From a virus: a stretch of DNA of 64,000 nucleotides. The position numbers and the translations under genes were made by a program. Positions within the stretch are counted from its first letter, which is position 1. Every line of letters starts with the position of its first letter. Shown here piece by piece: positions 1 through 64,000 of this stretch. The stretch spans positions 1 through 64,000 of IMG/VR virus record IMGVR_UViG_3300025096_000006. One strand, written 5' to 3'. The notes beneath the pieces were generated by a model that ran no database searches, was not told the DNA's origin, and was given only the letters and a program-made list of their open reading frames with translations.

Positions 1-864
1 CCAGCTGGTACCGGATGTCTTGGCACTTCCGTACTCCTTCCCGCCGGAGCCTTGCACGACTTCATAGGTATTTGGTTTGCGGGTCCCGCAGTTGATATAC
101 ACTATTCTAAAAAGACTGTATTGCCCGGCGCCGGCGCGCTGGGCGCTGGCGTCACCGGGGAGATTATTTTTCAAAGCCTTCCACTGTCCAAGATGATCGC
201 ATATCCAATCATCTTTATTCCCTATTGCAAAGTTGTAAGCCGTTTCAACTGCAAGATCTTGTTTCGTCTTTCCACCGCTTGCAGGGGACATGTCTCCAAG
301 GGTGTTGTACACAGCCTTGGAGGTCAATCCATAGGAATCTGGATAGCAATTGTTTGTCCACTTTGTAGAAGACATGGAGAACCAAGAATATTGGAATTCT
401 CCCCAGATTCCTGATATTGGTGCTGTCCAGCCGTCTCTTGACCATGCCGAATAGTCAAAATTATCGCCCTCGGGCGCCCAGATGTATGACGCAGCAACAC
501 CGTTTTTGGTTGCAAAAAACGGTTTGTTTACGAGGGGTTCGACCGAGGCTTCGTACCATCGCCATCGCCAACCTTTGTAATTCTCTGCATCGCACCCGAA
601 GGCGCCGGGATCGAGCCTGACAGCTTTGGACTGCGGCTTGTAGCATCCCCAAATATGTTGGCTATAGTTGGTCCCGTGGTGAGCCACAGTGGTAGCGAGG
701 AGAGTAGACATTGCCTTCTGGACCGCTTCCGCTCTCGTCTTTAAGTTGTTGCCGTTTTTAACCATCCAATTCTTCCACTCATCGGCATCTTTGTTCATTG
801 CATTGGCGGCTTCGGCTATAGTCTTATACTTATTTAACGGTCCGCATTCGATATCACATCCCAT
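1..864 (-). CDS. Unknown protein at the end of the baseplate cluster (3' end outside window)
   Basis: Reading leftwards from an ATG at 864-862, the frame stays open for 288 codons to base 1, so the C-terminus is missing. A clear AGGAG ribosome site lies about nine bases upstream and the preceding LysM gene stops five bases away, so the two are co-transcribed. The product starts MGCDIECGPLNKYK and is rich in Trp, Tyr, Gly and Cys (for example WRWRWYEAS near residue 101). I see no signal peptide or membrane segment. I do not recognise the family. Its place after tape measure and baseplate genes suggests a virion protein of the baseplate or tail tip; this is inference from position only. Confidence 0.75.
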   Translation of the reverse strand, partial: MGCDIECGPLNKYKTIAEAANAMNKDADEWKNWMVKNGNNLKTRAEAVQKAMSTLLATTVAHHGTNYSQHIWGCYKPQSKAVRLDPGAFGCDAENYKGWRWRWYEASVEPLVNKPFFATKNGVAASYIWAPEGDNFDYSAWSRDGWTAPISGIWGEFQYSWFSMSSTKWTNNCYPDSYGLTSKAVYNTLGDMSPASGGKTKQDLAVETAYNFAIGNKDDWICDHLGQWKALKNNLPGDASAQRAGAGQYSLFRIVYINCGTRKPNTYEVVQGSGGKEYGSAKTSGTSW

Positions 865-868
865 AGCT

Positions 869-1204
869 TTATGCTCCTAAAATTTCCAAAGCTTCTGAAA
901 TATCGAGTGGAATTCTTATAACATCTCCTGGAAAGATGTCTGCTTCGGTGGGATATCCATTCCACCATGCTATAACCCACCAATATCTAACATCGCTGTA
1001 ATACTGCTGTGCCAGCTGGTAAAATCTGTCTCCATAGCTCCATATAAGTGTCGTTGTTCTAGCCCTAGCTCTATCTGACACCGAAGGATGCCTCATAACA
1101 GGTGTTCCATAGTGGAGGGCGTTTTTTATCCCTCTCTTTTTTTTAAGGAACCGGTAGTGTTCCGTGTCGTTGAAAAATAATTTAGTATCTATGTATCTAG
1201 GCAT
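869..1204 (-). CDS. LysM-domain baseplate wedge protein (T4 gp53-like)
   Basis: A 111-residue protein whose middle (about residues 50-95) reads as a LysM fold: WSYGDRFYQLAQQYYSD followed by YWWVIAWWNG and a FPGDVIRIP end. This arrangement is typical of the small LysM proteins of contractile tails, such as T4 gp53 or P2 gpX. They sit in the baseplate and help join the wedge to the hub or to the tube end. The gene follows the tape measure and another tail protein, which agrees with that role. An endolysin is unlikely because there is no catalytic domain. The family call is good; the exact T4 counterpart is inferred. Confidence 0.75.
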   Translation of the reverse strand: MPRYIDTKLFFNDTEHYRFLKKKRGIKNALHYGTPVMRHPSVSDRARARTTTLIWSYGDRFYQLAQQYYSDVRYWWVIAWWNGYPTEADIFPGDVIRIPLDISEALEILGA

Positions 1205-1224
1205 TTTGAATTCCTTTTATAATT

Positions 1225-2478
1225 TTAATCAACCCAATCGATCCAGGCGATGTTTCGGACCAGCCACTCTTGCGAAGAACCGTGCGCGCTGTCCAGCTTT
1301 TCTTCAAAATTGGCGGTGCGCTCTTCCATCCGCTGCCCAAATGTGGTCTCTTTGCGGTTTTCTTTCCTGTCGGCGCGTCTTGTTCCCATTCGACCAAGAA
1401 GTGTTTGTGCCTTCGCGGCCGCTTCGTCCTCGGCTTGTTGATCAGAAAGGGCTTTAACGCGGCCCTTTTCCGCGGCTTCTTGGTATTTGCGCGCTTCATG
1501 GCGCGCCTCACTGTTATAAGTTACCGTTTCTGAAAAATCTCGACTAGGGGCTGCATATTTTAGGTCGCCAGGATGGGATATCCCGTAAGGACCCGACATA
1601 TTTTGCTGCCAGTAATTATCCCAGCCGCGCGGTGTCTCGTGGATTACGTCAAACGATAATGAAACTTCTATAACTTTAGGCAAAATAGTGCCTTTCGAAA
1701 ATTCTATAACGCCGGCGTCTGGTTTTTCTAAATTATGATTAATAGTTAAACTGGTGATAATTCCTAGGGCGCCACTGCCGGCATTATTGGTGGTGCCTGA
1801 TTCTTTAAGTTCTTCAAATGTACGTCCGGACGATGCGGCGCGCTCTCTACCGGAGAGCTTTTCGAATTCCTCCTTGTTCTCTTTTTGGTACTTTAAAAAG
1901 CCAGAATATAGTGCTTTTTGGCTCATTAAAAGGTTCACAACTTTAAGACGAATTAGCGGCGATTGCGCAATCGTTTGCGCTGCTCCGACTTGTGTATAAT
2001 TTGGATACAGCATGTCGCTTAAAAGCCCAACTTTATATAAGTTCTCATATGCTTCGCTTTCTGAAGCTGCCGGTATATTAAAGTTTAACGTAATCGATCT
2101 GCCTGTGGATTTGAAGGAGTGGATGGGATCCACTCTACCAAACACATGCTCAGAGGCCCAATCAGACTTATAGGTCTCATTAAAAGAGGTTACAAACGCT
2201 TTGAAGTATACTTGCATTTTAGACGGCACATGTTGAATCGACAATACATATCTAGTTTTATTAGCATATGCATCACTTGCATCTGCATATTGTGGTCGGA
2301 ATTTAGTTATTCTATTGTGTGCGGTTTGCGACTTTATCTCGGTGCCGTTAACTTCGTCAAAAGTTTTAACCTTTTTAAGATAGCCGTCGATCGATTCAAT
2401 CTTTCTAAATTTGTTTGCGTCGAAGTCCGTCGCGAGTACTCCCGCCACCGAGCCGGGTATTTCATCGCTATATCCCAT
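1225..2478 (-). CDS. Baseplate or tail-tube-end structural protein
   Basis: A 417-residue soluble protein starting MGYSDEIPGSVAG. Residues about 85-170 contain beta-rich sequence (VYFKAFVTSFNETYKSDW, then RSITLNFNIPAASESEAYE), and a second beta stretch follows near 240-290. The last 90 residues are charged and probably helical, ending in a Trp-rich tail (IAWIDWVD). It lies between the tape measure gene and the LysM baseplate gene. In T4 that interval holds gp48 and gp54, the tube cap and tube initiator, so I infer a similar connector role. I do not recognise a specific family motif; a generic baseplate protein is the safe reading. Confidence 0.6.
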   Translation of the reverse strand: MGYSDEIPGSVAGVLATDFDANKFRKIESIDGYLKKVKTFDEVNGTEIKSQTAHNRITKFRPQYADASDAYANKTRYVLSIQHVPSKMQVYFKAFVTSFNETYKSDWASEHVFGRVDPIHSFKSTGRSITLNFNIPAASESEAYENLYKVGLLSDMLYPNYTQVGAAQTIAQSPLIRLKVVNLLMSQKALYSGFLKYQKENKEEFEKLSGRERAASSGRTFEELKESGTTNNAGSGALGIITSLTINHNLEKPDAGVIEFSKGTILPKVIEVSLSFDVIHETPRGWDNYWQQNMSGPYGISHPGDLKYAAPSRDFSETVTYNSEARHEARKYQEAAEKGRVKALSDQQAEDEAAAKAQTLLGRMGTRRADRKENRKETTFGQRMEERTANFEEKLDSAHGSSQEWLVRNIAWIDWVD

Positions 2479-2497
2479 TGTTTGTTTTCTCCTTCAT

Positions 2498-5113
2498 TTA
2501 TGTCTCTCCATAAAGCATTTGTCTTCCCTTATTGCCTTGGACCTCAATTACCGCCTCTCCAAACTTTTCTTTGTCTAATTTTAGTTCTATGGGAATTGTA
2601 ATTTTTCTAGCTTTTTCTGGGCGCGCGTCTCTCGGTCCACCGCCTCCGGGTCCACCACCACCACCTCCAGGGCTAGCTCTAAAGCCGACTGCTTCTGCCG
2701 CTTTAAGTGCTTTGGTTGAAGTGTTTAACAGTGCCTTCATAGCTACAAGTTTTACAAGGTTTATCGAATTAATACTTGTAGCAATATTTTTAAAGGAAGT
2801 CTCGATTGGTCCTAGTCCGTATTTATCTATCTCTTTAACTTGTCCAAGAATTTCGCCAAGAGCAATTGCTGCTGGACCCATGTTAACTGCCGAAGTTTCT
2901 AATTTCTCAAAAACTCTTCCCAAGTTCCAGACACCCATTAACGCCAATGGGTTACCCATTAAGGTAAGCGCCGCGGCTAAAGATATAACTCCTAGCGCAA
3001 AAACCTGAAGTGCGCCGGCGAATGTAACAAATGCGGCGGCGCTTCCTGGGTTTACAGCTTTGACTAACTCTGCCATACCTAACGCGGCGATACCAACGCC
3101 GGCGCCCATCAAGAATAAGGCGGCGCCGAGAGCAAGAATAATCGGATAAGTTACTGCTGCTGCAGGTGCCATTGTCAGCATCATATACGTAAAGCCTAAC
3201 ATGGCGGCGCCGATTAACACAAGAGCAACACTTACTCCAATCATCTGATCGACACTTAAAAGAGCAAACGATTCAGCTAATTTTGAAACTCCCCAAGCAG
3301 CCAAGCCCAAGCCAGCGCCCATCATTAATACTGCAGCTCCAACTGCTAAAATTACCGGCACTGATTTTGACATTGCTGCTAAGTTTCTCATTCCAGCGTT
3401 ACCCATTAAATTGGCGGAAAGTGCTGCGCTTCTTTCAACTGCAGCTTTGGCTGATATGACACCTGTGAGAAGTATAGTCAAAGTCTTGTACGCAACCCAG
3501 CCAGCAAGAAAGGCTGGCCAATTTGCTAGCATGTAGCCAATATAGCCCATTACTGTTTTTATTGGATCTATGAAGCCCTTAACCGAAGTCTCAAGCTCTT
3601 TAAATGCGTTATCGTTGCTGAGAACTGCATCTGCCCATTCGTGAAATTTATCTAAAACCGGCAGCAAGAGAGGCGTTAATTTAGCTATAATAGTTTGAAA
3701 CTTTTCTTGTAATGTCGCCATTTGCTGCTGTTTCTTTGCCATCTCTTCATAGTCTGCGGATGTTTTTCCTATTTCTCCACCAAGGGTACTCATATCGCCC
3801 GACATCATCATAGCTAATTCACTGACGTCACTTAGACCTAAAGAATCGGCATAGAACTTGCGCTGGTAGTACGACATGTCGTCAAAAGATAATCCAGCAT
3901 TTAAGAGAGAGTCTCGGAGCATTTCAAAACGCTCTACTGGATCGGTTGCTGTCATCAGATCCATTGCATTTACAAAGTTTCCACCCAAAGCAGCGTTAAG
4001 TTTACCAGCTTGAGTTGCGGCGCCTTCAAATGTATCAAACTTATCGGTCATTTGCAACAATTTGCCCATTTCCAAACCAGTGATTTTAGAAACTCTTGCC
4101 AGATCTTTGAAAGCCTTTTCTCCATCTTTGCCTAGCTTAGCTAAACTGCCGCCAAACTTGGCATAGTCAGAAGCCAACTGCTTAGGAGGTACCCCTAAAT
4201 CAATCGCTGTCGCTGTCAGTTCTCTCATTGTTTCAGCTGCTTCTCTGGGACCCTGACCCATTACCTTTGTAGCAAGTTCCATTCCTTTAGCGGCATCCTG
4301 AACAGCAACTCCATATTTGCTCAGCATTGTTACAGTGTCACCTATCTCGGCGCGCTGTTCAGCGCTGAGCATAGTGAAAGTGCTCATGCCCGAATATAGC
4401 CCTTCCCAGGCGGCAGAGGTTTCCTTTATGCTTGCAGTAAATTCTCTAGTTCGTGTATAAGAACGAGCTACTTCGTTTCCAAATTCACGGTTAGCGCCCG
4501 TTGCTCTTTGAAACGCAGTGCGCATTCCATCAATCTCAAACATAAGACCGATTATATTATTGATAAATCCAGTAATAATTCCACCAGCCAAAGCACCAAG
4601 AAACGGCATCACGCCCTTTGCGCCGGCTTCTTTAAAAGTCTTGCCAATGGCTGCTATTTTTTTAACGTTAAAAAGAGGGTGTGTTTTATAAACAGACATG
4701 CTGCCAGAAATGCTGTCGTTCATTCCTTCAATTTTCTTAATTGCCGCATCGCGCGCGGCGTTTGATCTTTTTAGAGCATTTGCTTCTTGCTCAGCAATTC
4801 GGACTTTCTCTCTGAGAGCTGCGAGTTCTTCTTCAGTGGCATCAGCTTCTGACTGTCTTAAAGTCAGCTTCATTTGTGCGACACGAACCTCTTGATCTGC
4901 AATTTGTTGTCGCGAGCGATCGCTCTTTTCCATGCTTTGAAGGCGCGCAAGATATTCTTCGGCATTCGACACGTCTTCGGCTGTAATCACTCTGGCGCCA
5001 GCAGGCGCAAAACCACCACCGCCGCCGCCTGCTCCACCAGGAGCGGCCGCAAAACCATCGACAATTCCCTGCGCTACCGCAGCTTGTATTTCTTCTAATG
5101 AAAATTCAGCCAT
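2498..5113 (-). CDS. Tail tape measure protein
   Basis: An 871-residue protein with the build of a tape measure. A Gly-rich stretch lies near residues 24-36, charged coiled coil at about 45-125, and a conserved helical region of tape-measure type at about 190-480 (TSAAWEGLYSGMSTF, LATKVMGQGPREAAE). A long very hydrophobic Ala/Gly/Leu/Met region follows at about 530-750 with several potential membrane segments, then a Gly/Pro hinge and a short basic tail. It sets tail length and is probably threaded through the tube to the host membrane. It is the longest gene of the tail block and lies directly after the gp26-like/small-gene pair, where tail-assembly chaperone genes usually sit. It has its own terminator-promoter junction upstream. 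Confidence 0.85.
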   Translation of the reverse strand: MAEFSLEEIQAAVAQGIVDGFAAAPGGAGGGGGGFAPAGARVITAEDVSNAEEYLARLQSMEKSDRSRQQIADQEVRVAQMKLTLRQSEADATEEELAALREKVRIAEQEANALKRSNAARDAAIKKIEGMNDSISGSMSVYKTHPLFNVKKIAAIGKTFKEAGAKGVMPFLGALAGGIITGFINNIIGLMFEIDGMRTAFQRATGANREFGNEVARSYTRTREFTASIKETSAAWEGLYSGMSTFTMLSAEQRAEIGDTVTMLSKYGVAVQDAAKGMELATKVMGQGPREAAETMRELTATAIDLGVPPKQLASDYAKFGGSLAKLGKDGEKAFKDLARVSKITGLEMGKLLQMTDKFDTFEGAATQAGKLNAALGGNFVNAMDLMTATDPVERFEMLRDSLLNAGLSFDDMSYYQRKFYADSLGLSDVSELAMMMSGDMSTLGGEIGKTSADYEEMAKKQQQMATLQEKFQTIIAKLTPLLLPVLDKFHEWADAVLSNDNAFKELETSVKGFIDPIKTVMGYIGYMLANWPAFLAGWVAYKTLTILLTGVISAKAAVERSAALSANLMGNAGMRNLAAMSKSVPVILAVGAAVLMMGAGLGLAAWGVSKLAESFALLSVDQMIGVSVALVLIGAAMLGFTYMMLTMAPAAAVTYPIILALGAALFLMGAGVGIAALGMAELVKAVNPGSAAAFVTFAGALQVFALGVISLAAALTLMGNPLALMGVWNLGRVFEKLETSAVNMGPAAIALGEILGQVKEIDKYGLGPIETSFKNIATSINSINLVKLVAMKALLNTSTKALKAAEAVGFRASPGGGGGGPGGGGPRDARPEKARKITIPIELKLDKEKFGEAVIEVQGNKGRQMLYGET

Positions 5114-5143
5114 TGATCGTAAACACCTATACTAGTACTAAAA

Positions 5144-5151
5144 ATAAATAG
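5144..5151 (-). promoter_or_regulatory. Putative late promoter element CTATTTAT before tape measure
   Basis: The coding strand reads AAACTATTTATTTTTAG, 30 bases before the tape measure ATG. It comes directly after an intrinsic terminator, so a new transcript must start here for the gene to be fully expressed. The same octamer recurs before other late genes in the window. Confidence 0.5.
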
Positions 5152-5157
5152 TTTCAT

Positions 5158-5188
5158 AAAAAAAAGCAAGACAGAATCATCTTGCTTT
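5158..5188 (-). terminator. Intrinsic terminator before tape measure gene
   Basis: On the coding strand a perfect 9-bp stem (AAAGCAAGA / TCTTGCTTT) with an 8-base loop runs into eight T residues. The stem overlaps the last codons and TGA stop of the small upstream gene. Confidence 0.75.
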
Positions 5189-5431
5189 ATTGCTGGTGCT
5201 ATATGGCGCATTTGGAGGGAGCGATGGCTGATTTTGAGCGGTTAAAGTTTGAGATTTTGAGGAACCGGAACCTTTGCTTGCATTCTCTATGGCTTCCCTT
5301 TCTTCATCTAGTTGTTTAACGAGCCTTAGAACAAACCACTTTCTTAGCCCAATTGGCAAGCTATATGCTTCACTAAAGCTCCATCCGCCAGCATATTTTA
5401 AATAGAAGAATTGTTCATATACATCTTCCAT
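5177..5431 (-). CDS. Small tail-assembly protein, possible frameshift extension of the gp26-like gene
   Basis: From the ATG at 5431 this gives 84 residues, MEDVYEQFFYLKYAGGWSFS, then a conserved-looking core (YSLPIGLRKWFVLRLVKQLD) and a Ser/Gln/Pro-rich tail. It lies between the gp26-like gene and the tape measure, where T4 places gp51 and many phages place tail-assembly chaperones. No ribosome site precedes the ATG. The frame stays open back to 5512, overlapping the gp26-like gene by 77 bases across a run of seven T at 5456-5450. It could therefore be made as a C-terminal extension by a +1 or -2 shift, or by coupled re-initiation beside the upstream TGA at 5438-5436. Both readings stay open; the reading frame itself looks real. 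Confidence 0.65.
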   Translation of the reverse strand: MEDVYEQFFYLKYAGGWSFSEAYSLPIGLRKWFVLRLVKQLDEEREAIENASKGSGSSKSQTLTAQNQPSLPPNAPYSTSNKAR

Positions 5432-5435
5432 ATAT

Positions 5436-6290
5436 TCATCGGTCAGGCCAAAAAAAGTCCGCCGTAAGCGGCACCTCCATTTGCTCTTCGTGATCACAAC
5501 TTTCACAAGCAAAATGCTGTGTTAAGTCAATATCTGGAGCCACCTGCTTATATGCTAATCTAACGTGTCTAGCGTCCATAGAAGGAATGTTCTCAATAGT
5601 GTAGTTAATCGCCTCTGGAGTACTATTTCCATTAACGGAAACCAGTGTGCTTCTTAAATGTCTTGTCACTGCGCGTTCGTGCTGGTTTCTGTTTTTTCGA
5701 TCTGCTTCAACGCCTGCAAGAAAAGACTTTTCTGATTTTCCAGTTAGTAGGCGAAAAGTTATGTTTAACTTAGTCTTGGGTAACTGAGTGGTAAAAGTGC
5801 CGTCTTGATTATTAGTAACCTCAAGCCCCTCTTCAAACTCTCCATGATATACATGCGCATGATTTAAGTCGAATTTATATTTCTGCACAGCATTGCAGCT
5901 TGGACAAGCAACTGATGTATCATATTCGTTACCATATCCAGAAACTCTAGCTGCAATAATGATCGCATTTCTATCACCAACCAGCAAGTTATCTGTCGTA
6001 ATTCTTTTATCAACAATTACATTTGATAATACTCTATCTAGCGCTACTCCTTTCTTAAGCAAGGTTCTGGAAGTTAGAATATCCTCTTCCTTAGCGGTCA
6101 TTTGTCTGACTTCAATGCTATCTTCTCCGCGAAGCGGATGATCTTCGGGATAAAATTTACCCTGCGAGGGCAACTCTACAAATTCAGTAGGCACCACAAA
6201 TGAAAAACCGCCCCCATCGTCGTGATGCTTTTGAGGGGGTGCGTCCGTGTTAGGATGTTGTGACCCTACACGATTCTTATTTCTTGACAA
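5436..6290 (-). CDS. gp26: Baseplate hub protein, T4 gp26-like
   Basis: A 284-residue protein with the hallmarks of the T4 baseplate gp26 family. It has an FVELPSQGKFYPEDHPL entry motif at about residues 37-53, then VRQMTAKEEDILTSRTLLKKG, then LLVGDRNAIIIAARVSGYG, then a CPSC pair near 135. A second CESC pair lies near 263, so a zinc site is likely. The start is a TTG at 6290 with a GAGGTG ribosome site six bases upstream; no in-frame ATG fits better. T4 gp26 is part of the hub on which the tube polymerises. The 3' end overlaps the next frame at a T7 run. A sigma70-like promoter lies just upstream, which is unusual inside the tail block. Confidence 0.8.
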   Translation of the reverse strand: MSRNKNRVGSQHPNTDAPPQKHHDDGGGFSFVVPTEFVELPSQGKFYPEDHPLRGEDSIEVRQMTAKEEDILTSRTLLKKGVALDRVLSNVIVDKRITTDNLLVGDRNAIIIAARVSGYGNEYDTSVACPSCNAVQKYKFDLNHAHVYHGEFEEGLEVTNNQDGTFTTQLPKTKLNITFRLLTGKSEKSFLAGVEADRKNRNQHERAVTRHLRSTLVSVNGNSTPEAINYTIENIPSMDARHVRLAYKQVAPDIDLTQHFACESCDHEEQMEVPLTADFFWPDR

Positions 6291-6312
6291 TATACACCTC
6301 TTGTTATGTTAT

Positions 6313-6341
6313 ATTATAGTATAAATTTAGCTTTCTGTTAA
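6313..6341 (-). promoter_or_regulatory. Sigma70-like promoter before the gp26-like gene
   Basis: The coding strand has TTAACA (6341-6336), a 17-base spacer, and a perfect TATAAT (6318-6313). A start near 6306 would give a leader of about 15 bases before the TTG start of the gp26-like gene. The -35 box falls in a 14-bp tandem duplication at the end of the tube gene. Confidence 0.6.
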
Positions 6342-6356
6342 GAGCTTTCTGTTAAG
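6329..6356. repeat. 14-bp perfect tandem duplication at the tube gene stop
   Basis: The plus strand carries agctttctgttaag twice in a row (6329-6342 and 6343-6356). On the coding strand the copies encode the final LTESS and stop of the tube protein and supply two TTAACA boxes, one of them 17 bases from a TATAAT. Confidence 0.85.
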
Positions 6357-6937
6357 CCGAAAAATTCTGTTCCGCCTGCGCCGGCAACGGCGACGGAAGG
6401 ATTAGCGGTCTCTACGCGAGCCCAATCGTACCTAAGCCCAATCGTCATCTCGGTAATATCATCGCTTCCATATTCCAGATCGCCATACTTAACTTCTGTA
6501 ATAAAGGCATTCCAAAGAGTCCATGTTTCAAGTTTGGCTCCGTTAGAGTCCAGCTGTGAAATTGTTACTGTGCCCAGAGCACTGGTGGCTTTTGCTTTTG
6601 AGATTGTCGAAAGCTGATTTGGGTTTGCAGGAGGAGCATAGCCAGACTGAACAATAATATCAGAAAGAGTAGCAGACATGTCTGGCGAGACAGGATCAAC
6701 CAAAGTTATAGAGACCTCTTCCCATGTTACGGCGCCAGGATAATGAAATTTGTGATTTAAATATGAATGCTCAGTGCTTTCAACTTTAAACGAAGGCTTC
6801 CCGGCTGTTTTTGCGTACCAAAGCTGGGCGCCGCCCTGTGCAGCTTGAATGCCTTGAAATTCTACTATAAATCTAAATTTCCTTTTAGGATCTTTAAGTG
6901 TTGTGTCTTCACCAAAATTTGTTGACCAGAATGCCAT
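6338..6937 (-). CDS. gp19: Tail tube protein, T4 gp19-like
   Basis: A 199-residue protein of the contractile-tail tube family. The N-terminus (MAFWSTNFGEDTTLKDPKRK, then FRFIVEF) is followed by beta strands and the loop-and-strand pattern KVESTEHSYLNHKFHYPG then VTWEEVSITLVDPVSPDM. It ends with TLWNAFITEVKYGDLEYG and MTIGLRYDWA, as in gp19 homologues. Hexamers of this protein stack to form the inner tube that DNA passes through. It lies directly after the sheath gene, the T4 gp18-gp19 order, and is slightly longer than T4 gp19. A strong AGAGGAG ribosome site precedes the ATG. Its stop codon lies in the 14-bp tandem duplication. Confidence 0.9.
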   Translation of the reverse strand: MAFWSTNFGEDTTLKDPKRKFRFIVEFQGIQAAQGGAQLWYAKTAGKPSFKVESTEHSYLNHKFHYPGAVTWEEVSITLVDPVSPDMSATLSDIIVQSGYAPPANPNQLSTISKAKATSALGTVTISQLDSNGAKLETWTLWNAFITEVKYGDLEYGSDDITEMTIGLRYDWARVETANPSVAVAGAGGTEFFGLTESS

Positions 6938-6974
6938 AATTTATAACTCCTCTTATATATTTAATTAGTGTTGT

Positions 6975-6994
6975 GGGACAAAAAAGCTTGTCCC
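6975..6994 (-). other. Hairpin between sheath and tube genes
   Basis: A perfect 7-bp stem (GGGACAA / TTGTCCC) with a 6-base loop lies about ten bases after the sheath stop. There is no T run on the coding strand, so it may be a weak terminator or an mRNA-stabilising structure at the sheath-tube junction. Confidence 0.45.
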
Positions 6995-7003
6995 TTGCTT
7001 TTT

Positions 7004-10000
7004 TTAATCATCGAAAGAAGCACCCGAAGAAGCAATCACAAAGTCAATAGCAATGAACTCAATCGCCCTTGCTGGCTTAACCATGATCTTTGCATACAGA
7101 ATGTTCTGATCAATCAAATCTGGGGTTGTAGTGGAATCATCGAGAATTAACTTGTATTCAGTGATACCAAATCTTGTTTGAACATTCGCAAGGAATGGCT
7201 CAACTAATCCCTTAAAGCGAGTCCAAGTTGCATCGACATTCTGCTCAAAGAGAACCTGAGTAGAAAGAATGGAAATCTGCTTCTTCATGAAGATAACCAA
7301 CCTTCTAACATTAATTCTATCTAGAGCGCTCTGGCGATCTTGAAGTGTCTTTTGTCCGAATACCACAATCCCTGTTGAAGGAAAAGAGGCGATTGGATTA
7401 ATGTTATACTCATAAAGAGTATCTCTCTGCTTGGAAGTTAATCTTTCTGTAATTCCAGTAACTGGGATTCCTGCGGCTCCTTCAGTTAGTCCACCACGAT
7501 TGAAGCCAGCCGGTGCAAACCAAACTTCAGAAGCAGCCTGCGAACTTGCCATAACGCCAAGCATCGCAACACTAGGCGGTACCCAGATAAGCTGTCCGGA
7601 AGGATTATCGCGGGTTTGGACCCATGGATAGAAAGTGCACCCATAGCTTGAATCAATTCTTCTATCTCGGAGAGCCGTTGAGGCGTTTTGCGGAGTTGTG
7701 CCGATTCTATCTGCTTTAGTGCTCTTATAAGCTTCATGACTTGGAATATATACATCAGCAAGGTCAATAACAGCTAGTGCATCTGCACGATCCTCGCAAA
7801 CATCAACCATGTGACCGGTTAAAGCATCGAGAGTAAGCCCTGGAGCAGCTAAAACATTCATGTCCAGCAGTTCAGGATCTGCAACGGTGTCAATTGCACG
7901 AAGCCATGTCGCATATGCATAGTTTGTCGTCTCGGTTGCGCCGGCCATTCCAGCGTTGTAATAGGGGTCTGGTGCCTTAATATTTTCTCCATCGTGTCCA
8001 CCAAAGAATGGGGCGACAAAGCTATCCATTCCAGCATTTAGCAGGGTTGTGTAGCTTCCGCCAGCACTAACAGAAGCCTCACGTGCACGGGAACCAGAAG
8101 CGTAATAATATCCGTTGGTAACATCGGCATTTAGCTGAATATCATCCATTGTGAACACATAAGACCAAGGATCAATGCCGGCGCCCCAAGAAACTGAAGT
8201 TGGATCGTCAGAAATATCGGCAGTCAATCTTCTATGGAAGTCTTCAATTCCTAAGCGACCTCCCCTTGTGCTAGTTTCTGTTCTTCTGCTAGCCATACCA
8301 AACGATGCCTTTGTAGCATCAGAAAGCCCGCCATCAGAAGCCGAAACTCTAAGCGGAGCGTATGGAAATGATAAAGAAGCTGTCAAGTTCCAGGCTGCAG
8401 CTGTCGCAGACCATGGTCCATGACCGCCCATATCCTTAGCGCCAAAGAGAATGGAGCCAGAAGAGCCGATTGCTGAGGAGTCTGGGTACAAAAAGGATCC
8501 ACCGCTAACATAAGCCTGATTAAAGGCAACCCGACCGGAGCCGGCGGAAGACTCGCTATCGGAGTCTGTAACGTAGATAGCTGTTGTAGAATTGAAGGTA
8601 TCTGATATGTGCTCCGTTGTAAGACTAGCCAGACCAGAAAGGCGTGGAGGACCAAAATATCCGAATGGAAGTGTCTTTGCGGGAGTACCTCCAGCAGCAA
8701 CCTTTTCGTTCATCTCAATACGAACATACTTCGACATATTATCATATTCGCCGTAGCTCTTAACGCGCCTGTTCGTGTTGTCCCATTTTGTATATTTATC
8801 ACCAATTTTACGCTCAATATAATTTGGAGAAGTTGGATCTAAACTTAAATTGTCAAATCTCTCTAGAACTTGTGGGTTTGAATCAGTGTCGGTAAGCTTT
8901 CTAATAACCACCGAGAAAGTTCCATAGTCATCCACCAAGGAGGTCGACTGACGGATTCTTTCAACACCCACCTTGCAGTTCTTGTGCAGCCATTCTCCAT
9001 GCCCGCGACCAATAAGACGGAAAAGCTTCTGCTTGTTGAAGGGGACGTTATCAGCTGCAGAGCCAAAATCTTGTCCAATAAACCAGCCTGCAACTGCATC
9101 CTGAAATCCTGCCACAGTGCCCACTTGCTGCATTTTAGCAGGACCAACAGTGAAAGACGAACTACCAAGAGGCAAGACAAAACCCAGCTTGGCTTGTGTG
9201 TCAAGACTGTTCCATCTTAAGTGTTGTTCAAATGTTTCGCCAAGCCAGTAGCTCTTATAAGAAGCAGATGGATAAAAATCGCCTCTTGTAGAAGCTAACT
9301 GAGGATTTGTATTAAACTTGTTTCTGATGAACGTATCAGCGCCATCGTCAAATCCAAACCTAATGTTTTCAGTGGTCTCAGCCCCATCTGTTTGTGTAAT
9401 AAGCGAAACAGTAAACAGGTTGTCTGAGTCTGTTCCAATCACAGCGCCGTAAGAAGCCGTAGCACTACGACCAGTATCGCCGCGCGTCTCGGTGGCGGTG
9501 TCGTGGGTATTGCCGGGTCCACCATAAAGCGCGCCACTCAACTTAACGTGAGAGCCAGAGTCTACATACCAAACAGCAGCTAAGCTGGCTGTTCCCAAAA
9601 GGGATGTCGCTGCTGAACTCGATGCAATAACGAATAGACCATAAGCGCCGCCATTTGCATGGGTTGCCTCTGCGGGAGTATTAGTTGTGACCCACCCAGA
9701 ATAGCCCGAAGTTGCGTCGGGACTTTCAGTACCTAGTAATCGGATATATGTAAGAGGAGCGACATTTGCATTTAGGAAAGCTTTTGCAGCATATGTTCCG
9801 TACATGGGGGACTGATAGTTACCATAACGGTATACGTCTCCTCCTCCGTTACCGGGGACTGTGCCACCAAATACTTCTACAAACTCTTCATAAGACTGTA
9901 CTTTAATCGGCGTTAAAGCCATTCCTTGGGGTGCACGACCTACTACTACAGGACCGATAGCGTCTGCAGACTTGGGCAGAAATGAATTATCAATCTCGTT

Positions 10001-10045
10001 GATAAACACTCCAGGAGATACAAATTTAAAACTCTGTGATGACAT
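7004..10045 (-). CDS. gp18: Tail sheath protein, T4 gp18-like
   Basis: A 1013-residue sheath protein. The N-terminus FVSPGVFINEIDNSFLP then GPVVVGRAPQGMALTPIKV and YEEFVEVFGG is the classical sheath opening. The C-terminal 200 residues carry the conserved sheath core (INPIASFPSTGIVVFGQKTL, RLVIFMKKQI, FEQNVDATWTRF, KIMVKPARAIEFIAIDFVI). The middle, about residues 180-700, is an expanded Gly/Ser/Thr-rich insertion, making the protein much longer than T4 gp18 (659 residues); it probably forms domains on the outside of the tail. Sheath contraction drives the tube through the host envelope. AGAGGA precedes the ATG, and the tube gene follows. Confidence 0.93.
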   Translation of the reverse strand: MSSQSFKFVSPGVFINEIDNSFLPKSADAIGPVVVGRAPQGMALTPIKVQSYEEFVEVFGGTVPGNGGGDVYRYGNYQSPMYGTYAAKAFLNANVAPLTYIRLLGTESPDATSGYSGWVTTNTPAEATHANGGAYGLFVIASSSAATSLLGTASLAAVWYVDSGSHVKLSGALYGGPGNTHDTATETRGDTGRSATASYGAVIGTDSDNLFTVSLITQTDGAETTENIRFGFDDGADTFIRNKFNTNPQLASTRGDFYPSASYKSYWLGETFEQHLRWNSLDTQAKLGFVLPLGSSSFTVGPAKMQQVGTVAGFQDAVAGWFIGQDFGSAADNVPFNKQKLFRLIGRGHGEWLHKNCKVGVERIRQSTSLVDDYGTFSVVIRKLTDTDSNPQVLERFDNLSLDPTSPNYIERKIGDKYTKWDNTNRRVKSYGEYDNMSKYVRIEMNEKVAAGGTPAKTLPFGYFGPPRLSGLASLTTEHISDTFNSTTAIYVTDSDSESSAGSGRVAFNQAYVSGGSFLYPDSSAIGSSGSILFGAKDMGGHGPWSATAAAWNLTASLSFPYAPLRVSASDGGLSDATKASFGMASRRTETSTRGGRLGIEDFHRRLTADISDDPTSVSWGAGIDPWSYVFTMDDIQLNADVTNGYYYASGSRAREASVSAGGSYTTLLNAGMDSFVAPFFGGHDGENIKAPDPYYNAGMAGATETTNYAYATWLRAIDTVADPELLDMNVLAAPGLTLDALTGHMVDVCEDRADALAVIDLADVYIPSHEAYKSTKADRIGTTPQNASTALRDRRIDSSYGCTFYPWVQTRDNPSGQLIWVPPSVAMLGVMASSQAASEVWFAPAGFNRGGLTEGAAGIPVTGITERLTSKQRDTLYEYNINPIASFPSTGIVVFGQKTLQDRQSALDRINVRRLVIFMKKQISILSTQVLFEQNVDATWTRFKGLVEPFLANVQTRFGITEYKLILDDSTTTPDLIDQNILYAKIMVKPARAIEFIAIDFVIASSGASFDD

Positions 10046-10094
10046 ATTGTTTTCCTCTTATTAAAATTCACGCAAATGATGCTGCAATCATACA

Positions 10095-10102
10095 TTAAAT
10101 AG
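10095..10102 (-). promoter_or_regulatory. Variant late promoter element before sheath gene
   Basis: The coding strand reads AATACTATTTAATG about 50 bases before the sheath ATG. It matches seven of eight bases of the CTATTTAT element found before other late genes, in a 105-base gap that otherwise holds no gene. Confidence 0.35.
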
Positions 10103-10150
10103 TATTTTCAGTCTCAAAAAGCTGTTCAGGAACTATAAAAAACCCATCTT

Positions 10151-11035
10151 TCACTTCAGGATGTCATTAAATATATTTGGGACACCGGGAGGAGCTATAG
10201 ATTCCTGCGGAAAAGTTACCTCCACAACATTCTCATCTAAACGAACTATTGGTCGATCGTCGCTTTCTCCCTCTCCAATTAGGTACCCTAATATCTTAAT
10301 GGTTATCTCACTTGTAAATAGTCTTGTCTCTTCGCCCATGGAACTAACATTGTTGCTGTGTGTAAAACCCTGTTCAATAAAGCCCTCATATATATGGCCG
10401 TTTCTACGCATGGTAAACGCATTAATCTGCCCAGTGCGTGTTATAAATGGCTGCATTAATTCGTTAATTTGCTGCTGATACTCTGTTCTTATGGTGATTT
10501 TATATTCGAGATCAACATACACCGGAATTGGAATTGATAAAAATTGAATTACTACTTTCTTATTAATTCTTGGATAGTGCCTTTGTAACTTCTGTCCAAC
10601 ATTATTTCTAGTGCCAGTCGCAACAGCAAAATTTTTAGTTTTATCTTGCACTATCCTTTTTGCAATTGTAAAGCGTCCGGAGCGTCCGTTTTTGTCTTTA
10701 GAAAATAGATTGGCTTGAAATGTGCCTTTTCTGGCAGGATCCTTGGTGATGCCTGTTCGCTCAACACTAATAAGGGGCAGAATTAAGGAGCCGGCGCCGT
10801 CTCTTAAATCCTTGTCGTGCTTAAGTTGATATGCCCTTTCTGGTGCTTGCCACAAAACGGGCGCTTTTTTAAAACCCGAACTGGTTGTGGTAGTTAAGTT
10901 TAAGTCTTCTTTTATCCACGACATCAGCGCATAATCAATACTCTCAATTGATGAGCCCAGCATTCCAATTTCTTGTAAAGTAAAATTTGTACTTCCAGAA
11001 GGAAGCATAGCAAAATCAAAATTATCAGGTAGCAT
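10151..11035 (-). CDS. Tail completion / sheath terminator protein, T4 gp15-like
   Basis: From the ATG at 11035 (AAAGGGA eight bases upstream) the product has 294 residues starting MLPDNFDFAMLPSGSTNF. The frame is open to a TTG at 11101, but that start has no ribosome site and would overlap the preceding gene more. The core, about residues 140-250, has IPIPVYVDLEYKITIRTEYQ and a following MQPFITR, then MRRNGHIYEGFIEQGFTH and ITIKILGYLIG. This resembles the proximal tail-sheath stabiliser gp15 that joins tail and neck. The order gp13, gp14, this gene, sheath supports that. The call rests on pattern and order, so it is moderate. Confidence 0.6.
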   Translation of the reverse strand: MLPDNFDFAMLPSGSTNFTLQEIGMLGSSIESIDYALMSWIKEDLNLTTTTSSGFKKAPVLWQAPERAYQLKHDKDLRDGAGSLILPLISVERTGITKDPARKGTFQANLFSKDKNGRSGRFTIAKRIVQDKTKNFAVATGTRNNVGQKLQRHYPRINKKVVIQFLSIPIPVYVDLEYKITIRTEYQQQINELMQPFITRTGQINAFTMRRNGHIYEGFIEQGFTHSNNVSSMGEETRLFTSEITIKILGYLIGEGESDDRPIVRLDENVVEVTFPQESIAPPGVPNIFNDILK

Positions 11036-11513
11036 CGAATAGTCCCTTTCTTGCCCTCTTGCAAGTTGCTGAGATCTCAAGTTCCTTCTTGGCTTGTCCA
11101 AAGAGAAGCTTTGGCTCGCTTAACTTGATTATCTCATAATAATGGTCCCCATACAAAATAAAATCGCCTTCTCTCACAAATAGATCCTGATCTTCTGTCA
11201 ATCTACGTCTGTGAAAATGAACTTGAATCTCCCAAGTTCTGTCAACGCCGAAGCCATCCATATATGCTGTTTCATCGAGCATCCACTCTATTAGCGCGTA
11301 AACTCTAACTGGAGGTAAGTATGTTTTTTCAATTGCTTCCCCGTATAGTTCGTGAAATTGCGTTGTTTTCAAATCAATAGAATAATAGAGAATTTGCTGT
11401 CCGATGACTTTTTCAATAAGCTCATCATTAACTTGTTTTACTAAATCTCGTTCTTTTTTGCCAAGAAATAGTGGAGGAGGAGGCAGTTCTGGTTGTTTCC
11501 ATTCGTTTCCCAT
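11025..11513 (-). CDS. Neck protein, T4 gp14-like
   Basis: A 162-residue protein starting MGNEWKQPELPPPPLFLGKK. The sequence then reads QQILYYSIDLKTTQFHELYG, a P-rich strand (YLPPVRVYALIEWML), and VREGDFILYGDHYYEI followed by KLLFGQ and CKRARKGLF. The spacing of the LYGE, REGDFI and YYEI elements matches head-completion neck proteins of the gp14 family, which with gp13 close the portal and accept the tail. It overlaps the gp15-like gene by 11 bases and follows the gp13-like gene after seven bases. A generic neck or head-completion protein is the fallback reading. Confidence 0.6.
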   Translation of the reverse strand: MGNEWKQPELPPPPLFLGKKERDLVKQVNDELIEKVIGQQILYYSIDLKTTQFHELYGEAIEKTYLPPVRVYALIEWMLDETAYMDGFGVDRTWEIQVHFHRRRLTEDQDLFVREGDFILYGDHYYEIIKLSEPKLLFGQAKKELEISATCKRARKGLFDAT

Positions 11514-11520
11514 ATCTTAT

Positions 11521-12819
11521 TTACCCCACAAATATCGGCAATGGAGTAATCTTTATCACATTTGCAGATGCATCGGCGATCTCCTGATCCTGTTTAGCAA
11601 GAGCAACGTATTCGGTCTCTTTCAAGATTTCCATAAGCTTGTCCCTCAATTGTGTTTGCTCCTCTTTTGCTTGAGAAAGCAACTCAGAGTGGTTTAAAGT
11701 TACACTTTCTCCTGGGATCGGAATTGTTGTAAACTTACCGCGAATTTGCCCAAGCATCTCTTTACAAAGCGCTAGTGCATATTTTCGGATCCATTGTTTG
11801 CCTATTGCGTTAATTCGATCATATGGAATGTTGTCGAACGGCAATGTATTTAAATTATTGATTCCTTTTACTCCAGACCTATAGTCATCATTCTCTTCCC
11901 AGGGATCAGTATCAATATAGAACCTAAACCAAACACGATCTAAGCCACCATAATCCCAGTAACTTGGATCGGGATAAAGCCTTAGCCTATTGTTAATTAT
12001 TTCAAATGAATAATGCGATGTGCGAGTAAATAACGAATCTTCATACATAATTGCTTGCATTTTATTCTGCCAAGCTGGCACTACTTCAAATGTTGAATCG
12101 TCCGCATACTGTCCATAAGTTGAGTAGTTTCCAACCGTTCCTATGCCGCCATAATACCCATAGAAGCGCCATATCGAGGCAGGAGACTTATAAAAAACTT
12201 GCGTCACAAAAATACGGCTATCTGAGACTTTTCCAGCGTAATCAACCGCATTTCCGGCAGTATCCACGCCGCTATCACTGGCTGTCTCGACAATACTTTG
12301 CAAATCATAATCCTGTTTAGCCGTGCTGGGGGCAAACGAGGCCGAATACTGCCTTAGAGTGCCGCCAAATCCGCCAACTTCGGCTGCAGCATCGCCAACA
12401 CGACGAGAATAGCCTAATGTGTGCCTAGGATAGCGTAATTGTACGTAAGAGCCACTTAATCCGTCGCCGCCTACAAATTGACCATTATGGTCAAAGGCGC
12501 CAGTTGTCTCGCCTAAGACATTTGACAAAACATTCTTGCCTTGGTGCAAATTAAAGATATATGAGTATTCCAGCACAGCCTCTTCATAGGCAGCATAAAC
12601 ATTAGAAACCGTTAACTCAATATCAACGACATCTCCACCAAGTTTTCTATAAACATAAGATACTTGATCAGATGCACCGCTAATGAAGTCATATGAGCCG
12701 GTATACATACCGAAAACAACACCATCTTTAACGTCATCTCCGCTACCATCTGCAAGGTTTCCGGTTGCTGGTAGTATAATGGCGCTAGTTGTCGATTTTG
12801 GGGTCAAATCAGTGGGCAT
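11521..12819 (-). CDS. Neck / head completion protein, T4 gp13-like
   Basis: A 432-residue protein. The C-terminal 130 residues carry the gp13-type pattern: AIGKQWIRKYALALCKEMLG, then IRGKFTTIPIPGESVTLNHS, then a helical EEQTQLRDKLMEILKETEYV. The N-terminal part has an early YAAYEEAVLEYSYIFN helix and Gly/Tyr-rich beta sequence including a Tyr/Gly-rich segment near residues 215-240. It is longer than T4 gp13 (309 residues). It should form the ring under the portal after DNA packaging. A strong AGGAGG ribosome site precedes the ATG. It starts a new unit after the terminator at 12943-12970, and the sequence TTTTATCATGAGAT about 45 bases upstream may hold a promoter. Confidence 0.7.
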   Translation of the reverse strand: MPTDLTPKSTTSAIILPATGNLADGSGDDVKDGVVFGMYTGSYDFISGASDQVSYVYRKLGGDVVDIELTVSNVYAAYEEAVLEYSYIFNLHQGKNVLSNVLGETTGAFDHNGQFVGGDGLSGSYVQLRYPRHTLGYSRRVGDAAAEVGGFGGTLRQYSASFAPSTAKQDYDLQSIVETASDSGVDTAGNAVDYAGKVSDSRIFVTQVFYKSPASIWRFYGYYGGIGTVGNYSTYGQYADDSTFEVVPAWQNKMQAIMYEDSLFTRTSHYSFEIINNRLRLYPDPSYWDYGGLDRVWFRFYIDTDPWEENDDYRSGVKGINNLNTLPFDNIPYDRINAIGKQWIRKYALALCKEMLGQIRGKFTTIPIPGESVTLNHSELLSQAKEEQTQLRDKLMEILKETEYVALAKQDQEIADASANVIKITPLPIFVG

Positions 12820-12942
12820 AAATCATCCTCCTACGGTAATTAGTTTTGATTGCTATTGATCTCATGATAAAACTAAAAATCTCAAAAATTTACCGGCGAA
12901 AAAATCTGGGAAACTATCATTTTTGATTATTAATTTCAAAAT

Positions 12943-12970
12943 AAAAAACCCCGCCCTTTTAAAGGCGAGG
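12943..12970 (-). terminator. Intrinsic terminator after the 40-residue basic peptide gene
   Basis: On the coding strand CCTCGCC pairs with GGCGGGG (one G-U pair), extended by TTT/AAA pairs, and is followed by six T residues. It ends the capsid-decoration/basic-peptide unit before the neck genes. Confidence 0.8.
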
Positions 12971-12991
12971 TCTTATTATTAAAAAGAGCTT

Positions 12992-13114
12992 TTAGCTTTT
13001 GGCGCCCTTAGCTGCTCCCTTAGCTTTGGGTGCTGCCTTCTTGGCTGCTCCTTTTGCCTTGGGTGCTGCCTTTTTAGGGGCTTGTCTTACTTTGGCCCAT
13101 GGAAATAATCTCAT
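12992..13114 (-). CDS. 40-residue histone H1-like basic peptide
   Basis: A short gene of 41 codons with an ATG at 13114 and an AAGGTG ribosome site five bases upstream. The product starts MRLFPWAKVRQAPKKAAPKA, and the rest is two copies of a Lys/Ala/Pro repeat (AAPKAKGAAK), ending GAKS. About a third of the residues are Lys or Arg and none is acidic. Such tails resemble the C-terminal domain of histone H1 and of bacterial H1-like proteins that bind DNA without sequence preference. It lies in the head operon after the possible decoration protein, and a strong terminator follows. A DNA-condensing or virion internal peptide is a reasonable inference; no catalytic function is possible. Confidence 0.75.
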   Translation of the reverse strand: MRLFPWAKVRQAPKKAAPKAKGAAKKAAPKAKGAAKGAKS

Positions 13115-13150
13115 TTTTTCACCTTATCCTTTTTTAGTTTGTTTTTTGTT

Positions 13151-13984
13151 TTATCTTTCCATACAACATCTGATATAGTCAACGCTTACTGTGTTAGCAG
13201 CACCCTCTCGGGCTGCAACGCTGATGTAAGGAAAGACAATTGTTCCGTCAGGAAAGCCAGTAGTTCCTCTACCAACAGTAGCCTTTAAAGAGCCGTTGAC
13301 ATAAGCTTTTATATCAGGTCCGCTGAAGTAAAAACTAAGAGTCATGTATGTGTCATCTACTACTGTGTGGCTGAGCGATGTGGCGGTCTCGTTATCGTCC
13401 TCAGCTGTTAAAAGCGTGAGAACTTCGGAAGCGGCGCCATCGGCAACGTAAAATCCGCATGCATCTTCAATATCAGCACCGTCTGCATCAGTTTCTTCGG
13501 AGCCGGCGGCTGAACCAAGACCGATAAAGAAACCAGTACCAGAAATATCACTAGTTTTAATTCTACATTCCCACCAAATATTTCTTGCCGTTGAAGAACT
13601 TGTATCGAACTTAAAGCAATGGTTGATTGCTGTCATAAATGTTGCCTCGTTATCACCCGTGCCATGAAGAATTTCAAGAATACCGCCGGGGAGCGCGGCA
13701 TCAATAGTGATTGTATCGCTCGTTCCGGTCGACACATTGGTACGCCAAACAATGTTATCGATGGCAGTTGCTTGCGCCAAAGACTCACCAGCACCTACTC
13801 CTGTTGAGCCGTTTGCAACCAGGAAGTCGTCCATAAATCCCCAGTACTTTGCGGGCTGTAGCTCCCATGCAGGCATATCAAAGCCTGTCTTTCCTGATCT
13901 ATCGCCGGTAGTATCGGCTGAGAGTGCGTTCATTCTTTTAAGAACGGTCTCAAGGCGCTTAGCACCTAATCTTCTATTTCCCAT
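13151..13984 (-). CDS. Probable capsid decoration or head-fibre protein
   Basis: A 277-residue protein with a charged helical N-terminus (MGNRRLGAKRLETVLKRMNA) followed by an all-beta domain from about residue 50. The pattern NIWWECRIKTSDISGTGFFI, ACGFYVADG, TYMTLSFYFSGPDIKAYVNG then SLKATVG is that of a concanavalin/LamG-like jelly roll, seen in head fibres and decoration proteins that bind sugars or the capsid surface. It lies directly after the major capsid gene and is separated from it by a strong terminator and a putative promoter, so it has its own expression. AAAGGAG precedes the ATG. The jelly-roll assignment is by eye, and the location on the head is inferred from the order. Confidence 0.6.
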   Translation of the reverse strand: MGNRRLGAKRLETVLKRMNALSADTTGDRSGKTGFDMPAWELQPAKYWGFMDDFLVANGSTGVGAGESLAQATAIDNIVWRTNVSTGTSDTITIDAALPGGILEILHGTGDNEATFMTAINHCFKFDTSSSTARNIWWECRIKTSDISGTGFFIGLGSAAGSEETDADGADIEDACGFYVADGAASEVLTLLTAEDDNETATSLSHTVVDDTYMTLSFYFSGPDIKAYVNGSLKATVGRGTTGFPDGTIVFPYISVAAREGAANTVSVDYIRCCMER

Positions 13985-14116
13985 AATTTAATTTCTCCTT
14001 TTATTATGTTATTGCAATAACTTGATTTTACTCAATGATTCTATTCCAGCCACTTCGAAATAGGGTCTTTCTGTGGGCAGTGGCCTCGCCCAAAGGAGAA
14101 TAATCTCAAGTCACTA

Positions 14117-14124
14117 ATAAATAG
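14117..14124 (-). promoter_or_regulatory. Putative late promoter element CTATTTAT after capsid terminator
   Basis: The coding strand reads GGTGCTATTTATTAGTG, 15 bases after the capsid terminator stem and 132 bases before the next ATG. The leader between contains GCCACT and AGTGGC, which can pair as a stem, and no other gene. Confidence 0.5.
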
Positions 14125-14138
14125 CACCAACAAATAGA

Positions 14139-14172
14139 AAACTCCCACCTAAGTTGCCCTAGGTGGGAGTTT
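14139..14172 (-). terminator. Intrinsic terminator after major capsid gene
   Basis: A perfect 13-bp inverted repeat (arms 14139-14151 and 14160-14172) with an 8-base loop lies 28 bases after the capsid stop. On the coding strand the stem ends in TTTT, followed by CTATTTG. It should cap the very abundant capsid transcript. Confidence 0.85.
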
Positions 14173-14200
14173 GAGTATCTAACTTAGTTAGACTTGTCTA

Positions 14201-16027
14201 TTATAGACCAGCCTCACCAATGAGTCCGCGAACGATAACGAGACCGTACATATCAGGACGAACCATCTTCTTGGCATAACGAGTCATGACTCCCTTACGG
14301 GGCACGAAGTCCTCTGGTCCAAAGATGGTAGGTGTGGTCTGCAGTGGTACGTAAGGTGCGTACACATATCCGCTTTCAAGGAAAGAGGATCCGCGACGAC
14401 CAACGAGAACCACGTTGCGCAGGAAGTAGGGGTCAACAATAACGTCATACTTCTTGCTCAAGGAACCAGCCTTGACAGCACCAACAGAGCCCTTGGCATC
14501 ATCCATTGCGACACTTGCACGGAAACCGGAAGTGAACTCAAGGATGTTAGCAACCTCTGGGGAAACCACCAAGAAGTTAGCTCCACCACGAAGAGTCTTT
14601 CTGTGGATCTGGGCAGAAACATCGTTAATTGTCTCAACGAGAGTCTCATACCACTCGCTAACCGTACCAGTGAAGTCGGGAGCAGCAGAGCTAGCACCGA
14701 TTTCTGCACCAGTAACGCGGTTCACGAACAGACCTGGAGAACGAGACCAGTAGTAAGTAGCTGCTGTAGCACCATTCACAAGGTCAGCAAGGACCTCGCG
14801 ATCGATTTCGAGAGCAATCTGCTCCGAAAGGATGCTTGTAAGCTCGACCTCCGCATCAAGGTTGTGGTAGGCATTAAGATCTTGTCCTAATTCCGGCGTC
14901 CACTTAGCCTTGAGCTTCTTGGTCTGAGCGGTAACAGCAATGCTATCCACCTTGATGTCGATCTCAGGGATGAATTCGTTGGATTCAAGTCCCCAGGATG
15001 TAGCACCAACAACCGCACCAAGGGCAGTTGCGTTTGTAAGCTTATCCTTGAGAGGATAGCTAAACTCACCAGTAGCAATACCGGTAGCGCTGCTCTTGTC
15101 AGTATTACCAGCAGTTAAAGAACCACCAGCCATAGCTAAGACGACTCTGAGAGCCTTGTTAGTAAGAGTGGCATCAGCGGCAGCAATACGACTAGTCAAA
15201 CGACGAATCTGCTTCTGAAAGTCGGCACCAGCCGCGTCAGCAACAGCATCCAACGTTGCCAAAGCTGTGTCGCTAATTACGAATGCTCCGAGATTGTCGA
15301 AGTCCATGTAATCAACACCACGTGCGTCAGCAAGATCAGCCTCATCTATATCCATAATAACAATACCAATTGAAGAATCGGTGGACGAGAGAAGATCAGC
15401 ATCATAGTCGATAAGCTTTTTGTTAGCTTCAGTGACAGCACCATCAAGCAAGAATGCACCCATAACTGTGATGCTAGCCTGAGTAATATTAGCGTCGTTA
15501 CTTCCGGTTGGGGACGAGTAGTTGTAACCCATGGCAGTACGAGGACCACCAAAGTCTTCGGCATAAGTGCCTCCGACAAGATCCACACCCGAAACGATTT
15601 CGCTACCAACCTGATTAGTACCATAGATCGACTTGTCGACTGTGTTACCAGTTCTGGCGGCTAGGGTTCCGGAAGCGCCAATATCAGGCGAGTACACGAA
15701 GTCCAGGAAGAAGATGAGCCCACTTGGCAGACTCATGGGCTGAACACTAACGAGATCGTTAGCAACCAGACCGGCGAAAACACGACGGACGATGGGGAAT
15801 GCGACGGCTGCGAAACCTTCAACATCTCCAGCAGCCATACTGCTACTCTCGCGAAGAAGCTCCTTAGCCTGATTCTCTAAGAGTCGAGCCATGGTGCCTT
15901 TCTTACGATCATCTCCAAGACCCTCTAAGAGTCCTGTGCGCTCCCACTTTGATAACAAAGCATGACCTTCGGAGCGCATATTACGGTCAACAATACCTTC
16001 TGTCAACCTTTCAACAATACCAGACAT
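14201..16027 (-). CDS. gp23: Major capsid protein, T4 gp23-like
   Basis: A 608-residue capsid protein of the T4 branch of the HK97 fold. The N-terminal 60 residues are a helical, charged prosegment. An LRE site at 58-60 fits the (L/I)-x-E rule of T4-type prohead proteases, so the mature chain would start SSSMAAGDVEGF, close to the T4 cut after residue 65. The next segment FPIVRRVFAGLVANDLVSVQ then PMSLPSGLIFFLDF is diagnostic of gp23. Later KAKWTPELGQDLNAYHNLD and FVPRKGVMTRYAKKMV, near the C-terminus, are also typical. GGAGGTG precedes the ATG. The scaffold gene lies just upstream and a strong terminator follows. Confidence 0.95.
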   Translation of the reverse strand: MSGIVERLTEGIVDRNMRSEGHALLSKWERTGLLEGLGDDRKKGTMARLLENQAKELLRESSSMAAGDVEGFAAVAFPIVRRVFAGLVANDLVSVQPMSLPSGLIFFLDFVYSPDIGASGTLAARTGNTVDKSIYGTNQVGSEIVSGVDLVGGTYAEDFGGPRTAMGYNYSSPTGSNDANITQASITVMGAFLLDGAVTEANKKLIDYDADLLSSTDSSIGIVIMDIDEADLADARGVDYMDFDNLGAFVISDTALATLDAVADAAGADFQKQIRRLTSRIAAADATLTNKALRVVLAMAGGSLTAGNTDKSSATGIATGEFSYPLKDKLTNATALGAVVGATSWGLESNEFIPEIDIKVDSIAVTAQTKKLKAKWTPELGQDLNAYHNLDAEVELTSILSEQIALEIDREVLADLVNGATAATYYWSRSPGLFVNRVTGAEIGASSAAPDFTGTVSEWYETLVETINDVSAQIHRKTLRGGANFLVVSPEVANILEFTSGFRASVAMDDAKGSVGAVKAGSLSKKYDVIVDPYFLRNVVLVGRRGSSFLESGYVYAPYVPLQTTPTIFGPEDFVPRKGVMTRYAKKMVRPDMYGLVIVRGLIGEAGL

Positions 16028-16063
16028 TTTTAAATCACCTCCTTTTATATAATGATTTTTAGT

Positions 16064-17194
16064 TTATTTTATTCCAGCTAGTCTCTTCATCCTTTCACTG
16101 AAAGGATCAGAGCTTGTGCTCTCATTATTACTATGCCGAGAAGCACGAATTACAGATGAACTAGAACGACGATTAATTGCCTCGCTCAGCGATTGTGGTC
16201 CACGCTTGGGCGTTGACTCCGCTGTGCTTTGAAGCGTATCAAAAATTGTTCTTGCTTCCGTAACTGAACCGGCGCGTGAAATAGCTTCGACAATTCTATC
16301 TTTTTGTCGCTCATTTAAGGAGGTATTTCTCAATACACGGTTCGTGTAGAGCAAGCGAGCATTGGAAAGATTTACATCTTGTAAGCCTTCCTTCAGCTCA
16401 TTAGTTGCTTGCTTATATTGTTTGTTTTGCTCTTTAAGTTGTTTATTTTCGAAAAACAACTCTTCTTGAGCTTTCTTTAAATCTTTTAATTCTTCTTCAA
16501 CATCAGTTGAGCGGCGATGTGCCAGCTCTTTTTCCATTTGATGTTTCATATCTTCGTTAGAGCGTCCGGGCCAACCAGCTAAGTCGGCGCCCATGTCAAC
16601 AGTAAGTTTTTCTGTGATGGCGTCTACGAGGCTGTCGAGGTCAAGACCCTCCTCATATGGCTCTTCTTCTGGATCACCAGCTTTTTCAGGATCGTCGGCG
16701 GGCATCTCTGGCTCATCTTCTTCTTTCTCTCGACTGTCGCCATCCTCAGTGACCGTAACAGTCTCAGCTTCCTCTTCTTCGCTCTCTGAAAGAAGGTTTA
16801 CAAGCTCTGATTCATCGAACTCATACTCTTCCGATTCATTCAGTTCCTGCTCTAAATTGCTAATAGCTTCTTGCAATGCGTCTAGATCCACATTGAATTC
16901 TACAGACTCTCCCTGCTCTGGCAGTTTACTTAAATTTTGACCTTGCTCGTTAGACAGCCCATCAGTTGAAGCTAGGGGAATGTTCTTCGCGATCTCTTCC
17001 GGCTCTTCTTCGGGCTCGTCGCCCTCGTCGGCAGCGGGATCATCAGTAAAGATATCATCCTGCTCTAAAAGTTGATCTAGCGTCTTGCGAAATTCATCAG
17101 AATACTTCTCAACAATCGCAGCTTCTGCATTTTTTAAAGCTGTTTCGCGCAATGCTTTTGCGTCTACGATCGCTTCTTGTAATAAACTAGACAT
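16064..17194 (-). CDS. gp22: Prohead scaffold / core protein, T4 gp22-like
   Basis: A 376-residue, strongly acidic protein. Residues 50-200 are full of Glu and Asp with Pro, predicted disordered. About 215-290 is a coiled coil (EEELKDLKKAQEELFFENKQ, LKEQNKQYKQATNELKEG), and the tail is basic and Ser-rich, ending ERMKRLAGIK. This build, directly upstream of the capsid gene, is that of T4-type scaffolds, which form the prohead core and are degraded by the prohead protease. The basic C-terminal tip would bind the capsid shell. Several (L/I)-x-E sites are present. A CTATTTAT element lies 31 bases before the ATG and AGGAG is close to it. Confidence 0.8.
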   Translation of the reverse strand: MSSLLQEAIVDAKALRETALKNAEAAIVEKYSDEFRKTLDQLLEQDDIFTDDPAADEGDEPEEEPEEIAKNIPLASTDGLSNEQGQNLSKLPEQGESVEFNVDLDALQEAISNLEQELNESEEYEFDESELVNLLSESEEEEAETVTVTEDGDSREKEEDEPEMPADDPEKAGDPEEEPYEEGLDLDSLVDAITEKLTVDMGADLAGWPGRSNEDMKHQMEKELAHRRSTDVEEELKDLKKAQEELFFENKQLKEQNKQYKQATNELKEGLQDVNLSNARLLYTNRVLRNTSLNERQKDRIVEAISRAGSVTEARTIFDTLQSTAESTPKRGPQSLSEAINRRSSSSVIRASRHSNNESTSSDPFSERMKRLAGIK

Positions 17195-17225
17195 ATAGTG
17201 GCTCCTAAAGAAATACTAATTCAAA

Positions 17226-17233
17226 ATAAATAG
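17226..17233 (-). promoter_or_regulatory. Putative late promoter element CTATTTAT before scaffold-capsid genes
   Basis: The coding strand reads AAATACTATTTATTTTG, 31 bases before the scaffold ATG in a 74-base gap. It would drive scaffold plus major capsid up to the strong terminator at 14139-14172. Confidence 0.55.
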
Positions 17234-17268
17234 TATTTCTATGGCGAAAAAGCAATATATTATTACTA

Positions 17269-20200
17269 TCAGATTCCTGAAGTATCATATTCTATAACTA
17301 AAGTTACATTCACGTTGCCGGGGTTGGAGTCGGGCTCTACAGCGAAAGCAATGGAATCCCCAGCAACCCAGTGCGCGGAACCACTTGTGTTATAGACCCC
17401 CACGGCTGCAGCACCACCTTGGCTAACCACTACCTGCTCAATCTCAGTCGCAGTAGTCCAGTCGGATGCTGCGGTACCAGCGGACATTTTATGGATGCCG
17501 AAGGTGACATTTGCATTTTGAGCATTTTCCGTTCTTATGAACGCTCTTACAAGTCGACCATCGAAGGGAGCTACAATAGAATGGGTAGCGTCCGCGCTGG
17601 TGAGGTTTGCAGCGGAGCCCAGATGCATCGGAATAGCTTTTTGCTGGTCACCGGACGTGTCATACGAACAAAAGTGATTGTAGATAGATCCCGATGCTCT
17701 TAGCTTGCCGTTAACTTTTGTAACAGAAGCACCACCGGCACCAATAGTTACATCGATTTCGCCGTCTGCATTGCCGTCTTGCAGTTTAATACCGGTAGTA
17801 ACTGTACCGTCATGCTCAGCGACTTTAAGCTCTAACGTACCGCCTTCTGAGCCAGCGGTCATATCAGAGATAGAGCCGACAATTGCACTATACATATGAA
17901 CATTGCTGCCATCGTCTTCACTGACGAACGCTATATTACCGACAACATCGTTGTCTGCCACGCTACTACCGTTCTTGGTGAACTGCAGTGCGGGACCATT
18001 AGCATCAGCGTTTGTATTCTTGATCTCGACATTGGGCTTTTCAGAAGTTGCACTCGTAATAACCACAGAAGGTCCGTCAATCGTGACTGCGGTTGACGCA
18101 TTTAGATCAATTGTGGGCGCCGTCATGTCTAAAGTTGTACCAGAGTTGATTTCAAGGTGACCATCGGCGGAGGCAACAATGTTTTCATCACCACCAGCAT
18201 CGTTGAAGGAAATCTTAGCAGAAGAGCCTAAAACTAGCTCATCTCCAGACATGTCCCAATGTACGAATTTTCCAGCAGATTCGCCAAAGAACTTAAAGTC
18301 AACGCCATGATCATCAGCGCCACCAATTAACATTCCCTCTGTATTGCCGTCAGCATCCCACTGGATACCAACATGAGCTGCTGTGCCAGCTGTATAAAGG
18401 AAGGCGTCTGCGCCGCTACCTGCGGAAGCTCCAACCTTAACCTCGCCGGTAGCGGTTAAAAGACCAGCAGTAGTGGTAACAGATGCTGCGCCATTTCCGA
18501 TCGTAACATCAACTTCGTTGTCGGCGCTACCATCTGTAAGAACAAGACCGTGATTTAAGCCGCCGTCGTGTGAGGCAACTGAAAGGTGCATCTTTCCGCC
18601 TTCATCGCCATCAGTATGCACCGCAACTCGTGTTCTAATACGGCCGAATAATATTTGTTCCTGTGCGGCATTATCGCCGTAGAACTCAATTACTCCTACA
18701 TTGTCATCGGCGGCACCTGCAGCTCCCTTATCTTTAACGAAGCGTAAAACACCAGCATTTGCGTCATTTGTAGTGTTTTTAATCACAACTCTAGGTCTAG
18801 CAGAAGTGCTTGACTCGACGCTAACAATTGGACTATCAATAGTTGTCACAGTAGACGCATGAATCTCTGTTGTTGGCGCAGTCATATCAAGTGTTGTACC
18901 AGCGTTAACCTCTAAGTGTCCATTGGAAGAGGCAAGAATGTTTTCACCGCCGGCTGCATCGTGGAAAGAGAGCTTGGAGGATGAAGCGAGAACAAGCTCG
19001 TCACCAGACATGTCCCACTGGACATACTTTCCAGAAGTTTCTCCAAAGAACTTAAAGTCAACACCATGGTCATCAGCACCACCGATTAATGTTCCCTCTG
19101 TATTGCCGTCAGCATCCCACTGGATACCTACGTGTGCGGCAGTTCCAGCTGTGTACGCAAAGAAGTCTTGACCGGAGCCTGCGCTTGCACCTACCTTCGT
19201 AACACCACTGACTGTCAACCCTTGATTGTTTGTGGTAAGAGTTGTGCCGGGTTCATCAATGGTTTTGTCGTCTCCGTCACACGCCATGATAACGCCGGCA
19301 GTAGTAAAGGTGCTTCCCGCTGATACGTCACCGGAGCCTCCACCGGATGCGGCTTCCCAACCGGGCACAGCGCCATCTAATGTAAGCACATGATTATCAC
19401 TACCAACAGCGATTCTAGTTAAAACCCCGCTGGCATTTCGATAATACATGTCGCCAGATGCATCGGATCCTAAAGCAAATCCGCCATTTGGTATGTCTAA
19501 GTCGCCTGCAATTGTGGTGAGAGAATCTGCGCCAGCACCAATTGTGACATCAATTTCACCATCAGCGTCACCATCTTGTAACTTGAGACCGGTAGTCACC
19601 GTGCCGTCATGCTCTGCAACTTTAAGTTCTAGTTTACCGCCTTCGGTGCCGGCAGTCATATCAGAGATTGATCCAATAATTGATGCGTATGTGTGAGCAT
19701 TGCTTCCGTCATCTTCGCTTACGAATGTGATATTACCAATCACATCGGCATCAGCAACACTGCTTCCGTCTTTCAAGAACTTGAGAGAACCACCGGTTGC
19801 ATCAGCATTGGTATTCTTAAGGGTAAAGACTGGACAGTTTGTTACGCCATTGCCTTCTAAAATAAGACCCACATCGTGTTCGTGAGTTAAAGTAATTTCT
19901 GAGTTTGTACCAAAATGAATAACTGAGGAATCACTCAGAAGGATTAAGTCATCACCGACAACCGCATCAAGAGCAACACTTAGTCCGCCATCTGTCTGCA
20001 AAGAGCCGTCCGTCGTAGATGTTGCAGCAGTGGTATCGTCAACAATAACTCTACCCTTTCCAGTAATATTACCGGCGACGATCATATTGTGCGAGGCATC
20101 AATAGAAAGCGAATTGCTTGCCAATGTTCCATCAAAAGAAGCATCCGTGTTAATAATGAAGGCGTCAGCAGTATCGTCAATTCCCATAATGGTTTTGAGC

Positions 20201-21987
20201 GTGCTGTGACCAAAAGTAATTGTTCTGTCTGTTCCGTCAGAATCGGGGCCAATTGTTAAAGAACCAGTCATGGACACGTGATTTCCAAATGTAGCTGCCC
20301 CAACAACATGAGATGTGCCTGAGCCCGACATAGCACCAGCCACCTTTAAAATGCTTCCATTAAATGTAAGATTTCCTTCTGAAGATACCGTACCGTCACC
20401 ATCATCTGTAAGAAGCTGGTTAGCGGCGCCGTCTACGCCAACTGGGTGCAAGTCGGAAACAACAAGAGTAGCGCCCGATCTGTCTAATCCAGTTGTGCCC
20501 ACTGTTCCTGCTAGCACATCAAGAAAATCTGATAACGTTTCCTTTCTGCTTCCATTAGAATCGTTAGCATCAATGAACACAAGCGAATCGCCATCTGCGA
20601 TTGTTGCGGCTGTAAGCTCATTTAAGTCAAGCGCAAGACTAACACCGCCGCTAGTTCCGCCTCCAGAAAGTCCATCGCCAGCAGTTACACCAGTAATATC
20701 ACCGGTTGCAGCCAAAGAGGTGCCCGATGTGATTTGAATATCATCGCCCGCATCTGTTGTGAAGTAAAGCGCGTTAGGAGTATCGTCCTTGACCCAAAGC
20801 TGTCCGTAAGCAGCGGTGTCGCTATCGGCGGCGCTTTGCTCTTTAAGAGTTACAGCACCTTCAACGGTCAACAATGTGCTGGGCGAAGTAAGTCCGATTC
20901 CGACTTTTCCAGCACTAGTAATTCGCATTCTTTCACGATCGGTGTCTGGCACCTGATCATCAGTTGCAGTATGGAAAACCATAGCGGCATCAGAATCAGC
21001 ATCACTAGCTTCTTCGCGAATGACTGCCACCGTACCACCGTAATTAGAGCCACCAGTTTCACCAACATAGAAATCAATTCCAGGACCATTGCCAATGTTC
21101 ATGTCAACGCCTTCGTCTTTAATCTCTAATCTCATTATTTCTTGGTGCGCACCAGCTGTAGTAGCCGCCTTTTGTACGACAATCGGCTCTCCCTTAATTG
21201 TTACGCCCGTTGTTCCATCATGAGTAATTGTAAAATCATCCCCGGCGCCCATTGAAAATACAGCGGAATCACTATCAAGTCGTAAATCATTCTCTACTCT
21301 AACTTCTGAGGAACCAGAAAGTACGATGTCGGTGGTGGAGTCTAGCGTTAGATTGCCAGTTGAATTGACAGAGACCGGCGTTGCAGCAATCGTGAGACCA
21401 GTTGTGCCGTCATGTGTTAAAGTAGCGTCATTGCCAATACCCATTGACAATACAGAAGAGTCGCTATCGAGTCGAAGATCGTTTTCAACTCTAACGTCAG
21501 TTGATCCTGAAAGCGTAACAGTCGCCCCGCCATCAATTATAGATGTATGCACAGCTCCAGCTGAACTATAAATAACGCCCTTGCTGTTGGCAACTGTTCC
21601 AGCGGAGGAACCGTCAAGTAAATTAAGCTCTTCGGGGGTAGAAGTAATAGATGTTGTGCTAGCTGCAGCCAAAACTGGCAAATAATAGTTGCCGGCGCTC
21701 ATGGCAGGCAGGTAAATAGTGGTATCAGCCCCAGGTGCGGCGCCTGTTCCGTCACCACCAGCATGAAGAGTGGTTTCATGCGCGTCAGCAGGTCCCTCAA
21801 AAATAAAAGAGCTAGTAATGTTGATAGTGGTACTATTAATGGAAGTCGTTGTACCGTGAACAGTTAAGTTACCAGACATATAAACATTACCAGTAACTTG
21901 CATTGATCCGGTAACTTTATATGAGCCAGAGACAGTGACGGTATCTCCTGTTGTTGGTAAAATATTATTTACGTAAATTGTTGACAT
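17269..21987 (-). CDS. Giant modular fibre-like virion protein (1572 residues)
   Basis: A 1572-residue, Gly/Ala/Ser/Asp/Thr-rich beta-repeat protein, starting MSTIYVNNILPTTGDTVTVS. It has fibre-type phrases such as SAGKVGIGLTSPSTLLTVEG near residue 360, followed by the ladder YGQLWVKDDTP. The C-terminal half holds two tandem modules of about 253 residues containing AHVGIQWDADGNTEG then GGADDHGVDFKFFGE then WDMSGDELVL. The same module occurs twice in the 1190-residue protein nearby. The last 110 residues form a different, probably globular, domain. I infer a trimeric fibre or long head or tail appendage that contacts the host. Its place between head core genes and the scaffold is odd for a tail fibre. 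Confidence 0.75.
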   Translation of the reverse strand: MSTIYVNNILPTTGDTVTVSGSYKVTGSMQVTGNVYMSGNLTVHGTTTSINSTTINITSSFIFEGPADAHETTLHAGGDGTGAAPGADTTIYLPAMSAGNYYLPVLAAASTTSITSTPEELNLLDGSSAGTVANSKGVIYSSAGAVHTSIIDGGATVTLSGSTDVRVENDLRLDSDSSVLSMGIGNDATLTHDGTTGLTIAATPVSVNSTGNLTLDSTTDIVLSGSSEVRVENDLRLDSDSAVFSMGAGDDFTITHDGTTGVTIKGEPIVVQKAATTAGAHQEIMRLEIKDEGVDMNIGNGPGIDFYVGETGGSNYGGTVAVIREEASDADSDAAMVFHTATDDQVPDTDRERMRITSAGKVGIGLTSPSTLLTVEGAVTLKEQSAADSDTAAYGQLWVKDDTPNALYFTTDAGDDIQITSGTSLAATGDITGVTAGDGLSGGGTSGGVSLALDLNELTAATIADGDSLVFIDANDSNGSRKETLSDFLDVLAGTVGTTGLDRSGATLVVSDLHPVGVDGAANQLLTDDGDGTVSSEGNLTFNGSILKVAGAMSGSGTSHVVGAATFGNHVSMTGSLTIGPDSDGTDRTITFGHSTLKTIMGIDDTADAFIINTDASFDGTLASNSLSIDASHNMIVAGNITGKGRVIVDDTTAATSTTDGSLQTDGGLSVALDAVVGDDLILLSDSSVIHFGTNSEITLTHEHDVGLILEGNGVTNCPVFTLKNTNADATGGSLKFLKDGSSVADADVIGNITFVSEDDGSNAHTYASIIGSISDMTAGTEGGKLELKVAEHDGTVTTGLKLQDGDADGEIDVTIGAGADSLTTIAGDLDIPNGGFALGSDASGDMYYRNASGVLTRIAVGSDNHVLTLDGAVPGWEAASGGGSGDVSAGSTFTTAGVIMACDGDDKTIDEPGTTLTTNNQGLTVSGVTKVGASAGSGQDFFAYTAGTAAHVGIQWDADGNTEGTLIGGADDHGVDFKFFGETSGKYVQWDMSGDELVLASSSKLSFHDAAGGENILASSNGHLEVNAGTTLDMTAPTTEIHASTVTTIDSPIVSVESSTSARPRVVIKNTTNDANAGVLRFVKDKGAAGAADDNVGVIEFYGDNAAQEQILFGRIRTRVAVHTDGDEGGKMHLSVASHDGGLNHGLVLTDGSADNEVDVTIGNGAASVTTTAGLLTATGEVKVGASAGSGADAFLYTAGTAAHVGIQWDADGNTEGMLIGGADDHGVDFKFFGESAGKFVHWDMSGDELVLGSSAKISFNDAGGDENIVASADGHLEINSGTTLDMTAPTIDLNASTAVTIDGPSVVITSATSEKPNVEIKNTNADANGPALQFTKNGSSVADNDVVGNIAFVSEDDGSNVHMYSAIVGSISDMTAGSEGGTLELKVAEHDGTVTTGIKLQDGNADGEIDVTIGAGGASVTKVNGKLRASGSIYNHFCSYDTSGDQQKAIPMHLGSAANLTSADATHSIVAPFDGRLVRAFIRTENAQNANVTFGIHKMSAGTAASDWTTATEIEQVVVSQGGAAAVGVYNTSGSAHWVAGDSIAFAVEPDSNPGNVNVTLVIEYDTSGI
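17700..19200 (-). repeat. Tandem 759-bp fibre modules
   Basis: Two adjacent copies of a 253-codon module with a period of 759 bases (for example the matching segments at 18386 and 19145). Related but non-adjacent copies lie near 22830-23570 and 25130-25450 in the second fibre gene. Boundaries are approximate. Confidence 0.7.
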
Positions 21988-22027
21988 AGTTATTGGTTTC
22001 CTTGTTTAATAATTTGTACAGCATGAA

Positions 22028-22231
22028 TTAAGCATCTTGAATATCTACAATTTTTAAGCTAGCTCCAGAATTAACCACCAATGTTGCACCAGACTGAACA
22101 GTTATTGGGCCGTATAAAAGGCAATTCCAGTTCGCAGTGATAGAGGCATCCATCGCAGCGGTAATAATTGTAGCATTTGCAGGGAGATTTAGTCCCGCAG
22201 CGTTAATAAACGCCCATCCAAAATTTGCCAT
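22028..22231 (-). CDS. Small fibre-associated beta-repeat protein
   Basis: A 67-residue protein starting MANFGWAFINAAGLNLPANA and ending in beta-helix-like sequence (GPITVQSGATLVVNSGASLK). It has no charge clusters, membrane segment or cysteine pair beyond a single Cys. It lies between the two giant fibre genes. The ending resembles a single turn of a right-handed beta helix and may be a cap or adaptor for the fibres. A GGGAG lies about twelve bases upstream, a long spacing; a 17-codon open frame with a better ribosome site ends immediately before it, so translation could be coupled. Function unknown. Confidence 0.5.
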   Translation of the reverse strand: MANFGWAFINAAGLNLPANATIITAAMDASITANWNCLLYGPITVQSGATLVVNSGASLKIVDIQDA

Positions 22232-22232
22232 A

Positions 22233-22286
22233 CTAAAGCGATCTCCCGAAACTAATCTGAGTGCTCATTAAATTGTTTTTAAACAT
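22233..22286 (-). CDS. Possible 17-codon leader peptide
   Basis: The coding strand has AAAGGGGAG five bases before an ATG at 22286, opening 17 codons (MFKNNLMSTQISFGRSL) that end in TAG two bases before the ATG of the 67-residue gene. The ribosome site is among the strongest in the window. It could be a translated leader that couples to the next gene, or the decayed start of a longer gene. Confidence 0.3.
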   Translation of the reverse strand: MFKNNLMSTQISFGRSL

Positions 22287-22305
22287 TTAATTCTCCCCTT
22301 TCAAT

Positions 22306-22313
22306 ATAAATAG
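22306..22313 (-). promoter_or_regulatory. Putative late promoter element CTATTTAT
   Basis: The coding strand reads CTTCTATTTATATTG in the 127-base gap between the two giant fibre genes, 19 bases before the leader-peptide ATG. The gap holds only this element and the 17-codon frame. Confidence 0.45.
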
Positions 22314-22358
22314 AAGCTGTATTGATAAGAGGCATTAAGAAGTAGTAAAATGTGTGGA

Positions 22359-25300
22359 CTAGTCTATTCCGTAATATTCAATGTAAATAAGAAGCGTGCC
22401 GCTAGATGCATCCGATGTGCCGTTACTAGTGCCGGCATTCATAACATATGGATACACATCAGCTGTTGTCATGAAGGATGGAGTATCATTAATATAGCTT
22501 TCTTTTGCTGCGGTCAAATCAATATCAACGGGCGATCCAACATTCGTTGAAGATCTTGTGGTTGAAGCACCACCGCCCAAAGCTTCTGAAGATGTAGATG
22601 CTGCATCGTAGTCAGCGGCGCGACCATCGCCGGCGTCAAAACGGATGTTAACATTATGTGTACCAAGATTACTAGCTGTTTTAACTATAGCCACAACTCT
22701 GGTTACAACTGAATCCTGTGGAATTTTATTACCAAACTGAACGCTTACCGTGTTGTCGGTAGTATCGCATTTACGAACATCAACTTCTTCGTATATAACT
22801 CTTCTAGCATCTCCCTGAAAGAAGTCTTCTGTGACCTTCATTTCACCGGCAATTGTTGTTAAAGATGCGGCGCCGTTTCCAATTGTTACATCAACTTCAT
22901 CTTCGGCATCTCCGTCTTGGATTGTTATTCCAGATTGCATTTCTCCATCATGTGTCGCAACCCTAAGCACCAATCGTCCACCTTCAGCACCATTAGATGC
23001 ATCGGCGACCTGTGCGCCAATAGAAGCAAACTCCATATTGGTCTCTGCATCATCGTCGCCATAAAACTCAATTGTCCCAATGTTGTCATTGTCTTCGCCA
23101 GCAGCACCTCGATCTTTGACAAAACGAAGGCGAGCACTGGCTGTGTCATCAGTGGTGTTTTTGATTATAACGAGTGGATCATTAGCATTAGCCGATCCAA
23201 AAGTAACAAGATCAGAATCAACCGTTACAGCAGTAGAGGCATTGATGTCAACTGTGGGGGCTGTCATGTCTAATGTTGTGCCAGCATTGACCTCAAGATG
23301 ACCGTCTGCAGAAGCAACGATATTCTCATCGCCACCAGCATCATTAAATGAAAGCTTGGCTGAAGATGCTAGAACAAGTTCATCTCCGGACATATCCCAA
23401 TGAACATACTTGCCGGATGATTCTCCGAAGAATTTGAAATCAACACCATGGTCATTGGCGCCACCAATTAATATGCCTTCTGTCTCGCCATCTGCATCCC
23501 ACTGGATACCAACATGCCCAGCAGTCCCGGCTGTATATAAATATGCGTCGACTCCGGAGCCGGCGGCGGTTCCAACTTTGAGAGGCCAAGACGACACAAC
23601 CTCGCTAGCTGAACCATCTACTACTACGGCATTAGTTGTTCCTATCCGCAAATTAATATCTTTAGAAGAGTCTTCTTGGCGTATAAAAAAGTTTTCAGCA
23701 GAGTTCATATACATGCTAACTTTATCTGTGCCCTCACTTTCGAAAACGATCTCCCTGCTATCAGCATCAGCTTTTCCAATTCTCAAGGCTTCGGTACCAG
23801 AACTGGAAAGATGAGTAGTTCCTGCCACCAGGACGTCCCCGCTAACAGTTAAATTATCACTAACTGTTGTTTCAGATGTCGTATGTCCGATTGTAACTGG
23901 ACCACCGCTGGCATTTCCTACAATAACTCCATGGTCTGTATCGCCAGAGATAGTAACACCGCCGGCGGTAGAGGTAATGCCGACTGCTGAAGCACCGGTT
24001 CCAGCATCGTTAACAATCGTAATTGTCTGGTTTGCGCCTGCATCTGCGTGTAATTTGATAGCATCTGCTGCGTTTTCATTTGCTGTGACAATAACTTGTC
24101 CTGCTTCTGCCCATATTCTTTTATCATCTGCACCATGAAGTCCGATTCCGCCGACTGTAGCTTCTATAAGAATCGCTCCTTCAGCTTCAGCGCCATCGTC
24201 TGTGCCACCATCATTGACAATTACAATTGTCTGACTTGTACCGGCATCCGCGTGAAGCTTAATGCATTCTGCGGCGTCTTCGTTTGCTGTAATAATTGCT
24301 CGACCACCCTCGGCCCAGAGGTCTTTTCCATCGGCCCATTTTAGTCCTATGCCGCCGGCGGTCGCCTCAAACAACATAGCGCCTTGGCCATATGCACCAT
24401 CAGTTGTACCGGCAGTGTTAGTAACAGAATATGCTTCGCTTCCAGCAGTGCCGTGTGGAGCAATAATAGTTTCGACGGCGCCATTCTTGCCTAATTTCAA
24501 TGTTTGACCGTCAGCTAAAGCCGCTCCAATTGTTATTGAGCCGGCACTAGAATCTAATGATGCGGCGCCTGTTACATCGATATCGAGAATTCCCGCATCG
24601 ATCTGAACTTCCGAATCAGCATGTGCATTAGCGTCAAGATGAAAAGCCACGCCGGCGACATGTGCCGAAGTGAGCGTAATGTGTCCATCTGCCGAAGTGG
24701 TTGCGATCTCAATCTCATCAGCGGCGTCAATATTAATAGTGTCTTGAACATCGATATCTATAATACCGGCATCAATATCTAAAATAGCGCCAGCAGCGGC
24801 ATTAGCGCTAATTAATATAGATTGACCAGCGGTATGAGCAGATGTAATTGCGATATGGCCATCGGCAGAAGTTGTATCAATTGTAATTTCGTCAGCAGCA
24901 TCGATGTCAAGCATGTCAGCTGCATCAATGTTAATTCCGCCGGCACTAGCATTCAAGTGAAGCGCGCTGGCGCCCGTACCTGCTGAAGCAAGACGAAGCT
25001 CTTGGGTGCTTCCGCCAGCTACGGCTATATCTAGGTCTTTTCCTGATCCTGTGACTGTAACGTTTGAATCATCAGTACCGTCAACCGAAAATATAGCCGT
25101 GTCAATCGTAGCTGTCGTAGAAGCATTAATATCAACGGTTGGCGCAGTCATGTCTAGCGTTGTGCCAGAATTAATCTCAAGATGTCCGTTTGAAGAGGCA
25201 ACAATATTTTCGCCGCCTGCAGCATCATGGAAAGAAAGCTTGGATGTAGCCGCAAGAACCAATTCGTCTCCAGACATATCCCACTGAATATAGTTTCCGG

Positions 25301-25931
25301 CGGTTTCTCCAAAGAATTTAAAATCAACACCGTGATCATCGGCGCCGCCAATGAGCATACCTTCAGTGGCACCGTCAGCATCCCATTGAATACCGACATG
25401 GGCGGCTGTTCCTGCTGTATATAGATAAGCGTCTACTCCGCTGCCTGCGGCGGAGCCAATTTTAAGAGCACCGGTCGATGTAATCGCACCAACTCCTAAA
25501 GTTCCCACACCACTCATGTTGGCGCTGTCGTCAACAGTGATGCTGGATCCTTGAGCGGTCTCTCCGCCTGTGCCATTTGAACGCAACAGTCGATTATCGC
25601 TGCTGCCTAAGCCAGAAAGGCTACCCGCAGCTGCCGCTAAGGCTCCGTCAGCAGTGATCGCAACATCTTGACCCGTATCATCAGTAAAGTATAAGTTACA
25701 TGGGGCATCTGACTTTACCCACAACTGACCATAAGCAGCCGTGTCGCTTGAAGCGTTAGCCGCTTCTTTTAATGTTATGGCTCCTTCAACAGTTAATTCG
25801 GTTTTTGGAGTGGTCAGTCCAATACCAATTCTATTGTTGGACGCATCAACCGATAAAGTGCCGGAATCGACCTCAAGGTCATCCGCATTCATTACTGTAA
25901 CATTAGTATTGCTAGCTTTAAATCCGCCCAT
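22359..25931 (-). CDS. Giant modular fibre-like virion protein (1190 residues)
   Basis: A 1190-residue paralogue of the 1572-residue fibre protein. It starts MGGFKASNTNVTVMNADDLE, then has NRIGIGLTTPKTELTVEGAI, which is near-identical in pattern to the other. Two copies of the AHVGIQWDADG / ADDHGVDFKFFGE / WDMSGDELVL module occur near residues 165-270 and 790-900. Between them are beta-solenoid-like repeats (DIDAADEITIDTTSADGHIA type) at about 320-500. The C-terminus (FMTTADVYPYVMNAGTSNG) is a different globular end. Probably a trimeric fibre working with, or replacing, the other one. The start is fixed by ACGGAG upstream, and the preceding gene ends four bases before. Confidence 0.75.
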   Translation of the reverse strand: MGGFKASNTNVTVMNADDLEVDSGTLSVDASNNRIGIGLTTPKTELTVEGAITLKEAANASSDTAAYGQLWVKSDAPCNLYFTDDTGQDVAITADGALAAAAGSLSGLGSSDNRLLRSNGTGGETAQGSSITVDDSANMSGVGTLGVGAITSTGALKIGSAAGSGVDAYLYTAGTAAHVGIQWDADGATEGMLIGGADDHGVDFKFFGETAGNYIQWDMSGDELVLAATSKLSFHDAAGGENIVASSNGHLEINSGTTLDMTAPTVDINASTTATIDTAIFSVDGTDDSNVTVTGSGKDLDIAVAGGSTQELRLASAGTGASALHLNASAGGINIDAADMLDIDAADEITIDTTSADGHIAITSAHTAGQSILISANAAAGAILDIDAGIIDIDVQDTINIDAADEIEIATTSADGHITLTSAHVAGVAFHLDANAHADSEVQIDAGILDIDVTGAASLDSSAGSITIGAALADGQTLKLGKNGAVETIIAPHGTAGSEAYSVTNTAGTTDGAYGQGAMLFEATAGGIGLKWADGKDLWAEGGRAIITANEDAAECIKLHADAGTSQTIVIVNDGGTDDGAEAEGAILIEATVGGIGLHGADDKRIWAEAGQVIVTANENAADAIKLHADAGANQTITIVNDAGTGASAVGITSTAGGVTISGDTDHGVIVGNASGGPVTIGHTTSETTVSDNLTVSGDVLVAGTTHLSSSGTEALRIGKADADSREIVFESEGTDKVSMYMNSAENFFIRQEDSSKDINLRIGTTNAVVVDGSASEVVSSWPLKVGTAAGSGVDAYLYTAGTAGHVGIQWDADGETEGILIGGANDHGVDFKFFGESSGKYVHWDMSGDELVLASSAKLSFNDAGGDENIVASADGHLEVNAGTTLDMTAPTVDINASTAVTVDSDLVTFGSANANDPLVIIKNTTDDTASARLRFVKDRGAAGEDNDNIGTIEFYGDDDAETNMEFASIGAQVADASNGAEGGRLVLRVATHDGEMQSGITIQDGDAEDEVDVTIGNGAASLTTIAGEMKVTEDFFQGDARRVIYEEVDVRKCDTTDNTVSVQFGNKIPQDSVVTRVVAIVKTASNLGTHNVNIRFDAGDGRAADYDAASTSSEALGGGASTTRSSTNVGSPVDIDLTAAKESYINDTPSFMTTADVYPYVMNAGTSNGTSDASSGTLLIYIEYYGID

Positions 25932-25935
25932 AACT

Positions 25936-26394
25936 TTACTCCGTTATGCCGGATCCGGTAAGATGATACATGGATCCGGTATCGATTGTGGTTAGTTCAG
26001 CAAAAACTTGATACTTCAAGTTATTGGTTCCAGACCGATTAGATATGTAAATCTTCTTACATCGGGTATCCATTGTTAAAGAAGAGTTTCCAGCTGGGAC
26101 CGTAACATAATGAAATCTTGCCAAAACATCGTCTGTAGCGGCGATGGTTTGGGCGCCAGCAGAACCTGGAACTGTTAATGCGGTAACAGCCGAACCACTA
26201 TTAAAATGTACGAATATATCTTCGCCAGAAGTTGAGTTAGTGTTTACAACAGTAAACGATCTACAAACATAAGGAAACTCAATCATATGGACCTTATTAT
26301 TATCTAAATCATCAGAACCCGTAACAAACGGATGACCTGAAATTTGATATGAACCAACATTTCGTAATCCCGGTGAGGGCCATTTCGTAGCCAT
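25936..26394 (-). CDS. Small fibre-cluster virion protein
   Basis: A 152-residue, all-beta-looking protein: MATKWPSPGLRNVGSYQISG at the start, a middle rich in Thr, Val and Ser, and CKKIYISNRSGTNNLKYQVF near the end. No signal peptide or membrane segment. It is the first gene of the fibre cluster, preceded by a CTATTTAT element and AGGAG, and its stop lies four bases before the ATG of the 1190-residue fibre. It resembles small structural proteins that act as fibre connectors or fibre tips, but I do not recognise a family and the role is inferred from neighbours. Confidence 0.6.
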   Translation of the reverse strand: MATKWPSPGLRNVGSYQISGHPFVTGSDDLDNNKVHMIEFPYVCRSFTVVNTNSTSGEDIFVHFNSGSAVTALTVPGSAGAQTIAATDDVLARFHYVTVPAGNSSLTMDTRCKKIYISNRSGTNNLKYQVFAELTTIDTGSMYHLTGSGITE

Positions 26395-26419
26395 TTTTTA
26401 TCTCCTAGTTGTGCTTAAT

Positions 26420-26427
26420 ATAAATAG
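26420..26427 (-). promoter_or_regulatory. Putative late promoter element CTATTTAT before fibre cluster
   Basis: The coding strand reads GCGACTATTTATATTAAG, immediately after the stop codon of the S21-like gene and 25 bases before the ATG of the first fibre-cluster gene. Confidence 0.5.
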
Positions 26428-26430
26428 TCG

Positions 26431-26673
26431 CTAATTTCTTCTATTGCGCCTTTCTTGTGCTCTTCTCATTTTTTGTTGATCTCTCAAGCGTTTCTTAGCT
26501 GCGCGAAGTCTTTTTTCTTTTTTAACAATAGAAGGTTTTTTATAGTACCTGCGATCTTTTATTTCTTCTATGATTCTATTCTTTTTTACTTTTTTCATGA
26601 ATTTTCGAATCATTTTTTCATGATTGCCGCGGCATTCGCGCGCCGTAACTTGAGTATTTATTTTCTTCGCCAT
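26431..26673 (-). CDS. rpsU: Ribosomal protein bS21-like
   Basis: An 80-residue, very basic protein. The core RGNHEKMIRKFMKKVKKNRI then EEIKDRRYYKKPS then KEKRLRAAKKRL follows the bS21 pattern: a helix with F/K/K, the (R/K)R(R/E)(Y/F)YxKPS signature and a long basic C-terminal helix. bS21 sits in the 30S platform near the anti-Shine-Dalgarno end of 16S rRNA and affects translation initiation. Phage-borne bS21 is known in several aquatic phages and is thought to bias host ribosomes to phage mRNA. Here it is embedded in the late head operon, between a core protein gene and fibre genes, so it would be made late. Confidence 0.85.
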   Translation of the reverse strand: MAKKINTQVTARECRGNHEKMIRKFMKKVKKNRIIEEIKDRRYYKKPSIVKKEKRLRAAKKRLRDQQKMRRAQERRNRRN

Positions 26674-26680
26674 TTTATAC

Positions 26681-27088
26681 CTATTTCATCGCTTTCCAAA
26701 TTTGAGAAGCATTTCCCATAATTGATGATATATCAACACCCGGATCATTAGAGTTTCCAAGATCCGCATGACCTGATTGAGAGCCCTCATCCGCAATAGG
26801 CTGTGTATTCTCAAATAGATTAACTCCATTATATGCATCGGAATTAATAGAATTCATCAGCTTGGCGCGGTGTTCTTTTAATTTTACCCTTGACTCAGCA
26901 GATTTGCGCTGAATATGTGAATCATCTGTGACTGTTGTCTTGGGAGCGCTTTCAACTATAAGAGCACCTTGCATTCCTTTGGCAACCTCAACAACAACGC
27001 TAGATAGAAGCCCTTCCTCTAGAAGGACTTCATGTATGCATTCTTTTACGAGAGGCTTAATCAGCTCTTTTAGATCTGATTTCTTCAT
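26681..27088 (-). CDS. Probable prohead core / internal protein (135 residues)
   Basis: A 135-residue protein starting MKKSDLKELIKPLVKECI and continuing HEVLLEEG, a loose form of the recurrent amphipathic N-terminal peptide seen in many genes of this window, with several (I/L)-x-E sites. The rest is hydrophilic and probably disordered, with charged helix near residues 60-85 and a SSIMGNASQIWKAMK end. It lies two genes downstream of the prohead protease, next to the 762-residue putative core protein. T4 places small core proteins (gp67, gp68) in a similar position around the protease. No known domain is visible; core or internal protein is inferred. Confidence 0.6.
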   Translation of the reverse strand: MKKSDLKELIKPLVKECIHEVLLEEGLLSSVVVEVAKGMQGALIVESAPKTTVTDDSHIQRKSAESRVKLKEHRAKLMNSINSDAYNGVNLFENTQPIADEGSQSGHADLGNSNDPGVDISSIMGNASQIWKAMK

Positions 27089-27091
27089 ATA

Positions 27092-29380
27092 TCACCCTTT
27101 AAGTATACCAGCAATTTCACCCCAACGAGAGAAAGTGCTTAGCTCTTCTGCAAGCTGCTTAACCGTCTCAGCTTCCTCTTCCTCTTCTTCTTCTGCAGCT
27201 TGAGCTGCGGCACCAGGACCGCCTTTAACTGTTTCGGCTGCAGCTAGCTGGGCATCTGCACCAGGGCCGCCTTTAACTGTTTCGGCTGCGGCGGCTTGAG
27301 CTTCTGCTCCGGGTCCACCTTTAACCGTTTCAGCTGTTTCGGCGCCGGCTTCTGCAGGGCGAAGAGCCATGCTAGACTGAGGATCAAGTTTAACCTTGTG
27401 CTGTCTAAGCATTTGAACAATTGCAGCTTTCGCCAATTCTTTTTGAGCTGGGTCCTGAATTTGTTCTAAAGCCTCTAGTGTTTGTACAAGAGCGATCATT
27501 TCTCTTTTTGCCTCTTCAAGAACATTGAACCCAGCAGCAGTTAGATCCGAACGCAGACCCTTCAATAGGCGACTCATATCTCCGCCTTTAATGCCACCGC
27601 GTGCAAATTGTGATTGCATTCCCTTGCCTGCTTTGCCGCGGAAAACATAAATATCGCCGCGCTTTGCTGCTGTTTCTGGATCTACTTCGGGTCCGGTTGG
27701 TCCAGGTCCAGGAGTGGTTGGTCCAGGTCCAGGAGTGGTTGGTCCAGGTCCAGGTCCAACAGGTCCAGGTCCAACAGGGGGCTGATCGACGCCAGGGGTT
27801 TCAGTTCCAGGTCCAGGAGGCTGATCAACACCAGTTTGCTGACCGGTTTCCGGATCAACGCCGGGAGGAGGCTCTTCTTTTCCTTTGGTTTTTGGGGGAA
27901 TTTCCTGCTCGCCACCCTTGAGTGGAGACTTTGCCTCGTCGGCATCCGGAAGGGGAGCCATTACTTTAAGCAGATCGCCTAGTTGCTGGGTGCGTGAAGA
28001 TTTATACATCTTCCATCTACCAACAGCCAAAGCAGCGACTCCAGCAGCTACACCAGCGATACCCAACATTGTGGCGGTAGACATTCCGGCGCTGGCAGCT
28101 TGGGCGCCGGCGCTGGCAGCGGTGCCAGCCGTGCCTGTACGACTTCGTGCGGGCTCTTCATCTTCATAGGGCGCCTGCTCGGATGTGCCGGGCTCTTCAT
28201 CTTCATAGGGCGCCTGCTCGGATGTGCCGGGCTCTTCATCTTCATAGGGCGCCTGCTCGGATGTGCCGGGCTCTTCATCTTCGCCGGGGTCGGGATCGGG
28301 AGCCGTAGAACCCATTTTGGCGGTGCGGCTCGTGGGCTCATCATCTGAGGGAGGTGCTTCATATCTGCCTTGCTTCTCCGCGTCAGACATCAGCTGATCT
28401 TCGGATGCATCGTCACCGAAGCCGGCGTCTTCTAGGCGCTCCATGGCATCAGATTGCCTGCGGTTTAGATCGCCACCTCTTCCTTGTTTTCTCGTCTGAG
28501 TTCTTGCAAGCTGATCATACATGCGCTTGCCTCTCTTAACTTGTCTAACTGTCTGGCGTCCTTTCTGAATTGTATTCCAAATATCGAAGGCGGCACCAAC
28601 GCTGATCTCGTTCATAAGCTCGTTCTCAGTAAGTGGCTCCACGCTCCAGTCGCGATCTCTTCGTAGCATTTCGTTAGTATGTTTGTAAATATCAGCCAAC
28701 TGATACTCTCTTGCATGGTCAACCACTTTGCGCAATGCATTGATAACGCTGTTAGCTGCAACAGGATCATAGTCTCCTTTTTGAGCCGCTTCTAGGACGG
28801 AATCATACAATTGTGCAATCTCTGTGGCTGCATCTTTGAACTCTTGTGTACCTTTAGTATTTGGCCATCCGGGGTACTTATCCTGCAAACCCTTAACAAG
28901 AGATTGCACGCCTTGGTCAGCGGATGCATCAAGTGCTGCTTGCAATTCTTCTTGAGCCTGTTGAGTGCGGCGCCCTCTACCAAACATAGAGCCGCCTTTT
29001 TCTAAAGAACCAGCCTTGGATAGAAAGTGTTTAAATCCTTCCCAGCGACTATAACCGCCACCTTTTCCGCCTTCAGGCGCCTCTTCACCTTCTGCGCCCT
29101 CGGCGCCTTCTTCACCTTCAGGAGGAGCTTCGGCTTCTTCATCTTTTCCGCGACCAAACATTTTGCCAACGCCGCGCTTAAGAGCATCCCAGGCTCCTTC
29201 GTCAATTGAATGAATATCTACAGGATATCCTACTCTATTTTCAAGCAAATTTTTGATAAAAAGACTTTCAAAATCTTTTCTTTCGGCTGCAAGTTTTTTG
29301 TGCTCCTGCAGTATCTTCTTATTAAGTTTGTACTGTGCTTTTTCTTCTTCAATAATTCTTCTTAAAGTTTTTTTATCCAT
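27092..29380 (-). CDS. Large repeat-rich putative prohead core protein
   Basis: A 762-residue protein starting MDKKTLRRIIEEEKAQYKLN, a loose version of the recurrent N-terminal peptide, then charged helical sequence. Glu/Gly/Ala-rich stretches lie near residue 80-110. Three perfect 13-residue repeats (EEPGTSEQAPYED) lie near 370-412, then a hydrophobic segment (MLGIAGVAAGVAALAVG) near 440. A Gly-Pro-rich region (GPGPTTP repeats) lies near 535-570, and three AETVKGGPGA repeats near 680-730. It starts at the stop of the prohead protease gene. Low-complexity acidic regions, coiled coil and many (I/L)-x-E sites fit a prohead core protein processed by the protease, but the possible membrane segment is unusual. 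No enzyme domain seen. Confidence 0.6.
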   Translation of the reverse strand: MDKKTLRRIIEEEKAQYKLNKKILQEHKKLAAERKDFESLFIKNLLENRVGYPVDIHSIDEGAWDALKRGVGKMFGRGKDEEAEAPPEGEEGAEGAEGEEAPEGGKGGGYSRWEGFKHFLSKAGSLEKGGSMFGRGRRTQQAQEELQAALDASADQGVQSLVKGLQDKYPGWPNTKGTQEFKDAATEIAQLYDSVLEAAQKGDYDPVAANSVINALRKVVDHAREYQLADIYKHTNEMLRRDRDWSVEPLTENELMNEISVGAAFDIWNTIQKGRQTVRQVKRGKRMYDQLARTQTRKQGRGGDLNRRQSDAMERLEDAGFGDDASEDQLMSDAEKQGRYEAPPSDDEPTSRTAKMGSTAPDPDPGEDEEPGTSEQAPYEDEEPGTSEQAPYEDEEPGTSEQAPYEDEEPARSRTGTAGTAASAGAQAASAGMSTATMLGIAGVAAGVAALAVGRWKMYKSSRTQQLGDLLKVMAPLPDADEAKSPLKGGEQEIPPKTKGKEEPPPGVDPETGQQTGVDQPPGPGTETPGVDQPPVGPGPVGPGPGPTTPGPGPTTPGPGPTGPEVDPETAAKRGDIYVFRGKAGKGMQSQFARGGIKGGDMSRLLKGLRSDLTAAGFNVLEEAKREMIALVQTLEALEQIQDPAQKELAKAAIVQMLRQHKVKLDPQSSMALRPAEAGAETAETVKGGPGAEAQAAAAETVKGGPGADAQLAAAETVKGGPGAAAQAAEEEEEEEAETVKQLAEELSTFSRWGEIAGILKG
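28151..28283 (-). repeat. 39-bp tandem repeat in core protein gene
   Basis: Three perfect 39-bp units (28151-28189, 28190-28228, 28229-28267) plus a 16-base partial fourth. They encode a 13-residue acidic Pro/Glu repeat. Perfect identity suggests recent expansion. Confidence 0.9.
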
Positions 29381-29988
29381 TATTCAAAATCTCCTAAAAT
29401 ATCGTTTAAAACTCTATTAATCCTGTCTGCCTTGGTAAAGACTGTGTTGTTATAATTTTTTGCTTCTTGCATCATAAATGCATTTGGCGTTGATGGCTCT
29501 GATACAAAATCAAAACAAATTAGCTGAAAATCATCCTCGACCATAGTTTGCCCGGCGCTTTCTGTCACAGAGCCCATGCCACGAGAGGAAATGCCAAGTT
29601 TAACTCCAGAATCAACTAGGCTTTTAAGAACTTTTCCTGACGGTGTGTCGAGTACTTTTACTTTTCCCATAACGCTCTTATTGTCCCACCACACATCCGT
29701 CACAAGATGAGATGCATTTTTAAGATTAATAACGGAATCCTCTGGGTGGTCTAGTTCTCCTAGGGCTCGGCGTTCTTTTACGAGCTTCTGATAGTTTTTC
29801 ATTTCGCGCATCAGCACTCGATGCGGATATACCCTGCCATTGCCGTTTTGAATATCTGCTTCTTGAAGCTTGCCTGACAAGATCATGCCGCCGCTTGCCA
29901 CATATCTTTTTTCCTCTTCAGTCAAAAGATCTTGACAAACGCCACCTTCGCATAGTTCATAATATTCTCGTAAGAGCTTCTTACCCAT
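29380..29988 (-). CDS. gp21: Prohead protease, T4 gp21-like
   Basis: A 202-residue serine protease of the herpesvirus-assemblin/T4 gp21 type. The core reads LSGKLQEADIQNGNGRVYPH (about 37-56), GELDHPE with the catalytic His at 81, then GVKLGISSRGMGSV with the catalytic Ser at about 135, and DFVSEPSTPNAFM near 165-180. It digests the scaffold and trims capsid and internal proteins after (L/I)-x-E. The position after portal genes and before core proteins is that of T4. The N-terminal 30 residues (LREYYELCEGGVCQDLLTEE) may be a self-removed propeptide. AAAGGA lies ten bases before the ATG. The last base overlaps the next ATG. Confidence 0.9.
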   Translation of the reverse strand: MGKKLLREYYELCEGGVCQDLLTEEEKRYVASGGMILSGKLQEADIQNGNGRVYPHRVLMREMKNYQKLVKERRALGELDHPEDSVINLKNASHLVTDVWWDNKSVMGKVKVLDTPSGKVLKSLVDSGVKLGISSRGMGSVTESAGQTMVEDDFQLICFDFVSEPSTPNAFMMQEAKNYNNTVFTKADRINRVLNDILGDFE

Positions 29989-30036
29989 AGCTAAGATCCT
30001 TTACAGCAACGGCGAACGGGCTGTAGCATCCATTTA

Positions 30037-30339
30037 CTAGTCCAACTTGTGTTCATGTTTTACTCCATCATCTCCGAAGAGCATTGTTAAAATATATGAT
30101 GTTCCTGAAGATATTCCTCCAAGTAAGAAGAAATTAAATACAGTTACATCAAAACTAAATAGTTCTGTAAACGGAGAAAGTAGCATTAAAAGCCACCCGA
30201 CGTGAAATCCCATACACATCGGGCAATTTGCTAATTCTCCGAGCTTGCCTTTCTTTGGTCTTAGCTTCGAAAAGACTTTACCATAGACAAGAATCTGTGT
30301 GAGCCCGTAGGCGCAAAGTATGAATGTCAATAACTCCAT
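30037..30339 (-). CDS. Small membrane protein with CPMC motif
   Basis: A 100-residue protein with an N-terminal hydrophobic helix (MELLTFILCAYGLTQILVYG), a short basic loop, the motif ANCPMCMGFHVGW (residues about 37-49), and two more hydrophobic segments. The CPxCxGF(W/H)xG pattern is shared by small phage and bacterial membrane proteins of unknown function. It lies between head genes and the prohead protease gene. AGGAA precedes the ATG. It might modify the envelope or exclude other phages; nothing in the sequence fixes a role. Confidence 0.6.
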   Translation of the reverse strand: MELLTFILCAYGLTQILVYGKVFSKLRPKKGKLGELANCPMCMGFHVGWLLMLLSPFTELFSFDVTVFNFFLLGGISSGTSYILTMLFGDDGVKHEHKLD

Positions 30340-30348
30340 TAGTGTTTC

Positions 30349-30891
30349 CTATTCAAAAGTATACATATATGACACCGAGTATGGATCTCTAATATAGTTC
30401 TGTTGCATGGAGCCTTGGTTAGCTGCCTGTGGAACTTCTCCCAATTCAGTAGAATCTGTCTTGTCTGGGTGTAGCAGCTCATCATCCTTCATAGAAATTA
30501 TAGCCTCAGTAGATTCGAAATATGGACGCTCTTCGTCAATAAATCTAGAAATATTAATGAGAGCCATCTTTGGTGCACTTAGATCTTCCGATATTGTCTC
30601 CTGCATAGTAGCCTCGATGGATCCGTAAAACGATCCGGCTTGGATAGAATCGGCGACAATTATGCCTTTCTTCTGCAATTCAGTAAACAATCTGTTTTGG
30701 GCGCCGTAAACTAAATCACTCATTGTATCTTTAGGGAAAGCAATGATTTTATTTTTTGCGGTGGACAAAACAATATCAACATCCGCGTGATCAAAAATCA
30801 TTAGATCGCCGCTCATACTCTTGCGAATATCCATCTCAAGACGGACAAAGGCATCATCAGCCCCTTTACCAATTCGAATTTTAATTGGCAT
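30349..30891 (-). CDS. Unknown head-cluster protein
   Basis: From the ATG at 30891 (GAGGAAA upstream) the product has 180 residues, MPIKIRIGKGADDAFVRLEM at the start; the frame extends six codons further to a TTG that fits the ribosome site less well. The first half is alpha/beta with a strand-rich centre (FDHADVDIVL), and the C-terminal third is disordered and ends YSVSYMYTFE. It overlaps the preceding gene by 11 bases and lies in the interval between portal and protease. I recognise no family. Conserved co-location suggests a head assembly factor. Confidence 0.6.
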   Translation of the reverse strand: MPIKIRIGKGADDAFVRLEMDIRKSMSGDLMIFDHADVDIVLSTAKNKIIAFPKDTMSDLVYGAQNRLFTELQKKGIIVADSIQAGSFYGSIEATMQETISEDLSAPKMALINISRFIDEERPYFESTEAIISMKDDELLHPDKTDSTELGEVPQAANQGSMQQNYIRDPYSVSYMYTFE

Positions 30892-31708
30892 CGCTATAAA
30901 TTTCCTCAACTAGTGATTGTGTCTTTAAAACAGTTAATAATATTTCATCATTAAAGTCTTGCTTTGCGAAGGTATTTAAGTGTTCAATAATTCTTTTGGC
31001 CTTATTGTGCATATCCGAATCGTTTTTAATCTCCTGCGTTTGCAAGGCTTCATTAAGCTTTAGTTTTAATCTTGAAATTTCTTCATTTAAAAAGACCTTC
31101 AACCCCAAAGCATTATCGGCAAAAGAAGAAATATAATGTGTAAGCAGCTCTTTCTGTTCGGATAACAGATTCTGCTCATATTTTTTATTAAACTTATCGA
31201 CGAATGCTCTATAAACAAGACCATCTACCAAATCAGTCGATACATGTCGTATATTAGACTTTTGCATGCTATCAACGATTCGGTTTTCTAAGATTACTAA
31301 TGACTTAGGAGAAGTTCTATCTGAAAATAATTGTCCAATTGTGGCAAGAGATTTGTAATTTGGCACAAAATTACCAAACACAGAAGACGATAATTGTTTA
31401 TTGATGTCGTGAATTAAGCTTGTTTGAGCATCGAAAACTGATTCAGGATTTATTAGTTTCTGTTGCAGCTTTGCTTCTTGTATAATTCTCTTTGATGTCT
31501 GCTTGTCTAGATTTTGCTCTTCATACAAAGAGCGATAGCATTCCAGATCTTTTCTCAAAATGCTGCCGGGCTTAAAGTATTTTTTAATTAGACTGGCTGC
31601 ATTGTTTTGTCTTTCAAGATCCTTTTTAAGAATAGCCACAGTTGCTTCTACTATTAAGGCTTCGTATACAAAGGCTGTGTTTCTCTTTTTATTGTGCTTT
31701 ATCTTCAT
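30881..31708 (-). CDS. Unknown helical head-cluster protein after portal gene
   Basis: A 275-residue, mostly alpha-helical, charged protein starting MKIKHNKKRNTAFVYEALIV. It has Lys/Glu-rich helices throughout (for example EQNLDKQTSKRIIQEAKLQQ) and no Cys pairs, signal peptide or membrane segment. It overlaps the 3' end of the portal gene by 20 bases and has GGAG before its ATG. In T4 the genes after portal encode prohead core proteins gp67 and gp68, so a core or portal-assembly role is a fair inference. I know similar unnamed genes beside portal genes in T4-like phages but cannot name a function. Confidence 0.65.
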   Translation of the reverse strand: MKIKHNKKRNTAFVYEALIVEATVAILKKDLERQNNAASLIKKYFKPGSILRKDLECYRSLYEEQNLDKQTSKRIIQEAKLQQKLINPESVFDAQTSLIHDINKQLSSSVFGNFVPNYKSLATIGQLFSDRTSPKSLVILENRIVDSMQKSNIRHVSTDLVDGLVYRAFVDKFNKKYEQNLLSEQKELLTHYISSFADNALGLKVFLNEEISRLKLKLNEALQTQEIKNDSDMHNKAKRIIEHLNTFAKQDFNDEILLTVLKTQSLVEEIYSDAN

Positions 31709-33668
31709 TCTTTTGCTCCATTAATAAATTATTAGCCTCTAGTCCCTTAAGCAAGTTACGAAGAGAGTCGTTTATTTGAAATAGTCTATCTTCTTCTGTC
31801 TGCTCTCTTAAAGTATAATTAGATTCTTGTTTCTCATAAATACCTTTAGAAATCGAGGGTATCGTGTTAATTTCTCTTCCTGGATATAATGGTCGAGGAG
31901 AAGCGCCACGCATTTCATTGTCTCGCTTAGCGGCATAGTTCCTGGTTCTGGGTCCAGTAGACTTTCTTTTATCTACCTTTACAGGGGTATATTTTTCGCC
32001 GCGACCATATGTTCTTGTATTACGGGAGCCAGGAGGCACTGCAAGCAATGCAGAATCTTCACCACCGCCCTCGTCACCGCCGGCGTCGGGAGCCGGCATT
32101 TCTTCACCACCGCCGATGTCTCCTCCGAGGTCTCCTCCGAGGTCTCCTCCGAGATCACCACCAAGATCTCCTCCGAGATCATCGCCGCCTAAATCACCGC
32201 CGGCGCCACCTTCCGCAGCTGCGGCTTCTGCAACTGCCTGAAGTGCCGCGTCATGCTTGCGATCATAGTACATCTCGCGCTGATTGCGCATAAATTCTTC
32301 ATGAGACATTCCAAAGATATGTTCTGCGACCCAACGACGGGAGAAGAATCCTTCGGTTGCGCCACCAGCAATATCAAATTTAGACTTCCAATGTTCAATT
32401 TCTTGAAGTTCAGCAATCTTTGATGGATTATTTAACGCCAACTTAAATGCCAGCAAATCATCGCCTCTAAATCCTAGCGTGTAAAGATGGATAACTCCAA
32501 TTTTTGTAAGCTCAGCTACAACAACTCTTTGTAACCTTTGAATTGTTCTGGCGAACCTAAGATCTTTTTGTGCCAAGGTTGTTTTATCTTCTGCTGCTCC
32601 TTCACCCATTGCAAGGTAAGCTTGAGGTATCTTTAATGCAGAAAATAATTTATCGCGAAGATATTTAATATCATCAATCTGTGTCGTGTTTTGCCCACCA
32701 GCAAGATTGGTAATTTCCGTAGCAGAGCCAGGACGCACAGGAATAAAATAGTCTTCTTCGATAGACATTGGATTATATCGTAAATCAATTTGTCCGGTTG
32801 ATGCGTCTACAACTTGATGTCTTTTAAGCTGTGAGACAATCTTTTGCATATATTGCTCGACTTCGTTTGGAGGTATAGCGCCAACATCGATTTTAAACAA
32901 TCTTCTTTCAGAGGATCTAACAATCCTATATGCCATCATAGCGTCCTCCATTAAAACCAGCTGGCGCCAAATACGACGAGCAGGCTCAAGAATAGATGTG
33001 CCGTATGGAGCATACTTGTCATTGCCTAAAACACGAAAATGTGCAACTTGCCAATTTTCGAAAGTCATGCCGGCGCTGTTCCACTGATATTGGACGTAGT
33101 TAGGGTTGGTGGAATCTTGTCCCTCAAGCCTCTCAAGCTCAGAGGGAGGCAGCGCGATTACTGATTGTACGCCGTACTTTTCATCAATATCAAGATACAA
33201 AAAGAAGTCGCCATATTTAGACATCGTGCGACTCCAGCCAAAAAGATTGTACTGAACATTAAGAATGTTGTCAAAAAGGACCTCTAAAACTGCTCTAATC
33301 TCCTCATTAGGACATTTAACATTTAACATAGGGCTAAGACTTGAATGAGTTGTCATCTCGTCAGCGTAAATGTCTAACGTGGAGGCAATCTCGGGTGTAT
33401 ATTCCATCTGATCAAAATCAACATATCTTTCAACGCGCCTTTGATTGGCAATTGCATTTGTGGCAATTGTGTCCAAAGGATTGTAAAGTGCTTTTTTAAA
33501 CTGTTGACCTGAAGCTGATTTAAATCTAGTGCCAAATTTGTCTAAATGCTGTCTTCTGATCTTCCTTCCTGTCTGTGATCGATAATTAACTATTGGTCCG
33601 GAGAATAGTCTAGTTAATGCTTTGAATAAGCCTGATTGATCATTAGAAGGGTTTTTGTTTGGGGGCAT
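31689..33668 (-). CDS. gp20: Portal vertex protein, T4 gp20-like
   Basis: A 659-residue portal of the T4 type. Typical segments are YTPEIASTLDIYADEMTTHS (about 93-112), NLFGWSRTMSKYGDFFLYLD, WQVAHFRVLGNDKYAPYGTS, then RRIWRQLVLMEDAMMAYRIV, and IDDIKYLRDKLFSALKIPQA then YLAMGEGAAEDKTTLAQKDL. The dodecamer forms the DNA entry gate and docks the terminase. The C-terminal 150 residues are an extra low-complexity tail with six or seven GGDLGGD-type repeats and a basic stretch, making the protein longer than T4 gp20 (524 residues). It starts eight bases after the terminase stop. Confidence 0.93.
   Translation of the reverse strand: MPPNKNPSNDQSGLFKALTRLFSGPIVNYRSQTGRKIRRQHLDKFGTRFKSASGQQFKKALYNPLDTIATNAIANQRRVERYVDFDQMEYTPEIASTLDIYADEMTTHSSLSPMLNVKCPNEEIRAVLEVLFDNILNVQYNLFGWSRTMSKYGDFFLYLDIDEKYGVQSVIALPPSELERLEGQDSTNPNYVQYQWNSAGMTFENWQVAHFRVLGNDKYAPYGTSILEPARRIWRQLVLMEDAMMAYRIVRSSERRLFKIDVGAIPPNEVEQYMQKIVSQLKRHQVVDASTGQIDLRYNPMSIEEDYFIPVRPGSATEITNLAGGQNTTQIDDIKYLRDKLFSALKIPQAYLAMGEGAAEDKTTLAQKDLRFARTIQRLQRVVVAELTKIGVIHLYTLGFRGDDLLAFKLALNNPSKIAELQEIEHWKSKFDIAGGATEGFFSRRWVAEHIFGMSHEEFMRNQREMYYDRKHDAALQAVAEAAAAEGGAGGDLGGDDLGGDLGGDLGGDLGGDLGGDIGGGEEMPAPDAGGDEGGGEDSALLAVPPGSRNTRTYGRGEKYTPVKVDKRKSTGPRTRNYAAKRDNEMRGASPRPLYPGREINTIPSISKGIYEKQESNYTLREQTEEDRLFQINDSLRNLLKGLEANNLLMEQKNEDKAQ
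32113..32200 (-). repeat. Gly-Asp repeat tract in portal C-terminus
   Basis: A run of imperfect 12-base units (ctcctccgaggt type on the plus strand) encoding GGDLGGDLGGD in the portal tail. Low complexity and near-identical units suggest slippage. Confidence 0.8.
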
Positions 33669-33676
33669 TTATTTTC

Positions 33677-35263
33677 TCACTTTATAATCCATTTATATTG
33701 TTCATACATTTTTTCTGCTTCAGTCATTTTATCAAAAATTTCATTGGTTTTGTAGCCATGCTGTCCTTTGATTTGTGTATTAATTTTTGTTCTAGAAGTA
33801 TAAATCGCGCCAACAAAAGCCTTTTGATAATTTAAATCTCGCGCGTTTGCTTGCAGTGCTGTATCTCTTACCCAGCACGCGATGGCTAGCGCCATAATCA
33901 AATCATCATTGTAGCCTTTCATTGCTTGCGGTTTGCCGTTCCTCCAAATAAAAGTCTTCATCTCGCTCACAGTGCGAGAAGAATATATGGTAATTAGTTT
34001 GTTTCTGACAAACTCCTCTAATTTAGCGACGATGAGGGGGCGCGTCTTCATAGAGGTCGTGAAGCCGGGCACTGCAGAATTCATTACTTCGGCTTGATGT
34101 TGCTCAATATATTCGTGCGTAGATTTAATCGAATGATAAACATTGGGATATTGGTAATCATCAATGAGTTTAGTGAGAACAGAATATCCGATGTTATTGT
34201 TTTCCACCACAAGCATACAATTACCGAACTCTTTACCGACACTGTTTAACATATTTGCAAACATATCCAATGTTGGTTTTCCTTGATACTCTCCCACCAC
34301 TTCAAGCGTTTCAAGTTTAACGATATGAAATGTAGAAAAATCGGTGGCGTCTCCGCGGGACACATCTGCAACTAAAAGATAATTGCAAGTTGGATCAAAC
34401 TCTTCCCATATCCAAAAGTTTCTATCAAAGCCAGTTCGATATTTCGGATCGCGAATGGTCGATAACATCCACTCCATACATTCGGGATCAATCACAGTCT
34501 CGCCAGATGTATTGAAGTTGCACTCAAGCTCTTGCGCAATCTGGCGCTTAGACATATTCTTGGTTTCTTTCTTATACCATTCCTGATTCCGATCTGGATG
34601 AACATTCCACGGCAAGGTGGTCAAATGAAAGTTGTTTGCTCCTGATTCTGAATCATTGCATGTTTTATGAAACCAGTTACCAACGCCGTTTGGTGTTGAC
34701 AGTGCAATGCAACGCCCACCAGTTGATAGCGTGGGATACAAACCGGTCCAAAGCTCCTCTAATCCTTCAATGTGGGCGGCCTCATCAAGCACTAAAAGCG
34801 ACAGGGCTTCTGAACGACCAGCATCGCCAGAAGTAGATGCCGCTTTAATTGAAGAGCCATTAGAAAGCTCAAACGAGGTGCGATTGTCAACACTTATTTG
34901 TGCAATTCTCAGCCAATCAGGAACATTGCGCATGATGTGCTTAACTTTCTTAACCAAGTTTCCCGCTGTAGCAAACTTTGTTGCCATAACAAGAATGGAT
35001 TTATCGCGATGAAATAACATCATCCACACAATATAGCCTGCAGTAATAGTTGAAATACCTAGCTGGCGAGCTTTTAAAATAACATTAAAGCGGTAATCAT
35101 TAAAATCTTTGAGAAGCTCATCTTGGAAGTCAAAAGTGTTAAAAAGAATAAGCCCGTGCATCGGATGAGATATTCTTGCATAAGTGTTAAGGAAGTAGGA
35201 GGGATCTTTTCCACACTTAAGTATCTCTTTTACTCTTTGTTGTTTGTCTAATTGGTAACTCAT
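33677..35263 (-). CDS. terL: Terminase large subunit, T4 gp17-like
   Basis: A 528-residue packaging motor. The ATPase domain has the Walker A variant KARQLGIST (64-72) and Walker B LLVLDEAAH (D160, E161), followed by the coupling motif LSTPNG (189-194). The RNase H-like nuclease has LLVADVSRGD (D300), an ENNNIGY segment near 355, and the C-terminal YNDDLIMALAIA acid pair. It cuts concatemeric DNA and drives it into the prohead through the portal encoded next. Slightly shorter than T4 gp17 (610 residues). A small terminase subunit is not recognised; the 189-residue gene nearby is a possible candidate only by position. Confidence 0.95.
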   Translation of the reverse strand: MSYQLDKQQRVKEILKCGKDPSYFLNTYARISHPMHGLILFNTFDFQDELLKDFNDYRFNVILKARQLGISTITAGYIVWMMLFHRDKSILVMATKFATAGNLVKKVKHIMRNVPDWLRIAQISVDNRTSFELSNGSSIKAASTSGDAGRSEALSLLVLDEAAHIEGLEELWTGLYPTLSTGGRCIALSTPNGVGNWFHKTCNDSESGANNFHLTTLPWNVHPDRNQEWYKKETKNMSKRQIAQELECNFNTSGETVIDPECMEWMLSTIRDPKYRTGFDRNFWIWEEFDPTCNYLLVADVSRGDATDFSTFHIVKLETLEVVGEYQGKPTLDMFANMLNSVGKEFGNCMLVVENNNIGYSVLTKLIDDYQYPNVYHSIKSTHEYIEQHQAEVMNSAVPGFTTSMKTRPLIVAKLEEFVRNKLITIYSSRTVSEMKTFIWRNGKPQAMKGYNDDLIMALAIACWVRDTALQANARDLNYQKAFVGAIYTSRTKINTQIKGQHGYKTNEIFDKMTEAEKMYEQYKWIIK

Positions 35264-35272
35264 TAATCATCT

Positions 35273-35686
35273 TTATTCAAACAGTTCTTCTAAAATTAGC
35301 CTATCATCTGAAGTGGGCAAGGACCAGTCATTTGTAAATCCGGTCCAGTCGATTTCGCATATATATTTTCTTTGACCCCGAAGAAGCGACTCTACCAATC
35401 TATGATACCCATCAACAACGAGAAACTTGTTTTCTTCTTTAATCCACACAACACTTAATGGTCGGTGGGATGATTTGCTTTTAATGCCTTCCGTAAAGTG
35501 ACGATAGGCTGCAAGGATTCCGTAATCAGAATTTCCTTTTTCTACAATCAAATCATTATAATGCAATTCGCAAACTTCAGGGATCTTATCAAAAAGATAT
35601 TTCTCAGATCTCTCTTCTGCCTGTTCTACAGTAAATCTAATTTCTTCTAAAATTAGCTGCCTTAACTTGGATTTAGTAAGGCGCAC
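35273..35686 (-). CDS. ParB/Srx-like domain protein with putative capsid-targeting N-terminus
   Basis: A 137-residue protein from a GTG at 35686 with AAGGA upstream. Residues 1-17 (MRLTKSKLRQLILEEIR) match the recurrent N-terminal peptide of this window, with an I-L-E site. The body has the ParB/sulfiredoxin-like pattern: PLSVVWIKEENKFLVVDGYH then RLVESLLRGQRKYICEI, where the VDGYHR box corresponds to the ParB GxxR/H(R) phosphate-binding motif. Such domains bind CTP in ParB, or act as nucleases or ADP-ribosyl/adenylyl-type enzymes in phage proteins. It lies directly before terminase. I infer an internal, possibly DNA-associated, virion protein; the biochemical activity is open. Confidence 0.7.
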   Translation of the reverse strand: MRLTKSKLRQLILEEIRFTVEQAEERSEKYLFDKIPEVCELHYNDLIVEKGNSDYGILAAYRHFTEGIKSKSSHRPLSVVWIKEENKFLVVDGYHRLVESLLRGQRKYICEIDWTGFTNDWSLPTSDDRLILEELFE

Positions 35687-35689
35687 TTT

Positions 35690-36259
35690 TTAAGATTCCT
35701 TTTTGCGAGTATCGTTTTTTGGTCTCTTTCCTTTCCAGCCGCCTAATTCAACAAACTTTTTCCAAGCTGCTTCATGGCTAGCATGAACCGGATCTACATT
35801 TGCTTCGCCAACTAGTCCGACGCTATCTAATCCACCGATCTTATAGTGACACTTGGCTGTTACCCAGCTTCGAATTCTAGATGAGTTTTCAACCAAAACC
35901 TCTATTTCGCCTTCTTTTGTTAGGCTAACCGATTTACCGGTAATTCTACGATACTCTTTCTTTAAATAAGAAGCAATATCAGCAATTTTTTGCTCAATCT
36001 CGCCTTCAAAGCCGCTATCGTGCACCTCTTTAAGCTGCACTTCTGAATGATACTTAATACACATCATAGGTCCATAAAACGCAACCCCAAATCCATCTAG
36101 AACTCTTTTATCTAAGATAAGATCACCTTCTTCTCTCTTTAACCCAATCTCTAATAGTTCTCCATCTTCAGTATACGCGCCATCATATGCGTTGGCTGCA
36201 GCCTGAGCTAAACCACTTACGATATCTGAGACAGATGCTGCTTCTTGTTTTTTAGCCAT
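35690..36259 (-). CDS. Unknown protein upstream of terminase cluster
   Basis: A 189-residue soluble protein starting MAKKQEAASVSDIVSGLAQA. The middle is alpha/beta (YGPMMCIKYHSEVQLKEVHD, then IADIASYLKKEYRRITGKSV), and the C-terminus is basic with WKKFVELGGWKGKRPKND. I recognise no family. It begins with a TAATG overlap with the zinc-ribbon gene and ends three bases before the ParB-like gene. Because it lies two genes upstream of the large terminase and has a basic tail, it could be a divergent small terminase or DNA-binding cofactor, but the sequence shows no helix-turn-helix I can defend. Confidence 0.6.
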   Translation of the reverse strand: MAKKQEAASVSDIVSGLAQAAANAYDGAYTEDGELLEIGLKREEGDLILDKRVLDGFGVAFYGPMMCIKYHSEVQLKEVHDSGFEGEIEQKIADIASYLKKEYRRITGKSVSLTKEGEIEVLVENSSRIRSWVTAKCHYKIGGLDSVGLVGEANVDPVHASHEAAWKKFVELGGWKGKRPKNDTRKKES

Positions 36260-36648
36260 TATGACTCTTCTCCTTCATTTGGTCTCCATCCTTTTTGCCA
36301 TCTTTCTTCTCTGCCTTCGACAAATTGAATGTAACACTTATTGCAACAATCAAACTTGACTAAGCAAACATCATCCATAGAACTCTTTGGGAAGAACCCG
36401 CAGACAGGACAACATTTTAAAGATTCTCTATTAAGTAGTTTTTTTGAGATCTTAATACCATTAACATCTACTTTTTCTTGCCACTCGCCAATCTTGTTTT
36501 GTTTTTTGTAAAATTGTTTAGATTGCTTGAGATATTCTTTTTCCTTCGTCTCGTCCCAGTTTCCTTTAGGGTTTTGAACCGCTTCTTTGCCATACTTTTC
36601 TACAATAGCTTTTTCAATTGCTGCAATCTTGTTGAAATCTTTACTCAT
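36259..36648 (-). CDS. Zinc-ribbon protein of unknown function
   Basis: From the ATG at 36648 (inside the ATGAGTAA overlap with the gene before) the product has 129 residues, MSKDFNKIAAIEKAIVEKYG at the start. The N-terminal half is helical and basic. The C-terminal half has CCPVCGFFPKSSMDDVCLVK followed by FDCCNKCYIQFVEGREERW. That is a CxxC...CCxxC pattern, probably one treble-clef or ribbon zinc site, ending in a Trp/Arg-rich strand. A nucleic-acid-binding or protein-adaptor role is likely from the zinc ribbon. The frame is open upstream to 36669, but the overlapping ATG is the better start. Confidence 0.65.
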   Translation of the reverse strand: MSKDFNKIAAIEKAIVEKYGKEAVQNPKGNWDETKEKEYLKQSKQFYKKQNKIGEWQEKVDVNGIKISKKLLNRESLKCCPVCGFFPKSSMDDVCLVKFDCCNKCYIQFVEGREERWQKGWRPNEGEES

Positions 36649-37057
36649 CAAATGCCCTATATGCGCCATAAGTCGCAGCTGCGCCGGCGGCTATACCGCC
36701 AACAAACCACCACCACTTATTAGAAGGCGCTTGTTTCAACATTGCTTCTTGCAGGGCGACAATTTCAATGTCTTTCTGCTCGATCCGCAAATCATATTCT
36801 TTAGTAAGCGCGTCCAATCGAATCTGAAAATTTTGTCGCTCAAGCTGAAACTCAGTTGCCTGAACATCGATCCGATACTCTACTTCTAAATCGCAATCCA
36901 TCCGATATTCTTCAGGAAGCACCAATAATTCTGCGATACCACGCTTGTTAAACAAAACACCCTCAAAGGGTGCTGGCTCATTCTCTCCAAGAATGGCAAA
37001 TTGCGGAGGCTCACCAGCGTGAGCCACCATCGAAAATAATAGCGCTTTAAGGAACAT
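36641..37057 (-). CDS. Envelope protein with signal peptide, coiled coil and C-terminal membrane segment
   Basis: A 138-residue protein with an N-terminal signal peptide (MFLKALLFSMVAHAGEP, likely cleaved after AHA). A conserved-looking APFEGVLFNKRGIAELL follows at about 29-45, then a long charged coiled coil (LDALTKEYDLRIEQKDIEIV) and a C-terminal hydrophobic helix (WWWFVGGIAAGAAATYGAY). This places most of the protein in the periplasm. It follows a holin-like gene and another membrane/coiled-coil gene with overlaps, so a role in lysis, for example outer-membrane disruption like spanins, is a fair inference. It has no lipobox, so it is not a standard o-spanin. Confidence 0.6.
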   Translation of the reverse strand: MFLKALLFSMVAHAGEPPQFAILGENEPAPFEGVLFNKRGIAELLVLPEEYRMDCDLEVEYRIDVQATEFQLERQNFQIRLDALTKEYDLRIEQKDIEIVALQEAMLKQAPSNKWWWFVGGIAAGAAATYGAYRAFDE

Positions 37058-37457
37058 ACTGGAATCCGAATGTATCTGTTACTTGTTCTGCGAGTTCTTC
37101 TTTGTTTTCTGTGAACTGTCTGCGGTTGTCGATCGTTGTTTCAATTTCAACAATTCGTTCTTCAACCACCACTTCAATCTCATCTCTGTCTTGCTCATAT
37201 TGCCTCTCCAATAATTCTAGTGCATCACGATAGGTTTGCAATGCTTGTTCTTTTCTTTGTAATTCTTCTGCATGTATATCTTGTAAACCGTCGATCTGGT
37301 TCTGAAGAGACTGCTGGCTAGTTTGATAGGTGTTCTCAAGTTGTTTATAATCATAGCGCATTTTTCCAATAACTGTAAGCAAAAGAATAACAATTGTTAT
37401 TTCTTTCCAGTTTTTCTTTGCGACGTAAACAACTTTAAGCCAGTCAACTTTAATCAT
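37047..37457 (-). CDS. Membrane-anchored coiled-coil protein, possible i-spanin-like
   Basis: From the ATG at 37457, overlapping the TGA of the holin-like gene, the product has 136 residues. One transmembrane helix lies near the N-terminus (ITIVILLLTVIGKM, about 20-33), followed by a long charged coiled coil (LQNQIDGLQDIHAEELQRKE, YEQDRDEIEVVVEERIVEIE) to the end. This is the topology of inner-membrane spanins (Rz-like). AAAGGTG lies just before the start. It overlaps the next gene by 11 bases, which encodes a secreted coiled-coil protein. The pair could bridge the envelope during lysis. A structural tail or membrane role cannot be excluded. Confidence 0.6.
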   Translation of the reverse strand: MIKVDWLKVVYVAKKNWKEITIVILLLTVIGKMRYDYKQLENTYQTSQQSLQNQIDGLQDIHAEELQRKEQALQTYRDALELLERQYEQDRDEIEVVVEERIVEIETTIDNRRQFTENKEELAEQVTDTFGFQYVP

Positions 37458-37651
37458 CAAACACCTTTCATTCTAGCAATACCATCGATAACAGCTTGAC
37501 CGCCAATGTAGATTGCAGAGATCATAACCCAATCGCTGGATGCTAAATCATAAAATGCGAATAGACCTGTAGCTGTTAGCCAAACCATAAATTTACGAGA
37601 AATTGCTTTCTCAACTAATCTATCTAATTTTCCTTGTACATAAACCATCAT
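37457..37651 (-). CDS. Holin-like small membrane protein
   Basis: A 64-residue protein from the ATG pair at 37651/37648, chosen because AAAGGA lies eight bases upstream; the open frame extends to a GTG at 37708 overlapping the gene before. It has a basic amphipathic N-terminus (MMVYVQGKLDRLVEKAISRK) and two hydrophobic segments (FMVWLTATGLFAFYDL and WVMISAIYIGGQAVIDGIA), ending in a charged KGV tail. Small size, two membrane helices and the following spanin-like genes suggest a holin that triggers lysis. No endolysin gene is visible nearby. A CTATTTAC element lies just upstream. Confidence 0.6.
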   Translation of the reverse strand: MMVYVQGKLDRLVEKAISRKFMVWLTATGLFAFYDLASSDWVMISAIYIGGQAVIDGIARMKGV

Positions 37652-37667
37652 TTGTTTTTCCTTTCTT

Positions 37668-37675
37668 GTAAATAG
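37668..37675 (-). promoter_or_regulatory. Variant late promoter element before holin-like gene
   Basis: The coding strand reads AAACTATTTACAAG, 16 bases before the holin-like ATG. Seven of eight bases match CTATTTAT. It would allow late expression of the lysis-like genes. Confidence 0.35.
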
Positions 37676-37704
37676 TTTTTTATTTCTTCCTTGGATTTGG
37701 ATCT

Positions 37705-38805
37705 TCACGGATCCGTAAGCGGGAATCCGCCGCCTGTAGCAGCATATGCGGCTCGTCGCTCTTCTGGAGTTGGGTGGCGCGCGTTGCCGCCAGGACCGCC
37801 TAAGCCGCCGCCGGCGGGACGTGGACCGGCATCGTGTTGTTGAATATTGCCTGTAGTATTTAAATAATTGTAGAAGGCAGCTAGCGCATCCAATATTGTT
37901 TCTTCCTCGTCATTATCTGCCTGAATTGTTTCCATAGCGCTGCGAAGATCTCCTTTGTATTGGCGCCACATATTTTCCAGTTGTTTAATTTGACTAGTCG
38001 TGCGTCTCATTGGATTGGTAATTACGCCATCAACACCCGTCATAGCTTGCTGGCGCAACTCGGCGGGGTCAACATAGTCACCGGCTTCAAACTCTTTCAC
38101 AGTTTCCTTGGCATCCCATGCATCCTCGCGCGTCACAGTAGGATCGCCAGGATCAGCCTCAAGTTTTGCCATAATCTCACGGGCACGGTCGATACTCATG
38201 CCGCGGACTTCGTTTAAAAGTTCGGTACGCATATGTTGCTCAATTAGATAAAGATAATATTCTTCTTGAACAATGTTCTCAGCCACTTGCACATCTTCGG
38301 GATGAGGATCCATTTTTTTCAGCTGAATGGCCATGTTGATAATATCTTCTTGAGAATATCCAGCCTTCAACAAGGCTATTAACATTTTTTCAATTTCATA
38401 GCTCATGTCTCCAATCTGTGCGCGCATTGCCGCGATCTGCCTATCGGGAGCTAGACCTTCCGAAAATTCCCCGTGACCTTCATTAAGCATTTTATTAATT
38501 TCTTCCTTAATAATCTCGGTTAACTCAGCTAAGCTCTCTTTAAATCCCATCACGGGGCGATCGCCTTCGCCGCCTCCAGGCTGATACTCTGTGGGGAACT
38601 CTTCTTCTTCTGGCTCGGGGCTGGGCTCTGAGACATCAGCGTCATACATTTCATCATACACCGCGCCCATAATGTCGCCGGTCACATTTGGTGGAGTGCC
38701 CTGCAGTAGTGCAACAATAGTACGCTGGGCATCTTCGGCGCTCACCTCCTCTTTGATAACTTCCTCGGCTATAATCTCACGTAATCTTTTAAGGGTAATT
38801 TTCAT
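37705..38805 (-). CDS. Putative internal/core protein with capsid-targeting-like N-terminus (366 residues)
   Basis: A 366-residue acidic protein starting MKITLKRLREIIAEEVIKEE, a clear version of the recurrent N-terminal peptide, with an I-A-E site identical to that cut in T4. A second similar stretch (LTEIIKEEINKMLNEG) lies near residue 93. The rest is helical and charged with an acidic Pro/Glu linker near 60-75 and a Gly/Pro-rich C-terminus. No enzyme domain is visible. It lies in an overlapping run of small genes that share the same N-terminal peptide. I infer a prohead core or internal virion protein processed by the prohead protease. Confidence 0.65.
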   Translation of the reverse strand: MKITLKRLREIIAEEVIKEEVSAEDAQRTIVALLQGTPPNVTGDIMGAVYDEMYDADVSEPSPEPEEEEFPTEYQPGGGEGDRPVMGFKESLAELTEIIKEEINKMLNEGHGEFSEGLAPDRQIAAMRAQIGDMSYEIEKMLIALLKAGYSQEDIINMAIQLKKMDPHPEDVQVAENIVQEEYYLYLIEQHMRTELLNEVRGMSIDRAREIMAKLEADPGDPTVTREDAWDAKETVKEFEAGDYVDPAELRQQAMTGVDGVITNPMRRTTSQIKQLENMWRQYKGDLRSAMETIQADNDEEETILDALAAFYNYLNTTGNIQQHDAGPRPAGGGLGGPGGNARHPTPEERRAAYAATGGGFPLTDP

Positions 38806-38806
38806 C

Positions 38807-39037
38807 TTAGTATTTTGCCTGTATTAATTCTGCCACAATACTAGCTAATGCCTCTGGTCCCAAGCCAGAATCTCCAGTAAGGGCTTCAATCTGAGTTCTA
38901 ATATCCTTGGCTAAGGACTGGGCTGCAGCCGGAATTTCTTTTACAGCTTGCATAACTTTTTCGCCCTCTTCTTCTTCTTTAAGTGCCTTAAGTTCTTCTT
39001 TAATAATTTGTTTAAGCTGTGTTTTTGTTATTTTCAT
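38807..39037 (-). CDS. Small protein with capsid-targeting-like N-terminus (76 residues)
   Basis: From the ATG at 39037, with AAGGATG upstream, the product starts MKITKTQLKQIIKEELKALK and is only 76 residues, acidic then Ala/Leu-rich, ending VAELIQAKY. The frame is open 23 codons further upstream, but the shared peptide and the ribosome site fix this start. The first 15 residues are almost identical to those of four other genes in this region. The remaining 60 residues match no family I know. It overlaps its upstream neighbour by TAATG. Likely a small internal head protein, by inference from the N-terminus. Confidence 0.65.
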   Translation of the reverse strand: MKITKTQLKQIIKEELKALKEEEEGEKVMQAVKEIPAAAQSLAKDIRTQIEALTGDSGLGPEALASIVAELIQAKY

Positions 39038-39267
39038 TATTTGCATCCTTCTGGTAAATGTGATTTTAGCGTCTCTTTGTAAGTATTTAGTGGCGGCTGT
39101 TCCCATTCAATATGTGGGCAATAATCTTTATGATCTTGTTTGTCTTGTAAGTATAGCTCTAATGCTAAAGCATCTCGCTCCATATCATTTAAATCTGATT
39201 TTAATTTATCTATATCAATCGGCAGCACAACAGCAGCAAATAAGATACCCGCAAGAATAACTTTCAT
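39037..39267 (-). CDS. Small exported protein with two cysteines
   Basis: A 76-residue protein with an N-terminal signal-like segment (MKVILAGILFAAVVLPIDID) and a hydrophilic body containing DLNDMERDALALELYLQDK, then HKDYCPHIEWEQPP and a final GCK. The two Cys could form a disulfide in the periplasm. No lipobox. It overlaps the TM/coiled-coil gene before it (CAATGA) and the next gene (TAATG). The pair of small envelope proteins resembles a two-component spanin arrangement, but this is inferred from topology only. Confidence 0.55.
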   Translation of the reverse strand: MKVILAGILFAAVVLPIDIDKLKSDLNDMERDALALELYLQDKQDHKDYCPHIEWEQPPLNTYKETLKSHLPEGCK

Positions 39268-39521
39268 TGTGTTACTAAGCCCTCAATTCTATCAAGTATA
39301 TCCCTGAGATGTGTAAGCTCGCTCTCGACTCTAATTAATGTTCTCGTTGCTTCTTCCTGTTCGTCAACCTGTTCCTCAAGTTCTGCTACCTGTCGCTCCA
39401 AGTCTCCCATATCATTTCTTAATTGAGATACTTCTACATTTACAGACCACACCCAGCCAGCAAGAGGCATAATAATTGCCCCTAATACAAGTGTAAATAT
39501 TTTCCACATATCTGGTTTCAT
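39264..39521 (-). CDS. Small membrane-anchored coiled-coil protein
   Basis: An 85-residue protein with one N-terminal membrane helix (IFTLVLGAIIMPLAGWVWSV) and a heptad-rich remainder (LRNDMGDLERQVAELEEQVD, TLIRVESELTHLRDILDRIE). Its ATG overlaps the stop of the FtsZ-like gene (ATGA). The topology fits an i-spanin-like or haemolysin XhlA-like phage protein. Together with the next gene it forms a second small envelope pair in addition to that at 36.6-37.5 kb. A membrane anchor for the FtsZ-like filament is another possibility given the direct overlap. Confidence 0.6.
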   Translation of the reverse strand: MKPDMWKIFTLVLGAIIMPLAGWVWSVNVEVSQLRNDMGDLERQVAELEEQVDEQEEATRTLIRVESELTHLRDILDRIEGLVTQ

Positions 39522-40657
39522 GTCGCTAATCCATTCATACTTAGTATCGCAATCAATCCAGGCACATTCTTACGCACGTAAACACCAGAGAATAGTGTCT
39601 CGCATCTACCGCCGACATAAGCGATTGCTGACTCAATGTTTTTACTAACTCTTGGATCTGCCACCATTTCCTCAGACGCCACTAAGATTAGGGAGCCGGC
39701 TGCAGCTTTTCCTTTAGGTGGTGGGCAGGCAGACCTATTCATACAGTTGTGTAGGATCACCGATCCAAGCTTTCCAGTATTTGGATCTTTTATCATGGTT
39801 GAGCCGAGAAAAGCTCTCCCGTCGTTGCCCAAGCATGTTTCCAGATCTTTACTATCAAAAGATTGGATCGGTGAATCCTCGGTGGAGAGTTTTAGCACCT
39901 GGGCGAACGACTTAGCAAATTGTGTGTTGGCGACAGGATACATGCCGAGCATGCCGATCCTACCGCGAAGCAAGCGCGTTGCGCGCTCGTTATCTAGAAT
40001 GATGTGTGGGTGCTTGGCAACATCGTTTGCCAATGTCAGCGCATTTCTAGCGATTGTGGGGTTAAGGTTTTCCTGTGCTGTTGGCCAAGAGACAATATAT
40101 ACTACCTTTCCGGAAGACTGAACAGACTTCATATAACGTTCGAATACCGGGTGAAGTGCAGTCACAGAACTACCGGTTCCGCCGCCTCCGCCAGCAAGAA
40201 CAAACAGCCAGTCAACCTTTCCAAGTTTAATGCGCAATGCGTCTTCTACGATTGCACCGTTAGTAGAGAAAACCTCTTTACCGTAATCTACATTCTTCCC
40301 GATGCCGTCACTGTCGGGAATAAGAACAACGTGATCTTCTTCCACGTTCTTCGGGATGTCCTTGCCTGTGGAATTCACAAGCAGAGTCTTATTAAAGCCA
40401 AGCTCTAAGAAAGCATTAGCCATCTTGTTTCCGCCCCCACCAACACCAACAAAGCCTACGTTAATAGACGAAGGAGCAGTGTTTTCTGGAAGGAGATCTT
40501 CATCAGAGTATTCCATCTGTAGTCCGAAGTCCTCAACCATTCCAAAATCTTCTGCTGCGACTTCTTCGTGATAGCTGTCTTTCTCCTGATTAAAGGAGGG
40601 TGGTGGTTCTGCGGGAGGCAAAAAATCAAATTCATTATCGTTGTCTTTATTGCTCAT
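39518..40657 (-). CDS. FtsZ/tubulin-family GTPase
   Basis: A 379-residue cytoskeletal GTPase. An acidic, disordered extension of about 65 residues precedes the Rossmann start INVGFVGVGGGGNKMANAF (P-loop-like GVGGGGN at 71-77). The tubulin signature is AGGGGGTGSS (155-164). The region LDNERATRLL (221-230) corresponds to the FtsZ nucleotide-contact segment. The T7-loop equivalent SFDSKDL keeps both acidic residues (D268, D271), so GTP hydrolysis on polymerisation is expected. Phage tubulins are known (PhuZ of phiKZ-like phages, TubZ-like in some phages), where they form filaments that position DNA or heads. Sequence features here look closer to FtsZ. ATGA overlaps on both sides tie it to small head-type genes. 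Confidence 0.88.
   Translation of the reverse strand: MSNKDNDNEFDFLPPAEPPPSFNQEKDSYHEEVAAEDFGMVEDFGLQMEYSDEDLLPENTAPSSINVGFVGVGGGGNKMANAFLELGFNKTLLVNSTGKDIPKNVEEDHVVLIPDSDGIGKNVDYGKEVFSTNGAIVEDALRIKLGKVDWLFVLAGGGGGTGSSVTALHPVFERYMKSVQSSGKVVYIVSWPTAQENLNPTIARNALTLANDVAKHPHIILDNERATRLLRGRIGMLGMYPVANTQFAKSFAQVLKLSTEDSPIQSFDSKDLETCLGNDGRAFLGSTMIKDPNTGKLGSVILHNCMNRSACPPPKGKAAAGSLILVASEEMVADPRVSKNIESAIAYVGGRCETLFSGVYVRKNVPGLIAILSMNGLAT
39520..39546. repeat. 27-bp repeat, copy 1 (3' end of FtsZ-like gene)
   Basis: Encodes the last residues SMNGLAT and most of the stop of the FtsZ-like protein. An exact second copy lies at 45299-45325 in a non-coding gap. Confidence 0.9.
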
Positions 40658-41202
40658 TGTTGCTCCATTGCAAATTCTTCTTCGGCCTGTGCGAGAAGTC
40701 TATTTTGTCTTTCGTTGTTAGGAGATGCTGTCACTCTCACGCCGGGCATGCCTCTCATAATGCCTTTTACCATATCGATATATTCTCTATCAGGGTCTCT
40801 CTCGGCTTGTCGCTTCTCCCAAGCTTCTCTATCAACATCGCTCATTCCGCCTCCATAACTTTTCTTAGGCTTTTTTCGATACGGAGATGCAATCTCGGGT
40901 TCGCCTTGCGAATCAAAAACAGCGCCATAATCGTGACGACCATAGGACTCTTCAAGCTCTTCTTCAGAAGCAGGTGCACGCTTGAAAAGAGTAGCCAACT
41001 GATTAATCAGAGCAACTCCTGCGGTTCCAATGGTTGCCGCGAGCACTTCGGGCTGTCGAATAAAATGTTGTGCTGCATCGGCCACTAGCTGGAGATTTTC
41101 TGGCGTAACATTTTCAAGCCCTTCGTCCAACTCTCGTGACTCCATGGTCAATTCAAGCTCTTCTTTGATAATCTGTTTAAGTTGGGATTTTGTGATTTTC
41201 AT
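40654..41202 (-). CDS. Putative internal protein with capsid-targeting-like N-terminus (182 residues)
   Basis: From the ATG at 41202 (ATGA overlap with the previous stop) the product starts MKITKSQLKQIIKEELELTM, the best-conserved form of the recurrent peptide. A helical stretch with a weak hydrophobic segment (VLAATIGTAGVALINQLATL) follows near residues 54-73. A charged, Tyr/Gly-containing middle and an Arg/Glu-rich end come after. No enzyme motif seen. The gene lies between another gene with the same N-terminus and the FtsZ-like gene, all with 4-base overlaps. I infer a virion internal protein; the hydrophobic stretch could let it interact with membranes on ejection. Confidence 0.65.
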   Translation of the reverse strand: MKITKSQLKQIIKEELELTMESRELDEGLENVTPENLQLVADAAQHFIRQPEVLAATIGTAGVALINQLATLFKRAPASEEELEESYGRHDYGAVFDSQGEPEIASPYRKKPKKSYGGGMSDVDREAWEKRQAERDPDREYIDMVKGIMRGMPGVRVTASPNNERQNRLLAQAEEEFAMEQQ

Positions 41203-41441
41203 TTCTTCTTTTCGCAATAGCCTTTCAAACCTCTAGAGAGATCATAGCTTTTGGATTTGGAGCCTTTAGACTCTTTCGCGTATCTCCATTTTCCACCTTC
41301 GCTTTCGCATTTCTCTATCTTGCCTGGGTCATCTTGACCCGAGGCGCCACCAGCGGGCTGATCGTGTGGATCTGTTGCTTCCAGCACCGCTGCTAGTTCT
41401 TCCTTGATGATCTGTTTAAGGTGTGATTTTGTGACTTTCAT
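41199..41441 (-). CDS. Small protein with capsid-targeting-like N-terminus (80 residues)
   Basis: An 80-residue protein starting MKVTKSHLKQIIKEELAAVL. After the shared peptide come a Gly/Asp/Pro-rich linker and a basic end (SKGSKSKSYDLSRGLKGYCE). It has two Cys and no known domain. Its ATG overlaps the stop of the SbcD-SbcC fusion (TAATG) and its stop overlaps the next gene (ATGA). A basic tail could bind DNA in the head. The protein is too small for an enzyme. Confidence 0.65.
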   Translation of the reverse strand: MKVTKSHLKQIIKEELAAVLEATDPHDQPAGGASGQDDPGKIEKCESEGGKWRYAKESKGSKSKSYDLSRGLKGYCEKKK

Positions 41442-44400
41442 TATTGGTTAACCCTTGCGTATCCGCGTTTTTTGTCTATAACAATTTGCATATCAACGCA
41501 GTCTTTGAGCGAATCAAGGTGAGAGATAAGCAAAACGTTCTTAAAATACACTTTAATTAGTTCCAAGATTCGAATAAAACCCTCCATATTTTCTTCGTCT
41601 AGTGCTGTTCCTGGCTCATCAAGAATGAATAAGTCACTCTTGGGTAACGAAGACACAGACAGAAGTGCCAACCTGATAGCCATCGCTGCCATTGTTTTTT
41701 CGGCGCCTGACGCCATTTCAATCGGGCGCTCATCATATTGCGGGTGCTTGATAAAAATGTCAAACTTGTTGCCAGAGCTTTCAAAGAAAATCTCAAACTC
41801 TACAATGTTAGCGAGCACCTTAGCAATCTCTTGATTGATTACTGGAATTTTCTTCTTGATAACATCGTAAGCGATTCCGTTAGGGTGCATGCACCGCATA
41901 AACAAGTCGTATGCCGCAAATGATGATCTAAGATCGTGGTATTCTTGCTTTTGCTCTCGCAGTGTTTCTACACGTTGTTCGTAGGATCCCACAAGTTTAA
42001 CAAGGTCGAGTGTCTCTTCTTCGCAAGATGTAATCTTCTTGTTCTTGCTCTTGATGCTTTTCTCCAGATCGCGCTGCTCTCCTAAGAGCTTCTCAAGGTT
42101 TTCGATAGCTTCCTTGTTGTCTTCATACTCGGTAATTTTTAATGAGATATCCTTAAGGGCTAGCTCGATTTTTGACCTCACGGTCTTATTGCGCTCGCGT
42201 TCTAAATCAAGCTGTGTTATTTCTGCTTCAAGCTTGGCAACCATGCCTGTTATACGCGTGTGTTCCATAAGCTGTGTAAACACATCCGATGGATTTAATG
42301 CTGCTAAATCAACCACCGTGTTCTGTAATTCATACTGAACCAGTTCTTTGCTGGCTACAGCTAAATTAGCCTCTCTAACAAACTTATTGTCAGAGCAAAA
42401 TTTGCAATCCGGATCGTATTCGTGATCATGAAGTAATGCTTCTTTTTTTGCAATTTCATTCAGCTCTTCATTAAGTTTCTTTTCTTTTTCGTTAAGCAGT
42501 TCGATCTCGCGTTGAAGCTTCATAAGTTTAGTGATATTTACGTGTTCAAGCTTGCCTCTACAATTTTTAAGCACACGCTTCTTTCTTTCAATTTCTTTTG
42601 ATTGCTCTTTGATCTGTTCCATAAGCGTTGCGGCTTTTTTAGTTTTGCCTTTCTGCTCTTCGCGAAGCTTGGCAATATCAATAAGTTCATTAGGAATTGC
42701 TGAGATTTGCGCATCTAGGGCACCGAGGGTATCCTGGAGCATAGTCAACTCTTCTCTAAGTTCAGCGCAGAAATACTTATTAGTCTTTACACTGTCTCGA
42801 TGATCTTCAAGTGTTTCTGTCGCAGCTTCGATCTCCTCGTTATAGTCTCTGTCTTCGTGTTTCTTTAGCATCACCTTCGCTTCAACAGAATCATCCTTTG
42901 CCATTCGAAACTTCTTCTCAAATACTTCAAGGTCCAAGAACTTAGCGATAATCTCCTTGCGCCTAGTTGAACCTTCATCAATAAACGCCAGGGCGCCGTG
43001 TTGTGAAGCCAGCGAAGAAACCATAAAATCGTCAATCGTTCCAAAGTGCTTGCGAATGTTTGCGTCTGTTTCGTTACGAGTTGTGCCATTCAGAGAAATT
43101 ATCTCATCAGTGATGTGATCGCGCTTCTCAAAATTTAAATCAGTCTTGGCTTCAAGTGTTTCAACACCCTTCAATCGCTTTGTATATTTTGTAGATTCTC
43201 GGCTAATTGTATACGTGGCATTGTTGGCTTCAATCGTAAGTCTTCCTCTTCCACTATCTCTATTCTGGTTAATGACATTGAGGTTCTTTCGTTCATTTTT
43301 TGAAGTTGTATTAAAAAGAGTATACAAAGCAGCATCGATAATAGAACTTTTGCCGCTGAAATTCTTTCCGAAAATGCCAACAATACCATTAAGCCTATCA
43401 AAATTGACAGCATTCTTTTCCCCATAATTAAAAAGATTATCGAACTCAAATGACTTTAGTCTCCAATTTACATTGCGCGCTATCTCTTCTTTCTCTTCGA
43501 TAATTTTGTTGTAAGTGCGATTAAGTTCATAAACTTTTTCCATAGTATCAGAAGGCGCCTGGAAGTCTTTAAGATACTCTGAAATGAGTTCCTCTTGGAT
43601 CTTTGGATCTCGCAAGTTCTCTGACTGCAGTCCGTTGGTAATATCCTCTACATTTCCGCGTTGACCGCTGGCACGATTCAGAAACGAAATGCTTTCTGGC
43701 TTGAAGCGGTGTTTGGCAATATCCATCGCTCTGCGCATTACATCGAGCGGTAAGTTGTTGTTACTCACAAGGCGAAGTCTTGCGCCAGTTGGCACGTCAA
43801 TCTTGCGAGGCATGCGCCCCTTTAACGTAAGCGGGATTGTGAAGAACGGCTTTGGATTCTTGAGCACAATCGGCTCAATATCCCAATCATCCTTTGATTT
43901 GATGTCCCATATAAGAATGCCCTTGTCGTTAGTCTCGCCGTGATTCTGCTGAACAGTTGAGCCTGCGTACCATACGCGACCCTCTTCGTCCAAGAACTGA
44001 CGCCTGTGAATATCACCAAGCATTGAGAAGTCGTGGTCATCAAAGATTGTGATCGTGTCTTCGCCGTTAACCATTGTCCAGCCAACATCAGTTTTGCAGT
44101 TGCTGATTGAGCCATGGTAAAGTGCGATGTTGATCTTGTCGGGATTGGTTGGCTTAATCCATTGCTCACGATCAAACACAGAAAGCACGTTCAAACAAAA
44201 CTTGTCATCCAAATGTGTTTCACCGGAGTCTTTTAGCAGATGCAGAGCTGGCAAGTTTAGCGCATCTACAATCGGCGTAAGCGCATCTTGGCGGCTGCTG
44301 TTTTTTAGATTGCCGTCATGGTTGCCCAAGATAATATATGTGGGCGCAATCGTCGCTAAGTTACGGAAGAAGTCAGAACACATCTCCACAAACTCTGGTG

Positions 44401-44557
44401 AGATTTGTGTTTTGGTGTGCGCGATGTCGCCGCAGTGAACAATGTAGTCGACTTCTTGTTCTCGTAATGTTTCGTATAATTGCTCAAAAACAATTCTATA
44501 CTCGTAATGATACTTCAAATTTTTGATATGAGTATCGCTTATGTGTGCAAACTTCAA
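41441..44557 (-). CDS. SbcD-SbcC (Mre11-Rad50 / gp47-gp46) fusion protein
   Basis: A 1038-residue single chain. Residues 1-330 are a metallophosphoesterase with SDTH (D8, H10), HCGDIAH (about 42), ILGNHDGN (about 77), LYHGS (about 150) and GDIHRRQ (about 183), the five motifs of SbcD/Mre11. From about 365 an SMC-type ATPase follows: Walker A FGKNFSGKSS near 393-402, coiled coils, the zinc hook CKFC near 715, second coil, then the signature MASGAEKTMAAMAIRLALL and Walker B LFILDEPGTALDEEN near 975. T4 encodes these as separate gp47 and gp46. The enzyme resects DNA ends for recombination-dependent replication. The start is TTG at 44557 with GGAGGG upstream and a sigma70-like promoter. Confidence 0.93.
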   Translation of the reverse strand: MKFAHISDTHIKNLKYHYEYRIVFEQLYETLREQEVDYIVHCGDIAHTKTQISPEFVEMCSDFFRNLATIAPTYIILGNHDGNLKNSSRQDALTPIVDALNLPALHLLKDSGETHLDDKFCLNVLSVFDREQWIKPTNPDKINIALYHGSISNCKTDVGWTMVNGEDTITIFDDHDFSMLGDIHRRQFLDEEGRVWYAGSTVQQNHGETNDKGILIWDIKSKDDWDIEPIVLKNPKPFFTIPLTLKGRMPRKIDVPTGARLRLVSNNNLPLDVMRRAMDIAKHRFKPESISFLNRASGQRGNVEDITNGLQSENLRDPKIQEELISEYLKDFQAPSDTMEKVYELNRTYNKIIEEKEEIARNVNWRLKSFEFDNLFNYGEKNAVNFDRLNGIVGIFGKNFSGKSSIIDAALYTLFNTTSKNERKNLNVINQNRDSGRGRLTIEANNATYTISRESTKYTKRLKGVETLEAKTDLNFEKRDHITDEIISLNGTTRNETDANIRKHFGTIDDFMVSSLASQHGALAFIDEGSTRRKEIIAKFLDLEVFEKKFRMAKDDSVEAKVMLKKHEDRDYNEEIEAATETLEDHRDSVKTNKYFCAELREELTMLQDTLGALDAQISAIPNELIDIAKLREEQKGKTKKAATLMEQIKEQSKEIERKKRVLKNCRGKLEHVNITKLMKLQREIELLNEKEKKLNEELNEIAKKEALLHDHEYDPDCKFCSDNKFVREANLAVASKELVQYELQNTVVDLAALNPSDVFTQLMEHTRITGMVAKLEAEITQLDLERERNKTVRSKIELALKDISLKITEYEDNKEAIENLEKLLGEQRDLEKSIKSKNKKITSCEEETLDLVKLVGSYEQRVETLREQKQEYHDLRSSFAAYDLFMRCMHPNGIAYDVIKKKIPVINQEIAKVLANIVEFEIFFESSGNKFDIFIKHPQYDERPIEMASGAEKTMAAMAIRLALLSVSSLPKSDLFILDEPGTALDEENMEGFIRILELIKVYFKNVLLISHLDSLKDCVDMQIVIDKKRGYARVNQ

Positions 44558-44590
44558 GTTCCCTCCAGACGTAGTTATGCCGTTAGTATT

Positions 44591-44619
44591 ATAATACCCT
44601 ATGCGGGATCTGTTGTCAA
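44591..44619 (-). promoter_or_regulatory. Sigma70-like promoter before the SbcD-SbcC fusion gene
   Basis: The coding strand has a perfect TTGACA (44619-44614), a 17-base spacer and TATTAT (44596-44591), overlapping a TATAAT three bases further on. It lies between the 46-residue membrane gene and the fusion gene and would give a short leader with GGAGGG. It marks an early or middle unit read by host RNA polymerase. Confidence 0.7.
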
Positions 44620-44626
44620 GACTTTT

Positions 44627-44767
44627 TTATAGAAAGAGTGCCCCGATCGCTCCATAAAGCATCATTCCCATAACAAACGCGCCCATTCCAAGAATCCCCA
44701 ATATCTTTAAAAGCTCTAAATCGCTTATGCCTTTCTTAAAAAGATATCGTGAGAGTTTTCTTAACAT
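44627..44767 (-). CDS. 46-residue small membrane protein
   Basis: A short gene of 47 codons. The product starts MLRKLSRYLFKKGISDLELL, a basic amphipathic stretch, then one long hydrophobic segment (ILGILGMGAFVMGMMLYGAI) and ends GALFL. The ATG lies two bases after the stop of the previous gene, so it is probably translated by coupling; only a weak AGAAG is seen. Single-span basic peptides of this type in phages can be lysis regulators or inhibitors of host membrane proteins. No specific family recognised. Confidence 0.55.
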   Translation of the reverse strand: MLRKLSRYLFKKGISDLELLKILGILGMGAFVMGMMLYGAIGALFL

Positions 44768-44769
44768 TA

Positions 44770-45285
44770 TTATCTTCTTGACATACTCTTGCTATAGCCG
44801 CTACGGGCTGGTGCGCCTTCATATCCGCCGGCGCGTTGACCAGATGGGGCAAGATTCCCTATTGCGTCAATCACCAGGGCGACTTTCTTGTCTATCCATT
44901 TGGGAGCGGTGACCATTAGATTTCCAATAGTTTGAGTAATTGTGTTGGTGACTCCTTCAGCTTCGAGTGCATCACCTTTACTATCCCAGTAATCCTCAAT
45001 ATCTCCCATATTCATAGCTTGTTTCAGAGCATGTCCCATATTAGAATCCAGAAGCTCCGCAAAATCCGTTCCTTCTAAAGATGATGGTGTATAATTACCG
45101 TCTCTTATATCTGCCATATAGTGCTGAAGAAATTTCATACCATCTCCACCCATCTCAAAATTGGTCCGATCGTCTCCTCTTGGTTTTCCCACCATGGTGC
45201 GCATCGTATCCATAAAACCTTCGTCTAGGCTTTTTTCAATCTCTTCTTTGATGATCTGCTTAAGTTGTTTCTTTGTGATTTTCAC
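44770..45285 (-). CDS. Putative internal protein with capsid-targeting-like N-terminus (171 residues)
   Basis: The start is a GTG at 45285, chosen because AAGGA lies about ten bases upstream and the product then begins with the shared peptide MKITKKQLKQIIKEEIEKSL. The frame is open much further but only through non-coding-looking sequence. A helical body (GGDGMKFLQHYMADIRDGNY, LLDSNMGHALKQAMNMGDIE) and a Gly/Arg/Ser-rich C-terminus (RAGGYEGAPARSGYSKS) follow. No enzyme motif. It follows the 93-residue gene with the same N-terminus after a gap that contains the 27-bp copy of the FtsZ-like gene end. Likely internal head protein, by inference. Confidence 0.65.
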   Translation of the reverse strand: MKITKKQLKQIIKEEIEKSLDEGFMDTMRTMVGKPRGDDRTNFEMGGDGMKFLQHYMADIRDGNYTPSSLEGTDFAELLDSNMGHALKQAMNMGDIEDYWDSKGDALEAEGVTNTITQTIGNLMVTAPKWIDKKVALVIDAIGNLAPSGQRAGGYEGAPARSGYSKSMSRR

Positions 45286-45298
45286 TTCATTATTCCTT

Positions 45299-45325
45299 AT
45301 GTCGCTAATCCATTCATACTTAGTA
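45299..45325. repeat. 27-bp repeat, copy 2 (copy of FtsZ-like gene end)
   Basis: Exact copy of 39520-39546, placed across the stop of the 93-residue gene and the gap after it. In this place it encodes nothing except the last Tyr codon and stop of that gene. Confidence 0.9.
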
Positions 45326-45601
45326 CTCTTCTTCTTCTCGATACAGAAGGGGTCCCTGCGGACTAAGCATCGTATCCCAGAATTGAGCCACATCACCGCG
45401 GTCTCCCTTGGTGTTAATAGCGTCCACTATCATGTCATAAGCTTCTTTGCCTGAGAGCGCACCGGGGCCCATTGAATTCATGATCTCGCTGACTTCCTGC
45501 GCCATTTCCATAGCATCGCCACGTTCGCGGATGCTTTCAATGCTGTAGGCATCATACTCTTCCTTGATAATCTGTTTAAGTTGTGATTTTGTGATTTTCA
45601 T
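45320..45601 (-). CDS. Small protein with capsid-targeting-like N-terminus (93 residues)
   Basis: A 93-residue protein starting MKITKSQLKQIIKEEYDAYS, nearly identical at DNA level over the first 45 bases to the 182-residue gene at 40.6-41.2 kb. The remainder is acidic and helical (MAQEVSEIMNSMGPGALSGK) and ends LLYREEEEY. AGGAG lies eight bases before the ATG. No domain recognised. It is the first of the run of genes with this N-terminus in transcription order, immediately after the unknown 136-residue gene. Confidence 0.65.
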   Translation of the reverse strand: MKITKSQLKQIIKEEYDAYSIESIRERGDAMEMAQEVSEIMNSMGPGALSGKEAYDMIVDAINTKGDRGDVAQFWDTMLSPQGPLLYREEEEY

Positions 45602-45620
45602 TCAGTTACTCCTGGGTCGA

Positions 45621-46031
45621 TTACCTGCGCTGAGTTTGTCGCACTTGTTTAACTGTGCCGCGTTCATCTTTAGGAACTCTCGGATTAACGAGCGCCACGA
45701 GGACTTTTCCCAAGGCGCGCATGTCTACTCCCATCGAAGTATCCATACCGGCTTTTTTTAAAATCTCGGATGTAACCTGCACGAAGGTGCCACCTTCCAG
45801 TTGAGCATTTTGACCAGATGCGTGCTGTAGAAAAACTTGAAATGGCTTTTGTGCTATGATTAGCTTCTGTACATTTTTAGGAACCATGAGGTTCGCCCGC
45901 TCCCCGTCAATAAACCAGACATTATTGGTAAATTTGGTGTATGCGTCCGCTCGGACCTCATCTAATCTTTCCTGTTTCTCGTCCATAAAATAACGAGGAT
46001 CAATAAATTTTGTGTTTTTTCTTCTAGCCAT
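45621..46031 (-). CDS. Unknown basic protein after primase
   Basis: A 136-residue basic protein starting MARRKNTKFIDPRYFMDEKQ. It has a central VWFIDGERANLMVPKNVQKL, a beta-looking QVFLQHASGQNAQLEGGTFV and a very basic end (RGTVKQVRQTQRR). AAGGAG precedes the ATG. It follows the primase gene and has a CTATTTAT element 36 bases upstream inside the primase gene end. Possible DNA-binding or replication accessory protein; no family recognised. Confidence 0.55.
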   Translation of the reverse strand: MARRKNTKFIDPRYFMDEKQERLDEVRADAYTKFTNNVWFIDGERANLMVPKNVQKLIIAQKPFQVFLQHASGQNAQLEGGTFVQVTSEILKKAGMDTSMGVDMRALGKVLVALVNPRVPKDERGTVKQVRQTQRR

Positions 46032-46041
46032 GGTGTTCTCC

Positions 46042-46980
46042 TTAGATAGCCGATAGCAAATCTAACAATAAATAGTTGTCTCTGTCGATAAAGGTTGCTT
46101 TTTGCTTTCTTTCCTCAAACACATCTTTTGGCATAGAGCCTACGTCTTCATAACCGCTTACATCTATCTTGTATAATTCCACATCATACTTTAACAAAGT
46201 CTTGATTATTTTCCGTTCTTTTTCTGCTGCATCAGGATCCAAGGCGACATAGACTGGCGTGTCGTTGAAAACAATTTTTTTGATGAGCGAAGAATCAGTG
46301 CGTAACGTCGAACCCAATATTGGGACAGAATTTCCTGCGTTGATTGCATCGAATACCCCCTCTACAAGAATCAGGTCTTCGTTCCAATTAACATACAATT
46401 CGTTAAACACGATGTTTTTGGAGGCACGTGGATTCTTGTATTTGTAAGTATCACCATTGTAACTTCTTGCCACAAAATAACTAACATTTCCGTCATCATT
46501 GAAAGAAGGCACAACAATTCTGTTACGGTATTCTCCGCTAAAGCAGTATCCTATCTTCCATTTTAGAATCTCAGAATTAGTAATTCCGCGTGATTTCAAA
46601 TAGTTGCGAGCATATATACCGGTCTTCGGTATGTTGTCGTGGCAGAGACTTACGAATTCTTCCGGTAAATCAACTGTCTGTTCGTCTCTCTCCACGCTTC
46701 TCTCAGCAAAGAGATCATCAAATCTTTCCAGATCTTCCCTACCGAATATCGCGTCCCATTTCTGTAATTGAGTATAGGAACCAAAAGACCTAATAACACG
46801 CCTAACAGAGCGGCCCCGATAATCACAAATCCAACACTTAAATACATTTTTATCAATGTTAACAGAAAGCTTAGATTTGTGGTGATTGCACTTCGGGCAT
46901 TTGAAAAGAATTTCCGAACCATGATCATAGCCGCGCCCAAGCGCTTCATTCAGTATCTTCTTCGCTGCTACTTTGTTCAA
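46042..46980 (-). CDS. DNA primase, DnaG-type (T4 gp61-like)
   Basis: A 312-residue primase. The N-terminal zinc finger has C28-P-K-C31 and C49-W-I-C52 in FKCPKC and FKCWICDYRG. Residues about 125-195 are the linker and RNA-polymerase basic region (KWKIGYCFSGEYRNRIVVPS). The TOPRIM fold has DLILVEGVFDAINAG near 200-215 and VYVALDPDAAEK near 243-254, giving the Glu and DxD metal ligands. It makes RNA primers at the phage fork. The start is a TTG at 46980, overlapping the end of the RuvC-like gene by 35 bases. A replicative helicase is not in this window. Confidence 0.88.
   Translation of the reverse strand: MNKVAAKKILNEALGRGYDHGSEILFKCPKCNHHKSKLSVNIDKNVFKCWICDYRGRSVRRVIRSFGSYTQLQKWDAIFGREDLERFDDLFAERSVERDEQTVDLPEEFVSLCHDNIPKTGIYARNYLKSRGITNSEILKWKIGYCFSGEYRNRIVVPSFNDDGNVSYFVARSYNGDTYKYKNPRASKNIVFNELYVNWNEDLILVEGVFDAINAGNSVPILGSTLRTDSSLIKKIVFNDTPVYVALDPDAAEKERKIIKTLLKYDVELYKIDVSGYEDVGSMPKDVFEERKQKATFIDRDNYLLLDLLSAI
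46068..46075 (-). promoter_or_regulatory. Putative late promoter element CTATTTAT in primase gene end
   Basis: The coding strand reads ACAACTATTTATTGTTAG, inside the last codons of the primase gene and 36 bases before the ATG of the 136-residue gene. It could start a late transcript for the small genes with the shared N-terminal peptide. Confidence 0.4.
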
Positions 46981-47530
46981 TCGCCCACCCGGCTTTTGCT
47001 ACCACAATTGCGTCAGCGCGGTCATACGATTCAGGTTTCGGATTTCCATGCTTTGTATATTCTATCTTGAAAGCAGGTTCGTTGTCAAGTAAATATTGTA
47101 AAACAACCTGTTTTGCTTTTTGCCCTCTCGGAACTTTAATGCCGGCGTGCTTGCGTGCGGATGTGGCGGCGATATATTTCGGCTCCATCTCAAACATCTC
47201 ATAGATTAGCCACGAAACAATACCGTTAAAGCGAGTAAGAGTTGAAAGTGTTTTGGCTGACGATTTACCGCCCATAAACATATGAAGAGATTGTTCAATA
47301 TAAATATGGTTTATCTTGTTTTCTCTATCTTGATCTACTTCCATCCAGTGATCTTCTCTATCAAACTGATAGTTATCAAAGATTTTAAAAATTGCTTCTT
47401 TTATTCTTTCTGCTTTTTCAAATAAGTTTTTGTACTTGCGAAGATCTACTGAGTCGTAAAATACGATTTCGTCTTCGGCCACAACAGCAAAACCAGTTAT
47501 ACTGGTTGAAATATCTATTCCAAGAATCAT
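46946..47530 (-). CDS. RuvC-like Holliday-junction resolvase
   Basis: A 194-residue RNase H-fold nuclease. Motifs are MILGIDISTSITGFAVV with the first metal Asp (D6), HIYIEQSLHMF with Glu (E79), and YDRADAIVVAKAGWA with the C-terminal Asp pair near 171-174, as in RuvC and phage resolvases. It would resolve branched DNA before packaging, the role of the unrelated endonuclease VII (gp49) in T4. The ATG at 47530 has no ribosome site; a TATAAT lies seven bases upstream, so the mRNA may be leaderless. The 3' end overlaps the primase start. Confidence 0.82.
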   Translation of the reverse strand: MILGIDISTSITGFAVVAEDEIVFYDSVDLRKYKNLFEKAERIKEAIFKIFDNYQFDREDHWMEVDQDRENKINHIYIEQSLHMFMGGKSSAKTLSTLTRFNGIVSWLIYEMFEMEPKYIAATSARKHAGIKVPRGQKAKQVVLQYLLDNEPAFKIEYTKHGNPKPESYDRADAIVVAKAGWAIEQSSSEEDTE

Positions 47531-47536
47531 ATTGTT

Positions 47537-47565
47537 ATTATACTATATGTCTAGTTTTAACTTAA
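47537..47565 (-). promoter_or_regulatory. Possible promoter giving a leaderless RuvC-like mRNA
   Basis: The coding strand has TATAAT at 47542-47537 and, 17 bases further upstream, TTAAGT (three of six matches to -35). Transcription would start at or next to the ATG at 47530. This is the boundary between the virion block and the replication block. Confidence 0.4.
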
Positions 47566-49876
47566 ATGTTAAATCTTGATCTTCTTTCTTGAGAATTGGG
47601 TTGGATAATGACGCAACACCAATTAAGTTCTTATTTTCATCATATATTCCAATTTTAGAAATATATACTTGCCTGTTAAAAGAAGCCGAATGCCCCTCAA
47701 AGCTAGAGCTAACAATATTTTTTATTCTTAATTTAGGATTTTCCTGATATATGACTGACGAAGTTAGCTGCAAGCGATCTTGACCATATTCTATAGAAGT
47801 AACATTATTAGAATAATTGGTTTCGCCGCGACGAGCATGCGCATGCATGGTCATAACCTGTGTCTCAGTTGTCCCTTCAAAAGATAAATCAAAGGACATA
47901 GATATGAATCTAGTGCCAGTGTTAGAGGTGCCTCCTCCTACTGTGCTTTGGGTTAGACCATCTTCTGCGCCGGCTCCAAAATATTTCCACTTTGGATAAT
48001 CCCACTCTTCAGTATCTTTAATTAATGGCATTGAACCGGTTGCTCCTAGCTGCCAATTGCCAGTCAATAGCAATATTCCTTCTTCATACAAAGCAACACC
48101 AGCCACACTACCGGAGCCCGTTTGAGCATCTGGTCCATCCATGGCTCCAGATACCTGAATAAGCTCTCCATTTTGTTTAAGATCTCTAAGTTCACCTATT
48201 AAAGTTCCAGTCACAAACATTTTTAATGAAAGCGATCCTGGTTTGATTTCCGAACCATAAAAGATAGACGGAATCATTATTGCATTAATTTGTTGGCGAT
48301 CCTTGTCCCAACCAACATCTGTCCCTCCATCTGCATATGCTGCTAAACTTGAACTAACTGCGTAATGCTCACTTCTTGTTCTATAAAGCTCCAATGAGTT
48401 TCGAAGCGCATGGTAGTGAGGGTGCACTGCGGTGCCTTTTGCGCACTCTACAGAAGTATCATCGCGGTATACCGTTTTGGCATCGTGAGCATCGCCATCG
48501 TCTTCATCGTGCGTTGGCAAGCGCTGTGCCGCATAATGTCCGCATTTTCCATCGGTAAAGGTAGAGCTTCCAGTCCAATATTCTCTGCTAATAGAAGCAG
48601 ACATAGGATAGTTTCCATAAAATATGGTACCATCTTCTATGGCGCGCCAGTTATCTAGTTGGCTACCAGTAAAAGCGCTTCTGAATATAGCTCTATCGCT
48701 GCTTTTTACTAGAAAAGGATAAATAAATTCATTTGTAGTTTCGGCGTTAGCATCGGTAGTAGTAGCACCGGCAAAGGCAGTAGCAGTAATCCCTCCATTA
48801 ACTCTTATATCCGATAAATTTCCATTTGTGATAGCTGCGATCGTAGTATTGCCTGCAATGCCAGGAGTGACTTGAGTAACAGTCAATGTATCATTTGTAG
48901 CGGTATGTGTGCTAAGTACGGCAGTCAATTTTCCGCTGTGCCCGGCAGAACCCTCAATGGCTTCCTTAAACTTAGTCGCAATCTCTCCTTGATCACTGCA
49001 TGCAGCAATATTAACGCGGATTGTTGTGCCGCTAACCACGGCACCATTTGCATAAGAGCCGCCATTTTGGAACGCATAAGTTCTTTCCGTTCCATCGCTA
49101 GAAGTTAGCGTAATTGAAGGAGGCGAGCCGTCATCAATACCACCAGAGCCGCCAACTGCATGATTTACAACTCTGATAGTGGCTGTGGAGCCTCCACCGG
49201 CGCCTTCAGCGGCTCCTCCAGTAAAAGCAGTAGCAGTAATGCCGGCATTTACCGTTATATCCGACGTATCACCGTTTGTCACAGCCGCAATTTCGGTGTT
49301 GCCAGCAATACCATCTGTTGCCTGAGTTAAGGTCATTGTATCATTTGTGGCAGTGACCGTACTTAAAACAACAGTAATCTTTCCATTATGCCCAGCGCTG
49401 CCTTCAATAGCTTCTTTAAATTTAGCTGCAATTTCTCCTTGATCGCTGCATGCAGCAATATTGACACGAATTGTTGTACCGCTAACCACGGCGCCATTTG
49501 CATAAGAACCACCATTCTGAAATGCATAGGTTCTCTCTGTTCCGTCACTAGAAGTTAGTACGATAGAGGGCGGCGAACCATCATCAATACCGCCGGATCC
49601 TCCGACTGCATGATTTACAATTTTAATTGTAGCTGTTGCGCCCCCTGCATCAATATTGGCAGCATGTCGAACATAGCCAGTTCCTTTATCTATATTGTAT
49701 TCATATAGACTAATATGTCCTGGACCTACATTTCTAACATTGTGACTAAAGGCGCCAGACTGTTCAGCTCTCTGGTTGTAGTAAACAGTTCCGTCATAAA
49801 TGAAAAACTCACTTTTTGGGTGAGCTTTCATTGTGTTAATCAGAAGATCGTTTTCTCCAAACTTTTTAATAGACAT
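47543..49876 (-). CDS. Virion appendage protein with tandem 150-residue repeats (777 residues)
   Basis: A 777-residue structural protein. After an 80-residue N-terminal part, two near-identical 140-residue domains occur with a 150-residue period (81-220 and 231-370): NHAVGGSGGIDDGSPPS, TYAFQNGGSYANGAVVSGTT, KEAIEGSAGH. The C-terminal 400 residues are shared in pattern with the 364-residue protein next to it: SEIKPGSLSLKMFVTG, and the end VYISKIGIYDENKNLIGVAS then LSNPILKK. The domain repeats look immunoglobulin- or lectin-like by strand pattern. It belongs to a block of large virion proteins and is probably a tail or baseplate appendage. Gene ends just before the replication block. Confidence 0.65.
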   Translation of the reverse strand: MSIKKFGENDLLINTMKAHPKSEFFIYDGTVYYNQRAEQSGAFSHNVRNVGPGHISLYEYNIDKGTGYVRHAANIDAGGATATIKIVNHAVGGSGGIDDGSPPSIVLTSSDGTERTYAFQNGGSYANGAVVSGTTIRVNIAACSDQGEIAAKFKEAIEGSAGHNGKITVVLSTVTATNDTMTLTQATDGIAGNTEIAAVTNGDTSDITVNAGITATAFTGGAAEGAGGGSTATIRVVNHAVGGSGGIDDGSPPSITLTSSDGTERTYAFQNGGSYANGAVVSGTTIRVNIAACSDQGEIATKFKEAIEGSAGHSGKLTAVLSTHTATNDTLTVTQVTPGIAGNTTIAAITNGNLSDIRVNGGITATAFAGATTTDANAETTNEFIYPFLVKSSDRAIFRSAFTGSQLDNWRAIEDGTIFYGNYPMSASISREYWTGSSTFTDGKCGHYAAQRLPTHDEDDGDAHDAKTVYRDDTSVECAKGTAVHPHYHALRNSLELYRTRSEHYAVSSSLAAYADGGTDVGWDKDRQQINAIMIPSIFYGSEIKPGSLSLKMFVTGTLIGELRDLKQNGELIQVSGAMDGPDAQTGSGSVAGVALYEEGILLLTGNWQLGATGSMPLIKDTEEWDYPKWKYFGAGAEDGLTQSTVGGGTSNTGTRFISMSFDLSFEGTTETQVMTMHAHARRGETNYSNNVTSIEYGQDRLQLTSSVIYQENPKLRIKNIVSSSFEGHSASFNRQVYISKIGIYDENKNLIGVASLSNPILKKEDQDLTFKLKLDI
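48767..49636 (-). repeat. Tandem 450-bp domain duplication
   Basis: Two copies (49636-49217 and 49186-48767) encode the repeated 140-residue domain with a 30-base linker. Many stretches are identical at DNA level, so the duplication is recent or homogenised by recombination. Confidence 0.8.
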
Positions 49877-49891
49877 AGTTAGTGCATTTTT

Positions 49892-50986
49892 TTAGTAGTC
49901 TAATCTAACGCGAATTGTCATATCAACTTCAGGAGTTTTCTTGAGAGGTTCTGACAATTTCGCAACCGCTAGCAATTCGTTAGCAGCGCTATACAAGCCG
50001 ACTGTTGTGATATACGATATCGGCGGATCAGAAGCCACACTTTTAACTCTCATTTTGCTGGCGGACACATATGTTGGATTAGTGCTGTAATTAAATTTAT
50101 TGTGCGGAACTCTACAGAAATAAATTGTTGAGTTAATCTCAGTAGTATTCTGAAAAGAAACATTTACAAATCTAGCTCTGATGGCATCGCAGTTACCGGA
50201 AATAGAAGAGCCGGTAAATGAAGCGGATACGCCATCAAGCTGTTTTCCATTGGTGGCGAGACTGCCACTAACAAACCTGGGGTTTCCATCCCATATTGAC
50301 GAAGTAAGCGCCACCACACCAGCTTCATAAAAGATCACGCCATAACCTGTGCCATCTTTTGCAACATCGTTATATAAGACAGCCATCTTGCCGCCTTGAG
50401 TAGCAAGTGTTCCTTCTCCAGAAACAGTTCCGGACGGATCTGATAAGACAATCTTGCTTCCATTGGGGTATGCTGCGCCGGCATCACTATCAGAATTAGA
50501 GATCGGCCAAGAACCAGAGAACATCGTAAGACTAAACGATCCAGGTTTGATCTGGTCTTTGTAAAGCAGACGACTAAAATTCAAGAAAACGCACGAATCC
50601 ATAGATCCGGTGCCATCTAGTTTAAGATCGCTTTCAAATTTTCTAATTACACCAGAGCCGGTAACTCCAAGAAGCACCAAAGCTTCTTGATCGTACATAT
50701 TTCGTTTCTTTGCATTTTGTGTGCTACTAGAAGCCGAAAAAGCTGAATCAACAGAATACCCAATAGATATATCAAGGATATGGTTTGCAGATGAGCTTAG
50801 ATACGGATAGTCGTACACTGACTGAAACATTCCGTGTGAATAATCCTTAATATTGAAGGACGTACCATCTGGACTATCATATGTTCCAGACACAATCGTA
50901 CCGCTTAGAGGCAGAGACTCATGAAGTAAAGTTTTTGTAGTTGTAACATCCGTGCTAGGATTTAAAGGTTCATAATTTCGTGGCAT
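49892..50986 (-). CDS. Virion appendage protein (364 residues), paralogue of the 777-residue protein
   Basis: A 364-residue structural protein starting MPRNYEPLNPSTDVTTTKTL. The pattern DQIKPGSFSLTMFSG near residues 150-165 and the C-terminal PISYITTVGLYSAANELLAV then AKLSEPLKK match the C-terminal part of the neighbouring 777-residue protein, which carries two extra inserted domains. Mostly beta with many Ser and Gly. GGAGA precedes the ATG. It follows the 328-residue gene in the virion block. Probably baseplate or tail appendage; specific role unknown. Confidence 0.65.
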   Translation of the reverse strand: MPRNYEPLNPSTDVTTTKTLLHESLPLSGTIVSGTYDSPDGTSFNIKDYSHGMFQSVYDYPYLSSSANHILDISIGYSVDSAFSASSSTQNAKKRNMYDQEALVLLGVTGSGVIRKFESDLKLDGTGSMDSCVFLNFSRLLYKDQIKPGSFSLTMFSGSWPISNSDSDAGAAYPNGSKIVLSDPSGTVSGEGTLATQGGKMAVLYNDVAKDGTGYGVIFYEAGVVALTSSIWDGNPRFVSGSLATNGKQLDGVSASFTGSSISGNCDAIRARFVNVSFQNTTEINSTIYFCRVPHNKFNYSTNPTYVSASKMRVKSVASDPPISYITTVGLYSAANELLAVAKLSEPLKKTPEVDMTIRVRLDY

Positions 50987-51008
50987 TTATTTTCTCCATG
51001 TCCATAAT

Positions 51009-51995
51009 TTAAGTACCGGCATATCTAATAATTCTTACTGGTATTTGAATGCGTGCGGAAGTTGTAGTTCCCTCGCAATAAACCGTTGAATCGATATAAT
51101 CATATTTTTTGCTTCCACCAAATAACGCTTCAGACTGAACTCCATAAAGCGCATATTTAGTGTCAGAAACTCCGGTTGAGGTTGATGTTAGTTCTTGTGG
51201 AATGTTAAGGTTTAGTGCAGTGGCTGAAGATTTGCATCCTCGAATAGCCGTATACGAAGAAACATCAACTGACGCATGTTCTGTTATGTTATTTGGCACA
51301 CAGTTAATTACGTGGGCACTATAATTTTTAACTGCGAACGAAACAGATGTTGTTGATGACTGCATGAGGCTTCCAAAATTTACTTTAACTTTACCGGCAT
51401 TAGTATTTGTAAATATTGCAGTCTTAGGTGGACCCATAACAGTATTTATAAAACGATGATCAGTAAAAACATACATACTCTTATCAAGCAAATTTGTATT
51501 AGCAAGATAAGTTCTTGAGTTTTCTAAAGTCTGTGCAATATCTGGACTGTCAATACCCATTTCAAGAATAACTTTTGTCGAGGTGGGTGAGCCAGCATTT
51601 AAGAAATAGTTGTCCGAACCAAAAGTCGATTTAAGCTCATCAGCTGTTTCTTGATTAGCAGCAAGATAGTGAACGCTACCAGTCACTAGACTAGATTCAT
51701 TTAGGTGCGGGTTTACTTTAACCTCTGGCATATATAATAAATCGGTTCGTGCGTATGATGAAAGCCCATACGCGATACCAAGATCTGATGCCTCTTTGAT
51801 TGGCGTCTGCAGAATCTCTAAGTCAAAGTAGGGACTGCCTGAAACGTGTGTTAGGTTGTATAGCTCATAATTTATCTCATCGTCTCCAAGTGCAAACTTA
51901 GTAACTCTAAATCTGCCTTGAGCCATCCTTTTTCTACCAGCGCTAGTTAGGATAGCATCTAAAATTATGTCGCCTGAATTGTCTAAAAAAGCCAT
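51009..51995 (-). CDS. Virion protein with shared N-terminal GR/DDE domain (328 residues)
   Basis: A 328-residue protein. The N-terminus reads LDAILTSAGRKRMAQGRFRV then TKFALGDDEINYELYN, a pattern (LTxxGRxxMxxG...FAxxDDxIxY) also found at the start of the 509-residue protein at 59865-61394. The rest is beta-rich (TTSVSFAVKNYSAHVINCVP) and ends ARIQIPVRIIRYAGT. AGAGGAG lies close to the ATG and a CTATTTAT element 18 bases before it. It is probably a structural adaptor; the shared N-terminal domain could dock both proteins to the same partner. Confidence 0.65.
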   Translation of the reverse strand: MAFLDNSGDIILDAILTSAGRKRMAQGRFRVTKFALGDDEINYELYNLTHVSGSPYFDLEILQTPIKEASDLGIAYGLSSYARTDLLYMPEVKVNPHLNESSLVTGSVHYLAANQETADELKSTFGSDNYFLNAGSPTSTKVILEMGIDSPDIAQTLENSRTYLANTNLLDKSMYVFTDHRFINTVMGPPKTAIFTNTNAGKVKVNFGSLMQSSTTSVSFAVKNYSAHVINCVPNNITEHASVDVSSYTAIRGCKSSATALNLNIPQELTSTSTGVSDTKYALYGVQSEALFGGSKKYDYIDSTVYCEGTTTSARIQIPVRIIRYAGT

Positions 51996-52013
51996 TTATT
52001 AACTCCTCTCTTG

Positions 52014-52021
52014 ATAAATAG
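52014..52021 (-). promoter_or_regulatory. Putative late promoter element CTATTTAT before the 328-residue gene
   Basis: The coding strand reads CAACTATTTATCAAGAGAGG, 18 bases before the ATG. The 46-base gap holds only this element and the ribosome site. Confidence 0.5.
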
Positions 52022-52041
52022 TTGTATTTTTTTATCTTTCA

Positions 52042-54942
52042 CTATTGATTTACATTTTTATAAGTAATATTAATATCCATTTTTTTACCGGTTTTCTTTG
52101 ATGTCAATCTTAGTTTAAAAGTATTTCCCCAAATTGTCTCCTCAAGATTGTCTGCTCCAATCGTCACATTTTGCATTTCTTCATGTGATTCGTTTGAAAT
52201 ATCAGCATCTGTATCATCTATTATTGTTTGGTTTATGTTGGGTTTTATCATAAATAGTTTTTTAAATGATTTTGAGGGTTCTGTGTAATGAGTGAGAGTC
52301 GGATCTAAATCTTCCTCACAATAAGCTTCAAAGATAGAATATTTGAAAGCTCCATCATCAACTAATTCAGCTTCGTATATTTCAGATTCAAAGCCGGGTA
52401 TTCCGGCCTCATTTACGGCTCTAAATAAATAATAATATTTTCTATTAGTTGCAATCTTATCATAAAATATTGTTTGCGATAAGGTATTTTTTGAATTTTC
52501 TATTTTTAAGTCTATTCTTGAGATAATTTGATTATCAAAATCCGCAATAGATCGTGGTTTTTCGGACACTCTATACACTTCAATAGCAGCTTGTCTAGAC
52601 ACGGATATTCGATTGACCTGATCTTCAACAGCATTATCTATATCAATCATATCAAGAGAATGAATATAAGAACCTCTAATATCATAATCATCATCCATAA
52701 TGGGAGAAGGGGGCAAATAATGCGTAGTAAAGTCATCATATTTAATATCAAATCCAATTATTTGCGAATTATCCATCAGTTGGAACGGCGAAACATCAAC
52801 TATGTTTGGGGGGTTATCTAACGCTTTTAAAACTTTAGTAGCAATTGGTATTTCTATTATTTTAGCAGAGGCTTCAAAATTTAAATAAAAATCTGCTAGG
52901 TATTGGTAGTTTTTAGATATACTCTGAGTGCTATCGATAAAAGTATTAATTCCTAGCAAGGCGTTATCTTCGTCTGTTTCATATAATTGCGTTTCTGGTC
53001 CTGCAGTTAAAGGGTCATACCACTGAATACAATACCACCCTTCGTAATCAGCAGCTTCTTCCCCAACTATTCCGGAAGGTCTGCCTAAACGAACAGTATC
53101 TACTGAATATTTGCTGCCACACACAAGGACATAAGCATAAACATTATACGTATAATCTTGATCATATTTTATTTGGCTATCATATAATAAAATATCATCT
53201 CCCTCTTTGCCTTCAGCGATCCAAAAATCTTGTAATACGCCCAATGATCCACCGGTAGCAACATTGCCACCTATTTTTTCAACCCTGTAGGCTATTGTTT
53301 CTAAATATTTATGCTGATCACCTCCTACAGATACGGGACCGGCATAATAAGAAGTTGGATTAACTATAGCATCTAAAATTAATTCTTCAGAGGCGCCTGT
53401 GCCGGCGCGGCTGTATGTTGAAAGAGCAGCTTTATCTAAAGAATAAGCTAGTGTAGTATTAGATAATTCTTCAAAATCTTTTACAAAATGAGCTATATTA
53501 ATTGAATTATAGTGAGCGTATAAAAGAGTTGATTCCTTTGCAGACAGTCGATCAATATTTGGAGCACCTATAAAATAACAATCAGACGATGGGTTCACTG
53601 CTGCTTCGCTAGCCTGCTGAGAAGAGATATTATTAATTGCAGAATAGTTAATGAATTCCGCAAAATCCAGCGTTCTGTACGTTTCACTGTTTGTTTCAGT
53701 TAGATCCTCTGAGCCCTCTAGCGAAGCGGATGTATACATTTTTTCGACCATGAAGGTCATATCCTCCAGCCGACTAGGTTCTGCAGAAATTTGTCCAAAT
53801 AAATCTTTTAAATCTTTCATAAACTTGCTACTAAGATTGTGCTCAGTTATTAAATCTCTTACATAGCTCAAGCCTGCAAAAGATTCACTTCCAAAATTAG
53901 ACAGATATGCTGAATTTAATGATTGGAAATCAATTTTAATATAAAAAGGTATTTTACTAATGTTGTCAACAATAGATTTACATTCTTCAGATACTGCATT
54001 TTGATCAAATATCACATTGCGCATAGCCGAATCAATACTGTTTATTGTACTTTGCGAGAGAGGATACCTTAATAAAGATGCAGAATAATAATTTCTCAAG
54101 TTTAAATCAATATCTTCAAATTGAGGAGTAGGAAATCCAGCGCCGGCGCCGGCATCCGCAGTTTCATCCCACGAATCTGCAGAATAAAATGGCGGCAAAT
54201 AAGTGCTAATTAAGACAGGATCTAACAAGCTATCTGGCTCTACTGATGTTAAGTCTGGATATGCATTTTCTAATGTTATAAATCTAAGTATTGCGTCTGC
54301 GTATCCGTATGTCGGCTCTGGAGTATCTTCAATTGTCTGAAATAAATATGCATTTGGAAGAACGCGCTCTGACGCAACCCCATTAGTATAGTCTAAATAC
54401 TCCGAATAATGTCTGTTATAGCTAGGGGTTATCGATATTGTATTGTTTCCCTGAGCGGCGGCGGCATTATGATCTATTATATTAGAGTCATATTTGTGAT
54501 ATGGCAATTGCAAATACCTAATGGAGTGGTCTCCGAATACCGTATTGTGTTGAGACAGCGGTCCTACATATGATTTATCTGAATATTCTCCACCCATTAT
54601 ATAGGCTTCCCACCATAGATAATTGTCAAACCCAAAACTAGTATCTTCATAAATTCGACAAGGCACTCTATAGCTATTAAAAAAAGATAAATTATTTATT
54701 TCTTCCATAAGATCAAAATTTGGAATAATCGCATGCATTCCTTCTTGCTCTGGAACATATTGAACTCCTAATTCATCAAATGTATACTCAGTTCCAAACA
54801 AGGAGTAAGAGAAGTACTCTTCATCATCCGAAATTTCTTCAACTGATATAAAGGCGCCCATGGCTGTTCTGAAAGGATCAGAACCGCTTATAATATCTAA
54901 ATTTGCTAAGCTTAATGCAATGGCGGGGTATTCAGTACTCAT
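52042..54942 (-). CDS. Large virion protein of unknown role (966 residues)
   Basis: A 966-residue acidic, Tyr- and Ser-rich protein starting MSTEYPAIALSLANLDIISG. Segments such as NSYRVPCRIYEDTSFGFDNY (about residue 90) and ETIAYRVEKIGGNV are mixed alpha/beta. Near residue 830 the KYYYLFRAVNEAGIPG stretch is like a fibronectin type III strand. No signal peptide or membrane helix. It is one of several very large proteins in the block 47.5-64 kb that follow each other with tiny gaps and share composition, so they probably form one virion substructure, such as an elaborate baseplate or collar. Family not recognised. Confidence 0.6.
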   Translation of the reverse strand: MSTEYPAIALSLANLDIISGSDPFRTAMGAFISVEEISDDEEYFSYSLFGTEYTFDELGVQYVPEQEGMHAIIPNFDLMEEINNLSFFNSYRVPCRIYEDTSFGFDNYLWWEAYIMGGEYSDKSYVGPLSQHNTVFGDHSIRYLQLPYHKYDSNIIDHNAAAAQGNNTISITPSYNRHYSEYLDYTNGVASERVLPNAYLFQTIEDTPEPTYGYADAILRFITLENAYPDLTSVEPDSLLDPVLISTYLPPFYSADSWDETADAGAGAGFPTPQFEDIDLNLRNYYSASLLRYPLSQSTINSIDSAMRNVIFDQNAVSEECKSIVDNISKIPFYIKIDFQSLNSAYLSNFGSESFAGLSYVRDLITEHNLSSKFMKDLKDLFGQISAEPSRLEDMTFMVEKMYTSASLEGSEDLTETNSETYRTLDFAEFINYSAINNISSQQASEAAVNPSSDCYFIGAPNIDRLSAKESTLLYAHYNSINIAHFVKDFEELSNTTLAYSLDKAALSTYSRAGTGASEELILDAIVNPTSYYAGPVSVGGDQHKYLETIAYRVEKIGGNVATGGSLGVLQDFWIAEGKEGDDILLYDSQIKYDQDYTYNVYAYVLVCGSKYSVDTVRLGRPSGIVGEEAADYEGWYCIQWYDPLTAGPETQLYETDEDNALLGINTFIDSTQSISKNYQYLADFYLNFEASAKIIEIPIATKVLKALDNPPNIVDVSPFQLMDNSQIIGFDIKYDDFTTHYLPPSPIMDDDYDIRGSYIHSLDMIDIDNAVEDQVNRISVSRQAAIEVYRVSEKPRSIADFDNQIISRIDLKIENSKNTLSQTIFYDKIATNRKYYYLFRAVNEAGIPGFESEIYEAELVDDGAFKYSIFEAYCEEDLDPTLTHYTEPSKSFKKLFMIKPNINQTIIDDTDADISNESHEEMQNVTIGADNLEETIWGNTFKLRLTSKKTGKKMDINITYKNVNQ

Positions 54943-54954
54943 ATTGCGCTCTCT

Positions 54955-56262
54955 TTAGTAAGTAGTAGAAGTGCCGGATGGGTTTCCTGCAAATATCATT
55001 AGATCAGATTCTTCGGTTGCTATTTCGGCGCCGAGGGCTAAAGAAGTAAAATTACCAAACTTAAATATATCATATTTTCGACTTCTAAACTCGTCACTAG
55101 TTTCATAGCTGCGTGCTATTAATTCATCATATAGCGATGAAATGGTATTGTCTAATATTTCTGACCATGTATTATCTGAGCCAAATCTTTCCTTGAGAGC
55201 CGCTAGTTCACCCGAATAATATTCAACATACGTGGCACCTTCAGCATATTGTTCTTCATCAGTTGGCTCTTCTTCTCCATCATAATACGTATGAGAAAAC
55301 ATCGGCGCATAATCACTACTATTCATAAAATCCCAATATATTTGTCGTTCTTCTCCCCACAAATCTTCAAAAGATGTATATGCTATCTCCATAACTTGGC
55401 CGGCTTCAAATCTATCAGTATAATTAACGCTGTCAAAATCAAAATCAGATTCAAATTCAGCAGCAATTGAGCCTAGGGCGGCGCGCATAAGTATGCTTCC
55501 TTCTACTTCATTTTCCCAGTCGTCTGTATTGGGAGCAATGATGTCTATAAGTCCTATTCTGTTCTCACGTTCTTCAAAATCTGATCCCAAAGCCAATTCC
55601 GGGAGTCCGTTTTCGCACGGTTTATCTCCGCTAGTTGAATATTCAGTTTCTTGTTCAGGCGCAGCGTCCTCACCAGTATCGGGATCTGCTGAGTCAGCGG
55701 CTTGGCTAGCAACTTGACCGAATGGATCCTGATCTGCTGCCAGCTCGCCAGCTCCTCCTTGCGGATCTTGTTTAGTGTCAGATACATAGGCTCCACCGCC
55801 GCGGGTTCTAGATTGCCATAGGGATCCAACTTCTTTTGGTCCACGGGTTCGATCTCCTGCTTCTCCACCGCCGCGGGTTCTAGATTGCCATAGGGATCCA
55901 ACTTCTTTTGGTCCACGGGTTCGATCTCCTGCTTCTTCTTCTTCAGGGGTGGGTATGCCGAATTTTGGATCCGAAACTTCTTTTTCAAGCGGAGATCCGT
56001 ATAAGGTAGCCCAGCTAGACTGGGCGCCGCCGGCGGATTGAATCATATAGCCTATGCTCATTGTTCCAAGAGATTCGTGAATAATAACATCTTCATCTGG
56101 ATCGCCATATACTCTGGAACCACCTCCAGAAAACCAATCATCCTCTTCGTCTGGTGGCTCTTCGATAACGCATTGCCCCAGGTCCCAAGACCACACATAA
56201 GGTTCGCCATATAAATCTTTACATTCTTGATCTAAGCGTTCAGTTTCTTCATCAGTGGGCAT
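54955..56262 (-). CDS. Acidic virion-block protein with 24-residue tandem repeat (435 residues)
   Basis: A 435-residue, Glu/Asp/Gly-rich protein starting MPTDEETERLDQECKDLYGE. Two perfect copies of a 24-residue basic unit (EAGDRTRGPKEVGSLWQSRT plus RGGG) lie at about 109-156, an Asp/Gln/Ala-rich linker follows, and the C-terminal 200 residues are helical and acidic (FEAGQVMEIAYTSFEDLWGE). No known domain. The repeats come from an exact 72-bp tandem duplication. It lies between the 966- and 236-residue genes in the virion block; structural role inferred from place. Confidence 0.55.
   Translation of the reverse strand: MPTDEETERLDQECKDLYGEPYVWSWDLGQCVIEEPPDEEDDWFSGGGSRVYGDPDEDVIIHESLGTMSIGYMIQSAGGAQSSWATLYGSPLEKEVSDPKFGIPTPEEEEAGDRTRGPKEVGSLWQSRTRGGGEAGDRTRGPKEVGSLWQSRTRGGGAYVSDTKQDPQGGAGELAADQDPFGQVASQAADSADPDTGEDAAPEQETEYSTSGDKPCENGLPELALGSDFEERENRIGLIDIIAPNTDDWENEVEGSILMRAALGSIAAEFESDFDFDSVNYTDRFEAGQVMEIAYTSFEDLWGEERQIYWDFMNSSDYAPMFSHTYYDGEEEPTDEEQYAEGATYVEYYSGELAALKERFGSDNTWSEILDNTISSLYDELIARSYETSDEFRSRKYDIFKFGNFTSLALGAEIATEESDLMIFAGNPSGTSTTY
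55791..55934 (-). repeat. 72-bp perfect tandem duplication
   Basis: Copies at 55791-55862 and 55863-55934 appear identical base for base and keep the reading frame of the 435-residue gene. Perfect identity indicates a very recent duplication (or an assembly artefact). Confidence 0.9.
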
Positions 56263-56284
56263 AAAAATATATTTCCTTAATTAT

Positions 56285-56995
56285 TTAAGTAAGTTGTTTT
56301 AATGGAGTGCTAGGCATTTCGCGTAAAATTTGAGCTGATTTATTAGCGTCAACGGCGCCAGCATCCATGCTAAACACTACCTGATCGCCATTGGGGCTAT
56401 TCGTATTGTTGCCGCGATTATTGTTTTTATTAACGGCTCTATTAGTATTATTATTAGAGCTGCCAATATCACTCATCAGGACGCTAATATTTTTATTCTG
56501 TTGTATTTGTTTTGAGCTATTGCGTTTTCGCTTGTCATTTTCGTTTCGTTTATTTTGAGGAATATCATCATCCAAACAGTAAAATGGATCATTTGGATTA
56601 GCAAAATTCTTTTTTGCATCTCTTTGTTTGTTTTTCATATTTTTTGTCGATTGTTCATCAATTATATTTGGGTTATCTACAGTTTCTTTATCGGTTTGCT
56701 GTAGTAATAGCGAATAATCATATTTTTCATCACTAATGTCACAGCCCAGTGAAAATAACAATTTAGTAGAGATTTCTGCGGTGTTGCCGTTCGACTCATA
56801 GGCGCCTGCAATTCTTTTTGCTTTCATGATGGCTAAAGATTTTTGAATATTGGCTACTCTTGTTCTTCTTTTGTCAGTAACTTTGCCGTTTATTAAAAAC
56901 TTATTTTTTGTTGCAATAATTCGGTTTAAAGCTCTATCTTCGACTATTTCTCTAGTTAGCATTCGACTGCTTGCGCCGCGTTTACGTTTTGCCAA
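56285..56995 (-). CDS. Asn/Lys-rich basic virion-block protein (236 residues)
   Basis: A 236-residue basic protein from a TTG at 56995 with GGAG nine bases upstream. It starts MAKRKRGASSRMLTREIVED, has a helical first third, then a long disordered Asn/Lys/Asp/Arg region (NSSKQIQQNKNISVLMSDIG, NNTNRAVNKNNNRGNNTN) and ends LREMPSTPLKQLT, where L-R-E fits the prohead protease rule. No known domain. Its strong basic charge between large acidic virion proteins suggests a DNA- or protein-binding linker. Function unknown. Confidence 0.55.
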   Translation of the reverse strand: MAKRKRGASSRMLTREIVEDRALNRIIATKNKFLINGKVTDKRRTRVANIQKSLAIMKAKRIAGAYESNGNTAEISTKLLFSLGCDISDEKYDYSLLLQQTDKETVDNPNIIDEQSTKNMKNKQRDAKKNFANPNDPFYCLDDDIPQNKRNENDKRKRNSSKQIQQNKNISVLMSDIGSSNNNTNRAVNKNNNRGNNTNSPNGDQVVFSMDAGAVDANKSAQILREMPSTPLKQLT

Positions 56996-57027
56996 AATAA
57001 TTCTCCATTTTTTAATATAATCTCATG

Positions 57028-57035
57028 ATAAATAG
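57028..57035 (-). promoter_or_regulatory. Putative late promoter element CTATTTAT before the 236-residue gene
   Basis: The coding strand reads GCACTATTTATCATGAGAT, 32 bases before the TTG start. The following TCATGAGAT also occurs upstream of the gp13-like gene near 12865, so the conserved block may extend beyond the octamer. Confidence 0.5.
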
Positions 57036-57048
57036 TGCACATATGATT

Positions 57049-59874
57049 TTAAAACCCGCCGGGAAGTTCGGAGGGGTCGCCGCCCTCGTCATCGGTTTCG
57101 AGTTCTGGATCCTCGCGTCCATAGTCTCGCTCGAATTTATCCATAATCTCCACTATATCAAAAAGCTCATCGTCTCCAAGTTTATCCGTACCGCCAAAGC
57201 CTCCGCGCCTCCAGCCGCCACCGGATCCTTCTTCAGCTGGCGGGTCTTCTTCAACAGTCGGCTCACCGCCCAATGTTGTAACAATGTCTGCTGTATAAAC
57301 AATAGGAGGAAAACATTCTAAAACGCCTTCGAACTGCATATCTATTGGATCTGTGCCCCATTCATTTATAAAAGCGGCGAAAGGCTTCAGGTCCCGGTGA
57401 ACGGTGTCTCGAGCGTGGACGTAGACCGCAGCTTCATCTAGTGAATCAACGCCGGCATAAAGTTCAGCGATTGCTTGAATTCCTTCCAATAAAAACACAA
57501 CAGAATCTAGCGTTCCGGTTTCAGGATGCACCATTGTCATTAGTGAGTTTGTATTAAGAACAAGATCTACCCTGCTTCCTTGAAATGTAAAATATAGCAT
57601 TTCTCTATGAATATTAAAAATTAATGGCGCCAAAATCCATGGCTCAGAGCCGGGTGTATAACGCTCAACCATAGCTTGTGCAAAAAAAGAATTAAACTTA
57701 TCATCAATAGCGTTATATGAGCAAGCTTCTTTAGCATATTCGCCGTATTCTACAAAATCGTCAACGATTTTTAAAAAGGATTCTATTAGTTTAACAACGG
57801 CAGCTAACGAATGATCTTCAATATGAAAAACGGTATGATAATATTCAGTAGAAATTTCTTCATCTATTTGAAAATATCCTCCTTCTTTTTCTCGACCAAC
57901 GTCGGTTGCCCACTCCCACGAATAATAATCTTCAAACGACATGCACAGTAATCTATAATTATCGTAAGCATTATAAAAAGTTGATGTATTTAAGACGTCA
58001 AAATTTCTTGGTATTACGTAAGAATATACCATATTGTCATCTTCTGATAGTTCTTCAATGTAATATCCATCACTTTCTGAGTCTATTGAAAATCTATAAT
58101 CGGTTTCCAGCACAGCATGTCCAGAAGGAGATTCATAATCTGTGTAAGCTAAATTTTGATGAGTCATATACTTTACTTTTGGATACGAGTAATCTTCATC
58201 AAAGGCGATCCAAAACTCTTTGATTGGCTTATCAAAGATTGGGGCGCCGTCCAGCTGGACTTCTTCTAATTCTATTTTTGAATTATATCTGGTTAACGAA
58301 AGTGTTTTTTCCTTAATCAAAGAGTTGGTAAATTCTTTTCCGAAAACAGCTTCAACACCTTTCACATGATAAACCCTAGACATTAGCAAATAATCATTAA
58401 CTATTCTTTCATAATCGATAAAATAATATCCTTTGTTTAAGATATCCTCAAATCCAGACTCAATTACATCAGATACATCATCAACTTCAATTGGATTAAG
58501 ATTTACACCAACTCGATGCATAAAATAGTTGTTATAAATTACATAATGTTCGTACTCTGTATCCACATAGAAGCCTGTGTAAGGATACTCAGCACCATCT
58601 CCAGTGTAAAATGCGCGCTCCTCGGCTGTTGGTACGTTAGCAGAACCAAAAAAGCTTGAGTTTACTTCTGACCAAGTTGCCGCGTCCATGGAAGCATTTG
58701 ATCTTCTATCTAAAATTTTATTATTATATATTAGTCTTTTATGAAGAAGATGTTCGTCGATTAATGAATTATTAAACTTGTGAATCATATTTCTATATCC
58801 ACGATAAAAACGACCCATAGATGTTCCTGGAGTTTTTATTGGCCAAGTCCTTCTTAATTGATTAAGTTGAACAAGTAACTCTGGTTTTCTACCATAAACC
58901 GATTGAATGTATTTAATACTATTTATAATTTCTAATAATTCTTCTGATATCCTACCTGTGTCTATAGAATCTTGATACTGTTCATAAAAAACTTCTAATG
59001 CAATATGAATTTCATCATGAGTTACAGCCTCTTGTGTATAATATCTGCCATTGATACCTTGTATGGGGACATCATTATATGTTGATTCTGTAGTTTTTGA
59101 TCCGCCTACAAACTGCTCTTGCGGTTCGTCATTTAAAATTCCATCTTTAAAAACATGCTCATATGAGGCGTCTGATACTGTAATCTCTGATATTGTTTGA
59201 TCAAAGTATATTCTATTATATCGGTCTTCTGGGCTATCTACATATTCCGCCGTGTCCTTATCGACCGTAGTGCTAAACGCATATAAAAATAAGTTGCTAT
59301 AGTCGTCAGACATCATAGTAAAAATATGAAACGGGTCTTCAAATGGGTCGTTTTCGCTAAAGCTCCATATATGAACACCCACGGACTCTTCGGCGCCGTA
59401 GAAGTCTTCAACACCATAATTATACCACGACAAGTCTATATCAACTTCAGTAGTCAGCTTATAGTGTAAAGTTGTAGTATCATACCAGTCCTCTACTGGT
59501 TCCGAGTCGCTAAAATCTGCATACCAAAAATTTCCATGATGACCGCCTAAAGTAGACATTACATTAGCGCCGAAGAAATCAATCGTGCTATTTTCACGCA
59601 ATTCTGCAGAGCTTGACATCATAGTCAACACATTAATATCATTATTTAGAAATCTTTCATGGTATTTTTGTGAAAGCCCACACATCACATAAAAGTTTAA
59701 GTTATCCACCATATATTCAATAAGTTCAGTGGGCGCATTATAATCGTAATCGCCGCCTACCTTAATAGACACTTGAGCTGTAATTTTTTCATCATATACT
59801 GTAATTTTTTCTATGAATGGTGTTGGAAGCCATCTGCCATAGCGATTTAATTTATCTAGGTTTGCTATTGACAT
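57049..59874 (-). CDS. Large virion protein of unknown role (941 residues)
   Basis: A 941-residue acidic, Tyr/Asp/Glu-rich protein starting MSIANLDKLNRYGRWLPTPF. It is mixed alpha/beta, with LLVQLNQLRRTWPIKTPGTS and FYRGYRNMIHKFNNSLIDEH near 335-375. The C-terminal 100 residues are Gly/Glu/Pro-rich and disordered, ending GGDPSELPGGF. No membrane segment or enzyme motif found. GGAG lies eight bases before the ATG, which overlaps the end of the 509-residue gene. It belongs to the same large-virion-protein block as its neighbours; a baseplate or tail appendage component is inferred. Confidence 0.6.
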   Translation of the reverse strand: MSIANLDKLNRYGRWLPTPFIEKITVYDEKITAQVSIKVGGDYDYNAPTELIEYMVDNLNFYVMCGLSQKYHERFLNNDINVLTMMSSSAELRENSTIDFFGANVMSTLGGHHGNFWYADFSDSEPVEDWYDTTTLHYKLTTEVDIDLSWYNYGVEDFYGAEESVGVHIWSFSENDPFEDPFHIFTMMSDDYSNLFLYAFSTTVDKDTAEYVDSPEDRYNRIYFDQTISEITVSDASYEHVFKDGILNDEPQEQFVGGSKTTESTYNDVPIQGINGRYYTQEAVTHDEIHIALEVFYEQYQDSIDTGRISEELLEIINSIKYIQSVYGRKPELLVQLNQLRRTWPIKTPGTSMGRFYRGYRNMIHKFNNSLIDEHLLHKRLIYNNKILDRRSNASMDAATWSEVNSSFFGSANVPTAEERAFYTGDGAEYPYTGFYVDTEYEHYVIYNNYFMHRVGVNLNPIEVDDVSDVIESGFEDILNKGYYFIDYERIVNDYLLMSRVYHVKGVEAVFGKEFTNSLIKEKTLSLTRYNSKIELEEVQLDGAPIFDKPIKEFWIAFDEDYSYPKVKYMTHQNLAYTDYESPSGHAVLETDYRFSIDSESDGYYIEELSEDDNMVYSYVIPRNFDVLNTSTFYNAYDNYRLLCMSFEDYYSWEWATDVGREKEGGYFQIDEEISTEYYHTVFHIEDHSLAAVVKLIESFLKIVDDFVEYGEYAKEACSYNAIDDKFNSFFAQAMVERYTPGSEPWILAPLIFNIHREMLYFTFQGSRVDLVLNTNSLMTMVHPETGTLDSVVFLLEGIQAIAELYAGVDSLDEAAVYVHARDTVHRDLKPFAAFINEWGTDPIDMQFEGVLECFPPIVYTADIVTTLGGEPTVEEDPPAEEGSGGGWRRGGFGGTDKLGDDELFDIVEIMDKFERDYGREDPELETDDEGGDPSELPGGF

Positions 59875-61394
59875 ATTTCAGGCTCCGTTGCTCTTCCATA
59901 AATATCAAAGTAAATAGCCTCTTCTGATTGAGTTTTGCAATCGAAATCTAAATCAACATAATAGGATTGCTTATTGAATGTTTCTGCGCCTTTACATGCC
60001 AATTCATTATCAATTTCATGATCCACCAATATATCAAAATAATATTCGACGCTGGCAGTAGTATAATTTGTCGATGGAATTGTTACTGGCTGATTAGCAA
60101 CCATATATCCATCTTGAACATTGTTATATTCTTTTTTGAAATATTTTCTCTTATAGCGAACGTACTCATCCTTACCGCCTGCCCAAGAATCAAGTATCCA
60201 CGCCGATTCATCATCAACAGTTAAACTAATTTCGCCATCATTAGAGCGCTCGCCACAAGTAGCTGAAACCAACACTATACTAAGATCAGATGTTAAGTCA
60301 TATAAATTTCCTTCCTGCACACCTTCGATATCTAATTCAGTTCCAAAGTTATCTATTGCTTCAAGTAAATAAAGCAACAGTTCGGCGCCTCTTGATTGTT
60401 CGGTAACTCCAGCAAGCGATTCCTCTTCGGTATAACTATCCAATAATACCGTTGCGGTTCCGGTGCCGGCACCTCCGTCTGCTATAGTATCTTCTTTTGT
60501 GTTTATTACAAAGCCAGATGCAGGACCGCCAGATGCAGAGTCTTTAATTGTAATAGTTACAGTATAATTATTATGATTAATAGTGAGGATATCGCCGCTT
60601 GTGACCCCAGTCCAGCCATGGTTGCCGCCAAAGTCCTCATAAAGACCAATCCGACCATTGGCCGCAGTGCACGAAGTAACCGTTTCTTTTTGAAACACTT
60701 CAATGTCGAAATTTTCTACCAGGAGCGCGGTATTTACCTCCTCCATGTATATCAAAGCATCGTCAGCCTTTAATCCGACCGTGTGCAAATCGGCAAAAAC
60801 CCTACTGGAGCCTATTATATCGTTTACAGAATCAGGTAGCAGATCCTGATCAAGACGAGCAATTTGTTTTTCATATTCCAAAGTTATATTAATTTGAGGT
60901 ATGTCCGAAAGGGTTACAGAATCTCTATTCGCTGATGATGATATTTTATTTTGTAAAGCAACAACCTTCCATGCTGGTGCGTAATTATTTGAATCTGAAT
61001 CTAAAACCGCATCGCCAATTGACTTTTCAAATCTGAACATTTCTGCGCGAGCTATTTGCTGCTGCGGGGTGGCATCAACATATTGAGTTTCGCCAGGATT
61101 TTGAATTTGTTCGTCATGGCGCTCAATATCCGTGAACAAAATTGGGGACTCAAGATATGCAGTGCTCTGCTTAATTCTTTTGTGAATATCATTTTGTGGC
61201 TCAGGAAGCGCAGTGGTCTCAACTGTGGTTCCATGGAGCACATCACCTGTACAGTATCTTTTATCATATAAAATATTATCATCAAAAAATGCATAATAAA
61301 CAGGCTGCAGCTTTCCAATAGACATTAAATATCTACCATATGTTGTTAACTGGATATCAAAAACTTGCTCTTTTTTGTTTAAAAACTTAGCCAT
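59865..61394 (-). CDS. Virion protein with shared N-terminal GR/DD domain (509 residues)
   Basis: A 509-residue protein. Its start MAKFLNKKEQVFDIQLTTYG then RYLMSIGKLQPVYYAFFDDN parallels the N-terminus of the 328-residue protein at 51009-51995 (LTxxGRxxMxxG...FAxxDD), so the two share a small domain. The middle has beta sequence with NHNNYTVTITIKDSASGGPA, and the end contains a Tyr/Lys-rich strand region and ERSNDGEISLTVDDESAWIL. No enzyme motif. The start overlaps the upstream gene stop. Probably a structural linker between two parts of the same virion assembly. Confidence 0.6.
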   Translation of the reverse strand: MAKFLNKKEQVFDIQLTTYGRYLMSIGKLQPVYYAFFDDNILYDKRYCTGDVLHGTTVETTALPEPQNDIHKRIKQSTAYLESPILFTDIERHDEQIQNPGETQYVDATPQQQIARAEMFRFEKSIGDAVLDSDSNNYAPAWKVVALQNKISSSANRDSVTLSDIPQINITLEYEKQIARLDQDLLPDSVNDIIGSSRVFADLHTVGLKADDALIYMEEVNTALLVENFDIEVFQKETVTSCTAANGRIGLYEDFGGNHGWTGVTSGDILTINHNNYTVTITIKDSASGGPASGFVINTKEDTIADGGAGTGTATVLLDSYTEEESLAGVTEQSRGAELLLYLLEAIDNFGTELDIEGVQEGNLYDLTSDLSIVLVSATCGERSNDGEISLTVDDESAWILDSWAGGKDEYVRYKRKYFKKEYNNVQDGYMVANQPVTIPSTNYTTASVEYYFDILVDHEIDNELACKGAETFNKQSYYVDLDFDCKTQSEEAIYFDIYGRATEPEICQ

Positions 61395-64000
61395 TAATAA
61401 CCTTTTCCCTTTCTTTTAGGGCTTCGTTTAATTTTGGAGTCCAGGTCTGGAGGGTCACCTGCCAGCCCTTCTACGCGGGAGGCAAAATCATTTTTCTTTT
61501 CTTGCCATTCGGTATTGCGCTTAGAACCAAAACTACTTGGCATCCCATTCGTCAGTTCTTCTACGCGGGAGGCAAAATCTAGATCTGTGATTTCTGCTCT
61601 AATGGGACCTGACCCCATTATTGGATTTTTTTCATCAGCGCCAGAAAAAGTTGGACCTATAAGTTCAACAAGCTCAGGATCTCTATATAAAACTTCTGCA
61701 TCTACTTTAATCAATTCAACAAAAGACAAGTAATCATAAGGCCAATTATACATTATCTTATATCCTTCAGAATCCTCGTTAAAAGTAAATAGATCTTTTG
61801 TTGATTCCCCAAGCTGTGCGGTGATTAAATCAGAATAGTCAACTTGAGATTTCTGCTTGACTTTGAACACCATCCATCGCAGATTTTCACTTTCGCAAAG
61901 ATCATCTGCAGACAATAACTCGTTAATGTCCAAAGTGTGGGCAATTGATTGATGCTGGCTTGTTATTTTTTTATAATCTCTAGGTGCTAAATTTTGCCAC
62001 ATGTAAGATAAATCGTCTTTATCAAATTCATATTCAAATTCAAAAATATACATAACTAAAGGATCAGTATCTGGATTATTTATAAAATCAAATTGTGGCG
62101 GTAAAACATAGCGCTGCATTTTTTGAATCATTTTTCTTATAGAAACTCCAGCAGCTGATAATGAGTCACCTAAAGCCGTTCCTGATTGTGCCAGCGCTGC
62201 CTCAACTCTTATCTGAGGGATTTCAAAAAATCTTTTTCTTGTGGTAGCAAATTCGCCGCACTTGTCTTTCTTTGATACATCTACACTTTCTATAGTATAT
62301 GGAACTGCCACTATCGCCTCTCTAATAATTAAACTTTCACGCAATTCTCCCAATCTTTTTGTTGTCTCTTTAGTCTCGAATCCCATTAAATCAGTTAAAG
62401 ATTGCATTGTTCGGTGAAGTTTTAAGCCAGTATCGGCTGCATCAGAATTATTATAAACAGTATTATTATTGACAACATCATAATGAAACTTTAATGTTTC
62501 AATAGGAATATCTCCAATTTCCATAAAAATTCCTGTAGAAGAATCTGTTGGCAGCAATCCAAATTGGTGCCACATTCCGCGCGGGACAGACCCTGACGCA
62601 AATATTGGTAGTGTTGGGTCGACAGCTCGAACTGTATTGTCCGCAAAATTCATCATTGGAGTTTCAAATTTAGGTTGAATGACCCAGCGCTGTCCTGCGG
62701 TTGTATTTTCAATCATTTCTGGGTTGCCTAGCTCGTCTTTTCTTTGTGTCAATATTCTTTCAACGCCTAATAAGTTTAAGCTAGCGCTAATTTGCATTGC
62801 ATTGCTGTTAATATTATAGCCAGAATAAGGACGTGTTTTACTCTGGGCGTCTGCCGCATATGGAAGCGCGGAAATTAATATTGGTCCGTGAGAGTTTGGA
62901 GCTGTTGATGCTGTTATAAATCCGGGATCAGCTCTCCAATAAACCATATTTATTTCTGATAATATGGTTTCTAGATCGTAGCTTCTTGTGTGAGATGGTC
63001 TGAAAACAATATCGCACCATGCCTCACCATTGGTATATGGAGGAGTATATGCCCAATTAAATCCATTTATACTGTCCATGGGCGCCGTATTTAACGCATA
63101 ACTAGTAGCTGCAACGCCTTCTGCAGGTCTTCCTGAAAACGGAGGACCAAATGCGGTTGGTCTTGAATACATTGTAAAGGTTTCTCTAAATCCGTCTTCA
63201 TTCTGTCTAGGATCTTGTGGTATTGGAAACTCTGCTTTTTGAAAAGCCGAAGCACTATAGAGCTGGGCTCCAAATACCCCATACCCAGTATTATCACCCA
63301 TACTGCTTGATTCATCTTGATAAGTTCGGGGTCCGGTGTGACTTCTTCTCAATTTAATTCTCGCGCCGTATACACTTCCCGCTTTAAAATTCAAGTCATC
63401 GGTAATTATACCTGATTTTAGTTGCGTATAATTTGACTCTTTTAAGAAAAAATTACCAACTTCGCCTAAAAAGTTACTAACCATTAGAGAATATGTCTCA
63501 TCAGCTGGAGCACCACAAGAAGAAGAGGCATATAAAGAAGCTGATAAATGTGGCTCCATGTCAATTGGTCGCACCTTGCTAAGATATTTATCAGGCTTAA
63601 GGATTGCCTCAAATGGCACTCTTAAATCAAAAAGTTCGCCACCTTGATAACCAGTAGCAGCCTTGCGATCAACTTGAAAAGTGCCACTAACTGCTGTTAG
63701 CATCCAGTTTCCTGGGGTAGCTCCAGGGTTATCTACTCCATAAAAAGAAGCACTTAGTTTAAGAGGATCTGTTATTATAGGATAATCAACGGCTAGTCCC
63801 GACTTAATAGAGTTAAAAAGAATTCCTGGCGAGTATAGCGTCTGCATTAAAGGTCTTAATAGTCCACCATGGCTTTCTACAAGAGTTTTTCCATAATATG
63901 GGAAAACATTTGCCCCTATAGCCGAAGCGCCAACCAAGCCATTGCCGTAAGATTTAGAAAATTGACTTACTATATCTATTGTTCGCTGAGCTGGATAGAA
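61394..64000 (-). CDS. Large virion protein, 5' end outside window
   Basis: The frame is open from base 64000 with no stop, giving at least 868 residues. A TTG at 63937 could be read as a start, but it has no ribosome site and the upstream codons (FYPAQRTIDIVSQFSKSYGN) look coding, so the true start is probably beyond the window. The sequence has HGGLLRPLMQTLYSPGILFN near the left part, ADNTVRAVDPTLPIFASGSV, and IRVEAALAQSGTALGDSLSA. The C-terminus is basic (SKIKRSPKRKGKGY) and contains two DFASRVE(E/G)L copies from a 22-bp repeat (61468-61489 and 61558-61579). Structural role inferred from the block. Confidence 0.6.
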   Translation of the reverse strand, partial: FYPAQRTIDIVSQFSKSYGNGLVGASAIGANVFPYYGKTLVESHGGLLRPLMQTLYSPGILFNSIKSGLAVDYPIITDPLKLSASFYGVDNPGATPGNWMLTAVSGTFQVDRKAATGYQGGELFDLRVPFEAILKPDKYLSKVRPIDMEPHLSASLYASSSCGAPADETYSLMVSNFLGEVGNFFLKESNYTQLKSGIITDDLNFKAGSVYGARIKLRRSHTGPRTYQDESSSMGDNTGYGVFGAQLYSASAFQKAEFPIPQDPRQNEDGFRETFTMYSRPTAFGPPFSGRPAEGVAATSYALNTAPMDSINGFNWAYTPPYTNGEAWCDIVFRPSHTRSYDLETILSEINMVYWRADPGFITASTAPNSHGPILISALPYAADAQSKTRPYSGYNINSNAMQISASLNLLGVERILTQRKDELGNPEMIENTTAGQRWVIQPKFETPMMNFADNTVRAVDPTLPIFASGSVPRGMWHQFGLLPTDSSTGIFMEIGDIPIETLKFHYDVVNNNTVYNNSDAADTGLKLHRTMQSLTDLMGFETKETTKRLGELRESLIIREAIVAVPYTIESVDVSKKDKCGEFATTRKRFFEIPQIRVEAALAQSGTALGDSLSAAGVSIRKMIQKMQRYVLPPQFDFINNPDTDPLVMYIFEFEYEFDKDDLSYMWQNLAPRDYKKITSQHQSIAHTLDINELLSADDLCESENLRWMVFKVKQKSQVDYSDLITAQLGESTKDLFTFNEDSEGYKIMYNWPYDYLSFVELIKVDAEVLYRDPELVELIGPTFSGADEKNPIMGSGPIRAEITDLDFASRVEELTNGMPSSFGSKRNTEWQEKKNDFASRVEGLAGDPPDLDSKIKRSPKRKGKGY

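Follow-up and report, generated by a model that had tools for sequence, protein, structure and literature searches.

A ParB/sulfiredoxin-fold protein behind a shared N-terminal tag in the head-gene cluster of a T4-like marine phage: a candidate packaged head protein

What does a small protein do directly upstream of a phage terminase gene, when its first residues recur on neighbouring genes and its remainder resembles the ParB/sulfiredoxin (ParB/Srx) domain? This question is raised by the open reading frame (ORF) at 35273-35686 of the window analysed here, namely, positions 1 to 64,000 of the 108,230-base IMG/VR virus record IMGVR_UViG_3300025096_000006. Minus frame 1 is open across all 137 amino acids of this interval, with an in-frame stop two codons before the start codon, and a plus-strand reading meets many stops; the coordinates given in a preliminary description of this DNA are correct, and the strand, which it had left out, is minus. 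Judging by the matches of its terminase large subunit (TerL), portal, prohead protease and capsid protein to PHROGs head families (Table 1), the record is that of a T4-like phage. The preliminary description had also placed the gene directly upstream of the terminase, and TerL indeed follows it after 9 nt, in the same orientation. The gene order u189, ParB-like gene, TerL and portal is kept in loci L001, L002, L003, L134 and L136. As L002 and L134 are one contig, L004 and L136 are another, and the L001 protein is 100% identical to that of the window, the close orthologues amount to three distinct tagged sequences.

Table 1. Coordinates, strand and supporting remarks for the window features discussed in the text.
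Feature	Position	Strand	Remark
ORF of 137 aa, tag plus ParB/Srx-fold domain	35273..35686	minus	GTG start
Tag, residues 1-20, VRLTKSKLRQLILEEIRFTV	35627..35686	minus	possible protease site I12-L13-E14/E15
ParB/Srx core, residues about 36-112	35351..35581	minus	supported by AF2, Foldseek, VIA-align; [DN]GYHR motif at 92-96
u189, 189-aa gene directly upstream of the 137-aa ORF	35690..36259	minus	conserved neighbour in the window clade
TerL, next gene downstream	33677..35263	minus	phrog_2 E 9.7e-50
Portal protein	31689..33668	minus	phrog_213 E 2.9e-71
T4 gp21-like prohead protease, proposed processing enzyme	29380..29988	minus	phrog_207 E 1.7e-54
T4-like major capsid protein	14201..16027	minus	phrog_138 E 3e-71; LRE/SS at residue 60
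Tagged ORF MKITLKRLREIIAEE	37705..38805	minus	
Tagged ORF MKITKTQLKQIIKEE	38807..39037	minus	
Tagged ORF MKITKSQLKQIIKEE	40654..41202	minus	
Tagged ORF MKVTKSHLKQIIKEE	41199..41441	minus	
Tagged ORF MKITKKQLKQIIKEE	44770..45285	minus	
Tagged ORF MKITKSQLKQIIKEE	45320..45601	minus	

The preliminary description had proposed a ParB/Srx core around the motif FLVVDGYHRLVESLLRG, which occupies residues 88-104 of the protein, and comparison of a predicted structure with known folds upheld this proposal. The AlphaFold2 model, built on an alignment of the 11 distinct family sequences described below, has a mean pLDDT of 78.1 and a pTM of 0.72, with blocks near 90 over residues 41-110; a model from four sequences (pLDDT 40.7) was set aside. 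First, Foldseek against the PDB gave a best E of 8.5e-3, with no match at E≤0.001, and its best 50 rows comprise sulfiredoxin, ParB, Noc, KorB, PadC, SerK and SbnI, together with two structural-genomics entries, 2hwj and 1vk1, which we take to be of the ParB/Srx type. Second, VIA-align placed 32 ParB/Srx-type entries at Z 5.2-6.9, the next being at 2.7 or less. Third, among viral models (BFVD) the top rows include gp111 of Bacillus phage G and many viral proteins annotated as ParB/sulfiredoxin. Residues S70, P76, G93, Y94, H95, R96 and E99 are invariant in 11 out of 11 relatives, and residue 92, with which the strand 87-92 of the model ends, is Asp in nine and Asn in two. By its predicted fold, the window protein belongs to the ParB/sulfiredoxin superfamily, which is defined by an alpha+beta fold with four strands, two helices and a conserved pocket arginine (here R96).

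Membership in two named families was excluded. Pfam, including PF02195 and PF18763, gave no match to the window protein; in the 108 kb record, at E≤10, neither profile matched, the PF02195 control being positive in 11 of 14 genomes, and PF18763 was also missing from a Pfam search of 10 family proteins at E≤1. The ParB/Noc CTPase clamps and sulfiredoxin have the same fold (VIA Z 5-7). Unlike ParB/Noc, however, the window protein lacks a PF02195 match and, at 137 aa, has no room for the HTH and C-terminal dimerisation domains, which excludes a ParB partition CTPase. The sulfiredoxin motif is a GGCHR loop with a catalytic Cys; here the motif is DGYHR, and the Tyr94 that is invariant in the 11 relatives, and that stands where sulfiredoxin has this Cys, excludes a sulfiredoxin. 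The missing profile matches in the record speak against a place within the DdrB-like ParB family (PF18763).

Profile searches gave weak hints towards NCBIfam SerK (E 0.0036) and a PHROG ParB-like family (E 0.072). Other candidates were discarded, namely, two NHL-repeat hits from phmmer against the PDB (E 0.78 and 1.5), read as chance, and weak matches to Cas6_N (0.16), phrog_17560 (0.01, function unknown) and phrog_847 (0.076), judged chance or uninformative. Profile A1 had no match among PDB sequences, and profile A6 had three at E≤10, of which the best (0.049) is an oxidoreductase and the others (0.13 and 0.32) are ParB/Srx. In tblastn the core alone drew numerous rows named 'terminase large subunit' (E about 1-10), but a ParB-terminase fusion was rejected; the segment inspected, residues about 117-157 of a 422-aa terminase from Staphylococcus phage 71, is without the GYHR motif and was read as chance.

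Phage G gp111 is the best named relative (tblastn E 3e-3; BFVD E 1.4e-5, with gp111 itself in the input alignment of the model), but, unlike the window protein, it has no tag, and it is uncharacterised, with unnamed neighbours. The free serine kinases SerK and SbnI have the same fold (the SerK profile above; SbnI profile E 0.32; 5x0k by Foldseek), although they are larger and their scores are weak. These kinases phosphorylate Ser with ADP or ATP by means of a catalytic Glu and Asp, and residue 92 of the present family is D in 9 of 11. Also comparable is DdrB of phage P1, which the cited passages describe as a late-gene product found in the P1 head; its ParB/Srx domain is proposed to act as a sensor of NTPs, to degrade them or to nick DNA (PMC5512222, PMC9024508). 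The two share this domain and a conserved Arg, and a D/N at a strand end may correspond as well; unlike the large, multidomain DdrB, the window protein is a stand-alone domain with a generic leader.

With regard to that leader, the N-terminus VRLTKSKLRQLILEE matches the tag on six other window ORFs (seven in all; Table 1), and the tag consensus, MKITKxQLKQIIKEE, corresponds to residues 1-15, modelled by AlphaFold2 at pLDDT<50. A strict DNA form of the tag matched four times in the 108 kb record and never in the reversed control, and the tag is encoded in all four contigs that hold close orthologues. A degenerate DNA form, run against viral contigs, matched at least 119 stretches; with the other loci, this amounts to at least 243 unique tagged ORFs in 128 records (1.18 Mb), and to at least 208 non-redundant tagged proteins of at least 60 aa each from phage contigs. 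The search expression partly fixes residues 1-15, so that conservation is independent only from residue 16 onward, where, in the 208 listed proteins, positions 16 and 20 are often L and position 22 often E before conservation drops. The bodies behind the tag are unalike: when 150 of these listed proteins were aligned, mean column identity was 4%. Pfam returned 15 single-member hits at E≤0.01, mostly weak, for 150 tagged proteins, in agreement with the preliminary claim that known domains are missing from most of them. The consensus gave no tblastn match in the phages collection, probably on account of the low-complexity filter, and in titles and abstract starts of the open-access literature searched, including that on ParB/Srx proteins in virions, we recognised no description of an MKITK-type tag. 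Two further ORFs, at 26681-27088 and 27092-29380 (both minus) beside the prohead protease, carry tag-like but divergent leaders, MKKSDLKELIKPLVKECIHEVLLEEG and MDKKTLRRIIEEEKAQYK, and the first has a counterpart at 11225-11608 of L149.

Short signals of this kind are known to load phage heads. The cited passages report that the capsid-targeting sequence (CTS) of T4, of about 10 residues, carries foreign proteins into heads (PMC9958956, PMC3012670), that T4 Alt is a packaged ADP-ribosyltransferase (ART) (PMC5512222), that a reporter is loaded by the first 30 residues of P1 DarB (PMC9024508), and that short propeptides, 20 and 24 residues long, occur in the giant phage SPN3US (PMC10052503). As in T4 IPI, IPII, IPIII and Alt, a short N-terminal leader with an LxE-type site precedes unrelated proteins, and the protease, portal, capsid protein and TerL in the window's record are of T4-like type. 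Unlike in T4, however, where the CTS reads MKTYQEFIAE, only the N-terminal MK and the IxE are shared with the tag, and the analogy is one of architecture.

Three lines of evidence bear on head targeting. First, [LI]xE ending at residues 20-26 was found in 97 of the 208 listed tagged proteins, compared with 22.1 ± 4.1 after shuffling (300 shuffles, maximum 31). By the same pattern, the T4 sites are IAE/A at 10 in IPII and IPIII, ITE/A at 19 in IPI and LTE/A at 65 in the capsid protein, and cleavage of T4 proteins at these sites is established knowledge. The window capsid protein has, by pattern match, LRE/SS at the place where T4 gp23 has LTE/AE, and at the equivalent place the capsid proteins of L149, L132, L135 and Mel-JY01 have LRE, LTE, ITE and ISE, respectively, while that of Flavobacterium phage immuto has no [LI]xE there. 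Second, 58 of the 119 listed tag-scan loci contain at least one of the five window head genes (TerL in 50, portal in 47, protease in 23, capsid in 5 and scaffold in 5), and in the 46 listed loci where TerL and a tagged ORF occur together, each of the 101 tagged ORFs lies on the TerL strand, 79 of them upstream. Third, the cargo is diverse. Enrichment of LxE, one-strand clustering with head genes and unrelated cargo back the preliminary view of the tag as capsid-targeting-like. They also speak against an improbable alternative, whereby the tag is a docking or stability signal other than head targeting and the protein an ordinary late cytoplasmic ParB/Srx enzyme; this would suit tag letters that differ from the T4 CTS and family members without a tag, head targeting being what we infer for the tag.

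The coding sequence behaves differently on the two sides of the end of the tag. Between the window and L002, codons 1-20 have one synonymous and no nonsynonymous change, codons 21-30 have one and four (four amino-acid changes within 21-25), and codons 31-60 have 15 and none; the corresponding figures against L004 are 1/0, 1/4 and 10/0. In both comparisons the variable stretch starts directly after the tag. Likeness of tag codons is 0.652 within a locus, against 0.441 expected from the bodies, and 0.539 between loci, against 0.432; because the within-locus excess is the larger, the tag may have spread by copying as DNA.

The 11 distinct family members, most of them in T4-like head or virion gene clusters, were gathered by [DN]GYHRxVE-type patterns and looser forms; pattern matches L139-L143 and L148 were dropped as chance frames, and [DN]GYHR occurs at no place in the genome contigs collection. 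The profile of these members finds, in the fetched loci, gp7 of Tenacibaculum phage Gundel_1, which lies outside it, at E 4.5e-6. Three members, the window clade, have the MKITK-type tag, three have another leader and five have neither. The second group, from L132, L135 and L150, stands behind MKSFIKNLVRKQLLE/S-type leaders, namely, MKSFIKNLVRKQLLESMP, MKELIRKQLRIILESMP and MKSFIKQRLREQLVESMP, each with [LI]xE/S. No leader was recognised on the members from L138, L147/L149, L131, phage G (gp111) and L144, the last of which lies inside a longer open frame. Since the untagged proteins of L138 (43% identical to the window protein) and L147/L149 (37%) align over the full length and start about where the window tag ends, the tag is, on this alignment, an added module, modular and clade-specific. 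The preliminary description had made its reading depend on tagged orthologues; the tag is kept in all close ones but absent from the distant L138 and L147/L149, a result that goes partly against that reading. In L138, a tagged protein at 6357-6740 (plus strand), MKISKKQLEKIIQEE, ends 4 nt before the start of the untagged orthologue.

Different leaders on mixed proteins also occur elsewhere. In the 362-kb phage of L150, MKx[hydrophobic]IK...-type leaders match at eight start codons, compared with none in reversed controls, although two of the eight are frames of 28 and 33 aa that may be chance; MKRLIKHLLRE leads an ART-PolyVal protein (E 7e-17), and the leader is also found on a poly(A) polymerase-head protein (E 6.7e-35). 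The repeated form MKxLIKxLLRE stands on mixed proteins of this record (G001) at loci L154, L156-L160 and L162. Repeated leaders are also found in the cultured phage immuto (L145; host Flavobacterium sp. LMO8), among them MKKSQLRQIIKEAL and FDLKKFLVENKLT. They are of two types, one MKKSQLRQIIKEAL-like and the other F[DN]L[KR][KS]FL[VT]ENKLT..., with [LI]xE behind the latter type in some cases; the genes lie at 2295-2870, 2881-3360, 3807-4355, 13189-13947, 17632-18633 and 18633-18932, and two are just upstream of its terminase.

The family's neighbourhoods invite another explanation, namely, that the protein is a head-assembly or packaging factor that works in the prohead core with the protease, portal or terminase, for instance as a nucleotide-sensing packaging regulator, with a tag that concentrates it there and no need for ejection. 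The gene adjoins TerL in the loci of conserved order named above, immediately precedes the prohead protease gene in L147/L149 and shares its locus with a capsid gene in L132 and L135, and the untagged orthologues fit a tag-independent role in the head cluster. We consider this rather unlikely: because the position of the gene in the cluster varies, no [DN]G[YFWH]HR-type protein was found among the CDSs scanned near the head genes of the related cultured phages immuto and Mel-JY01, and the neighbours of gp111 are unnamed, the gene does not behave like one for core morphogenesis.

Our preferred reading, to which we give a probability of roughly 0.5, makes the window protein an internal head protein of the T4 type whose cargo is a ParB/Srx domain; comparable to P1 DdrB, it would probably be packaged and ejected with the DNA. 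In this T4-like marine phage, the tag of about 15-20 residues would recruit the protein to the core of the prohead while this is still immature, as the T4 CTS does for internal proteins, and the gp21-like protease may trim it. Since the protein has no [LI]xE at residues 20-26, its sole candidate site being I12-L13-E14, the cut would most plausibly fall after these residues. The ParB/Srx domain would then remain in the filled head and leave with the genome, and in the new cell its GYHR pocket would probably bind, sense or hydrolyse a nucleotide, which would aid the phage during the earliest minutes of infection, perhaps by countering a host defence that targets nucleotides or DNA. Three features count against packaging, namely, the missing [LI]xE at 20-26, the letters of the T4 CTS and the acidity of the part behind the tag (pI 5.0), which compares with pI 9.1-9.5 in the basic untagged orthologues. 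Because the processed part is acidic, simple binding of DNA ends, as in the protection of entering DNA that the preliminary description had suggested, is disfavoured. Moreover, as the untagged L138 and L147/L149 proteins sit in comparable phages, the job of the domain may not need packaging.

Acidity would suit protein binding over DNA binding, and thus an injected anti-restriction decoy, whose ParB/Srx domain mimics or poisons those subunits of type IV restriction enzymes that have a ParB fold (GmrS/DUF262). In the cited passages, the T4 IPs share only their leader and inhibit GmrSD enzymes, the GmrS part of which contains a ParB_n domain (PMC12373910). These passages present the IPs as restriction inhibitors and not as ParB/Srx proteins. 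Both the host and a GmrS-like target are hypothetical here, and the invariant GYHR pocket speaks for a ligand or active site and not just for mimicry; we regard the decoy as very improbable.

What is new is the letters of the tag and the stand-alone ParB/Srx family; the strategy is already known. It is possible, if doubtful, that MKITKxQLKQIIKEE...LxE is an undescribed capsid-targeting code, used by many marine T4-like phages for dozens of head-loaded proteins, and that ParB/Srx pocket proteins, placed behind at least two unrelated codes in different phage lineages, are first-minute effectors, possibly against ParB-fold type IV restriction. If the tag loads heads, one short motif would reveal, in uncultured phages, hundreds of proteins that are probably ejected as effectors and of which hardly any has a known domain; like the signals of T4 and P1 before it, the tag could also serve to load heads with foreign proteins. 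The recurrence of one ParB/Srx domain behind different leaders would recommend this domain as an effector for assay.

Two further genes of the window are of recognisable type. Inside the block of tagged genes, an FtsZ/tubulin-family GTPase is encoded at 39518-40657 on the minus strand (PDB FtsZ E 9.6e-10), with a partial counterpart at the edge of L136. At 41441-44557, also on the minus strand, a single ORF of 1038 aa combines SbcD-like (phrog_100 E 1.5e-27) and SbcC-like (phrog_77 E 3e-51) parts, which in T4 are the separate genes gp47 and gp46.
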